Part shown: positions 1-37,451 of the stretch, piece after piece | Position numbering within the stretch: position 1 is the first letter of the stretch | How the letters are laid out: each line of letters opens with the position of its first letter | NCBI GenBank assembly: GCA_903948045.1 | Contig: CAJAXU010000276.1 | Location: forward strand, 1-37,451 | Direction: 5' to 3' | From: an uncultured beta proteobacterium | Lineage (GTDB): Bacteria; Pseudomonadota; Gammaproteobacteria; Burkholderiales; Burkholderiaceae_C | Length of the DNA: 37,451 nt | Made by a program: the position numbers and the translations under genes | Notes under the pieces: model-generated | What the model was told of the DNA's origin: nothing | Seen by the model: the letters and a program-made list of their open reading frames with translations, nothing else | Databases searched by the model: none

Positions 1-123
1 ATCACTGTGACACAGTCCGCTCACGCGGGTACGCACCAACACTTCATTGCGCTTGGGCTTCTCGATCTCCACGCTCTCGATGGTCATCGGCTGACCTGGG
101 CCATGAAAAACAGCGGCTTTCAA
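1..123 (-). CDS. Zn-dependent alcohol dehydrogenase, N-terminal fragment (runs off the window)
   Basis: Reverse-strand translation from a TTG start: (M)KAAVFHGPGQPMTIESVEIEKPKRNEVLVRTRVSGLCHSD, the typical MDR/Zn-ADH N-terminus with the GxCHSD zinc ligand region. Confidence 0.8.
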   Translation of the reverse strand, partial: MKAAVFHGPGQPMTIESVEIEKPKRNEVLVRTRVSGLCHSD

Positions 124-137
124 TTCAATTTCTCCTG

Positions 138-1301
138 CTAGACAGTGTGTGTTTTTGGGTGGGCTGAGCCAACTTGGGTGGCCCAAACACGTTCAAGCAG
201 CATCTCGGTGGAGCCGTCCTCCAGCGTGGCCACCTGGGCACCGGCCAAATGGCGGCTCAAAGGGTAGTCGGCGCTCAAGCCGGCGGCACCGAGCGCATGC
301 AACAAATTGGCAATGTGCTTGACCGCCATGCGGGTGGCAAATATTTTGGCCTGCGCGGCCAGGGCGTCCATGGGCGCTTGAGCGTCCGCTGCGGCACAGG
401 CCTGTTCGATCAGCAACTGCGCCGCCTCGACATCAACCATGGCATCGGCGAGCACCCAACGCCAGCCCTGGTGTTCCTGCAAGGCGCGGCCAAACGTGTG
501 GCGCTGCTCGCCATAGGCGCGGGCGATGCGCAAGCTGTCCACCACCATGGCCGTCGCCATGGCCGCCACATAGGTGCGCGCCATATTGATGGAACCCATG
601 GCACGCTTGAACGCCATGCCAGGCGGATGCAGCATTTCGTCGGCGGGCACCTCATAGCCATCGAGCACAAAGCCGCCGGTACCCAATGACGCAACTGTCT
701 CGGTACGGCCGCGCTCGGTGCGATGAAAGCCCGGGCGTGACGCATCCACGACGAAAGCGGCAATACCCTTGGCACCGCTGCCTGGCTGAGTTTGCGCATA
801 CACCACCATCACCTGGGCCACCTGAGCATTGATGATCCAGGCCTTTTCCCCCTGCAATCGCCAACCCGCGCCATGGGGCGTGGCTTGCATCTGAATGGCG
901 CCAAAATCCGACCCCGCACCCGGCTCGGTCAGGCAGGTGCAACCCATTCGCTGCCCGGCCAGCAAATCGCCCAGCCAGCGCTGCGAGACCGCCGCTGGCA
1001 ACCAATTGGCCAGCGTGGAGGCGACGCCCTGTGTGTTGATCAAGGACAAGGCAAAACCAAAGTCTGCCTCGGCCAGGATCGCAGCCATGCGGCACTTCAC
1101 GCTGAACGGCAAGCCCAACCCGCCTTGCTCAACAGGCACTTGAATACCCAGCAGATTCATACGCGCCGCTTGTTGCACCCCGTCCAGTCCCATCACCCGG
1201 TCGCGCTGCCACTGTGCCGCATGTGGGCGCACCCACTCTTGTGCCAATTGCCGGGTCTGTTGCAGAACCTCTTGCGCGCGAGTTTGGGTAGCAGGGTTCA
1301 T
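138..1301 (-). CDS. Acyl-CoA dehydrogenase
   Basis: ACAD motifs CLTEPGAGSDFGAIQ, WIINAQVAQ, YGEQRHTFGRALQEHQ, EDGSTEMLLERV. Start chosen at MNPATQ (1301), overlapping the upstream ligase stop. Confidence 0.88.
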   Translation of the reverse strand: MNPATQTRAQEVLQQTRQLAQEWVRPHAAQWQRDRVMGLDGVQQAARMNLLGIQVPVEQGGLGLPFSVKCRMAAILAEADFGFALSLINTQGVASTLANWLPAAVSQRWLGDLLAGQRMGCTCLTEPGAGSDFGAIQMQATPHGAGWRLQGEKAWIINAQVAQVMVVYAQTQPGSGAKGIAAFVVDASRPGFHRTERGRTETVASLGTGGFVLDGYEVPADEMLHPPGMAFKRAMGSINMARTYVAAMATAMVVDSLRIARAYGEQRHTFGRALQEHQGWRWVLADAMVDVEAAQLLIEQACAAADAQAPMDALAAQAKIFATRMAVKHIANLLHALGAAGLSADYPLSRHLAGAQVATLEDGSTEMLLERVWATQVGSAHPKTHTV

Positions 1302-3037
1302 GTCGGCGCTCCTGATTGAAGCCATTGGTTGAGGATTTTCTTATCCACTTTCCCCACCGCAGTGGCTGGCAGCTGCCTGACCAGCACCAGCTGAGGCACC
1401 TTGTAGGTGGAGAGCCGTTGACGGCACCAGTCTGCGAGCGCCTGCGCGCGCTCCAGATCGACGCTGCCGTCTTTCAGCTGCACATAAGCCACCGGGACCT
1501 CACCCTTGTTCGCATCGGCACGTGCCACAACACCACTGGCCAGCACTTCAGCATGCTGGCCCAACACGGTTTCAATTTCCATGGGAAAGACACTCATCCC
1601 ACTGACTTTGATCATTTCTTTGCGACGGCCGAGGTAATGCACAAAACCATGCGCGTCAACGACGCCGCTGTCCCCGGTACGAAACCAGCCCTGATGAAAG
1701 GCCTGCGCTGTGGCCTGCGGCTGGCCCCAGTAGCCTTTGAAAATGGAGGGGCTACGCACACAGAGTTCACCCGCCTCACCCGGTGGCAAGGGCTGGCAGG
1801 TGTCGAAGTCGCGCGCCATGATGGCGGTGCCTGCAACCGGAAGACCAATGAACACCGGGGTTGACTTGAGGTCAAGATCATCCTCCTGCAAGCCACGCGT
1901 GAAGGTGTCTGAGGTGTGGGTCTCTGTCAGGCCCCATGCGGATTCGACCAGGCAGGCACCCTGCAGTCGCCGCCAACGCTGACGGTCATCCAGGCTGAGT
2001 TTCTTCATGAAGGAGACCACCCGTGGATGACGCAAGCAGCTGATATCCAACGCGCTGAAAAGGGGATGCGCCATCAAGTCGTGCGCTGAGTCGACAGTCA
2101 TCACCATCGAAGTCACCCGGTACCTGGCGATGGACTGCAGCACTTCTTGGGCGTCCCAGCGTGACAGCAGCACCAGCGTCTTGCCCATGAACACCGGGAA
2201 AATCACACCCGCGTTTTCACCAGCAATCCACGACTGTAGAAAAAAGCTCAACATCACCGTGTCGGGCTCGTTCGCCACCGCCACACCACAGGTGGACGCT
2301 GCGGTGTAAATCATGTCGCGCTGGGTGTGAATGCATCCCTTGGGCAGTCCGGTGGTGCCGCCGGTGTAGTTGAGGGCAGCGATGGCATCGAGATCACGTA
2401 GGCGGGGGAACGCCCCTTGCACCGTGGCGCCACACATCAGGTCACGAAGAGACTGAACACAAGGGCTTGTTGCGTCTGCACCGACACGCTGACGCTGGTC
2501 GGGCGAAGGGCCCTGCCGCAGCCACAGCACGTCAGCCTCTGAGGTAACCCAGGTGCGGCGCATGACCACCGTCGCGGCCAGGTCCGCCAGGTGGGGCAGC
2601 AAACTGTCCCAGGTGAACATCCAGCTTGCACCGGCGTCTGTCAGTTCATGCGTCAGCTCAAATGATTTGGACAACGGGCTGACCGGCACATGCACCGCCC
2701 CCAATTTCAGCAAGGCATAAAAAACCAGCAAAAATTGGGTGCAGTTGGGCAGGAAAACGGCTACCCGGTCTCCGACTTGAACGCCTTGCTCTTGCAGCGC
2801 CCAGGCCAAGGCATCGCTGCGCTCATGCAACTGCGCATAGGTCAAGGGCGTGTCTTTAAACAGAACAGCCACCTGGTTGGGCGTGTATTGGGCCCAATGC
2901 GCGAGGTAATCGGTCAAGGGCAGCTGTCCCAAGGGATACACCGGCTCGCGCGGAAAGCCTGCGGGCCAATTCTGGGCCCACAGGGTTTGCAACTGTTGGA
3001 GCAGGGTGGCGTCGTCGGACAAATCGTTCGGCGTCAA
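1298..3037 (-). CDS. AMP-forming acyl-CoA ligase/synthetase (ANL superfamily)
   Basis: Motifs LNYTGGTTGLPKGC, SAWGLTETH, GWFRTGDSGVVDAHGFVHYLGRRKEMIKVSGMSVFPMEIE, KVDKKIL. Confidence 0.9.
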   Translation of the reverse strand: MTPNDLSDDATLLQQLQTLWAQNWPAGFPREPVYPLGQLPLTDYLAHWAQYTPNQVAVLFKDTPLTYAQLHERSDALAWALQEQGVQVGDRVAVFLPNCTQFLLVFYALLKLGAVHVPVSPLSKSFELTHELTDAGASWMFTWDSLLPHLADLAATVVMRRTWVTSEADVLWLRQGPSPDQRQRVGADATSPCVQSLRDLMCGATVQGAFPRLRDLDAIAALNYTGGTTGLPKGCIHTQRDMIYTAASTCGVAVANEPDTVMLSFFLQSWIAGENAGVIFPVFMGKTLVLLSRWDAQEVLQSIARYRVTSMVMTVDSAHDLMAHPLFSALDISCLRHPRVVSFMKKLSLDDRQRWRRLQGACLVESAWGLTETHTSDTFTRGLQEDDLDLKSTPVFIGLPVAGTAIMARDFDTCQPLPPGEAGELCVRSPSIFKGYWGQPQATAQAFHQGWFRTGDSGVVDAHGFVHYLGRRKEMIKVSGMSVFPMEIETVLGQHAEVLASGVVARADANKGEVPVAYVQLKDGSVDLERAQALADWCRQRLSTYKVPQLVLVRQLPATAVGKVDKKILNQWLQSGAPT

Positions 3038-3067
3038 AAGTGCCTGCCTTTCAACACGGGACCGACC

Positions 3068-4042
3068 TCAGCGCAAGCCGAGTTTTTTAACAATCACCAT
3101 CTCGGTGGCGACATCGCGGGCGATTTGTTCGGCAAACTCTTTGGGGCTTTCGCTCATGCTGATGATCGAACCGGTGCGCTTGGTTTCTTCGATCAGTGCC
3201 GTAGAGGTGGAGACCGTCATCAGTGCTTTGAACACCCGCGCAATGACATCATCGGGCGTTCCGGTTGGCATGGCAAAGCCACCCCAGGCGCCAAATGAAT
3301 AGCCTGGTGCTACGGTATCGCTGATCGTCGGCACCTCTGGAATAGGTTGCACTGATTTATTGGTCGTCACCGCCAAGGCTCGTAACTGCCCGCCTTTGAG
3401 ATGAGGCACCGCGGTACCAAGTACCATGATGCTGAAATCAATCTGTCCGCCCAAAATAGCATTGGCAGATTCGACCGCACCTTTGTAGGGGATGTGCAAG
3501 GCTTTGAAAGCCGGCAGTTTTTCTTCCAGGTACTCTACCGCCATGTGAGCGGGCGAACCAATACCCGCGGAACCATAGGTCAATTTGCCGGGACTGGCTT
3601 TGGCCGCCGCCACCAAATCTGCCATGGTCTTGTAGGGCGACTTTGAATTGACGACACAGACGTAGGGCGAATTGCTCATGCGGCTGATCAATTTGAATTC
3701 CGTCAGCAAATTAAATGACGGGTCCATCGCCTGCACAGTGACATGGCCTGAGGTGATGTAGGCCAGGGCGTGGATCTCATTAGGGTTTTGTGAAACCGCC
3801 CGGGCGCCGATCAAGGCTGCGGCCCCGGGTTTGTTGTCAATGTTAAACGGTTGCGAATAAATGTTGCCTAACTCTCTGGCCACGACGCGGGCAAACAAGT
3901 CAGGCGAGCCGCCCGCAGGATACGGGACCACCACTTTCACCGGGCGGGTCGGCCATGCCGTTTGTGCCCACAATGAACCGGGCAAGGCCGAGGCAACTGC
4001 CAAACCGCCCACCAGATGACGCCTAGAGATAAAACCGCTCAT
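3068..4042 (-). CDS. Tripartite tricarboxylate transporter substrate-binding protein (Bug family)
   Basis: Signal peptide, then WPTRPVKVVVPYPAGGSPDLFARVVARELG...NKPGAAALIGARAV...GSAGIGSPAHMAVE; ~324 aa. Confidence 0.9.
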   Translation of the reverse strand: MSGFISRRHLVGGLAVASALPGSLWAQTAWPTRPVKVVVPYPAGGSPDLFARVVARELGNIYSQPFNIDNKPGAAALIGARAVSQNPNEIHALAYITSGHVTVQAMDPSFNLLTEFKLISRMSNSPYVCVVNSKSPYKTMADLVAAAKASPGKLTYGSAGIGSPAHMAVEYLEEKLPAFKALHIPYKGAVESANAILGGQIDFSIMVLGTAVPHLKGGQLRALAVTTNKSVQPIPEVPTISDTVAPGYSFGAWGGFAMPTGTPDDVIARVFKALMTVSTSTALIEETKRTGSIISMSESPKEFAEQIARDVATEMVIVKKLGLR

Positions 4043-4074
4043 GTGTGCTCCTTATAAAATGAAATCAACCAAGC

Positions 4075-6378
4075 TCAATCCCATTGCGCCATGGCCTCAG
4101 GCCGATTCGCAAAACTGTCTGGCGCTTGCGGACCGGGGATGAGGCTGACACGTTCAATCTGCCCGCCGTACCGGTACACGCCACGCCCTTCACAATCGGC
4201 ACTGACTTTTCGCCGGCGGTCCAAGCCCACGTCAAAGCCTTCGCCTACCAGCCTTAAGAAAGTGGGCGTCATGTTCAGGGTTTCTGGCGCCATGACGCCG
4301 TTGAGAACCAACTGTCCCACCCCTTCCCTTTGACCCCGGGCACTGTGCTCCAGGCGCAGATGCTGGGCCCCGGGGCTCAACCGCAGACGGCACTGCCGCT
4401 CATCACCACGCGTCCCGACAAACGATACGACCACATCCCCCGACTGAACAAAAACGCAGAGACCGCCCATGTTGTCGCCAATGGAAAATATCACGCCCTC
4501 AAATCCTGCTTGCCAGCTGAAGTGTGCTTCCAGGCAGTAATCCCGATCCGCCATTGACGGCGCAAAGTTTTGCAGGGGAATCGTCTCAACCCCGGGATAA
4601 AAATGCAAGGGCGCAGAAAACTTCTTTTCCAGAAAAGGGGGCATCGCCAGCGTTTTTCGCAAATCGCGGTTGTCCAGCGGATAGACCTGGTTGCTTTGCG
4701 CATCAAGCTCAAATTCTGCGATCAGCTGCTGCAGGATATCGGGGTGGCGTGCCGCCAAGTTATCGCACTCTGTCGGATCGACTTCAAGATTGAATAACAG
4801 CCAGTTGCTCAAGTCAATGGGCTTGCTCATGGGTTGCAGGGAGACAATTTTCCAGGGGAAAAGAATCATGCCCCGATTGCCCTCGAGTTCAAAATGCTGG
4901 CGCGTGCGTTGGGCCGGCGTGTGTGCATTCTTCAGCACGTCTAAATAGCTGCAGCCGTCCAAGCCACGCGTCGGGTGCCCATTGAAGCTCAACGGATATT
5001 TCGCACCGATCATTTCCAACACCGTGGGCAGGGTATCTGTGACATGAACCCACTGGGTCCGCACCGCGCCCGCATCTTTGACGCTCTTTGGGTGGCTCAG
5101 GATCAAGGGTACCCGAATGCCGCCGTTCATCGGGGTGCGCTTGTAAAAGCGAAACGGTGTATTCGAGCAGTTGGCCCAGCCGACCGGATAGGCCACAAAG
5201 GTGTCGGAGCCGCCCACCACACCCTGCTCAAATGCTCGCAGCGCTTTTTGCGCCATGTCCGCATCGGTTGCGCGAGCCATCCTTTTTTCCATTGTGTTGA
5301 CCGTTCCCTCCGGCCCACCGATTGAATTGGCCCCGTTATCGGATGTGAGAACAATCAAGGTGTTGTCATAAACCCCCAAGGCCTTGAGCTCGGCCACCAG
5401 ACGGCCCACCTCCTGATCAACCAGCTCAACCATCGCGGCGTAGACCTGCATGTAATGCGCCATCAGCGGCCGCATCGCCTCAGGCACATCGTCCCAACGC
5501 GGTACACCTGGGTTGGCTTGCGACAAGCGCCAGTCCGGCCCGATCAAGCCCATCGCGCGCTGGCGGGCAAAACGAAGTTCGCGCTGACGGTCCCACCCCT
5601 GGTCGTAAACACCGGCGTAACGGGCAATGGCCTCTGGCGGCGCTTGCAAAGGCACGTGGGGGGCGTTGTGCGCGAGATACAGAAAAAAAGGTTTGTCCGG
5701 CGTGCTGCTTTGATGACCGCGCAGGTATTGAATCGATCGGTCGGTCCAATCCCGCGTCGCGTAGTAGCCGGGTGCGTAGGCATCAATGCTCAAAAATTCA
5801 TTGCCGTCGATCAGGTGGTGCGGCGAGAAGAAATGGGTCTCTGAACCCAAAAAGCCATAGAACCTGTCAAAACCGCGTTGCAGTGGCCAAGCCTGGCGGT
5901 CACTGCCTGAACCGATGTGATAGTCAGCCGTGTTATGCCACTTGCCAACCCCATAGGTGGAGTAACCCAGGCCGCGCAAGAGCTCGGGCATGGTGGGTGC
6001 ATCGGCCGACATCTCACCGGCCTGGTAACCTGGATAGCCCGGATTGTTGTGGGTCAACCAACCACATCCAACCGCATGCGGATTTTTCCCGGTGAGCAAG
6101 GCCGCACGCGCGGGTGTACACATCGGGACCGTGGTGTACCCGGTGAAACGCAAGCCGGCACCGGCCAAGGCGTCAATGTGGGGCGTAGCAATCTCGCCAC
6201 CAAAACAGCCAAAATCAGAAAAGCCCAAATCATCCAGCAAGATGACCACCACATTGGGGGCGCCCTGCGGTGCCCGCGTCGCGTCCCGCCACCAGGGCTT
6301 GGAATCTTTCAGGGTTTTACCAATCGTGCCCTGATAACCCTCAGCGGGGTTGGCGGGCGACTCCCACGAATACGTCAT
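4075..6378 (-). CDS. Cys-type (type I) sulfatase, arylsulfatase-like, with a C-terminal beta-rich extension; no signal peptide seen
   Basis: PNVVVILLDDLGFSDFGCFGGEIATPHIDALAG, active site MCTPARAALLTGKNPH (C-x-P-x-R), GVGKWHN, TSDNGAN. Start at MTYSWESPAN (6378) overlaps the GMC stop as ATGA. Confidence 0.88.
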   Translation of the reverse strand: MTYSWESPANPAEGYQGTIGKTLKDSKPWWRDATRAPQGAPNVVVILLDDLGFSDFGCFGGEIATPHIDALAGAGLRFTGYTTVPMCTPARAALLTGKNPHAVGCGWLTHNNPGYPGYQAGEMSADAPTMPELLRGLGYSTYGVGKWHNTADYHIGSGSDRQAWPLQRGFDRFYGFLGSETHFFSPHHLIDGNEFLSIDAYAPGYYATRDWTDRSIQYLRGHQSSTPDKPFFLYLAHNAPHVPLQAPPEAIARYAGVYDQGWDRQRELRFARQRAMGLIGPDWRLSQANPGVPRWDDVPEAMRPLMAHYMQVYAAMVELVDQEVGRLVAELKALGVYDNTLIVLTSDNGANSIGGPEGTVNTMEKRMARATDADMAQKALRAFEQGVVGGSDTFVAYPVGWANCSNTPFRFYKRTPMNGGIRVPLILSHPKSVKDAGAVRTQWVHVTDTLPTVLEMIGAKYPLSFNGHPTRGLDGCSYLDVLKNAHTPAQRTRQHFELEGNRGMILFPWKIVSLQPMSKPIDLSNWLLFNLEVDPTECDNLAARHPDILQQLIAEFELDAQSNQVYPLDNRDLRKTLAMPPFLEKKFSAPLHFYPGVETIPLQNFAPSMADRDYCLEAHFSWQAGFEGVIFSIGDNMGGLCVFVQSGDVVVSFVGTRGDERQCRLRLSPGAQHLRLEHSARGQREGVGQLVLNGVMAPETLNMTPTFLRLVGEGFDVGLDRRRKVSADCEGRGVYRYGGQIERVSLIPGPQAPDSFANRPEAMAQWD

Positions 6379-8024
6379 GCGTTGGCCTTGAAGGGATGTT
6401 GAAGAATGCAATCGGCACCTTTTTCGCCGATGGCAATCGAGGCAGCGTTGGTGTTCGACGAGGGCATGGTCGGCATAATCGAGGAGTCAATCACCCGCAG
6501 AGCCTGTACCCCTTTGACACGCAACTGCGGGTCGACCACGGCCATGGCATCGGTGCCCATCTTGCAGGTCCCTATGGGGTGCCAAGAGGTTTGTCCACAT
6601 TGGCGGATGTAATCGAGCACCGCCGCATCGTTTTGCACATCCAGCCCGGGGCGGGTTTCGCGCCGGATCAAGCCCTGCAGCGCGGGTTGGCTCGAGACCT
6701 GCCGGGCCAGGCGAAAAGCACGCACCATGTCTTCCTGATCTTGGGGGTGATTCATATAGCGCGGATCCATCAACGGCGCTTCCAAGGCATCTGGGGAATG
6801 CGCATGCACATGGCCACGCGAACGTGGGCGCAACTGGAAGAACCCGATCGCAAAACCCGGAAAAGGATCAAGTCCGGCACCGGGGCTGCGTGTATAACGG
6901 CTGTTGGCGCTCAGGTGCGTCATTTGGATCTTGACGCTGGCGCGCGGCTCGTCGGGATGTGCCGGAACCAGCGCGTGGACCGTCGCCGACGGCGTGGCCA
7001 TCATTCCCCGGCGCGTCAGCAAATATTTGGCGCCCATCCAGGCTTGGCGAATCGGGTTAGAGACAATTTCGTTCAGGCTAATGCGCTGAGTGCATTCAAA
7101 AGTGATGCGCCCCTGCAAGTGATCACACAGGTTTTCGCCCACACCGGGCACATCAGCTTTGACCTCTACGCCCAGCTCACGCAAGCGATTGGCCTGGCCA
7201 ACGCCAGAGAGTTCCAGCAACTGCGGCGACACAATAGGCCCGGCACTGAGGATGACTTCGCGGCGGGCCAGCACTTGCAGCGCTTGGCCATCGTGCAGGT
7301 AGCGAATCCCCACCGCCCGCGTGCCCTCCCACATCACCGATGTGGCCTGAGCCTGCACTTGCAGGGTGAGCTGAGGCGGGGTAAACCGGTCCAGATACGC
7401 TCGCGCCGTGCTGCTGCGCTGCCCCCGATGGGTGGACAACTGCAAATAGCCCACACCCTCGTACTGGGCACCGTTGTAGTCAGGGTTGGCGGCAATGCCG
7501 GCCTGCAAACAGCCCGCATGAAACGCATCTCCCAGGGGCTGCGGGTCATCTGCCAACGACGTGACCTGGATCGGGCCCTGCCGGCCACGGTAGGCGGCGT
7601 CTCCCATGGGCGCGGATTCGAGTTTCTTGAAGTAAGGCAACAAATCCTGATAGCCCCAGCCGGTGCATCCCAGGTCACGCCAATGGTTGTATTCACGTGG
7701 GTCGCCGCGCACATAAATCATGCCGTTGATCGAACTCGAGCCCCCAGGCATCTTGCCGCGTGGCCAATACACCTTCTGGTTGTTGACCTGCACTTGCGGC
7801 TCGGTAAAGAACGGCCACACATACTTGGGGTTTTGCAGCAGTCGGCCAATGCCCAATGGGGTTCGCACCCAAAAGTCATTGTGATGCGCGCCGCCGGCCT
7901 CGAGCAGCAACACGCTGGTGTCAGGCTGTTGCGCCAACCGGTGTGCCAGCGCCGCACCCGAAGAGCCGGCCCCGACCACCACATAGTCGTAGGTGGGCGT
8001 ACTCAAGCCGTGGTCTCCAGCCAC
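6375..8024 (-). CDS. GMC-family (choline dehydrogenase-like) FAD oxidoreductase, copy 1
   Basis: YDYVVVGAGSSGAALAHRLA, GGSSSINGMIYVRGDPREYNHW, TSWHPIGTCKMG, DSSIMPTMPSSNTNAASIAIGEKGAD. A TTG start at 8006 (TTGA overlap with the upstream stop) is also possible. Confidence 0.92.
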   Translation of the reverse strand: MAGDHGLSTPTYDYVVVGAGSSGAALAHRLAQQPDTSVLLLEAGGAHHNDFWVRTPLGIGRLLQNPKYVWPFFTEPQVQVNNQKVYWPRGKMPGGSSSINGMIYVRGDPREYNHWRDLGCTGWGYQDLLPYFKKLESAPMGDAAYRGRQGPIQVTSLADDPQPLGDAFHAGCLQAGIAANPDYNGAQYEGVGYLQLSTHRGQRSSTARAYLDRFTPPQLTLQVQAQATSVMWEGTRAVGIRYLHDGQALQVLARREVILSAGPIVSPQLLELSGVGQANRLRELGVEVKADVPGVGENLCDHLQGRITFECTQRISLNEIVSNPIRQAWMGAKYLLTRRGMMATPSATVHALVPAHPDEPRASVKIQMTHLSANSRYTRSPGAGLDPFPGFAIGFFQLRPRSRGHVHAHSPDALEAPLMDPRYMNHPQDQEDMVRAFRLARQVSSQPALQGLIRRETRPGLDVQNDAAVLDYIRQCGQTSWHPIGTCKMGTDAMAVVDPQLRVKGVQALRVIDSSIMPTMPSSNTNAASIAIGEKGADCILQHPFKANA

Positions 8025-8632
8025 CTTTGCAACGCGGCCAGTTCCTGGCCCATCCGTGAAAATTGCAAGTCAGGCATCTCTGGCAATTCAAAACCTGGGC
8101 CGGTGCGCGGTGGCACCTGCTCCACCATCAGCTCGACAAAGGTCGGGCCAGGCTGGCTTAGCAATTCAGGAAAACGCCTGGCCCAGGTCTCGGCGCTGTC
8201 GATCACTTCGGTATACGCGTACCCCGCTTCTTTCGCCAAGCCCGCGAAAGACAAGGTGGGTTGCAAGGTCGCCAGGTTGCCCAGCCCTGAGAACTGGGTG
8301 CCGTTGCGAATCACCACATGCAAAAAGTGCGCCGGTCGCGCCGTGGCCACTGTGACCAGCCCGCCGAGCTCAAGCAGCAGACTCGCATCACCATCGACCA
8401 CCACCACGGCCCGCTCCGGCATGGCCAGTGCCAAACCCAATCCCAGACCGGCAGCGCCACCCATCAGGGGCACCGAGCTGATCCGTCCAGGCGGTCGCCG
8501 GCTGGCATCCCCGCCCGCCGCTTCCAGTTCAATACGGTCAAAGGCGAACATGGCGCCCATGGTGGCCACCAGCAAAGAGTTGGCAGGGCGCTGCTGAGCG
8601 ACCACAGCACAGGCTTGAATTAAGTTCATCAT
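8003..8632 (-). CDS. TPP-dependent enzyme, beta/C-terminal subunit (sulfopyruvate/phosphonopyruvate decarboxylase ComE-like), copy 1
   Basis: SSVPLMGGAAGLGLGLALAMPERAVVVVDGDASLLLELGGLVTVATARPAHFLHVVIRNG: GDG...N ThDP-binding motif in a ~209 aa stand-alone subunit. Confidence 0.78.
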   Translation of the reverse strand: MMNLIQACAVVAQQRPANSLLVATMGAMFAFDRIELEAAGGDASRRPPGRISSVPLMGGAAGLGLGLALAMPERAVVVVDGDASLLLELGGLVTVATARPAHFLHVVIRNGTQFSGLGNLATLQPTLSFAGLAKEAGYAYTEVIDSAETWARRFPELLSQPGPTFVELMVEQVPPRTGPGFELPEMPDLQFSRMGQELAALQRWLETTA

Positions 8633-8637
8633 GTGCT

Positions 8638-9177
8638 TTATCTCCAGGCCATGGGGGCGGACACCAGCAACACCACGGCGGTGCGCTGGGCATGGGCCAA
8701 GGCGTAGGCCTCGTCCATTCGGACCAAATCGGCCTCTGAATCAAGGCTTAAGAAAGGCACGTTGATGGCGGTTAGCAGCGGCTCCATGATGCGCACCATG
8801 GTCCGGCGTGACACCGTACTGGGCTGGCCCAAGTTGGCATACTCGCGCCCAAACTGGCCGACCATGAACACCAGGGGCATTTGGGCATCCAGGCAGACCG
8901 CGCGCAACGTGTTCATGCAGTTGTACAAACCTTGGTTTTGCATCATCAGCAAAGGCCGCTTGCCACCCAAGGTCAGCCCTGCCGCCACGGTGATCACCTG
9001 GTTTTCGCTGCAACAGCCGACCAGCTTGACTCCTGGCAGCCCCGCTTCAAGCCGCTGGTGCAAGGCCAGTTGCACCCAGTCGGGAACCGTGACCACATGG
9101 TCCACCCGGTTTCGCGCCAGCGCCTCAACACAGGCGGATGCCGGGACGGAGTAATCTTGTAGCTGGACACTGGACAT
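8638..9177 (-). CDS. TPP-dependent enzyme, alpha/N-terminal PYR-domain subunit (ComD-like), copy 1
   Basis: ~179 aa PYR-domain-like: DHVVTVPDWVQLALHQRLEAG...CCSENQVITVAAGLTLGGKRPLLMMQNQGLYNCMNTLRAV; next to the beta subunit. Confidence 0.75.
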   Translation of the reverse strand: MSSVQLQDYSVPASACVEALARNRVDHVVTVPDWVQLALHQRLEAGLPGVKLVGCCSENQVITVAAGLTLGGKRPLLMMQNQGLYNCMNTLRAVCLDAQMPLVFMVGQFGREYANLGQPSTVSRRTMVRIMEPLLTAINVPFLSLDSEADLVRMDEAYALAHAQRTAVVLLVSAPMAWR

Positions 9178-9338
9178 GTGGACGTCTAAGAGTTATTTAC
9201 CCGCTCAGTGTCCGTGCGGCAACTGGCAGCTGTCTGTCCAAAATTTGACAATTGCCCCCCTGGAAAACCATGAACGCCACCGATCCGGCGTTGACAACGG
9301 CTCTGCGCGCTCCGTCGTGCCACATGTATATTCACCGC

Positions 9339-10973
9339 ATGCCGCCGCCAACCAGCCCCGCCCTGCTAGCCAACCTGCCGTTCTCGCTGGGGGATGCGCT
9401 GCGCGCCGCCGCAGCCGAGGCGGCGGATCAGCCCTTCATCCGCATGGCCAGTGGCGAATGGAGCTACGGTTGGCTGGATGCCGAATCCGACCGGGTGGCC
9501 GCCGGCCTGCACGCGCTGGGCGTGCGCCAGGCCGACAACGTCAGCCTGCTGCTGCCCAACTGCATTACTTTTGCCGTGCTGTGGTTTGCGCTGGCCAAGC
9601 TAGGCGCCGTGACCGCGCCGGTCAACACCGCGTTTCGCGGCGCGGCCCTGCGTGACGCGATTGACCTGGTGCAAAGCCGGCTACTGATCACCGATGCCAC
9701 GTTGTACCCGGCGCTGGCCGAGGTGCTGCCAGGGCTGCCGCGCATCACGCAGCTGGTGCTGTCAGACAGCGCTGACACCGCCTCCAACCCGGCTGGCCCG
9801 CTGCCGCCAACCGGCGCAGTGGCCTGCCTGCCCTACGAGGCCTTGCGCAAGATCACGCCCGACGCCACCGCCCTGCCGCGCCCGGTGGTGGGCTTGGCCG
9901 ACCTGTGCCTGCTGCTTTACACCTCGGGTACCACAGGCCGCTCCAAGGCGGCGATGATTCCGCACCGCTTTGTGCTGGGCCACGCCCGGCTGGTAATCGA
10001 GGGGCTGGGCCTGCGTCCGGACGACGTGCTGTACTGCCCCTATCCGATGTACCACCTGGATGCGGCGGTGATGACCATCGCCCCGGCGCTGCTGCTGCGC
10101 GGCGTGGCGGCCATTGGCGAGCGCTTCAGCGTCTCGCGCTACTGGGACGAGATGCGGGCCTTCAAAGCCACGGTCTTCGATTTCATGGGTGCCACCCTGA
10201 CCATGTTGTGGAAGCAGCCGCCCTCACCGCGCGACCGCGAGCATGCGGCACGGCTGGGCTGGGGCGTGCCGCTGCCGGCCTGGGCGCCCGAGTTTGAGGC
10301 GCGCTTTGGCTGCCGGCTGGTGGAGCTGTACGGCTCCACCGAAGCCGGGGTGATGATCTACACGCCGCTAGACCAGCCGCGCCGCCCGGGCAGCTGCGGC
10401 CGGCCGATTGGCCCGTTTGAGGTGCAGTTGCAAGACGAAGACGGCTTCACACTGGGGCCGGGCACCACCGGCGAGCTGGTGATCCGCGCGCTGGAGCCAG
10501 GCTTGCTGATGGCCGGCTACTACGGCATGCCCGAGGCCAGCCTAGAAGCCTTTCGCAACCAGTGGTTCCACACCGGCGACCTGCTGCGCCAGGACGCTGA
10601 CGGCTACCTGTACTTTGTGGGCCGGCGCAAGGACATGGTGCGCCGGCGCGGCGAAAACATCTCGGCGGCCGAAGTGGAACAGGTGATCGAGAGCCACCCC
10701 GGGGTGCTAAGCTGCGCCGTTTATGGCGTGCCCAGCGAGCTCACCGAAGAAGACGTGATGGCCTGCGTGGTGCTGCGCCCGGGCGAGCCGCCCGACGCGC
10801 CGGCGCTGGCCGCTTGGTGCGCCGCGCGCATGGCCCGCTACATGGTGCCGCGCTACCTGCGCTTTGCCGCCAGCTTGCCCAAGACCCCCACCGACAAGGT
10901 GGAAAAATTTCGCCTGCAGCAGGACGGCATCACCGCCGACACTTACGATGGCGCCCCGCCGACCCGGGGCTGA
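9339..10973 (+). CDS. AMP-forming acyl-CoA ligase (CaiC/crotonobetaine-CoA ligase-like)
   Basis: LLLYTSGTTGRSKAAMIPH, LVELYGSTEAG, QWFHTGDLLRQDADGYLYFVGRRKDMVRRRGENISAAEVE, PTDKVEKFRL. Start uncertain (9252, 9324 or 9339). Confidence 0.87.
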   Translation: MPPPTSPALLANLPFSLGDALRAAAAEAADQPFIRMASGEWSYGWLDAESDRVAAGLHALGVRQADNVSLLLPNCITFAVLWFALAKLGAVTAPVNTAFRGAALRDAIDLVQSRLLITDATLYPALAEVLPGLPRITQLVLSDSADTASNPAGPLPPTGAVACLPYEALRKITPDATALPRPVVGLADLCLLLYTSGTTGRSKAAMIPHRFVLGHARLVIEGLGLRPDDVLYCPYPMYHLDAAVMTIAPALLLRGVAAIGERFSVSRYWDEMRAFKATVFDFMGATLTMLWKQPPSPRDREHAARLGWGVPLPAWAPEFEARFGCRLVELYGSTEAGVMIYTPLDQPRRPGSCGRPIGPFEVQLQDEDGFTLGPGTTGELVIRALEPGLLMAGYYGMPEASLEAFRNQWFHTGDLLRQDADGYLYFVGRRKDMVRRRGENISAAEVEQVIESHPGVLSCAVYGVPSELTEEDVMACVVLRPGEPPDAPALAAWCAARMARYMVPRYLRFAASLPKTPTDKVEKFRLQQDGITADTYDGAPPTRG

Positions 10974-11002
10974 CCGACATCCACCCAACCGAGTACCGAC
11001 CC

Positions 11003-11764
11003 ATGACATTTGCCCAACTCAGTACCGAAGGCCGCGTCAGCGTGGTCACGCTCAACCGGCCCGAGCGCCTGAACGCCATCAGCGGTGACCTGCTGGTGGA
11101 CCTGCACGCCGCACTGGTGCAGGCCCAGGCCGACCCAGCCACCGGCGCCATTGTGCTCACCGGCGCCGGGCGCGCCTTTTGTGCCGGCGACGACCTGAAA
11201 GAGTTTGACCAACAGTCCGAAAGTCCAGCCGCCATTGCGCTGCACTGCGAGCGCATCCAACAGATCACCCGCGACATCATGTTCGGGCCGAAACTGGTGG
11301 TGGGCGCAGTGCACGGCTACGCGGTAGGCGGAGGCTTTGAGTGGATGCTCAACTGCGACCTGGTGGTAGCCGCAGACAGCCTGGTGTGCTTTTTTCCCGA
11401 AATGGCGCTGGGGCATTTTGTGACGGGCGGCGTCACCCACCTGCTGCCGCAGACCCTGGGCCATCAACGCACGATGGAGCTGATCGTGCTGGGCGAGCGC
11501 CACGGCGCACAGGCGCTCAAAGACCTGGGCCTGATCAACCGCGTGGTGGCGTTGCCCGACATGCTGCCCACCGCGCTGACGCTGGCCGCCCAGGTAGCCA
11601 GCCGCTCGGCGGGGGCCACCCGCCGCCTCAAGCGCCTACTCACCAGCCAGTTGCAGACCCAGCTGACCGGGGCGCTAGCGCTGGAGCGCGAGGCCGCTAT
11701 GGCCTGCTTCGCCGACCCCGACACGGCGCAACGGATTGCCGACTTTGCCGCTGGACGGCTATGA
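11003..11764 (+). CDS. Enoyl-CoA hydratase/isomerase (crotonase) family
   Basis: MTFAQLSTEGRVSVVTLNRPERLNAIS...ITGAGRAFCAGDDLKEF-type oxyanion-hole segments, GYAVGGGFEWMLNCDLVVAADS. Confidence 0.88.
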   Translation: MTFAQLSTEGRVSVVTLNRPERLNAISGDLLVDLHAALVQAQADPATGAIVLTGAGRAFCAGDDLKEFDQQSESPAAIALHCERIQQITRDIMFGPKLVVGAVHGYAVGGGFEWMLNCDLVVAADSLVCFFPEMALGHFVTGGVTHLLPQTLGHQRTMELIVLGERHGAQALKDLGLINRVVALPDMLPTALTLAAQVASRSAGATRRLKRLLTSQLQTQLTGALALEREAAMACFADPDTAQRIADFAAGRL

Positions 11765-13057
11765 GCTGGTGGTCACTGCGCGCAGTGCCTGCACCAGCCG
11801 GTCCAGATCGGCCTCAGCGGTGTAGATGGCCGGCGACACCCGAATGCACTGGCCCTTGGCCACACCGCCACGGCGCACGGTGAAGATGCCAAACTGATCG
11901 CGCAGCTGCGCCACGATGGCGTTGTTGTCAGCGGCCGTGCCCTTGCCGGCCAGGCGGAACGAGGTGATGCCGGCGGCCATGCCTGGCTCGTCGGGCGTCA
12001 GGATCTCCAGCCCCTTGAAGCCACGCACCCGGCTGACCCAGTAATCGCGCAGGTAACGCAGGCGCAGCGCCTTGGCGCGCGGGCCGATCTGCTGATGCAA
12101 GGCCAGCGCGCCGGGCAGGGCCAGCACTGAGGCAAAGTTGTAGGTGCCAGTGTGCACGCGCGAGCGGATGTCGGTAGGGGCCCAGTCCTCGTCGCCCATG
12201 GCCCGGTCAATGTCGGCCAGGCGCGACTTGGCCACATACATGAAGCCAACACCCAGCGGCGCGCCAATCCACTTATGCAGGTTGAAACCGATGAAATCCA
12301 CCCCAAGGTCCTGCACCTTGAAGTCGATCTGGCCCCAGGAGTGGGCGGCGTCCAGCACCACATCGACACCCCGGGCGCGCGCCAGGGCGGCAATCTCGGC
12401 CACCGGCATGACCAGGCCGGTGCGGTGGCTGACGTGCGTGACCAGAAGCAGCGCCGCCTTGGGGTGGTCAGCCAGCACCTTTTGGTAGGTCTGGAGCACC
12501 GCGCCCCGCGTGGCCGGCTCGGGGATGCTGAACTTGACGACGTTGACGCCACGGCGCTCTTTAAGCCAGTTCATGGCGTACTGCATCGAGTCGTAATCCA
12601 GGTCCGAATACAGCACGGTGTCGCCGGGCTGCAGCTTGTTGTAGCCGCCGATCAACAGCTGCAGCGCCTCGGTGGCGCCACGCGTCAGAGCCACCTCTTC
12701 GGGCGCGGCACCCACCGCAGCAACCACCGCCTGGCGGGCCGCCTCACCATCGCGGCCGAATTGCGTGCGAGCATAGAACGAGCTCTCGCGGTTGACCATG
12801 TCGGTCTTGGCCAAGTAGTCCAAGCGCACCGGCTCGGCCATGATGCCCCAGTAGCCGTTCTCCAGGTTGACGATGCTGGGCGAGACGGCGTAAAGCTTGC
12901 GCACTGCGTCCCAGTAAGTGGTGTCGGTCGCCACGCCTGCGCTGTTGAGCGCAGGCAGGGGCAGGGCAGGGGACTGGGCGCGGGCACTTGGCGCGCTGAC
13001 AGCCGCTGTGGCAGCAGCCAGGCCGAGCACGAAGCCGCGGCGGTTGGTTTCGATCAT
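11759..13057 (-). CDS. Class V aminotransferase-fold PLP enzyme (isopenicillin-N epimerase-like) with Tat signal peptide
   Basis: N-terminus MIETNRRGFVLGLAAATAAVSAPSARA (twin-arginine); VVLDAAHSWGQIDFKVQDLGVDFIGFNLHKWIGAPLGVGF with the PLP lysine. Confidence 0.85.
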   Translation of the reverse strand: MIETNRRGFVLGLAAATAAVSAPSARAQSPALPLPALNSAGVATDTTYWDAVRKLYAVSPSIVNLENGYWGIMAEPVRLDYLAKTDMVNRESSFYARTQFGRDGEAARQAVVAAVGAAPEEVALTRGATEALQLLIGGYNKLQPGDTVLYSDLDYDSMQYAMNWLKERRGVNVVKFSIPEPATRGAVLQTYQKVLADHPKAALLLVTHVSHRTGLVMPVAEIAALARARGVDVVLDAAHSWGQIDFKVQDLGVDFIGFNLHKWIGAPLGVGFMYVAKSRLADIDRAMGDEDWAPTDIRSRVHTGTYNFASVLALPGALALHQQIGPRAKALRLRYLRDYWVSRVRGFKGLEILTPDEPGMAAGITSFRLAGKGTAADNNAIVAQLRDQFGIFTVRRGGVAKGQCIRVSPAIYTAEADLDRLVQALRAVTTSS

Positions 13058-13120
13058 GTGAATGACTCCAAATAATGACGGTCAGGTCGGATGTGATCCC
13101 GAAGTTTTAGCCCCAGCGCC

Positions 13121-14713
13121 TCAGGCCCGCTGTGGCGCCAAGGTCTTGGCGTAAAGTGAGGCGCCTGCCAGGTCCTTCAGGGTGACGGTCATGGCGCGGG
13201 TCTTGGCGTCAATGTCGACCTGGCCGAAGAACTGCATGCCGTTGGTCGGTGGTGCGTTTACTTCGGTCGGGGCTTTCTGGTACATCACCTGCATACCAAA
13301 GGTGGCGTCGGTCTTGTTGGGGCCAAAGCCGCCGGCATTTAGCGGGCCGGAAACAAATTCCCAGAACGGTGCAAAGTCGCTGAACTTGGCTTTGGCCGGG
13401 TCAAAGTAATGGGCGGCGGTGTAGTGCACGTCGGCCGTTAGCCAGACCACGTTCTTGATGCTGGCGCGCTTGATCTCGCGCAGCAGCCGGGCAATTTCCA
13501 GCTCGCGCCCCAGCGGAGCACCATCATCGCCGTTGGCCGAACCCTCCCAGCGGTCGCGGCCCTGAGCGTCCTTGCCGTCGCCCACATGCAGGCTGAGCGG
13601 CATGTCCGCCGCAATCACTTTCCAGGTGGACTTGGAGCGCTTGAGCCCGTCGAGCAACCAGGCGATCTGCGGCCGGCCCATGAAGGCGCTCTCGTCGTTC
13701 TCAATGGTTTGCAGGTTGGCGCTGTTGGGGCCGCGGTAGCTGCGCATGTCCACCACAAACAGGTCCAGTAGCGGGCCCTGCGGCAGGTGGCGATAAACCC
13801 GTTCAGTCTCAATGTCGGCGGTACGCCGCAGCGGCGCGTACTCGATGAAAGACTTGGTGGCACGCGCCACTAACAGGGGCACATTCTTTTCAGTGTAGCG
13901 CTTGTCGCCGCTGACGTCTTTGGAGTCTGACCAGTTGTTGCTGACTTCATGGTCGTCCCACTGCCAGATTTGCGGCACGTCAGCGGCCATGCGGCGAACA
14001 TTGGCGTCCATCAGGTTGTAGCGGTAGCGCCCCCGAAACTCGTTCAAAGTCTCTGCCACCTTGGTCACCTCATCGGTGACGACGTTGTTCCACAGGGTGC
14101 CGTCCGCCAGCTTGACTTGGGCCCGGATCGGGCCGTCAGCATAGATGGTGTCACCACTGTGCAAGAAAAAGTCGGGGTTGACCTTGCGCATCTGCTCGTA
14201 GATTTTCATGCCACCCCAAGCCTCGTTGATGCCCCAACCCTGGCCGGCAGTATCTCCGCTCCATGTGAATCGCACATCACGGCTTGCTTTGGCACCTGCC
14301 ATCGAAGGCAAGCGCAAATGACCGGCTAAGGGCTCAGACAGGACTCGCTCGTTGTGCAGGTCCTGCAGCACCACGCGGTAGAAAATTTCCTGGCCAGCCG
14401 GCAGCCCGACTAAGTCGACCCGTCCGGTGAAATCAGTGTCTTCCATCAGGTACGGGCCGCGCACCCGGGTTGGATTGTTGAAGCTGGCCGTCGTGGCCCA
14501 CTCCAGCCACATCCGTGCCGGACGGTCGCTGCGTGTCCAGACGACCGCACCGTCTGCCTTAGGATCGCCCGACTGAATGCCGTGGGCCATCTGCGGCCGC
14601 ATGGCATCTCGGGTGATGAACGGGGTGGCTGTCTGAGCCAGCGCCAGACTTGGCACAGCCAGACTGGTGCCTGCCAAGGTGGTGCTGGTTGTGAGAAATG
14701 TTCTACGGTCCAT
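13121..14713 (-). CDS. phoD: PhoD-like alkaline phosphatase/phosphodiesterase, Tat-exported
   Basis: MDRRTFLTTSTTLAGTSLAVPSLALA Tat signal; MAHGIQSGDPKADGAVVWTRSDRPARMWLEW; FLHSGDTIYADGPIRAQ; WDDHEVSNNW; VWLTADVHYTAAHYF. Confidence 0.88.
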   Translation of the reverse strand: MDRRTFLTTSTTLAGTSLAVPSLALAQTATPFITRDAMRPQMAHGIQSGDPKADGAVVWTRSDRPARMWLEWATTASFNNPTRVRGPYLMEDTDFTGRVDLVGLPAGQEIFYRVVLQDLHNERVLSEPLAGHLRLPSMAGAKASRDVRFTWSGDTAGQGWGINEAWGGMKIYEQMRKVNPDFFLHSGDTIYADGPIRAQVKLADGTLWNNVVTDEVTKVAETLNEFRGRYRYNLMDANVRRMAADVPQIWQWDDHEVSNNWSDSKDVSGDKRYTEKNVPLLVARATKSFIEYAPLRRTADIETERVYRHLPQGPLLDLFVVDMRSYRGPNSANLQTIENDESAFMGRPQIAWLLDGLKRSKSTWKVIAADMPLSLHVGDGKDAQGRDRWEGSANGDDGAPLGRELEIARLLREIKRASIKNVVWLTADVHYTAAHYFDPAKAKFSDFAPFWEFVSGPLNAGGFGPNKTDATFGMQVMYQKAPTEVNAPPTNGMQFFGQVDIDAKTRAMTVTLKDLAGASLYAKTLAPQRA

Positions 14714-14772
14714 GAGCGGCTCCTGAAGGGTTAATGAATGTGACAGCGATGGGTGCAGTGTGGTCCGCTGGT

Positions 14773-14790
14773 GTGTCAAGCCAATGACGG
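14773..14790 (-). promoter_or_regulatory. Candidate Pho box upstream of phoD
   Basis: Minus strand CCGTCAT-TGGC-TTGACAC: two heptamers with 11-bp period, about 60 bp before the phoD ATG. Confidence 0.45.
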
Positions 14791-14823
14791 GCTGGGTCCA
14801 TAGAAACGTCATCAAAGGTTCAT

Positions 14824-15366
14824 TTGAACGACACAGAATCTAAGCAGTTAACCCGCTGTTTTGGCGGCGACCCCACGCCACTGTTTATGCGCTCATTCAC
14901 TCTGCCATCCGCCTTTTCCAGCCGTGTCGCCCCTTGGTTAGCGACCTCTTATTTAGGGGCCCTTTCAGCCGTTCTGCCGCTGACGCCTCTGTTCGCCAGC
15001 CTGCTGTTTGGGCGTTTGAAGTACCTGCGGGACTACACCGGCTTTGTCAGGAAAATGCGCATTCACATCGCAGCCTTGCGCGAGGGGCCGGCACAGCATT
15101 ATTTTGAGGACGTGATGGGCCGCGCCAGCGCAGTGCCTGCCGAGATTGCCGGTTCTTGCGTTCAGTGCGGCAACTGCTGCATGGATAAACGCTGCGTTTT
15201 TTTGGAGCCGATCGACGATGGGCGCTACCAATGCGGCATCTACCACTCACCCTTTCGCCGCTTGTCCAACTGCGGCTCATTCCCGCTCAATGCGCACGAC
15301 ATTTCCCGCTATGCCTGTCCCAGTTATCACGTGGTCCATCTGGTGCGCAAGCCCGACACAGAATGA
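14824..15366 (+). CDS. YkgJ-family cysteine-cluster (putative Zn/Fe-binding) protein
   Basis: GSCVQCGNCCMDKRCVFLEPIDDGRYQCGIYHSPFRRLSNCGSFP. TTG start at 14824 or ATG at 14887. Confidence 0.75.
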   Translation: MNDTESKQLTRCFGGDPTPLFMRSFTLPSAFSSRVAPWLATSYLGALSAVLPLTPLFASLLFGRLKYLRDYTGFVRKMRIHIAALREGPAQHYFEDVMGRASAVPAEIAGSCVQCGNCCMDKRCVFLEPIDDGRYQCGIYHSPFRRLSNCGSFPLNAHDISRYACPSYHVVHLVRKPDTE

Positions 15367-16625
15367 GCCGCCCCATGCCACCAGGCTTTTTCCTGATCAT
15401 CGCGGCCCAGTTTGCCTCGGCGCTGGCGGACAACGCGCTGTTGATCGTCACCATCGCCCTGCTGTCCGAACAGGGCTTACCCGTCTGGTGGGCGCCCCTA
15501 CTCAAGTTTGTTTTCACCATCTCCTATGTGGTGCTGGCACCGTTTGTTGGGCCCTTGGCGGATGCGTTTCCCAAGGCGCGCCTGATGGCATGGATGAATG
15601 GGGTCAAGATGCTGGGGGTGCTGGCTCTGTTGCTGGGCGTCAACCCTTTGCTGGCCTTCGCCATTGCTGGCCTTGGTGCTGCAGCCTACGCGCCGGCTAA
15701 ATATGGCCTCATCACGGAGATCGTCGGCCCGCAAGGGCTGGTGCGCGCCAATGGCTGGCTGGAGGTGTCCATCGTCTGCGCCGCGCTCTTGGGCGCTGTG
15801 TTGGGCGGCTTGCTGGTTAATGTTGCGGTGCTCGATGGCCTGCATACGCTGTTGGGTGACGGTGGGCTGCTTGGCGCCTCTCGGCTGGCGCCCTCTATGC
15901 TGCTCTTGCTGCTGGTCTACACCCTGGCAGGGCTGCTCAACCTCGGGATCCCGCGCAGTGGCGCGCGCTACCCAGCCACCGCACTTGACCCTCTGGTCCT
16001 GATCCACGACTTCATACGGGCTAACCGCACACTCTGGCGAGATCGGCAGGGCGGGCTGTCACTGGCGGTCACCACCATTTTTTGGGGCCTGGGTGCCACC
16101 TTGCAATTCGTCGTTCTGAAATGGGCGGGTGATGTGTTGCACCTGCCACTGGACCAGTCAGCCTATCTGCAGGCTGCCGTCGCAATAGGCGTGGTGGTGG
16201 GTGCGGCGTCGGCCGGACGCTGGGTTGCCCTGGACCAGGCAAGACGCGTCTTGCCAGCCGGCGTGCTATTGGGCTTGATGATGCCGATCGTGGCCCAAGT
16301 GTCGGTGTTGTGGTTGGCCATACTGATGTTGGCCTTTGTGGGGATGGTAGGTGGCATTCTGGTGGTGCCACTCAATGCCCTGCTGCAGCACCGTGGCTTC
16401 ACTTTGCTGAGCGCCGGGCGCTCTGTGGCTGTGCAGGGGTTTAACGAAAACTTGAGCGTGCTGTGTATGCTAGGCTTGTATGCAGCCCTGGTGGCCGCTG
16501 AGGTGCCGATCGTACCGCTCATGGCCCTGTTCGGCCTGTCCATCGCCATGGCGATGGCGCTGCTGACTCATATTGCGTTCAGTTCGGTTACGGTCGATCA
16601 GGGCCCGACGCACCAGCACCGTTGA
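15363..16625 (+). CDS. lplT: LplT-like lysophospholipid transporter (MFS)
   Basis: MSRPMPPGFFLIIAAQFASALADNALLIVTIALL...KFVFTISYVVLAPFVGPLADAFPKARLMAWMNGVKMLG...APAKYGLITEIVGPQGLVRANGWLE. Start overlaps the YkgJ stop (ATGA). Confidence 0.82.
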   Translation: MSRPMPPGFFLIIAAQFASALADNALLIVTIALLSEQGLPVWWAPLLKFVFTISYVVLAPFVGPLADAFPKARLMAWMNGVKMLGVLALLLGVNPLLAFAIAGLGAAAYAPAKYGLITEIVGPQGLVRANGWLEVSIVCAALLGAVLGGLLVNVAVLDGLHTLLGDGGLLGASRLAPSMLLLLLVYTLAGLLNLGIPRSGARYPATALDPLVLIHDFIRANRTLWRDRQGGLSLAVTTIFWGLGATLQFVVLKWAGDVLHLPLDQSAYLQAAVAIGVVVGAASAGRWVALDQARRVLPAGVLLGLMMPIVAQVSVLWLAILMLAFVGMVGGILVVPLNALLQHRGFTLLSAGRSVAVQGFNENLSVLCMLGLYAALVAAEVPIVPLMALFGLSIAMAMALLTHIAFSSVTVDQGPTHQHR

Positions 16626-17829
16626 TGCTGGCCTGCTGCATCACCGCCTGCAGCACCGCCTCAAATTGCTGCACGATGCGAGACCAATCCAGCTGCAGGG
16701 CCGTTTGGCGCGCGGCTTGACCTAAACGGGCACGTACGGCTGGCTGCGCGGCCAGCGCCAGCGCGGCCGCCACGAAACTCTCGGCGTCACCCATGGCCAC
16801 CACCCGGCCGTTGGCCTCGTCAACCAGCCACTCCGCTGCAGCCGCATCGTTAAAGGCAACCACCGGCAAGCCGCTGGCCATGGCTTCGGTGGTGACGTTG
16901 CCAAACGTCTCGGTCATGCTGGGCATCAAAAAAAGGTCGACGCTGGCGTAGTGCTCAGCCAGCACGCTGCCACGCAGCTGGCCGGTGAAGATGGCGTCGG
17001 GGCACTGCGCCTGCAGCGCCTGGCGCATTGGGCCATGCCCGACCAGCACCAAGCGGGCTCTCGGCACCCGCTGCTTAATCTCCTGATAGGCCTGGACCAG
17101 CAGCGTGAGGTTTTTTTCGGGCGCGAGTCGACCCACACTGAGAACTGCCAGGTCACCGGTGTCTAACCCCCATTGCTCGCGCAGTGTCTGCTGACGACGG
17201 GCGGGGTCGAATGCTGCTGTGTCAACACCGCGGCTCACCACCTTCAGCTGGTGGAAGCCAGCTGCAGCTAATGCGCCTTGCAAAGCCTTGGTAGGCACCA
17301 TGGTGCAGTGGGCCCGGTTATGGAACTTGCGCAGGTAGCCCATGATGGGCTTTTGCAAGAAGCCGACGCCATAGTGGGCGCTGTAGCTCTGGAAATTGGT
17401 GCGGTAATCGGTCGATATTGGTAGCTTCAAATACAGGGCTGCGCGTAAAGCCGACCAGCCCAGTGGGCCTTCGGTCGCGATATGGACCACATCAGGTCGG
17501 CGTAGCTGCCACAGCTTGATCAACGCCCCCTTGGAGGGTAAGCCCATCCGCAGCTCGGGGTAACGCGGGATCGGCAGGCCCCGCATGAGTACCTCATGGA
17601 ACCCCGGTCTCAGGGCGTCTTGACTCGCCTGGTCGGTTCCACTTTGCCGGGGCCGGATCAGTTGCACGTCATGGTTGTTGCCGCGCAGACCTTCGACCAG
17701 CCGGGCAAGCGTCAGGGCCACGCCATTGACTTCGGGTGGATAGGTTTCTGTCACCACCGCCACGCGCCAGGAGCGCTGCTTGGCGGGGAAGTTGTCAACC
17801 TCGAACTCGGGGTTTGCGTCTGTATCCAT
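16588..17829 (-). CDS. GT4 glycosyltransferase (MgtA/Agt-like), candidate glycolipid synthase
   Basis: RVAVVTETYPPEVNGVALTLARLVEGL...GVDTAAFDPARR...LSVGRLAPEKNLTLLVQAY...PSMTETFGNVTTEAMASGLPVVAFN. Start taken at MDTDANP. Confidence 0.85.
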   Translation of the reverse strand: MDTDANPEFEVDNFPAKQRSWRVAVVTETYPPEVNGVALTLARLVEGLRGNNHDVQLIRPRQSGTDQASQDALRPGFHEVLMRGLPIPRYPELRMGLPSKGALIKLWQLRRPDVVHIATEGPLGWSALRAALYLKLPISTDYRTNFQSYSAHYGVGFLQKPIMGYLRKFHNRAHCTMVPTKALQGALAAAGFHQLKVVSRGVDTAAFDPARRQQTLREQWGLDTGDLAVLSVGRLAPEKNLTLLVQAYQEIKQRVPRARLVLVGHGPMRQALQAQCPDAIFTGQLRGSVLAEHYASVDLFLMPSMTETFGNVTTEAMASGLPVVAFNDAAAAEWLVDEANGRVVAMGDAESFVAAALALAAQPAVRARLGQAARQTALQLDWSRIVQQFEAVLQAVMQQASINGAGASGPDRP

Positions 17830-17894
17830 CAGCCCATATTGGCAGCGCTTGATAACAAAATGATGACACGCCTGTTCTCGGATATGAAACACCC

Positions 17895-17912
17895 GTGTCA
17901 TGCGAGTTTCAC
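17895..17912 (+). promoter_or_regulatory. Candidate Pho box in the GT4 / membrane protein divergent intergenic region
   Basis: GTGTCAT-GCGA-GTTTCAC, 11-bp period, about 70 bp before the 17982 start. Confidence 0.5.
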
Positions 17913-17981
17913 ATTCGCTCGCTAGAGTGACCCTGCCTTTTCACTACCCCGGGCGCCATGCCTGCTATTTTCGAGGTCGCT

Positions 17982-18590
17982 ATGAACCGCTATTTGCAAG
18001 AGCTCAAGACGCAACGTTGGGACGACCACCGTTATTACCATCACAGCCGCATCAACCAGAGTTTGCACTTGCTCAGTGCGATCGTGTTTGTCATCTCGTA
18101 CGTCTTGTTGTTCATTGAGCCGGCCTGGGCTGCCTTGCTCGCCTGGTCGGTGTCCATGACAAGCCGTCAAGCCGGGCACTTCTTTTTTGAGCCACGCGGC
18201 TATGACGAAGTCAATCAGGCCACCGACGCCCATAAAGAGGCGATCAAGATCGGCTACAACATTGAGCGAAAAATTGTGTTGCTGGTGATCTGGGCTGCCG
18301 CGCCTGTGGTGCTTTGGCTGGAGCCGACGCTATTTGGGCAGATTGCAGCTGCCGGCAATTGGCTTGAGTTTTTGCACGACGTGGGCATTGCCTGGCTGGC
18401 CCTGGGCGTGGCCGGCCTGCTGTTCCGTGTCGGGCAACTCTGGATACAGCAAGACATGTGGACCGGCCTGGTGTGGGCAAGCAAGATCATTACCGATCCT
18501 TTCCACGACATCATGCTGTACCACAAGGCACCCCTGGCGCTGCTTCGCGGTGAGCTGATCGACCCGATGACGCATGCGCGTCATCGGTGA
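17982..18590 (+). CDS. Small His-containing multi-pass membrane protein, possibly DUF962/Mpo1-like
   Basis: MNRYLQELKTQRWDDHRYYHHSRINQSLHLLSAIVFVISYVLL...TSRQAGHFFFEPRGYDEVNQATDAHKEAIKIGYN. Several hydrophobic helices; the GHFFFEP segment is only suggestive of Mpo1. GAGG RBS upstream of 17982 (17958 also possible). Confidence 0.55.
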   Translation: MNRYLQELKTQRWDDHRYYHHSRINQSLHLLSAIVFVISYVLLFIEPAWAALLAWSVSMTSRQAGHFFFEPRGYDEVNQATDAHKEAIKIGYNIERKIVLLVIWAAAPVVLWLEPTLFGQIAAAGNWLEFLHDVGIAWLALGVAGLLFRVGQLWIQQDMWTGLVWASKIITDPFHDIMLYHKAPLALLRGELIDPMTHARHR

Positions 18591-18613
18591 TTGCTGCGCT
18601 TCCTATTTGGCGT

Positions 18614-20260
18614 TCAGCGGGGTTGGCGCAGCATCTCTCTGAAGATGCCTTTGCGGATGGTCTGGTTGCTTTGCACCGGGCCGTCCCACCAGCCGTCATC
18701 CTGCATGGCCTGGGCAGCCCCGACAAAGGCTTGAACCACGGCCTCAAAGTCACCGTCGGTGTAGTTGAGACTGAAGATCAGTCGAGCACTTCCCACCCAA
18801 CTCAAGGCCAGGCCGTGTGCCCGCAGATAAAACTGAAGCATCCAGTTGTACCGGGAGGGTTGGGTATACAACACTGTCCAGACAGTCGACATGTTCGCTA
18901 CTCGCACCGGCAAGCCCTGCTGTTCAAGTCTGGCGTTGAGCTGGCGCGCCCTGCCGTCCCAGCGTTCGTCGATGCCATCGTACAGTGCGAGGATCTCGGG
19001 GGTCTCAATGGCATCCAGAAAAGCCTGCATCGCGCCCATCACATAGGGGTGGGCATTGAAGGTGCCGCGGGCAAAGCAGATGTCGGCCGGCCGGTTCTCC
19101 CGGTAGCGCTTCATCAGGGCAGCCCGGCCACAAACCACACCCACCGGCAGGCCACCGCCCAGTGTCTTGCCGTAGGTCACCATATCGGCCTGGACACCAA
19201 AATAGGCCTGCGCGCCGCCAGCAGCCAGCCGGAACCCGAGAAACACCTCGTCAAAGATCAGCACGATGCCGCGCTCGGTGCAGACTTGCCGCAGGCGCTG
19301 CAGCCAGGCGGTGTACGCGGCACGGTCGTAGGCCACCTTACGGCTGCTGTCAACCAGCGACGAGTCGCCCGGTGCGGGCGCATTGGGGTGCAAGGCCTGC
19401 AAGGGATTGATCAAAACACAGGCAATGTCTTTTCGGGTGCGCAGCACGTGCAGGCTGCGCTCGTCCATGTCCTTGAGGGTATGGGTTTCGCGCGGCGGCA
19501 GCGGGTTGCCGGGGCCGGGCTGCACGTCTTCCCACCAGCCGTGGTAGGCGCCGCAAAATCGCACCAGGTGGCTGCGCCCGGTGTGGTAGCGGGCCAGCCG
19601 CACGGCCTGCATCACGGCCTCGGTGCCCGACATGTGAAACGACACCTCGTCCAGCCCAGAGATACGTTTGAGCCGGGTCACGTTGTCCAGCACACAGGGG
19701 TGGTAGGCGCCGAGCACCGGCCCCAGCGCCTGCACCGTGCGCTGGCCGGCTTCGATGCAAGTTTTATAGAAATCGTACCCCAAAAGATTGACGCCGTAAG
19801 AGCCGGTCAGGTCGTAAAACACATTGCCATCGAGGTCGGTCACCGTCACCCCCTGCGACGACTGCAGAAAGCTGCCGCTTTTGATGTGGCGGCCCAGGTA
19901 ATCGGTGTATTGGTAGGGCACCCGGTAGCGCCCGGTGAACTGCATGTCCGAAATGATGGCCCGAGCGCTGGCTGTCATCGCAGCGCTCTTGGCATAACGG
20001 GCGTCATACAGGGCTGCCAGCCGGGCAAAGCCATCACGCCGCCGCTGCACCACCGGGCCGGTGGCGTGGTCCGAGTTGAAGAAAGTGGCTTCGTCATAGG
20101 CATAGCCGGGCAAAAGCCCTGCGATGCGCTTGGCAATGCGCGAATGACCAGCGAGAGAGCGGTGCTTTGCCCGCGACAGTTCAAGCCGGCGTTTGGCTTT
20201 GGGTAGGGCCCAGGCCAGGACGCCCAGGGCCAGTAAGGGAAGGGCCATGCTGTTGTCCAT
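18614..20260 (-). CDS. Class III aminotransferase (glutamate-1-semialdehyde aminomutase-like) with N-terminal hydrophobic anchor
   Basis: MALPLLALGVLAWALPKAKRR anchor; SGTEAVMQAVRLARYHTGRSHLVRFCGAYHGWWEDVQPG; IVLIFDEVFLGFRLAAGGAQAYFGVQADMVTYGKTLGGGLPVGVVCG. RBS GGAGGAATTG before the ATG. Confidence 0.85.
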   Translation of the reverse strand: MDNSMALPLLALGVLAWALPKAKRRLELSRAKHRSLAGHSRIAKRIAGLLPGYAYDEATFFNSDHATGPVVQRRRDGFARLAALYDARYAKSAAMTASARAIISDMQFTGRYRVPYQYTDYLGRHIKSGSFLQSSQGVTVTDLDGNVFYDLTGSYGVNLLGYDFYKTCIEAGQRTVQALGPVLGAYHPCVLDNVTRLKRISGLDEVSFHMSGTEAVMQAVRLARYHTGRSHLVRFCGAYHGWWEDVQPGPGNPLPPRETHTLKDMDERSLHVLRTRKDIACVLINPLQALHPNAPAPGDSSLVDSSRKVAYDRAAYTAWLQRLRQVCTERGIVLIFDEVFLGFRLAAGGAQAYFGVQADMVTYGKTLGGGLPVGVVCGRAALMKRYRENRPADICFARGTFNAHPYVMGAMQAFLDAIETPEILALYDGIDERWDGRARQLNARLEQQGLPVRVANMSTVWTVLYTQPSRYNWMLQFYLRAHGLALSWVGSARLIFSLNYTDGDFEAVVQAFVGAAQAMQDDGWWDGPVQSNQTIRKGIFREMLRQPR

Positions 20261-20280
20261 CAATTCCTCCGGTTAGAAAT

Positions 20281-20320
20281 ATGACAAACGTACCCAACTT
20301 AATTGACAGGCATATGAAAA
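20281..20320 (-). promoter_or_regulatory. Candidate tandem Pho boxes upstream of the class III aminotransferase, covering the psd start
   Basis: Minus strand TTTTCAT-ATGC-CTGTCAA-TTAA-GTTGGGT-ACGT-TTGTCAT: units at 0/11/22/33 (third unit degenerate). Confidence 0.45.
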
Positions 20321-21192
20321 CTAATTTATTCCAACGCATTTTTCTACAAGAAGACCTGAACTTCCTGCTGACCAACCGTGTGCCGCGCCTGCTGCTGACG
20401 CGCTGGATGGGCTGGTTCAGCCACCTGCGCAACCCCTTGCTGACGCGATGGTCGATCCGGGTCTGGCGCCTGTTCACCGATCTCGATCTGAGCGACGCCC
20501 GACAGCAGCACTTTGCCAGCCTGCACGACTGCTTTACCCGTGAACTGGTGCCTGGTGCGCGCGTGATCGACCCCGACCCGGCGGCGCTGTGCAGCCCCAG
20601 TGACGGCATCGTGGGGGCTTGCGGGCGCGTGGTGGATGGGATGGTGCTGCAGGCCAAGGGTTTCCCATATTCGATCAGCGAGCTGTTTGGCCCCAGCCAG
20701 GACACCAGCGTGTTTCGAAATGGCAGCTACATCACGCTGCGTCTGACGTCGAGCATGTACCACCGCTTTCATGCACCGCAAGACATGACGGTTGAGCATG
20801 TGACCTACCTCAGTGGCGACACCTGGAATGTGAACCCGATTGCGCTGGCGCGGGTCGAGCGCCTTTTTTGCCGCAACGAACGTGCCGTGCTGCGCGCCCG
20901 ACTGACCGGCAGCGGCCATCCGATCGCGCTGGTGCCGGTGGCGGCGATTCTGGTGGCCAGCATCCGGTTGCATTTTCTAGATGTGCTACTGCACTTGCGC
21001 TATCGCGGCGCCAACGAGATTCCCTGCACTGCGAACTGCGTCAAGGGCCAGGAGCTGGGCTGGTTTGAGCATGGCTCCACCATCATCGTGTTCACCCCGC
21101 CGAGCTTTAACTTGTGTGACGGGATTGAGACCGGCCGCCAGGTCCGGATGGGGCAGGGCTTGATGCGGGTGGCCGCGACCGTCAGTGCGTGA
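20281..21192 (+). CDS. psd: Phosphatidylserine decarboxylase (Psd-like)
   Basis: CSPSDGIVGACGRV, YLSGDTWNVNPIAL, autocleavage-type motif GWFEHGSTIIVFTP. Start 20281 or 20314. Confidence 0.82.
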   Translation: MTNVPNLIDRHMKTNLFQRIFLQEDLNFLLTNRVPRLLLTRWMGWFSHLRNPLLTRWSIRVWRLFTDLDLSDARQQHFASLHDCFTRELVPGARVIDPDPAALCSPSDGIVGACGRVVDGMVLQAKGFPYSISELFGPSQDTSVFRNGSYITLRLTSSMYHRFHAPQDMTVEHVTYLSGDTWNVNPIALARVERLFCRNERAVLRARLTGSGHPIALVPVAAILVASIRLHFLDVLLHLRYRGANEIPCTANCVKGQELGWFEHGSTIIVFTPPSFNLCDGIETGRQVRMGQGLMRVAATVSA

Positions 21193-21240
21193 GTCGTGTG
21201 ATTGAGGCCTGACCGCGCCGCTTCGCGACCGGGCTGAGCA

Positions 21241-21280
21241 TTGTCATCGTTTTGCCGCAGCAACGTCATAACACGGTCAC
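21241..21280 (+). promoter_or_regulatory. Candidate tandem Pho boxes upstream of ugd
   Basis: TTGTCAT-CGTT-TTGCCGC-AGCA-ACGTCAT-AACA-CGGTCAC: units phased at 11 bp, ending 47 bp before the ugd ATG. Confidence 0.5.
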
Positions 21281-21327
21281 GTCGGTTCGCGACGATCTTG
21301 CTCCAGATCAACCCTCTGGAGAAGTGC

Positions 21328-22713
21328 ATGAAAGTCAGCGTGTTTGGCGCCGGTTACGTCGGTCTGGTGACGGCGGCCTGCCTGGCAGAAATGGGCAACA
21401 GCGTGGTTTGTGTGGATGTCGATGCAAAGCGCGTGACCGATTTGCAGCGTGGTATCTCTCCCATCCATGAACAAGGCCTGGAGCCACTGTTGCAGCGCAA
21501 CGCGGCAGCCGGCCGACTGACCTTTACCAACGATCTGGCCGTGGCCGTGAACCATGGCACCATCGTGTTCATCGCCGTGGGCACGCCTGCTGCTGAAGAT
21601 GGCTCTGCCGATTTGCAACATGTCTTGGCCGTGGCGCAGTCTATTGGCGAGCACATGAACGACTACAAGCTGGTCGTCAACAAGAGCACAGTGCCGGTTG
21701 GCACCGCCGACCGGGTGCGCGAGACCCTGGCCGCTGCCCTGCGCCAACGCGCTGCGGCGCTGCCCTATGCTGTGGTGTCCAACCCGGAGTTCCTTAAGGA
21801 GGGTGTGGCCATTGACGACTTCATGCGGCCGGACCGGGTGATCGTAGGTTGCGACAACGACCAGGCGGCTTTGTTGATGCGGGCCCTGTATGCGCCGTTT
21901 CTGCGCAACCGCGACCGGCTGATGATGATGGATGTGCGCAGCGCCGAACTCACCAAGTATGTGGCCAATGCCATGCTGGCCACGCGCATCAGCTTTATGA
22001 ACGAGATGGCACTGCTGTCGGAGAAGGTGGGCGCTGATATTGAGCAAGTTCGGCTTGGCATTGGCAGTGACTCCCGCATCGGCAGCCATTTTCTGTATGC
22101 CGGCTGTGGTTGGGGCGGGTCGTGCTTTCCCAAGGACGTGCGCGCCCTGGCCCACATGGCCACCGAGGCCGGCACCGAGCTGAGCATGCTGCAAGCCACC
22201 CAGGCCATCAATGACCGGCAACGCGGCCTGTTGGGGCGGCGCGTGGTGGCCCGCTTTGGCCCCGACCTGAGTGGCCTGCAGTTTGCGGTGTGGGGACTGT
22301 CCTTCAAGCCGGGCACGGACGACATGCGCGAAGCGCCGAGCGTGAACCTGATTGACGAGCTGCTGCAGCGCGGCGCCCGGGTGCAGGCCTTTGACCCGGT
22401 GGCAATGGTCGGTGCCAGCGCACGTTGGCAGGCGCAGCCTGGCTTTATGGCCTGCAAAGACCCGCTCGCGGCAACTGAAGGGGCAGACGCCTTGATTGTG
22501 GTGACTGAGTGGCGCGAATTTCGCAGCCCGGACTTCGCCGAGCTGGCCCGGCGCTTGCGGCAACCCGTCGTCTTCGATGGCCGCAACCTGTATGACCCAA
22601 CGCTGATGGCCGAACTGGGTTTTGAGTACACCGGCATTGGCAGATCGACGGCAGAGGTGCCCAGCACAACGGACCATGCCGGGCGTTCGCCCTGGGTGGC
22701 GTTAGCCGCCTGA
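21328..22713 (+). CDS. ugd: UDP-glucose 6-dehydrogenase
   Basis: MKVSVFGAGYVGLVTAACLAEMGNSVVCVDVD, NPEFLKEGVAIDDFMRPDRVIVG, GCGWGGSCFPKDVRAL, SFKPGTDDMREAPS. Confidence 0.95.
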   Translation: MKVSVFGAGYVGLVTAACLAEMGNSVVCVDVDAKRVTDLQRGISPIHEQGLEPLLQRNAAAGRLTFTNDLAVAVNHGTIVFIAVGTPAAEDGSADLQHVLAVAQSIGEHMNDYKLVVNKSTVPVGTADRVRETLAAALRQRAAALPYAVVSNPEFLKEGVAIDDFMRPDRVIVGCDNDQAALLMRALYAPFLRNRDRLMMMDVRSAELTKYVANAMLATRISFMNEMALLSEKVGADIEQVRLGIGSDSRIGSHFLYAGCGWGGSCFPKDVRALAHMATEAGTELSMLQATQAINDRQRGLLGRRVVARFGPDLSGLQFAVWGLSFKPGTDDMREAPSVNLIDELLQRGARVQAFDPVAMVGASARWQAQPGFMACKDPLAATEGADALIVVTEWREFRSPDFAELARRLRQPVVFDGRNLYDPTLMAELGFEYTGIGRSTAEVPSTTDHAGRSPWVALAA

Positions 22714-23535
22714 GGCGGCCCGGCCCGCCACGGGTCTGGGCAAGGCCAAGGCGGGTACGGACGCCACCACTGGCTCTGCCTGATTGCCAAAGTCAAGGAT
22801 CTCCAACCGGCCGTCATGGTGTTCCACCAGGGCGGTCAGGCTCTCCACCCAGTCGCCGTCATTGCAGTACAGGACACCCTCGATCTGGCGCATCTCAGCG
22901 TGGTGAATGTGGCCGCAGACCACGCCATCCAGGCCACGCCGCCGGGCTTCGTGCGCTACGGCCGTTTCAAAATCGCTGACGTAGCTGACCGCCCGCTTGA
23001 CCTTGAGCTTGATGTACTTGGACAGACTCCAATAGGGCAGCCCCAGGTGGGCGCGCAGCACGTTGAAGCGACGATTCACCTTAAGAATGAACTCATAGGC
23101 TATGTCGCCGGCGTAGGCCAGCCACTTGGCGCACTGGATCACGCCGTCAAACAGATCGCCGTGGGTGACCCAAAGGCGCCGTCCGTCAGCCAGGGTGTGG
23201 ACGCAGTCCTCCACCACATCGACACCGCCAAAATTGTGCTGCAGGTACTTGCGGGCAAACTCGTCGTGGTTGCCCGGCACAAACACCACACGCGTGCCCT
23301 TGCGCGCCTTGCGCAGAATTTTTTGAACCACGTCGTTGTGCGTCTGCGGCCAGTACCAGCTGCGCCGCAGCTGCCAGCCGTCAATGATGTCGCCCACCAG
23401 GTACAGCGTTTCACAGTCGGTGGTTTTCAGAAAAGCCAGCAGCGCTTCGGCTTGGCAACCCGGTGTACCGAGGTGGATGTCAGAGATCCAGACGGTGCGC
23501 AGGCATCGGTCGTTGGTCAGGTTGTCATCGGTCAC
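22702..23535 (-). CDS. Metallophosphoesterase of the LpxH/PlcP-like group (often annotated UDP-2,3-diacylglucosamine diphosphatase); candidate phospholipase C PlcP
   Basis: WISDIHLGTPGCQ, YLVGDIIDGWQLRRSWYWPQTHNDV, VPGNHDEFA, THGDLFDGVIQCAKWLA, VVCGHIHHAEM. Confidence 0.85.
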   Translation of the reverse strand: MTDDNLTNDRCLRTVWISDIHLGTPGCQAEALLAFLKTTDCETLYLVGDIIDGWQLRRSWYWPQTHNDVVQKILRKARKGTRVVFVPGNHDEFARKYLQHNFGGVDVVEDCVHTLADGRRLWVTHGDLFDGVIQCAKWLAYAGDIAYEFILKVNRRFNVLRAHLGLPYWSLSKYIKLKVKRAVSYVSDFETAVAHEARRRGLDGVVCGHIHHAEMRQIEGVLYCNDGDWVESLTALVEHHDGRLEILDFGNQAEPVVASVPALALPRPVAGRAASGG

Positions 23536-23578
23536 GCTCAGCCTCTCCGTGGGTTTGCAGAGATGCTAGAGACCCTAC

Positions 23579-23618
23579 GTGACGGAGATGTGAAAACCCG
23601 GTGAAGCTTGCGTGTCAG
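23579..23618 (-). promoter_or_regulatory. Candidate tandem Pho boxes upstream of the PlcP-like gene
   Basis: Minus strand CTGACAC-GCAA-GCTTCAC-CGGG-TTTTCAC-ATCT-CCGTCAC: four heptamers at exact 11-bp period, 43 bp before the ATG. Confidence 0.6.
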
Positions 23619-23658
23619 AGTAGCGTAGCAGGGCCGCGCTTCAGCGCCAGCAGCCCGA

Positions 23659-23720
23659 GCGCTATTGAATCAATAGCTATAAACCCAATCAGGACGTGGC
23701 CTGGAGGGCGATTTGGCTCA
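23659..23720 (+). repeat. 62-bp direct repeat, copy 1 (REP-like, contains palindrome GCTATTGAATCAATAGC)
   Basis: One mismatch to 24530-24591 (G at 23703 vs A at 24574). Confidence 0.97.
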
Positions 23721-23787
23721 ATTCAGCTCAGTGTCTAACGCGGTGGTACCGCACCAGCGGATTGACCTTGATGCCAGTGGCGGCGGC

Positions 23788-24180
23788 CTAAGCTGGCTGC
23801 ACCGGCACGCTTTGGGCAGTCTTTGACGCTTTTTTGACAAGCGCCTTGTCAAATGTCAGAAACGCTTGGACGCCACCGCTCAACCCCAGGTGCAAGGCAT
23901 CGGCAAAATCAAGTCCCTCACCGTACGCGTCGAGCGCAGCACTCACGATGTCTGCTTGCGGCAGCGTAAAGTTGGGCAGGTTCAGCAGCAAGCCAACGCC
24001 CTGTCGAATCGCTGCTGGCGTGCAGTCGTTCGACTCCAACACCCAGACCAACTCCAGCAACACGGTCACTGGCGCGGTGAATTGCTGATCCGAAGCCAGC
24101 AAAGCGCGGGCACGTTTGTACTGGGCTGCGTCATCCCGTAGCAGCAGCCGGGCCAGCACATTGGTGTCGAGCGCCCTCAT
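23788..24180 (-). CDS. VapC-type PIN-domain toxin
   Basis: MRALDTNVLARLLLRDDAAQ...VLLELVWVLES...GLDFADALHLGLS...FLTFDKAL: conserved acidic PIN residues. Confidence 0.88.
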   Translation of the reverse strand: MRALDTNVLARLLLRDDAAQYKRARALLASDQQFTAPVTVLLELVWVLESNDCTPAAIRQGVGLLLNLPNFTLPQADIVSAALDAYGEGLDFADALHLGLSGGVQAFLTFDKALVKKASKTAQSVPVQPA

Positions 24181-24437
24181 GGCGCGTGCCGCGCCTTCAG
24201 TTTGGCGCGGATCGCGGCCTTGGCGTCCGCCTCACTCAACAGCTTTCGCTCGGGCCGGTATAGACAACCCGCCACTTGAGCCAAGCTGGATACAGGCCGC
24301 TCAAGCAAGGGCCGCAACCGAATTTCGCCTTCCACGTAGCGCACTTCCAGGCGGCAACCTGCGCTGACGTGGGCATCGTCTCGCACTGCTTTGGGTATGA
24401 CGAGTTGGCCTTTGCTGGAGAGGGTGACAGTTTCCAT
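24177..24437 (-). CDS. AbrB/SpoVT-type antitoxin (VapB-like)
   Basis: METVTLSSKGQLVIPKAVRDDAHVSAGCRLEVRYVEGEIRLRP; 4-nt overlap with the toxin gene. Confidence 0.88.
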   Translation of the reverse strand: METVTLSSKGQLVIPKAVRDDAHVSAGCRLEVRYVEGEIRLRPLLERPVSSLAQVAGCLYRPERKLLSEADAKAAIRAKLKARHAP

Positions 24438-24529
24438 GATCTACCTGTAAAAGTAAGACGCATGGTAAGCCATTTTGCTGAGTTTGGAACGGTGGTTGAC
24501 CTGGTGCGCGTCTGCGCATATCATTTGAC

Positions 24530-24591
24530 GCGCTATTGAATCAATAGCTATAAACCCAATCAGGACGTGGCCTAGAGGGCGATTTGGCTCA
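24530..24591 (+). repeat. 62-bp direct repeat, copy 2
   Basis: Matches 23659-23720 with one mismatch. Confidence 0.97.
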
Positions 24592-24611
24592 TATTCGCTA
24601 CGCGCCTGCCG

Positions 24612-24668
24612 TCACACCCGCTCAATGATCAGGGCAATGCCCTGGCCGACGCCGATGCACATGGTGCA
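24612..24668 (-). pseudogene. Orphan 3'-terminal fragment of a thiolase gene (57 bp duplicate of 34750-34806)
   Basis: Encodes ...CTMCIGVGQGIALIIERV* on the minus strand, the same C-terminus as the intact thiolase; one mismatch in 57 bp. Confidence 0.9.
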
Positions 24669-24780
24669 AACGGAATGGCCGGAGCATCAGCTTTTTTCAG
24701 GCCAATCGGTGGCGCGATCGTGGAGAATCGCCAGCAGATAGCTTATCTGGCTGAGCCAAGCACTGCATCGGAGCGACACA

Positions 24781-25578
24781 TTGCAAAAGTTACTGGACGG
24801 AAAAGTAGCCCTCATCACAGGCGCTGGCTCGGGCATTGGCCGGGCAACAGCCATCCGCTTTGCCGCGGAGGGCGCCAAAGTCGTGCTGGGTGATATGAGT
24901 GCCAGCGTGTTTGAGACAGCCGCGCTACTCGGGCCTGTGGCGTCAGCCTGCCAAATGGACGCAGGCAAGGAAGAGGATGTGGCCAGACTGGTCGAGCTTG
25001 CGGTGAGCAGGCACGGCCAGATTGACATTGCTTTTGCCAATGCCGGCATATCGGGCGGGATGGCGGGCATCTTCGACAACACTGTCGAAAACTTCACTGA
25101 GGTCCTTCGCGTCAATTTGATTGGTCCCTGGCTGATGGTCAAGCATGCAGGCAAGGTCATGGCGCAGGCCGGGCGTGGTGGCTCTATTATCTTGACGGCG
25201 AGTGTGGCGGGCCTGCGTTCAGGCGCCGGCGGCCCCGCATATTCCGCCTCCAAAGCTGGCGTCATCAACTTGGCCATGGTCGCCGCACAGCAACTGAGCG
25301 ACACCAATGTCCGCGTCAACGCTCTTTGTCCGGGTCTGACTGAGACCGGCATGACCAAGCCCACCTTCGACTACGCCAAACAAAAGGACGTGATGCACAA
25401 GGTCGGCCGTCTCAACCCGCTGCGCCGCGGTGCACGTGCTGAAGAACTTGCCAATGTGGCAGTTTTCCTTGCCAGCGATCTTGCCAGTTATGTCAACGGG
25501 CAAGCCATCGCGGCCGATGGTGGCCTGTCAAGCTCCCATCCGGTCACCCGGCAGTTAACCGGTCAGACGGCTGTTTAA
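24781..25578 (+). CDS. Short-chain dehydrogenase/reductase
   Basis: TTG start; [58 protein letters not shown]. Confidence 0.9.
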
Positions 25579-25598
25579 GTGCATCGCTGATACACATT

Positions 25599-26405
25599 GT
25601 GATGAATTCAAAAACACCCCCTCCTGACGACGATTCGGCGCAAGCCAAAGACCCGCAGTTTGCCTACACCTTGGCCAAGGGCCTCGAAGTGTTGCGAGCC
25701 TTTGATGTCTCCACGCCCTATTTGGGCAATCGTGAGCTGGCCAAGCGAACTGGCCTGACCAGACCCACAGTCGCACGCCTCACCCGGACGCTGGCCCTGT
25801 TGGGGTACTTAAGCTATGACAAGGCCGATGCGCGCTACCGCCTGGCAGCTTCTTGCCTGTCCTTTGGCTATCCTCTGCTGAGTCAACTCAACGTCCGGCA
25901 TCTGGCGCGCGCACCCATGCAGGAACTGGCCGATTACGCGCGGGGTGCGGTCTCGATCGCCATGCGCAGCGGCCTGGAGATGATCATCGTTGAGAGTTGC
26001 GTGGATCAGTCTGCGCCCAATGGTCGCCCCGACATCGGCGCCACCCGGCCGATCGAGAGTACCGCGCTAGGCTACGCCTATTACAGTGCCGCTGGCGCCA
26101 CCGAAAAAGCAGAGCTGGAGCTGCAGTTACAGCAAGCTCAAGGGCCCAACTGGCCTGCGCTCAAAGCTCAATTGACACTGGCCCAGTCTTTTTTTAGCCA
26201 GAACGGCTATTGTTTCCGGGTTGCCGCACCGAATAGCTTGGAGGTTGTCGCCGTGCCCTTGCGCTCCAATTTCGAGGGTGAAGTTCTAGTGATCAACTGT
26301 GCCGTAGCCTCCTTCAATCTGGAGCCGAACGGGCTGATTGAGCAAATCGCGCCGCGCCTCAAACACCTGGTGGCTCTCGTCGAGAGCGCTGCCGGACTTC
26401 GCTAA
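25599..26405 (+). CDS. IclR-family transcriptional regulator
   Basis: LAKGLEVLRAFDVSTPYLGNRELAKRTGLTRPTVARLTRTLALLGYL wHTH followed by an IclR effector domain. Confidence 0.9.
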   Translation: MMNSKTPPPDDDSAQAKDPQFAYTLAKGLEVLRAFDVSTPYLGNRELAKRTGLTRPTVARLTRTLALLGYLSYDKADARYRLAASCLSFGYPLLSQLNVRHLARAPMQELADYARGAVSIAMRSGLEMIIVESCVDQSAPNGRPDIGATRPIESTALGYAYYSAAGATEKAELELQLQQAQGPNWPALKAQLTLAQSFFSQNGYCFRVAAPNSLEVVAVPLRSNFEGEVLVINCAVASFNLEPNGLIEQIAPRLKHLVALVESAAGLR

Positions 26406-26513
26406 TTCCGGCCAGCTCGGGCTTTGCCGGGACGCTACGTCTCTGCGCCTCTGTTCCAAGCCTGTTCAACCCAGCCTAGGTTAGTCGGGGTCAAGCCGCT
26501 GTCATATCGGTAT

Positions 26514-26558
26514 CATCTGTCTGAATATTGTAAATATAAGTTAATATTCAGTCAGATG
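26514..26558. promoter_or_regulatory. 16-bp-arm inverted repeat, candidate operator upstream of the nitronate monooxygenase-like gene
   Basis: CATCTGTCTGAATATT-(13 nt)-AATATTCAGTCAGATG, one mismatch between arms, about 70 bp before the 26628 ATG. Confidence 0.6.
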
Positions 26559-26627
26559 CTAACTACTGCTGCCGGTGATCGGGGTTGGCAGGCGGCACAC
26601 GGTTCCGCCGAGATCGAAGGAGTGCAA

Positions 26628-27728
26628 ATGACCCAAGTTTTTCATGATCGATGGATGACCCCATTGGTGCGGCGTCTGGGCCTGACGAACCCGATATTCG
26701 GGTTCTCTCATGGTCGTGAAGTCGTCGCGGCAATCAGTCTGTCTGGGGGCCTGGGAGTGTTGGGTGCCACGCGCAACACACCTGAGGAGATCGAAGAGCA
26801 CCTGAAATGGATACGGACGCAGATCGGTCAACGCCCGTTCGGTGTGAACCTGGTTTTACCAAGCGGCATGCCTGAGGCCGACGATAGGGCGCAGATCGAA
26901 GCACAATTGCCCGTGGGCCACCGAGCCTTTGTGCAAGGCCTGTACGAGCAGTTCCAGGTGCCTGCGCCGACCCGTGCGGGTGTGAGATCCCGCTTTGTGC
27001 GGTCCAACGAGATGGCAGCTCGACAGATCGAAGTCATCTTGGCCTCAGACGTGGATATGGTCGCCTGCGGCATCGGTGCGCCTGATGATGTCGTGCAGGC
27101 CTTGAAGCAAAGAGGCAAAAAGGTCATCGCGCTGGTCGGGTCCCCGCGCCATGCGCGCAGCGCCCTCACAAAACCGCTGGATATTTTGGTCGCCCAAGGC
27201 TATGACGCCGGCGCCCACACCGGAACCATCGGGACCTTCAGCCTGGTGCCACAAATTGTCGATCTGGCTATGGCTGCGGGGGTGCCCGTACTTGCTGCGG
27301 GTGGCGTGGCCAGCGGGCGGCATATCGCGGCAGCGCTGGCCATGGGCGCGCAAGGCGTCTGGATGGGCACCGCCTGGCTGACCACCGAGGAGTATCGGAC
27401 TCACCTCGCGCCCATTACCCTGGAAAAGTTGCTGGCCGCCGGCATAGAAGACACGGTGATCTCACGCGCAGACAGTGGCAAGACCCTGCGCCAGATTCGC
27501 AGCGCATGGAGCGAGGCCTGGGCGGCTCCAGATGCGCCGGCACCGCTCAAGATGCCGCTACAGGACATCCTGGTGGGCGATTTATTGGGTGCCATCGACG
27601 ACCACGACATTGGACCGCTGATGCATTACCCCGCTGGCCAGAGCGTGGGTTATTTCAACCACATTGAGTCTGTGACAGAGCGGATTGAGCGCCTGCTAAA
27701 CGAAACAGTCCATGCCCTGCAGGGTTGA
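26628..27728 (+). CDS. Nitronate monooxygenase / 2-nitropropane dioxygenase-like flavoprotein
   Basis: NPIFGFSHGREVVAAISLSGGLGVLGATRNTPEEI, GYDAGAHTGTIGTFSLVPQIVD, VPVLAAGGVASGRHIAAALAMGAQGVWMGTAWL. Confidence 0.85.
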   Translation: MTQVFHDRWMTPLVRRLGLTNPIFGFSHGREVVAAISLSGGLGVLGATRNTPEEIEEHLKWIRTQIGQRPFGVNLVLPSGMPEADDRAQIEAQLPVGHRAFVQGLYEQFQVPAPTRAGVRSRFVRSNEMAARQIEVILASDVDMVACGIGAPDDVVQALKQRGKKVIALVGSPRHARSALTKPLDILVAQGYDAGAHTGTIGTFSLVPQIVDLAMAAGVPVLAAGGVASGRHIAAALAMGAQGVWMGTAWLTTEEYRTHLAPITLEKLLAAGIEDTVISRADSGKTLRQIRSAWSEAWAAPDAPAPLKMPLQDILVGDLLGAIDDHDIGPLMHYPAGQSVGYFNHIESVTERIERLLNETVHALQG

Positions 27729-27761
27729 GTCCCCACCCTCATCCACATCACCGCGGCCAGC

Positions 27762-29894
27762 ATGACTAGAACCACCCCTGATTTCTCCCGCATGTTCCGG
27801 GCCCGCTCCATCGCGGTGATCGGCGCGTCCACCGACACGAAGAAGCCCAGCGGCCAACCGCTGATGCACCTGCGAAAGCTGGGGTATGCGGGTGCTGTTT
27901 ACCCTGTCAATCCGCGGTATGCCCAGGTACTTGATTGGCCCTGCTACCCCGACGTTGCGGCCCTACCGGAGACACCCGACCTCGCCCTAATCGCCGTAGG
28001 TTCGGGGCAGGTGCTCCAGCGACTAGAGGAGTGTGGCCAAAGAGGCATCCCCTTCGTCATCGTCATCACCTCCGGCTTTTCGGAAATGGGCCCCGACGGT
28101 GCTCTGGCCCAAATCCAGCTGGAGGCAGTAGCTCAGACCTATGGCACCACGCTGCTGGGCCCCAACTGCCAGGGCATGATCAGTGTGGGCGCAGGCTTCA
28201 GTTTGGGATTTGGCTTGCCCTATGGGTTGCGCTACACCAGTGGCCCGATCAGCATGACGTCGCAAAGCGGCGGCTGGGGCAATACGGTGATGATGCTCAG
28301 CGAAAAGGCGGGCCTGGGCTTCCAAAATTACCAATCGATGGGCAACGAGGCCAGCACCACGTCGATGGACTTGGTGGACTGGTTTTTGGATGACCCCCTC
28401 ACTGGCATGGTGGTGTCCTATGTGGAGGGCTGCAAGGATGCCCACCGTCTGGTCAAGTTGGGCCGAAAGGCGCTGCGCGCCGGCAAACCGTACCTGCTTT
28501 GGAAAGTGGGCACATCCGACGCCGGGGCTCGCGCAGCTGCCTCGCATACGGCCAACCTGGGTGGCTCGGCAAAGCTTTACAAGGCAGCCTTTCGGCAAGG
28601 CGGCATCATCGAGGTCACCGATGTGGACGAGCTGATCGACCGCGCCAAAGCGCTGCTGGCGCATCGCCGTCCCAAGGGCCCCAGGGTCGCTGTAGTGACC
28701 TTGTCGGGCGGCGCGGGCGTGCTGCTGGCGGACCACTGCAGCGCGCGTGGTCTACCGCTGCCTGATTTGTTGCCCCAAACTACCGCGCGACTTAAAGCGA
28801 TTCTGCCGCCCTATGCGGGCTTGAACAATCCGATCGATCTGACTGGCAACATCGCAGCCCGGGAAGAAAGCATGATCGAGTGCCTGCAGCTGGTGATTCA
28901 GGATCCGAATGTGGACATGCTGGGCGTGTGCCTGGCCGCCGCCTCCGGTGAGGCCGGCAACCTGCTGGCGGGCTGGGTGGCCCAGGTGGCAACGCAAACC
29001 GACAAACCGGTACTGGTCGCCTGGGTCGCCACCCATCCGGACCAAACCCAGGCCGGTTTTGCCGCACTAGAGATCGCGCAAGTGCCCCGGTACGAAACCC
29101 CGGTGCGGTGTGCCATTGGCATGGAGGCGCTGTGGCGGTTCGTTCAGTCTCAACAGGAAACAGCCCAGATCGACCAGGAACCCATTTACCGCCTGGAGCG
29201 CCCCGCTATGCGAGCAACGCTGGCTGCTGCTGAGCGCGACCTGTCGGAGTTTGACGCCAAGAAGGTGCTGGCTGCCTATGGGCTGACGGTCACAACCGAG
29301 CTCCTAGCCCGGGATGCAGATGCCGCTGTGAATTGCGCCAAGGCAATAGGCTACCCAATTGCGTTGAAAATTGTCTCTGCAGATATTCCGCACAAGACTG
29401 AAGCACGCGGCGTGCGGCTGAACCTGGCAGATGCACAGGGTGTGCGAGATGCCTATGACGCCATCCACCACAGTGTGGCGCTCTACGCGCCACAGGTGCA
29501 GCTTGATGGCGTGCTGGTTCAGGCCATGGTCACAGAGGGTATCGAGCTGATTCTGGGTGTCCAGGATGACCCCCTGTTTGGCTTGGCCATCATGTGCGGA
29601 CTAGGGGGCATTTATGCCGAGGTGTTCAAGGACGTCAGTTTCCGGCTGTTGCCCATCACGCGCAGCGAAGCCGCCAGCATGGTCCAGGACCTGCGCTGCT
29701 TCCCGATCCTGAACGGGGCCCGAGGAAAACCCGCCGCAGACATTGAGGCCTTGGTTGATGCCATCGTCAGTCTGGCCGCCCTGGCACTGGACTTACAGGG
29801 CCGATTCACCGACATCGACATCAATCCACTGTTTGTACGCCCCGCCGGTCAAGGCGTCGTTGTGGGCGATGCGTTGATCAAGATTCGTCCTTGA
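27762..29894 (+). CDS. ADP-forming acyl-CoA synthetase (acetate-CoA ligase family, CoA-binding plus ATP-grasp)
   Basis: ARSIAVIGASTDTKKPSGQPLMHLRKLGYAGAVYPVNPRY, LLGPNCQGMISV, SQSGGWGN, GYPIALKIVSADIPHKTEARGVRLNL. Confidence 0.9.
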   Translation: MTRTTPDFSRMFRARSIAVIGASTDTKKPSGQPLMHLRKLGYAGAVYPVNPRYAQVLDWPCYPDVAALPETPDLALIAVGSGQVLQRLEECGQRGIPFVIVITSGFSEMGPDGALAQIQLEAVAQTYGTTLLGPNCQGMISVGAGFSLGFGLPYGLRYTSGPISMTSQSGGWGNTVMMLSEKAGLGFQNYQSMGNEASTTSMDLVDWFLDDPLTGMVVSYVEGCKDAHRLVKLGRKALRAGKPYLLWKVGTSDAGARAAASHTANLGGSAKLYKAAFRQGGIIEVTDVDELIDRAKALLAHRRPKGPRVAVVTLSGGAGVLLADHCSARGLPLPDLLPQTTARLKAILPPYAGLNNPIDLTGNIAAREESMIECLQLVIQDPNVDMLGVCLAAASGEAGNLLAGWVAQVATQTDKPVLVAWVATHPDQTQAGFAALEIAQVPRYETPVRCAIGMEALWRFVQSQQETAQIDQEPIYRLERPAMRATLAAAERDLSEFDAKKVLAAYGLTVTTELLARDADAAVNCAKAIGYPIALKIVSADIPHKTEARGVRLNLADAQGVRDAYDAIHHSVALYAPQVQLDGVLVQAMVTEGIELILGVQDDPLFGLAIMCGLGGIYAEVFKDVSFRLLPITRSEAASMVQDLRCFPILNGARGKPAADIEALVDAIVSLAALALDLQGRFTDIDINPLFVRPAGQGVVVGDALIKIRP

Positions 29895-29910
29895 CAGGCC
29901 GGCTCAGCCC

Positions 29911-31536
29911 TTAGCCTTGGTCAGACAAAATCATGTCTGCGGCCTTCTCGCCGATGGCGATAGAGGGAGCATTGGTATTCGACGTTGGCATGGTCGGCAT
30001 GACCGATGAGTCCACCACACGCAAACCATCCAGGCCATGTACCCGCAAACGATCATCCACCACGGCCATGGCATCGCGGCCCATGCGGCAGGTGCCGATG
30101 GGATGCCAAGAGGTTTGTCCTGAGCGCTTGAGGTAGTCAAGCAGTGCCTCGTCACTGTCGGTTTCCGGGCCCGGGCGCGTCTCACGCACGATTAAAGCTT
30201 GCAGTGGCCCACTGCTGGCGATTCGGCGCGCCAACCGGGCAGCCCGCAGCAGGGCACGGCAATCGCCTTCCGCGGCAAGGTAGTTTGGGTCGATGATGGG
30301 CGCCTCGGACACATCGGTGCTGCGTGAATGCACACTACCGCGAGACTCTGGGCGAAGCTGAAAAAAACCGATACCAAAGCCCGGGTAGAGGTCCATCCCA
30401 GCCGCAGGGTTATTGGCATAACGATCAGCCCCGGTTTTATGGGTGATCTGGATTTTTGCGTCGGGCTGCAGATCGTTCGGGTCGGTGCGGGCCAGAGCGT
30501 GAACGGTGGCGAGTGGCGCCGCCATGAAGCCCCGGCGCGTCAGCAGGTAATGAGCACCCATCAAAGCCTGGCGCAGCGGGCTGGCCAAAATCTCATTCAG
30601 CGTGATGGCCTTGGTGCATTCATAGGTCAACCGGGACTGGAAGTGATCGATCAGGTTCTCACCAACCCCAGGCAGCGCATGCACGACCGGCAACCCCAGT
30701 CGCTGCAGCAGCGCGGGCTGACCCACCCCCGACAACTCCAGCAATTGCGGCGACTGAATGGGCCCCGCCGACAGGATCACTTCGGCCCTGATGCGAACGT
30801 GGCAGATTTGACCCTTATGGCGGTATTCGACGCCGACTGCGCGTCGGCCCTCAAAGACGATGCGCGAGGCCACGGCTTGAGTCCGCATTTCCAACCCGGT
30901 TGGCGCATCGGGGCCCAGATAGCCCTTGGCAGTGCTGCAGCGCCTCCCTTGCTGGATAGAAACTTGCAGATAGCCCACACCCTCGTAGCATCCGCCGTTG
31001 TAGTCAGGGGTGGACGGTATACCTGCTGCATTGCAAGCGGCCAAAAAAGCGTCTGGCAACTCACTAGGGCGATCAGCCAAGGCCGTCAGCCGGATCGGAC
31101 CGCTACGCCCCCGTTGTGCCGGATCGCCAAAGTTGGTTGACTCGATGCGTTTGAAATAGGGCAACAAATCATCCCAGCCCCAACCGCGATTGCCGAGAGC
31201 ACGCCAGCGGTCATATTCTGCCGGGTCACCACGCACCCACAAGTTGCCGTTGACCGAGCTTGAGCCGCCTGGCACGCGACCGCGCGGCCAATAGACCTGC
31301 TGCCCTCCCAGGTGGGCCTGTTTTTCGGTGTGAAAAGGCCAAACGTAACGCGGGTCCATCAACAGCTTGCCCACGCCTAAGGGTACTTCGACCCAAAAAT
31401 CCCGGTGGCGGGGCTCGCCCGCTTCAAGCAACAAGACACGAGTACCTGGTCGATCCGCCAACCTGCGTGCCAGCGCAGCCCCAGACGAACCAGCGCCAAT
31501 GACCACATAGTCAACGGTCTGTGTGGGTGCGATCAT
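29911..31536 (-). CDS. GMC-family FAD oxidoreductase, copy 2
   Basis: VDYVVIGAGSSGAALARRLADRPG, GGSSSVNGNLWVRGDPAEYDRW, TSWHPIGTCRMGRDAMAVVD, VVDSSVMPTMPTSNTNAPSIAIGEKAAD. Confidence 0.92.
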   Translation of the reverse strand: MIAPTQTVDYVVIGAGSSGAALARRLADRPGTRVLLLEAGEPRHRDFWVEVPLGVGKLLMDPRYVWPFHTEKQAHLGGQQVYWPRGRVPGGSSSVNGNLWVRGDPAEYDRWRALGNRGWGWDDLLPYFKRIESTNFGDPAQRGRSGPIRLTALADRPSELPDAFLAACNAAGIPSTPDYNGGCYEGVGYLQVSIQQGRRCSTAKGYLGPDAPTGLEMRTQAVASRIVFEGRRAVGVEYRHKGQICHVRIRAEVILSAGPIQSPQLLELSGVGQPALLQRLGLPVVHALPGVGENLIDHFQSRLTYECTKAITLNEILASPLRQALMGAHYLLTRRGFMAAPLATVHALARTDPNDLQPDAKIQITHKTGADRYANNPAAGMDLYPGFGIGFFQLRPESRGSVHSRSTDVSEAPIIDPNYLAAEGDCRALLRAARLARRIASSGPLQALIVRETRPGPETDSDEALLDYLKRSGQTSWHPIGTCRMGRDAMAVVDDRLRVHGLDGLRVVDSSVMPTMPTSNTNAPSIAIGEKAADMILSDQG

Positions 31537-31548
31537 CGAGCAAGAACC

Positions 31549-32166
31549 TCAGGCGGTCGATGTGGAGAGCCAGGCACTGAGCGCTTCTGCTTCCTGCCCC
31601 ATGCGGCTGAACTGACGATCAGGCACTTCCGATTGCGGCATTGCTGGCCCGAAACGAGCCGGCGCAGGTGTGATGGTCAGTTCAACAAAACCTGGGCCAA
31701 CCATAGCCATAAGGCTGGGCAACTGCGCGATCCAGTCATGCAGCGAGTCAATCCGCCGGGCATGCTTGTAACCGGCCGCCAAGGCCAGGGCAGGAAAGTC
31801 GACGCATTGGTTGCCAGGCACCGTCAAATTGGAGCCCCCTGTGAATTGCGTGCCATTGTTAGCCAGTATATGGAGGTACTTGGCCGGCGCCTGCGTACTG
31901 ACGGTTACAAGCCCCCCAAGTGCCATCAACAGGCTTGCGTCGCCGTCAACCACCAATACCTGTCGGTCAGGCCTGGCCAAGGCCAGGCCCAGTCCCAGAC
32001 CTGCAGCGCCGCCCATCAAGGGTACCGAGCCCATGCGACCCTCATGCATTTGCAGCTGGTCGAAAGCAAACATCGAGCTCATGGTCGCGACCACAATGGC
32101 CTCACCCCCGGCGGCCGCACGCGCCGCCACAATCGCGCCGCAAGCCTCTGTGATCGTCATCGGCAT
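31549..32166 (-). CDS. TPP-dependent enzyme, beta/C-terminal subunit (ComE-like), copy 2
   Basis: Start MPMTITEACGAIVAARAA; GSVPLMGGAAGLGLGLALARPDRQVLVVDGDASLLMALGGLVTVSTQAPAKYLHILANNG. Confidence 0.78.
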   Translation of the reverse strand: MPMTITEACGAIVAARAAAGGEAIVVATMSSMFAFDQLQMHEGRMGSVPLMGGAAGLGLGLALARPDRQVLVVDGDASLLMALGGLVTVSTQAPAKYLHILANNGTQFTGGSNLTVPGNQCVDFPALALAAGYKHARRIDSLHDWIAQLPSLMAMVGPGFVELTITPAPARFGPAMPQSEVPDRQFSRMGQEAEALSAWLSTSTA

Positions 32167-32185
32167 GGGTTTCTCCGGTACCGGT

Positions 32186-32716
32186 TCATGTCCAAGCCAA
32201 GGGTGCCCCCACCAGCAGTGCTGTGGCGGTTCGCCTCGAATGCGCATGCTCAAAGGCGGTGCGTACCTGGTCAAGATCCGACGCCTGCTCCAACCGAAAA
32301 TATTCGACGCCAAGCGCGGCCAGTACGGGCTCCAACAGCCTGACCATATTGCGGTTTGAGTGCGCTGGATCATGCCCAAAGTTGTCGAATTCACGACCGA
32401 ACTGCCCAACCATGAACACCAAAGGGATCTGCGCATCGAGCGCCACCGCGCGGATGGTATTAATGCAGGCGTACAGGCCCTGATTCTGGATCACGATCAC
32501 CGGTCGCTGGCCCCCGATGGTCAGGCCTGCGGCCACAGTGACAGCCTGATCCTCGGCGCAGCAAGGGACCAGCGTGAGCCCGGGCTCCCCAGACTCCAGG
32601 CGCACGTGTAGGGCTAATTGCACCCAGTCCGGAACGGTGACCACATGGTCGCAGCCGACCTCACGGAGCCTTTGCAGCACGGCAGAAGCGGGTATGTGCG
32701 GGTCCATGGTGGTCAT
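32186..32716 (-). CDS. TPP-dependent enzyme, alpha/N-terminal subunit (ComD-like), copy 2
   Basis: DHVVTVPDWVQLALHVRLESGEPGLTLVPCCAEDQAVTVAAGLTIGGQRPVIVIQNQGLYACINTIRAV; paralogue of 8638-9177. Confidence 0.75.
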   Translation of the reverse strand: MTTMDPHIPASAVLQRLREVGCDHVVTVPDWVQLALHVRLESGEPGLTLVPCCAEDQAVTVAAGLTIGGQRPVIVIQNQGLYACINTIRAVALDAQIPLVFMVGQFGREFDNFGHDPAHSNRNMVRLLEPVLAALGVEYFRLEQASDLDQVRTAFEHAHSRRTATALLVGAPLAWT

Positions 32717-32746
32717 CGCTGCGGAGGCGCCGTGTATTGGCTGCGG

Positions 32747-33742
32747 CTACTCTGCCTTGATATTGCCTTTGCGGATCACTTCAGCCCATGTCGCGACATC
32801 GGTACGTATCGTCTCAGCAAATTGGTCCGCGGTACGCGGCTGCATGTTCGCCAAACCCAGCGACTCCCAGCGCTTGGCGTATTCGGGAGACTGCATGGCG
32901 CGGTTGACTGCGGCGTTAAGGCGCTCGACGATGGCGCGCGGTGTCCCGGCCGGAGCGACCAGGCAGTACCAGGTCGCGATCTGGAAATTAACGCCTTGCT
33001 CCGTTAAGGTTGGCACGTCCGGCAGCGAAGGCTCTCGATTCGGACCACTGACCGCCAGCGCCCGAAGCTTCCCGGCCTTGATAAGGGACAAGGCTGCGGC
33101 AGGAGCCGAAAAGCCAGCTTGCAAACGCCCGCCCATGATCTCGACATTGGACTCCGCAGCAGACTTATAAGGCACGTGCTGCATCTTTAGCCCCGTGCTC
33201 TGCAGAACGATTTCCATACTTAAATGGCCCGCAGAGCCGATGCCCCAGGAACCATAGGACCCCGACTCCGCGGGCCGCCTGCGCATCTCGGCAAGGAACT
33301 CCTGAACATTTTTCGCAGGGAAGTCGGCAGACACCACCAGGAAATTGCCACCCGAACCAATTTGGGCGACGGCGGCGAAATCCTTGGCGCCGTCGTAACC
33401 CGCATTGGGGTACAGACTTTGGTTGACCACCTGAGCCGCCGCATAGCTGAACAGCAACGTATAGCCGTCAGCCGGCGCCTTCGCGACCTCCCGGCTCCCA
33501 ATCATGCCATTGGCACCTGGCTTGGCTTCAACCACAAACGGTTGCTTGAAAAGGCTGGACAGCGACTCGGCAAAAACCCGAGCAACAAGATCGGTCCCAC
33601 TACCGATCCCGCTGGGAACGATCAGTTTGACCGGTTTGGTGGGCCAGCTGTCCTGGGCCATCGCTGGCAACTGCGAAGCCAGTGTGCAAATGACGGCCAA
33701 ACGAGCAAGAAAGGCGGTGGTGCGACGGCGACATAACATCAT
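32747..33742 (-). CDS. Tripartite tricarboxylate transporter substrate-binding protein (Bug family)
   Basis: Signal peptide; WPTKPVKLIVPSGIGSGTDLVARVFAESL...EAKPGANGMIGSREVAKAPADGYTLL. Confidence 0.9.
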   Translation of the reverse strand: MMLCRRRTTAFLARLAVICTLASQLPAMAQDSWPTKPVKLIVPSGIGSGTDLVARVFAESLSSLFKQPFVVEAKPGANGMIGSREVAKAPADGYTLLFSYAAAQVVNQSLYPNAGYDGAKDFAAVAQIGSGGNFLVVSADFPAKNVQEFLAEMRRRPAESGSYGSWGIGSAGHLSMEIVLQSTGLKMQHVPYKSAAESNVEIMGGRLQAGFSAPAAALSLIKAGKLRALAVSGPNREPSLPDVPTLTEQGVNFQIATWYCLVAPAGTPRAIVERLNAAVNRAMQSPEYAKRWESLGLANMQPRTADQFAETIRTDVATWAEVIRKGNIKAE

Positions 33743-33957
33743 GTTTTCCCCTTAAAGACGATCGGATTACCCCAATTCAAGCAGACAAAGTGGAAAACAA
33801 CATCCAAGCGCCTGCCAGCGATGCCGCGGTCCCCACGCGGTGCATCATGGCACAGCATCCTGCTACCGTCAAATTATTGTTTGTATTGTCAAATATTCAG
33901 AACATACAGGCGATTTCTTTATACTGGTGCTCCCGCAGCAACTTAAGAAGCCTTGTC

Positions 33958-34749
33958 ATGGCGCGCACGACGCAGAAATTGTTTGATATGCATGGCAAAA
34001 CCGCCCTCGTCACGGGCGGGTCGCGCGGCCTGGGTCTGCAAATGGCCGAGGCCCTCGCAGAGGCGGGCGCCCGCGTGGTGGTCACTTCCCGCCATGCGGC
34101 CGATCTCGAAACAGCGGCCGACCAATTGAATGAAAGGGGGCTGGACGTCAGTTGGATTGCGGCCGACTGCGCGCTGGAAGCCGACATCCGTCGTCTCGGC
34201 GCAGAAACGCTTGCACGCTTAGGCCATGTTGATACGTTGGTCAACAACGCCGGTGCCGCTTGGGAGGCGCCGGCGGAAGACCATCCGACCGAGGCCTGGG
34301 ACAAGGTCATGAACGTCAATGTGCGGGGTTATTTCCTGCTGAGTCAGTACCTCGGCAAACATTGCATGATCAATCGAGCCAGTGGCAGCATCATCAACAT
34401 GTCATCCAATGCAGGACTGGGTGGCAACCCCAAGGGCATGAATATGCTGGCCTACAACACGTCGAAGGGCGCAGTGATCAATTTCACCCGCGCCCTGGCT
34501 GTCGAATGGGGCCAGTACAACATCCGCGTCAACGCCATCTGCCCCGGTTTTTTCCCCAGCAAGCTGTCCGCCACCACCATCAAACGACGCGGCTACGACG
34601 AGATGGCTTCACACGCACCGCTCAACCGCCTGGGCGATGACGAAGACCTCAAGGGGCTTTGCCTGCTGTTGGCCGCTGATGCCGGCAAACACATCACGGG
34701 ACAATGGATCGCCGTCGATGGCGGCGTGAGCATCATCACCGGCGGTTGA
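33958..34749 (+). CDS. Short-chain dehydrogenase/reductase
   Basis: [65 protein letters not shown]. Stop codon directly abuts the thiolase stop. Confidence 0.9.
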   Translation: MARTTQKLFDMHGKTALVTGGSRGLGLQMAEALAEAGARVVVTSRHAADLETAADQLNERGLDVSWIAADCALEADIRRLGAETLARLGHVDTLVNNAGAAWEAPAEDHPTEAWDKVMNVNVRGYFLLSQYLGKHCMINRASGSIINMSSNAGLGGNPKGMNMLAYNTSKGAVINFTRALAVEWGQYNIRVNAICPGFFPSKLSATTIKRRGYDEMASHAPLNRLGDDEDLKGLCLLLAADAGKHITGQWIAVDGGVSIITGG

Positions 34750-35952
34750 TCACACCCGCTCAATGATCAGCGCAATGCCCTGGCCGACGCCGATGCACAT
34801 GGTGCACAGCGCGTAGCGGCCGGCGGTGCTGTGCAGCTGGTTTACCGCGGTGGTCACCAGGCGTGCGCCGCTGGCACCCAGCGGGTGACCCAGCGCGATG
34901 GCGCCGCCCCAGGGGTTGACGCGCGGGTCATCGTCCTGCAGCCCAAGCTGGCGCAGCACGGCCAGGCCCTGCGCGGCAAAGGCTTCATTAAGCTCGATCA
35001 CATCGAGCTGGGCCAGGCTCAGGCCGGTCAAGGCCAGCACCTTTTGCGTGGCTGGTGCCGGGCCGATGCCCATGATGCGCGGCGGCACACCGGCGGTGGC
35101 CATGCCAACCACGCGCGCCCGGGGGGTGAGGCCATGGCGGGCGGCGCTGGCCTCGTCGGCCAGCAGCAGGGCGCAGGCGCCGTCGTTCACGCCGCTGGCG
35201 TTGCCGGCCGTCACGGTGCCGTCGGGCCGCACAATGCCCTTGAGCCGGGCCAGCGCCTCCAGGCTGGTTTCACGCGGGTGTTCGTCCTGCTCCACCACCA
35301 GGGCGTCGCCCTTTTTCTGCGCGATGGTGACGGCACAAATTTCGCGGGCCAGGTGGCCGGCCTGCTGCGCGGCCACCGCCTTCGTCTGACTGGCCAGCGC
35401 CATGCGGTCCTGCGCCTCACGCCCGATCTTGAAGTCGGTGGCGACGTTCTCGGCGGTCTCGGGCATGGCGTCCACGCCGTACTGCTCTTTCATCAGTTTG
35501 TTGATGAAACGCCAGCCAATGGTGGTGTCGTAGACCGCGTTGCTGCGGCTGAAGGCGCTGTCCATCTTGGGCATGACAAACGGGGCGCGGCTCATGCTCT
35601 CCACGCCGCCGGCAATCATCAGGCCGGCCTCGCCCGAGCGGATAGCGCGGGCAGCGGTGCCCACCGCGTCCAGCCCCGAGCCGCACAGGCGGTTGATGGT
35701 GGCCCCCGGCACGTCAATCGGCAGGCCGGCCAGCAGGCTGCTCATATGCGCCACATTGCGGTTGTCTTCGCCGGCCTGGTTGGCACAGCCAAATAGCACA
35801 TCACTGACAGCCGCCCAGTCCACCTGCGGGTTGCGCGCCATCAAAGCCTTGATCGGGATGGCGCCCAGGTCGTCGGTGCGCACGCTGCTGAGGGCCCCAC
35901 CATAGCGGCCGAAGGGGGTGCGAATGGCGTCACAGATGTAGGCGTGGGTCAT
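34750..35952 (-). CDS. Thiolase (beta-ketoadipyl-CoA / acetyl-CoA acyltransferase)
   Basis: MTHAYICDAIRTPFGRYGG; NRLCGSGLDAVGTAARAIRSGEAGLMIAGGVESMSRAPFVM; NEAFAAQGLAVLRQLG; GGAIALGHPLGASGARLV; CTMCIGVGQGIALIIERV. boxA context suggests a PcaF/PaaJ-type role. Confidence 0.9.
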   Translation of the reverse strand: MTHAYICDAIRTPFGRYGGALSSVRTDDLGAIPIKALMARNPQVDWAAVSDVLFGCANQAGEDNRNVAHMSSLLAGLPIDVPGATINRLCGSGLDAVGTAARAIRSGEAGLMIAGGVESMSRAPFVMPKMDSAFSRSNAVYDTTIGWRFINKLMKEQYGVDAMPETAENVATDFKIGREAQDRMALASQTKAVAAQQAGHLAREICAVTIAQKKGDALVVEQDEHPRETSLEALARLKGIVRPDGTVTAGNASGVNDGACALLLADEASAARHGLTPRARVVGMATAGVPPRIMGIGPAPATQKVLALTGLSLAQLDVIELNEAFAAQGLAVLRQLGLQDDDPRVNPWGGAIALGHPLGASGARLVTTAVNQLHSTAGRYALCTMCIGVGQGIALIIERV

Positions 35953-36025
35953 GTTGATGAGATCGATTGGGTGGGTGGCCGTGGATAGAGGTGGATTCTC
36001 GTTGACGCGGAGCGGCCAGACCGCC

Positions 36026-37297
36026 TCAATAGGTCTCCAGGTGCAGCCGCCCCTGGGCCTGCAGGGCCGCGCCCACGCTGTCCCAGTCCAGCCCGGCCTG
36101 CTGCGCCACATCGCGCAGCGCGAGCACCACGCCCTCTTCCATGCTTTTGAGGCCGCAGACATAGAAATAGCTGTTGTCGTCCGCCAACAGGGCGGCCAGA
36201 TCGGCCACGCGCTCACGCATCAGGTCCTGCACATAGCGTTTGGGCGCGCCCGGTGTGCGCGAGAACGCCAGGTTGATGTCGATGAAGTCTTTCGGCAGGT
36301 TCTGCAGGGGGCCAAAGTAGGGCAGCTCCTGCTGGGTGCGGGCGCCAAAAAACAGCATCAGTTTGCCGCTCTCGAACTTGCCCGAGGCGCGCAGGCGCCG
36401 CCGCCACTCGGTCATGGCACGCATCGGCGCGCTGCCGGTGCCGGTGCAGATCATCACGATGTGGCTACGCGGGTGGTTGGGCATCAGGAAACTGGCGCCA
36501 AACGGGCCGATCACCTGCACCGTGTCGCCCACCTTCAGGTCGCACATGTAGTTGGAGCCAACACCGCGTACCGGTTGTCCCTGGTGGTCTTCCAGCACGC
36601 GCTTGATGGTCAGCGACAGGTTGTTGTAACCGGGCCGCTCGCCGTTGCGCGGGCTGGCGATCGAGTACTGGCGCGCATGGTGGGTGCGCCCGCTGGCGTC
36701 GGTGCCGGGCGGGATGATGCCCACGGACTGCCCTTCCAGCACCGGAAACGGCAGGCTACCAAAGTCCAGCACGATGTGGTGGGTGTCGTAGTCGTGCCCG
36801 ACGTCGGTCACCCGCACATTGCCGGTGACGGTGGCGGTGACAAACTTGTCTGCGGCCTTGGGGCCGTAGAGGTTGGTGTAGGCATGGGCGGCCGACCAGG
36901 GCGGCCGGGTGGCGCCGTACTGTGCCGGGCCGAGCGCCGCTGCGGCGGCGCCGCTGGCGGCTGCCGGGCTGTCGGTGCCGGCCTCGGCCAGCGTGTCGGC
37001 CGTCACACCCGCCTCGGCCAACGCCTCGGCACTGAGCTCGGCCGGCAACTCATCCCAGGTCAGCTGCTCGGCCGGCGTGTAAGCCCTGACGCGCGGCATG
37101 GCCCGCCAGTTGTCGATCGAGCCGGTCGGGCAGGGCGAGATGCAGGCCATGCACAGATTGCACTTGTCGGCATCGACCACGTAGTTGCGATCGTCGTGCG
37201 TGATGGCAGCCACGGGGCAGATCGCCTCGCAGGTGTTGCAGCGGATGCAGATTTCGGGGTCGATCAGGTGCTGTCTGATCACGGCCACGGCGCTCAT
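36026..37297 (-). CDS. boxA: Benzoyl-CoA 2,3-epoxidase reductase component BoxA
   Basis: Two 4Fe-4S motifs ([24 protein letters not shown]) fused to a ferredoxin-NADP reductase domain ([40 protein letters not shown]). Confidence 0.93.
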
Positions 37298-37298
37298 G

Positions 37299-37451
37299 TC
37301 AGTTGAAGCGGACGTAGTCAAAGTCCACCGGCTGGCGGTTGATGCCCATCACCGGTGGCGCGATCCAGTTGGCAAACTTGCCGGGCTCGACCACGCGGCC
37401 CATCAGGCTGGCCACATAGGCACGGTCGTCGCCGCTGGGCAGCCAATCGAG
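37299..37451 (-). CDS. boxB: Benzoyl-CoA 2,3-epoxidase oxygenase component BoxB, C-terminal fragment (runs off the window)
   Basis: Reverse-strand reading ends ...[47 protein letters not shown]; one nt upstream of the boxA ATG. Confidence 0.85.

Follow-up and report, generated by a model that had tools for sequence, protein, structure and literature searches.

A split ThDP enzyme, GMC flavoenzyme and cytosolic sulfatase operon in a freshwater Burkholderiales bacterium, proposed to act in organic sulfate ester catabolism

Using the 37,451-nucleotide stretch of DNA analyzed here, which we refer to as the window, we identified an operon on the minus strand that contains, in order, the genes for the two subunits of a split ThDP enzyme (TPPa and TPPb), a GMC flavoenzyme, a sulfatase, a Bug/TctC solute-binding protein, an acyl-CoA ligase, an acyl-CoA dehydrogenase (ACAD) and the start of a Zn-dependent alcohol dehydrogenase (Zn-ADH) (Table 1). 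We propose that this operon serves the catabolism of an organic sulfate ester, covering uptake, desulfation, alcohol oxidation, ThDP-dependent C-C cleavage, CoA activation and beta-oxidation, a reading that we hold to be evenly balanced between right and wrong, and in which all reactions, their order and the class of substrate are ones that we infer. The TPPa-TPPb-GMC part of the operon is found a second time in the window, in a cluster that the preliminary description of this DNA did not report.

Table 1. Features of the operon and of the second, paralogous cluster, in window positions.
Feature	Position	Strand	Basis
TPPa, PYR (pyrimidine-binding) subunit of split ThDP enzyme, 179 aa	8638..9177	-	PF02776
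TPPb, PP (pyrophosphate-binding) subunit, 209 aa	8003..8632	-	PF02775
GMC flavoenzyme, choline-dehydrogenase / chloramphenicol-oxidoreductase type, about 543 aa	6375..8006	-	PF00732/PF05199
Cytosolic formylglycine-type (S1) sulfatase, 767 aa	4075..6378	-	PF00884, CTPAR motif
Bug/TctC periplasmic solute-binding protein, RR-type export signal	3068..4042	-	PF03401, sequence
AMP-forming acyl-CoA ligase, 579 aa	1298..3037	-	PF00501/PF13193
Acyl-CoA dehydrogenase (ACAD), short-chain-ACAD-like	138..1325	-	PF00441, PF02770, PF02771
Zn-dependent alcohol dehydrogenase start, 41 residues, runs off window edge	about 1..123	-	identity to relative
Bug2	32747..33742	-	PF03401
TPPa2, 57% identical to TPPa1	32186..32716	-	PF02776, alignment
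TPPb2, 52-53% identical to TPPb1	31549..32163	-	sequence comparison
GMC2	29911..31536	-	PF00732/PF05199

Our analysis of the ORFs, Pfam domains and junctions recovered every gene named in the preliminary description, together with the contiguity and the ATGA overlap between the GMC and sulfatase genes that it had noted. The gap between TPPa and TPPb is 5 bases, TPPb and GMC overlap by 4 bases (TTGA), with a probable TTG start of GMC lying over the TPPb stop, and GMC and the sulfatase also overlap by 4 bases, with the sulfatase ATG lying over the GMC stop, and therefore a longer sulfatase ORF from 6411 is not a likely start. Past the sulfatase, the junctions are, in order, 32 bases, 30 bases, one overlap and one short gap, and with these small gaps and overlaps the operon looks like one single transcript, as judged from its junctions. 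The acyl-CoA ligase, which scores 762 bits against PRK06178 (cut-off 782), is absent from the corresponding place in loci L017-L019 in our neighbourhood comparison; the solved structures nearest to the ACAD are 4n5f and SCADs; and the Zn-ADH fragment shares 98% identity with the full-length gene located after the ACAD in the close relatives L017, L018, L019 and L021, with the full relative in L018 (16728-17810) containing PF08240 and PF00107. The operon showed no gene for a TctA/TctB membrane transporter. Elsewhere in the window, a PvdN-like protein with a class-V aminotransferase fold and an export signal (11759-13057) is encoded between the operon region and a PhoD-like phosphatase, with no link to the operon seen.

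The sulfatase keeps every active-site motif that we checked (LLDD, CTPAR, GKWH, TSDNG and YKRTPMNGG), and its C-x-P-x-R motif and metal/sulfate-binding residues identify it as an S1 sulfatase. No signal-peptide-like or other export sequence is visible at its N-terminus, which agrees with the cytoplasmic location proposed for it earlier. Its closest solved relatives are 7all and the Pseudomonas aeruginosa arylsulfatase 1hdh; it has the catalytic domain, the active-site motifs and the lack of a visible export signal in common with 1hdh and with S1 sulfatases, and differs from 1hdh by about 200 additional C-terminal residues, which match no Pfam family. The host genome contains 22 PF00884 matches and two FGE-family (PF03781) matches above the cut-off, so that FGE is represented at the family level. 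On another host contig (C482, locus L117, 379-14613), two sulfatases of the same long type as the one in the window flank a LacI regulator, a full-length acetolactate-synthase-like ThDP enzyme and an SDR, with further genes encoding Bug, MFS, a 2-hydroxyacid dehydrogenase, another SDR and a KDG-kinase-like (sugar-acid-type) kinase, and this is another undescribed sulfatase and ThDP cluster. ThDP chemistry is therefore encoded beside such long sulfatases at least twice in the host genome, with different ThDP architectures, and this repeated proximity gives mild support for a functional link between the two.

A search for co-occurrence of these gene families, as the preliminary description had proposed, demonstrated that the set is conserved. 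Our profile scan of genome contigs with the TPPb alignment gave 78 loci and, with each contig counted once and the window and further genome-search loci added, 82 family TPPb genes. Of these 82 loci, 77 have TPPa next to TPPb and 72 have a GMC gene in the vicinity (same strand and downstream in 62, elsewhere nearby in 10); in several of the other 10, the contig breaks off or the TPPb is an extra copy next to a module that is itself complete. The gap between TPPb and GMC has a median of -4 bases across the 62 loci. In a phylogeny built from joined TPPa-TPPb sequences with a quick method and with SH-aLRT support only, the first copy in the window falls in a clade of 37 rows (SH-aLRT 99). Among the clade members with at least 6.5 kb of downstream sequence, 19 of 24 contain an S1 sulfatase with at least 40% identity to that of the window within 8 kb, compared to 2 of 38 well-covered loci outside the clade (Fisher p = 1.6e-9, a value that is optimistic because the loci are related to one another), and the remaining 36 of these 38 contain the module without a sulfatase. 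At the host genome's own density, about 0.07 sulfatases are expected by chance per 16 kb neighbourhood. The sulfatase is on the same strand and shortly downstream in 14 of the 24 clade loci, including Limnohabitans, Ramlibacter and Hydrogenophaga records, and a Cupriavidus basilensis locus outside the clade has the same arrangement. Catalytic motifs are retained in nearly all full-length clade sulfatases. We conclude that this gene set is not a chance neighbourhood. The family itself is rare, being present in 6 of 399 sampled genomes of the order and, at a stricter threshold, in 2 of 369 sampled genomes of the class, the host genome included in both counts, and literature searches by the strain names of related loci found no physiology.

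Examination of the genes surrounding these loci showed acyl-CoA ligase, ACAD, thiolase or CoA-transferase genes beside many copies of the module. Many of the copies that do not belong to the sulfatase clade are accompanied by genes for acyl-CoA ligases, aldehyde dehydrogenases or CoA transferases, in agreement with an acid product. A TauE/SafE exporter-family gene is present in five related loci; the Limnohabitans-type and related loci L036, L037, L039, L043 and L045 contain an extra amidohydrolase, a second divergent sulfatase nearby and, in four of the five, a TauE/SafE-family exporter. Alkylsulfatase-dimerisation-domain proteins, with HYAxGS/T-like motifs and without DHxGG, are encoded beside the TPP/GMC module in L011, L028, L048, L073 and L082, several of which also carry DUF1254/DUF1214 proteins. 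Among the homologues in related loci, the type III alkylsulfatase Zn motif THxHxDHxGG is complete in L035 only, and since the DHxGG half is missing in all others we dropped the replacement of the S1 sulfatase by a type III alkylsulfatase as independent support. In a further TPPa-TPPb-GMC branch (L052, L053, L067, L070, L072 and L074), the module is linked to aconitase X, with an IclR regulator in several loci. The cis-3-hydroxyproline dehydratases (aconitase X) make an imino acid; this branch may handle an imino or 2-oxo acid and, by analogy, a decarboxylase role like that of AzcBC (discussed below) is possible there if its aconitase X makes an imino acid.

The second cluster in the window contains TPPa, TPPb, GMC and Bug genes and no sulfatase (29911-33742). 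A longer TPPb2 ORF, to 32436, is not a likely start because it overlaps TPPa2. The cluster is flanked by genes for an IclR regulator, SDRs, an NMO-family protein and an ADP-forming acyl-CoA synthetase (window 24781-34749), and it has a nearly identical copy in L069 (a Rhodoferax sp. OV413 MAG) and a copy with 78-86% identity in L065. BoxA (benzoyl-CoA 2,3-epoxidase subunit A; 36026-37321, 744 bits against a cut-off of 459) is encoded next to a thiolase, near this cluster. The presence of the second copy indicates that the repeated unit is TPPa-TPPb-GMC plus a Bug protein and, since it has no sulfatase, that TPPa-TPPb-GMC is the core module and the sulfatase an accessory of the clade containing the first copy. 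TPPa-TPPb-GMC would then be the older unit, functioning elsewhere with no sulfatase, to which one clade joined sulfatases. The sulfate-ester pathway put forward in the preliminary description fits, in its broad outline, the conserved set, with TPPa-TPPb-GMC-sulfatase-Bug repeated in other genera and the sulfatase sites intact, but the sulfatase does not belong to the ancestral core.

Because the module so often lacks a sulfatase, the ThDP step may be unrelated to sulfate, and TPPa-TPPb-GMC could serve a single class of substrate, 2-hydroxy or 2-oxo acids, with the sulfatase a separate sulfur-scavenging gene that ended up in the same operon in a sulfatase-rich host. The number of PF00884 matches in this host, the sulfatase-free second copy and the similar state of most family members outside the clade are consistent with such an arrangement, but it does not account for the 4-base overlap of GMC and sulfatase, for the recurrence of a same-strand downstream sulfatase in the clade and in C. 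basilensis, or for an occurrence so far above what density alone predicts, and we regard it as unlikely.

TPPa and TPPb are encoded by adjacent genes with PYR (PF02776) and PP (PF02775) folds, as in split ThDP enzymes. TPPa contains a catalytic-type Glu58 and a family signature, QNQG and GQFGRE, based on residues conserved over 79 rows, and TPPb contains the Mg/ThDP motif GDAS...N. Single-chain AF2 models have a pLDDT of 95.8 (TPPa) and 90.0 (TPPb). The solved folds nearest to the TPPa model are AzcBC and RhiEF; the RhiEF beta chain is nearest to the TPPb model, and benzoylformate decarboxylase is among its closest full-length folds. RhiEF is a phosphonopyruvate decarboxylase and ComDE a decarboxylase (PMC12141560). 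Both resemble the pair studied here in having two small PYR/PP chains of the same fold encoded by adjacent genes, with 9iz3/9iz4 as the best or near-best match, but RhiEF is only 21-28% identical to it, and both differ in having GDGS in place of GDAS and QNSG with [x]RG in place of QNQG with GQFGRE, and in having no linkage to GMC and sulfatase genes. The AzcBC alpha-imino acid decarboxylase (9u8q) is also a split ThDP pair, and its small chains are the best TPPa match among solved structures, but identity is about 20% and its alpha chain keeps RRG where the TPPa family has QFG.

At the family level, the best homology of the pair is to TIGR03845 (TPPa, 61.1 bits, cut-off 147.95), TIGR03846 (TPPb, 64.5 bits, cut-off 221.5) and TIGR03297 (86.5 bits, cut-off 312.5), all far under the cut-off, and sulfoacetaldehyde acetyltransferase models matched neither subunit. 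QNQG and FG are present in 79 of 79 TPPa sequences, with FG preceded by Q in all but one and the motif nearly always GQFGRE, and TPPb sequences mostly contain DGDAS together with an almost invariant QF pair. The RhiE-, AzcB- and ComD-like (L100) sequences that we saw have QNSG-like and [x]RG motifs at the same places, and the Arg-Gly motif that follows their alpha-subunit QNSG-like helix is absent from all 79 family TPPa. Clustering of the pair with a known enzyme of different function, which would have argued against the preliminary description, did not occur, the pair forming its own clade. The term ComDE-like used in that description therefore holds for architecture and distant homology; membership of the ComDE sulfopyruvate decarboxylases was rejected, since the pair is far under curated cut-offs, is without the Arg-Gly motif and forms its own clade. 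By these sequence criteria, TPPa/TPPb is a clearly delimited subfamily with a near-invariant signature. A third split TPP pair in the host, on contig C331 (L016, 1081-2210), is 38% identical over part of TPPb, has GLLGK in place of GQFGRE and an adjoining aldehyde dehydrogenase, and belongs to a separate subfamily.

In the split decarboxylases, the Arg of [x]RG would bind the anion and, because the TPPa family has FG, in almost every case as QFG, where phosphonopyruvate-type decarboxylases have this motif, the substrate of TPPa/TPPb is probably different from, and less anionic than, that of RhiE/AzcB/ComD-like enzymes. We consider it rather unlikely that TPPa/TPPb represents a new ThDP reaction class acting on a GMC-made aldehyde or ketone (e.g., by beta-elimination or alpha-hydroxycarbonyl cleavage) at the core of an undescribed sulfate-ester carbon pathway of freshwater Burkholderiales. 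We find quite unlikely an umpolung of the GMC aldehyde, in which alkoxide, hydroxide or sulfate leaves from the beta position of a Breslow intermediate to give the acid, by analogy with the expulsion of sulfite by sulfoacetaldehyde acetyltransferase, and the sulfatase exposes the alcohol for GMC; few features of the family are as constant as the coupling of TPPb to GMC, which would follow if the ThDP pair acted on what GMC makes, and the motif replacement points to a different substrate, but the nearest split relatives are decarboxylases and neither subunit matched the acetyltransferase models. It is very improbable that the pair is a true sulfopyruvate or phosphonopyruvate decarboxylase in an operon degrading a sulfonate or phosphonate, since its best homology, to the three TIGR models and RhiEF, falls far short of the cut-offs, [x]RG is missing throughout the family and the operon contains no sulfonate- or phosphonate-specific gene.

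The GMC protein contains PF00732 and PF05199 and belongs to the GMC oxidoreductase superfamily, with an E of 5e-110 against PDB 8b7s. By sequence, it resembles choline dehydrogenase and the chloramphenicol-inactivating oxidoreductase; assignment as choline dehydrogenase (BetA) was rejected, since it scores below the cut-offs of both PRK02106 (544 bits, cut-off 605) and TIGR01810 (468 bits, cut-off 732). The literature searched on chloramphenicol-type GMC enzymes and C-C cleavage contained no matching ThDP gene set.

In the sulfate-ester pathway that we favor, the Bug protein would aid uptake, the cytosolic formylglycine sulfatase would convert R-OSO3- to the alcohol, and the GMC flavoenzyme would oxidize the freed alcohol to a carbonyl compound that is the substrate of TPPa/TPPb. 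TPPa/TPPb would then cut the neighbouring C-C bond. The likeliest reaction is that a 2-oxoacid is decarboxylated to an aldehyde, because RhiEF, AzcBC and ComDE are all decarboxylases. The aldehyde would be converted to an acid via Zn-ADH or another dehydrogenase, and the acid to an acyl-CoA by the acyl-CoA ligase, for beta-oxidation through the ACAD. Known GMC enzymes usually yield aldehydes rather than 2-oxoacids, so it is uncertain which of GMC and TPPa/TPPb acts first. Choline sulfate, alkyl ether sulfates, zooplankton alkyl sulfates, chlorosulfolipids and sulfated 2-hydroxyacids were considered as substrates and are indistinguishable on these data.

The mandelate pathway consists of a hydroxyacid dehydrogenase, benzoylformate decarboxylase and an aldehyde dehydrogenase. 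Its order is the one proposed here, from hydroxy compound to 2-oxoacid, then by ThDP decarboxylation to aldehyde and acid, but its ThDP enzyme is single-chain and full-length, its dehydrogenase is of another family and it has no sulfatase. A sulfatase-GMC-aldehyde dehydrogenase-ligase operon on plasmid pP62BP1 (slf) has been proposed for alkyl sulfates (PMC3346939). This operon, itself only predicted, shares the sulfatase, the GMC alcohol oxidation and the acyl-CoA ligase, so that this logic has a precedent, but its sulfatase is a type III alkylsulfatase and it has an aldehyde dehydrogenase in place of a ThDP enzyme. In the open-access papers searched, with most subscription journals outside their coverage, neither the TPPa-TPPb-GMC-sulfatase combination nor the TPPa/TPPb subfamily is described, and the earlier statement that no pathway is known with this gene set stands to that extent. 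The single parts are known families; what is new is their combination and the subfamily with its own signature.

Organic sulfate esters make up an important share of dissolved and soil sulfur and, to our knowledge, few pathways that recover the carbon after desulfation are known and few members of the split ThDP enzymes have been characterised. With a conserved ThDP-GMC-sulfatase operon, Burkholderiales of lakes and other habitats would offer a genetic marker for a carbon-recovering pathway of this kind and enzymes on which to test it, and the split ThDP enzymes would gain a clearly delimited subfamily with its own active-site signature. The gene set of this freshwater bacterium hints at an undescribed way of eating organic sulfates.

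Follow-up and report, generated by a model that had tools for sequence, protein, structure and literature searches.

Two divergent genes stand head to head in the 37,451-nucleotide stretch of DNA analysed here, which we call the window. The minus-strand gene (18614–20260) encodes AT3, a class III PLP aminotransferase of 548 amino acids with a hydrophobic N-terminus (Pfam PF00202, E 1.1e-33), and the nearest solved relatives of this protein are the aminotransferase domain of mycosubtilin synthase and GSA aminomutases. The plus-strand gene, psd2 (20314–21192), encodes a phosphatidylserine decarboxylase paralogue that matches PF02666 with 182 bits and carries the catalytic His and pyruvoyl-forming Ser motifs of that family (YHRFH and HGST). 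As read from the sequence, AT3 starts at the ATG at 20260 (−), with the Shine-Dalgarno motif GGAGGA (20265–20270, −) ahead of it, and psd2 at the ATG at 20314 (+); the two starts are 53 bp apart, or 20 bp if psd2 uses the in-frame alternative ATG at 20281, in agreement with the roughly 20–50 bp given in the first-pass annotation of this DNA.

From 20320 to 20303 the minus strand reads TTTTCAT-ATGC-CTGTCAA, followed by 10 bp and then by TACGTT (20287–20292). The two 7-bp direct repeats, with an 11-bp period (heptamer 1, 20320–20314; spacer ATGC; heptamer 2, 20309–20303), form a candidate Pho box facing AT3 that scores 18.3 of 23.3 bits with a matrix built solely from eight E. coli heptamers, and TACGTT is the predicted −10 element of AT3. 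The CAT that ends heptamer 1 is the exact complement of the psd2 start codon (20314–20316, +). This arrangement, TTTTCAT-N4-CTGTCAA-N10-TACGTT, is nearly the same as that of the K-12 phoB promoter (TTTTCAT-AAAT-CTGTCAT-N10-CATAAT), but in the window a divergent gene has its start codon within the box. The 10-bp spacing from box to −10 is likewise that of the K-12 phoA (CTGTCATAAAGTTGTCAC-N10-TATAGT) and pstS (CTTACATATAACTGTCAC-N10-TATTTT) promoters, and of the pstS promoters of six genomes of the same genus, in which the same matrix, as a control, finds boxes with N10 spacing. The first-pass annotation had proposed a longer array, and four heptamers can indeed be read at an 11-bp period (TTTTCAT, CTGTCAA, then GTTGGGT at 20298–20292 and TTGTCAT at 20287–20281, −); only the first two are conserved among relatives, and we reject the four-part array. 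The last two (20281–20298) cover the spacer and the −10 and reach into the bases that follow it; they are probably not functional.

Taken alone, the AT3 Pho box is statistically ordinary and weak, as it departs from CTGTCATN4CTGTCAT at three positions, and 2.4 sites of this quality are expected in the 37-kb window. The exact 30-bp pattern of box, N10 and TA has its sole zero-mismatch match in the 4.8-Mb assembly at this site, from which the pattern itself was written; these genome-wide searches of the assembly were pattern searches rather than a ranking by matrix. Because the count for a lone site is not significant, the evidence must be comparative.

A search of genome contigs for AT3 yields 80 relatives with flanking sequence. 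Among the carriers in the L027–L040 set are cultured isolates of Paucibacter, Roseateles and Sphaerotilus. We find AT3-facing Pho boxes above the cut-off (95% of the null) in 76 of 86 promoters, with a median score of 14.6 against 2.0, whereas boxes facing psd, scored with the same matrix, stay at chance (5/86); the relatives share ancestry, so the loci counted do not amount to independent events. Across a set of 53 non-redundant promoters, strong conservation upstream of psd2 is confined to the box and to the TA of the −10 of AT3, with T1 and A2 of the latter each kept at 92–94%. The distance from AT3 to the box varies between about 18 and 158 nt. Promoters of housekeeping psd genes are almost devoid of Pho boxes by the same matrix (2/24 facing, 2/24 opposite). 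This conservation lifts the predicted box above chance and agrees with the first proposal of a PhoB-type promoter directed at the aminotransferase. In distant genomes (L178–L181) AT3 has Pho-like boxes and no psd2 was found beside it, and in a second clade of the same genus (L008–L012) the AT3-Psd2 pair has no recognisable Pho box between its genes; in that clade GT4, a glycosyltransferase described below, adjoins Psd2. A plasmid of Sphingomonas parapaucimobilis (L093:11102–13674) carries a Psd2/AT3 pair with a Pho-like box of 17.9 bits and, about 10 kb from the pair, a class I/II aminotransferase, an acyl carrier protein and an NAD(P)H-binding protein that resemble a sphingolipid gene set. 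PhoB itself is encoded in the window's assembly (contig C237, 328 bits against a family cut-off of 296), where it follows pstB-phoU; pstS has no match in this assembly of 741 contigs, which is 82% complete with 5.5% contamination.

The overlap between box and start codon, noticed in the first-pass annotation as heptamers covering the psd initiation codon, is real and stronger than was stated there. In 67 of 76 loci heptamer 1 supplies, through its CAT or CAC, the in-frame psd2 start (ATG or GTG), and in 15 of the loci this codon is the only possible start. In most of the remaining loci psd2 starts just downstream of the box, with the start moved 5–25 nt away in some lineages, and the offset stays at 0 in most lineages. 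We reject the ATG at 20281 as the general psd2 start: this codon could serve in the window and in a small number of close relatives, but 15 relatives have no in-frame start other than the heptamer-1 codon. psd2 is largely without a Shine-Dalgarno motif (a 4-base core is present in 1/53 promoters, as compared with 25/52 for AT3), and no sigma70 promoter facing psd2 is recognisable, since scores in that direction equal those of shuffled sequences.

We find that psd2 is not the only psd gene in this assembly. Asked for in the first-pass annotation, a check of the genome for another psd turns one up on contig C519, and in a 24-genome check all 13 cassette-bearing genomes have a psd elsewhere, while of the 11 genomes that lack the cassette 10 have a single psd. 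The two proteins, Psd1 and Psd2, are about 30% identical within the genus and fall into separate clades with 100/100 support. Psd2 shares the sequence family and the catalytic His and Ser motifs of the housekeeping enzyme (E. coli Psd, PDB 6L06/7CNW), and differs from it in its low identity to Psd1 of its own genus, its HGST motif, its separate clade and its presence always as an extra copy in the genomes checked. HGST is retained in 70/76 loci and YHRFH in 74/76, which suggests that Psd2 is probably an active pyruvoyl decarboxylase. The C519 copy, the 13/13 count and the separate clade lead us to reject psd2 as the housekeeping gene; by these sequence comparisons it appears to be a dedicated paralogue, a spare decarboxylase copy rather than the cell's source of phosphatidylethanolamine. 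Since it is a spare copy, the AT3 Pho site is unlikely to switch off ordinary membrane-lipid synthesis, and the earlier suggestion that PhoB occludes phosphatidylethanolamine synthesis here is not supported.

AT3 and psd2 belong to a larger conserved gene set. In nearly all sufficiently long relatives, Psd2 is divergent from AT3, which is followed by an Mpo1-like gene and a GT4 glycosyltransferase, often with LplT and UDP-glucose dehydrogenase. In the window, the Mpo1-like membrane protein (17958–18590, +; likely start 17958 or 17982) scores 23.5 bits with PF06127, just under the cut-off of 24, and is a neighbour in nearly all relatives. GT4 (16588–17829, −; probable start 17829) resembles glycolipid synthases, the lysophospholipid transporter LplT (15231–16625, +; NF008397, 479 bits) is a frequent neighbour, and a PhoD-type phosphatase (13121–14815, −; PF09423, E 7e-97) marks the cassette edge. 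On the other side, downstream of psd2, lies the gene for the UDP-glucose 6-dehydrogenase, UGD (21328–22713, +).

Several of these genes have Pho boxes of their own. A box facing the Mpo1-like gene (GTGTCAT-GCGA-GTTTCAC at 17895–17912, +, then N10 and TAGAGT) has counterparts above 9.5 bits in 57/76 relatives, and one facing GT4 (GTGTCAT-CATT-TTGTTAT at 17852–17869, −) in 54/72; upstream of UGD lie four heptamer-like repeats with an 11-bp period (TTGTCAT, TTGCCGC, ACGTCAT and CGGTCAC, 21241–21280, +), and 9/17 relatives have UGD-facing boxes. LplT, without a box in the window, and psd2 have essentially no Pho box facing either gene among the relatives. GT4 and the Mpo1-like gene (17820–17990) form a second divergent cassette pair, with one Pho box each way about 25 bp apart and both conserved in relatives. 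The Mpo1-like gene has at its end (18563–18587) a perfect GC-rich inverted repeat, CCGATGACGC-ATGC-GCGTCATCGG, without a T-run, and many relatives have long hairpins in the convergent Mpo1/AT3 gap. Outside the cassette, the window holds three heptamer-like repeats (GGGTCAA, CTGTCAT and GTATCAT at 26488–26516; best pair 16.6 bits) upstream of a nitronate-monooxygenase-like gene with a likely start near 26628, two modules that resemble each other and lie among CoA ligases and substrate-binding proteins, each with thiamine-diphosphate-enzyme-like subunits after a GMC-type oxidoreductase (6375–9177 and 29911–32436), and a single PIN-domain protein (23788–24180) that may be the toxin of a toxin-antitoxin pair.

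From this gene content we infer that the cassette remodels lipids during phosphate starvation. The enzyme families point to lipid glycosylation, and our guess, on the same basis, is that AT3 and Psd2 make an amine-bearing lipid. A close described parallel is the PlcP-Agt pathway of Pseudomonas aeruginosa, a phosphate-starvation lipid renovation in which glycosyltransferases act on diacylglycerol with UDP-glucose or UDP-glucuronate (PMC8528852). The cassette resembles it in having a glycosyltransferase and a presumed link to phosphate starvation, and UGD would supply UDP-glucuronate by analogy; in contrast, the class III aminotransferase, the Psd paralogue and the Mpo1-like protein are further components here, and no PlcP lies beside the cassette at this locus. 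A Pho box has also been proposed ahead of Acinetobacter olsB, which serves the synthesis of an amine-bearing lipid that contains no phosphorus (PMC11828411). The enzymes differ here, however, and with no OlsB-family (PF13444) match in the window's assembly we reject an ornithine-lipid route. Literature searches found no description of a Psd/aminotransferase phosphate-starvation cassette, and the combination of Psd2, class III aminotransferase, Mpo1-like protein and lipid glycosyltransferase, often with LplT or UGD, is apparently undescribed.

We consider it highly probable that the site is a PhoB-dependent sigma70 promoter for AT3 within a conserved phosphate-starvation lipid cassette, and that psd2 is a paralogue whose regulation involves no switch away from phosphatidylethanolamine. 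When phosphate is scarce, PhoB would bind TTTTCAT-N4-CTGTCAA, and RNA polymerase would use the −10 TACGTT, 10 bp downstream, to transcribe AT3. AT3, the Mpo1-like gene, GT4 and often UGD would each be served by its own Pho promoter, and Psd2 would work in the AT3 pathway with its start codon built into heptamer 1. PhoB activation of AT3 is well supported by the comparison of promoters; we infer PhoB binding, the phosphate response and the pathway, and the layout, its conservation, the paralogy and the second psd are read directly from the genomes.

A chance match, or a mere echo of conserved psd2 coding sequence, could explain a single such box, given that the single-sequence count is not significant, but we judge this very improbable. 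The best-conserved bases include those of heptamer 2 and the −10, neither of which is part of psd2, and a natural rearrangement separates the two features: in three genomes (L030, L032 and L034) an inverted AT3 shares the strand of its neighbours (Mpo1-like > AT3 > psd2), the gaps are short and Pho boxes precede the first gene, and the psd2 start there keeps ATGAAAA without retaining heptamer 2. As heptamer 2 does not stay with the psd2 start where AT3 is flipped, the box belongs to AT3. The same tandem loci argue for a joint need for AT3 and psd2, and for those three genomes they imply joint induction. A response of both genes in the same direction, which the first-pass annotation had named as counting against its switch, is thus implied by these genomes rather than demonstrated.

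The direction in which psd2 responds in the common layout can be read in several ways. Joint induction with AT3 is a real possibility, if short of probable: transcription could start in both directions at the AT3 −10, which is pseudo-symmetric, or transcripts from the Pho promoter of the Mpo1-like gene could run on through AT3 into psd2 in the manner of noncontiguous operons, which are known (PMC7154746) and in which, as in the window, an opposite-strand gene lies between two same-strand genes. Besides the co-oriented loci, the shared strand of the Mpo1-like gene and psd2 in the common layout fits such induction, as do Mpo1/AT3 gaps that in some relatives are under 15 bp or overlapping and free of hairpins. 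However, T-tailed terminators in the Mpo1 direction occur in 12/76 of these gaps (1 in shuffles), many gaps have long hairpins, and the psd2-facing promoter scores no higher than shuffles. The opposite response, a one-site switch acting on the paralogue, in which PhoB and the polymerase recruited to AT3 block psd2 initiation or elongation and psd2 falls as AT3 rises, seems to us rather unlikely. It would make sense of a box placed so regularly on, or just upstream of, the start codon of a core cassette gene that has no box facing it, and in E. coli bidirectional promoters, where divergent starts share one promoter region as they may here, strong activation one way can repress the other, according to one study (PMC12825309). 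Yet there is no recognisable psd2 promoter to block, in the tandem genomes psd2 lies behind AT3 and behind Pho boxes on the same strand, where the pathway apparently wants both genes on, and a start codon that forms part of a binding site is self-locking and would persist through inertia alone. Low, constant psd2 expression from a weak upstream promoter, with compaction as the sole reason why the start codon falls within the Pho box, is doubtful in its turn: ATGAAA is a common gene start that happens to match TTTCAT, psd2 has almost no Shine-Dalgarno motif and its start has moved away in some lineages, but the AT3 side of the box has drifted widely while the psd2 offset remains 0 in most lineages.

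Under our preferred reading, a PhoB-dependent AT3 promoter in a lipid cassette, heptamer 1, which makes up the upstream half of the box, doubles as the translation start of the divergent gene. It is a speculative and, in our estimate, unlikely extension that this deeply conserved dual-function site, through PhoB occupancy or the recruited polymerase, sets the AT3:Psd2 ratio in a new phosphate-starvation lipid pathway in which an aminotransferase and a pyruvoyl decarboxylase lead to an unknown amine-bearing lipid. The site offers a testable case in which the same bases make up a start codon and part of the predicted binding site of a regulator. Psd2 is labelled as ordinary Psd in databases, a caution that not every psd gene belongs to the phosphatidylethanolamine pathway, and the predicted phosphate-starvation lipid cassette to which it belongs is common in Burkholderiales and related groups.

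Follow-up and report, generated by a model that had tools for sequence, protein, structure and literature searches.

In a 37,451-nucleotide stretch of DNA from an uncultured beta proteobacterium (contig CAJAXU010000276.1, referred to here as the window), we found a four-unit Pho-box array upstream of plcP, the gene for an intracellular phospholipase C, and we consider it very likely that PhoB operates this gene to feed diacylglycerol into phosphorus-free lipids, with partners encoded in the same cluster. The combination of PlcP and a Pho box is of a kind already known, and the set of genes that stands beside it here seems to represent a form of PlcP-dependent lipid remodelling not described before. 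The cluster probably lets this freshwater bacterium replace phospholipids by phosphorus-free lipids, in part through enzymes that the literature we searched does not connect with such remodelling.

Pho-box array and promoter of plcP

The promoter region of plcP comprises the following features.

23579..23618, minus strand: Pho-box array, four units at 11-bp steps (sequence and scan)
23563..23568, minus strand: TAGCAT, putative -10 element, 10 nt past the last Pho unit
23542..23548, minus strand: Shine-Dalgarno sequence GGAGAGG, preceding the GTG start (from sequence)
22702..23535, minus strand: plcP, intracellular phospholipase C (homology, tree and motifs)

On the minus strand, the array reads CTGACAC, GCTTCAC, TTTTCAC and CCGTCAC, joined by GCAA, CGGG and ATCT, and the GTG start of plcP (23533-23535) lies 43 nt downstream of it. 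An earlier note had described four tandem Pho-box heptamers at exact 11-bp steps, and both the sequence and the scan confirmed them. The region has the anatomy of a Pho box, with 7-mer direct repeats at 11 bp and a -10 element downstream. Across this promoter family, a -10-type hexamer recurs at offset 10, and E. coli phoA has the same 10-nt gap between its Pho box and its -10 hexamer.

The window was scanned with a hand-made PhoB unit matrix, and 60 copies of it generated by a first-order Markov model served as the null. With 24.5 bits, the array was the top four-unit match on both strands, against a median of 9.5 and a maximum of 21.5 bits for the best match in shuffled copies. Counting without a matrix, four NNNNCAY units at 11 bp occurred 3 times in the window, against 0.16 expected per shuffled window, and the remaining two arrays lie near the PhoD promoter. 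Further top matches of the scan fell at other promoters of the plcP locus, which the earlier note had not remarked on.

Conservation of the dimer is a stronger test of the array than the window scan. A strong 11-bp dimer stands upstream of 33 of 57 plcP orthologues, compared with 1 of 57 after shuffling. When TCAY pairs were tallied by distance in gaps and upstream regions, again free of the matrix, a sharp peak at 11 bp appeared upstream of plcP (19 pairs) and in the Mpo1/GT4 (86) and PSD/AT3 (15) gaps of the gene cassette described below, while ugd upstream regions gave 8 pairs at 11 bp and 13 at 22 bp. A chance run of CAC-containing 7-mers before a gene that is not phosphate-regulated would agree with the weakness of one unit (the second, GCTTCAC, at 2.7 bits) and with the absence of the full four-unit array from most relatives' plcP upstream regions. 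However, such an origin is highly improbable given that the array scores highest in the window, that dimers are conserved before plcP orthologues, that the -10 spacing is fixed, and that 11-bp TCAY pairs numbered zero in the two control regions, namely the convergent AT3/Mpo1 gap and the AT3 interior.

The closest PlcP found (locus L113, 91% identical) retains TAGCAT, the 10-nt gap and just the proximal two of the four units, suggesting that the proximal dimer probably forms the working core and that the two distal units, and with them the number four, are a local elaboration. We propose that the array is a PhoB operator that overlaps the promoter's -35 position. Under phosphate shortage, PhoB in its phosphorylated form would bind the tandem 7-mers and, together with sigma-70 at TAGCAT, switch plcP on. 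The organism's own genome encodes PhoB (328 bits, cut-off 296). A family search of this metagenome-assembled genome (MAG), which is 82% complete, found no PstS, so a pst promoter could not serve as a positive control.

A 62-nt direct repeat (98%; 23659-23720 and 24530-24591) flanks a toxin-antitoxin pair, both genes on the minus strand, formed by a PIN-domain protein (23788-24180) and a MazE/AbrB-type antitoxin (24180-24437). Twelve further partial copies of the repeat (75-86%) are scattered through the genome.

Assignment to PlcP and not LpxH

The product of plcP is a 277-aa metallophosphoesterase, and the database label of its family is UDP-2,3-diacylglucosamine diphosphatase, the lipid A enzyme LpxH. 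This label, together with the calcineurin fold and metal motifs common to both enzymes, would speak for a housekeeping lpxH with incidental Pho-like repeats upstream. However, the protein reached only 35-41 bits with curated LpxH models, whose cut-offs are 134 and 190, and a maximum-likelihood tree of 55 proteins split PlcP from LpxH with 100/100 support, placing the window protein outside the LpxH clade, among the PlcPs of Sinorhizobium meliloti and Pseudomonas aeruginosa. A separate true LpxH is encoded elsewhere in the organism's genome (contig C370; 199 bits, cut-off 190). Likewise, all 17 plcP-carrying beta- and gammaproteobacterial genomes checked also have a distinct LpxH-family gene, 11 of them over the cut-off and 6 near it. 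These scores, the tree and the second gene refute the housekeeping reading in effect, and we regard it as practically untenable.

The two-metal calcineurin motifs DxH, GDxxD, GNHD, HGD and GHxH are invariant in the alignment. The window protein is 52.9% identical to an S. meliloti protein whose gene neighbours an acyl-homoserine-lactone synthase and a LuxR regulator, a neighbourhood that fits the sin locus, and we take this protein to be SMc00171, an experimentally proven PlcP. It is also 54.5% identical to a P. aeruginosa protein (PA3219) whose gene precedes a glycosyltransferase gene in the plcP-agt1 layout. On sequence grounds, then, the gene beside the array is PlcP. The earlier note had favoured PlcP over LpxH because of the Pho box; the tree, the LpxH scores and the second gene bear it out on better grounds, and the protein neither groups with LpxH nor is the sole LpxH candidate of its genome. 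PlcP homologues are routinely mislabelled in databases as the lipid A enzyme, and this locus shows how the two can be separated.

Both of these PlcPs resemble the window protein in identity over the whole domain (53-55%), in metal-ligand motifs and in what is probably the same Pho-box control. The window differs from both in having no agt after plcP, in a four-unit array in place of a two-unit core, and in a plcP that is convergent with ugd. Separately, a chromosomal-type plcP-agt1 segment was seen on a 96-kb P. aeruginosa plasmid record (L103:5995-7859), and two further plasmid records carry plcP.

A conserved gene cassette beside plcP

The genes and promoter elements neighbouring plcP are listed below.

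21328..22713, plus strand: ugd, UDP-glucose 6-dehydrogenase (makes UDP-glucuronate), convergent with plcP
21241..21280, plus strand: Pho-like array upstream of ugd, TTGTCAT..ACGTCATAACACGGTCAC (scan; weaker conservation)
20314..21192, plus strand: second phosphatidylserine decarboxylase (PSD), active-site motifs D, H and GST conserved
20303..20320, minus strand: TTTTCATATGCCTGTCAA, Pho dimer of the AT3 promoter, which overlaps the start codon of PSD
20287-20292, minus strand: -10 element TACGTT of the AT3 promoter
18614..20260, minus strand: AT3, class-III aminotransferase; hydrophobic helix at the N terminus; closest to the AMT domain of MycA (mycosubtilin synthase)
17958..18590, plus strand: Mpo1-like protein (PF06127, match just below the cut-off)
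17895..17912, plus strand: Pho dimer GTGTCATGCGAGTTTCAC of the Mpo1-like promoter, followed after 10 nt by TAGAGT (17923-17928)
16588..17901, minus strand: GT4 glycosyltransferase, real start probably near 17829
15231..16625, plus strand: LplT-type lysophospholipid transporter (479 bits, cut-off 297)
14773-14790: Pho-like dimer CCGTCATTGGCTTGACAC upstream of PhoD (scan and sequence)
13121..14713, minus strand: PhoD-type alkaline phosphatase

A scan of 84,980 species genomes for AT3 gave more than 590 relatives, whose named lineages are mostly betaproteobacterial, and the best 80 were kept as loci. Among these best 80 of more than 590, PSD was present in 77, AT3 in 80, the Mpo1-like gene in 79 and GT4 in 71, with the genes usually facing alternately. 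Within about 9 kb of the cassette, the same best 80 of more than 590 had LplT in 32, plcP in 24 and ugd in 18. Conserved Pho boxes stand at two of the cassette promoters. By orientation, 11-bp pairs numbered 77 for AT3 against 2 on the other strand and 102 for the Mpo1-like gene against 8, and in AT3 promoters the -10 hexamer has its T and A at offset 10 in 96% and 94%. In the pair counts of the cassette gaps, GT4 and PSD had no clear Pho box in their own orientation. The ugd Pho boxes are weak, at 11 of 20 against 5 of 20 shuffled, and alphaproteobacterial cassettes showed no general 11-bp peak. In one of the latter (L208), CTGTCATCAATCTGTCAG was seen by eye only, and we make no Pho-box claim for it. 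At the promoter of the Mpo1-like gene (17873-17928 in the window, and the matching gap in L107-L186), the related loci often have two dimers arranged 11-13-11, a spacing that is unusual for PhoB sites.

The PSD of the cassette is an additional one. PSD was found elsewhere in 9 of 9 cassette genomes checked, including the window's own (one being a partial match), and 4 of 5 genomes checked that have no cassette encode one PSD. In the window's genome, the cassette enzyme and the housekeeping PSD of contig C519 share 30% identity. GT4, a candidate diacylglycerol glycosyltransferase, is 33% identical to P. aeruginosa Agt1, and its best family models are lipid glycosyltransferases, with scores below their cut-offs.

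By sequence and predicted fold (mean pLDDT 82.7), the nearest solved relatives of AT3 are the AMT domain of MycA and then HemL, the best matches reaching 223 profile bits and a TM-score of 0.82 by target length. Two residues, the PLP lysine (K366) and an aspartate (D338), do not vary. In mycosubtilin synthase, the AMT domain adds an amino group to a beta-keto acyl chain, and the likeness of AT3 to this domain, along with the membrane helix, suggests that AT3 may act on a lipid-linked carbonyl. Unlike the MycA domain and HemL, AT3 is a stand-alone, membrane-anchored protein inside a phosphate-starvation lipid cluster.

In alphaproteobacterial genomes, the neighbours of the PSD-AT3-Mpo1 trio are often Agt (about 50% identical to Agt1) and a PmtA-like methyltransferase; in family f36, they are Ugd or an OlsF-type ornithine-lipid synthase. 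The trio is thus found near genes for phosphorus-free lipid synthesis in several different contexts. Two loci (L216:3677-6349 and L222:2347-5019) encode, between AT3 and PSD, a protein of 891 aa that ends in a GT4 domain, and about 500 of its N-terminal residues have no Pfam match.

Partners of PlcP and a possible lipid pathway

Among 151 genomes of the window's family, plcP was found in 106, AT3 in 38 and Agt in 53, with plcP missing from over a quarter. All 38 AT3 genomes have plcP (P = 1.2e-7, uncorrected for the relatedness of the genomes), as do all 53 Agt genomes. Only 6 family genomes have both AT3 and Agt (odds ratio 0.08, P = 1.8e-7, likewise uncorrected for relatedness), and AT3 appears largely to replace Agt, the usual partner of PlcP, in this family. 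The MAG itself (82% complete) gave no Agt match at 1e-50, the neighbours of plcP here differ from a PlcP-Agt operon, and OlsB was not found in the same incomplete genome. In 21 family genomes, such as G077, G122 and G134, plcP is present with neither Agt nor AT3.

We propose that PlcP, as a cytosolic two-metal phosphoesterase, would split phospholipids into diacylglycerol and a phospho-alcohol, out of which phosphate would be recovered. The diacylglycerol would then enter phosphorus-free lipids, most likely through the GT4 enzyme of the cluster and UDP-glucuronate supplied by Ugd, while AT3, the second PSD and the Mpo1-like protein may tailor or supply the substitute lipid. A different view is that plcP is phosphate-regulated but the PSD-AT3-Mpo1-GT4 genes form a separate phosphate-response module, for example for PE salvage, where PSD would renew PE and AT3 would strip the amine or the phosphate from PE-derived phosphoethanolamine. 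Class-III aminotransferases do include phospho-lyases, and plcP is often not a direct neighbour of the cassette. In addition, the phosphatases acting downstream of PlcP have been called unknown in a review (PMC3972451). However, the nearest solved structure to AT3 is that of an acyl-chain aminotransferase, its N-terminal helix is of the membrane type, and lipid synthesis is indicated both by the near-exclusion of AT3 and Agt and by the linkage of AT3 to genes for glycosyltransferases, Ugd, and OlsF-type and OlsB-like proteins, so we consider a separate module rather unlikely and prefer a cassette whose products work with PlcP on the substitute lipid.

PlcP-Agt remodelling and the plcP-agt1 Pho box of P. 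aeruginosa have already been described (PMC8528852). The window shares with the PlcP-Agt systems of Phaeobacter, SAR11, P. aeruginosa and Agrobacterium the plcP gene, a lipid-type glycosyltransferase, a supply of UDP-glucuronate and, probably, PhoB control. It differs from them in a glycosyltransferase of a separate lineage (33% identical to Agt1) and in the addition of a second PSD, a class-III aminotransferase and an Mpo1-like protein. The open-access literature that we searched contained nothing relevant on these cassette genes together with phosphate control, although this is no proof of novelty. We tentatively suggest, as a possibility that may well prove wrong, that the cassette is an undescribed phosphate-starvation pathway to a phosphorus-free amino(glyco)lipid, used by many Betaproteobacteria and by some Alphaproteobacteria in place of what Agt makes, in which AT3 would aminate a lipid-linked carbonyl and the second PSD would decarboxylate a serine-type lipid head group. 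In Betaproteobacteria of fresh water and soil, the conserved gene set appears to act as the alternative partner for PlcP; if it does, this route to a lower phosphorus need can be tested, and a new lipid may turn up.

Two kinds of gene occur twice in the window, on either side of the lipid cluster: GMC oxidoreductase genes (6375-8024 and 29911-31536) and TctC-receptor genes (3068-4042 and 32747-33742), and pieces of TPP enzymes accompany these duplicated genes.
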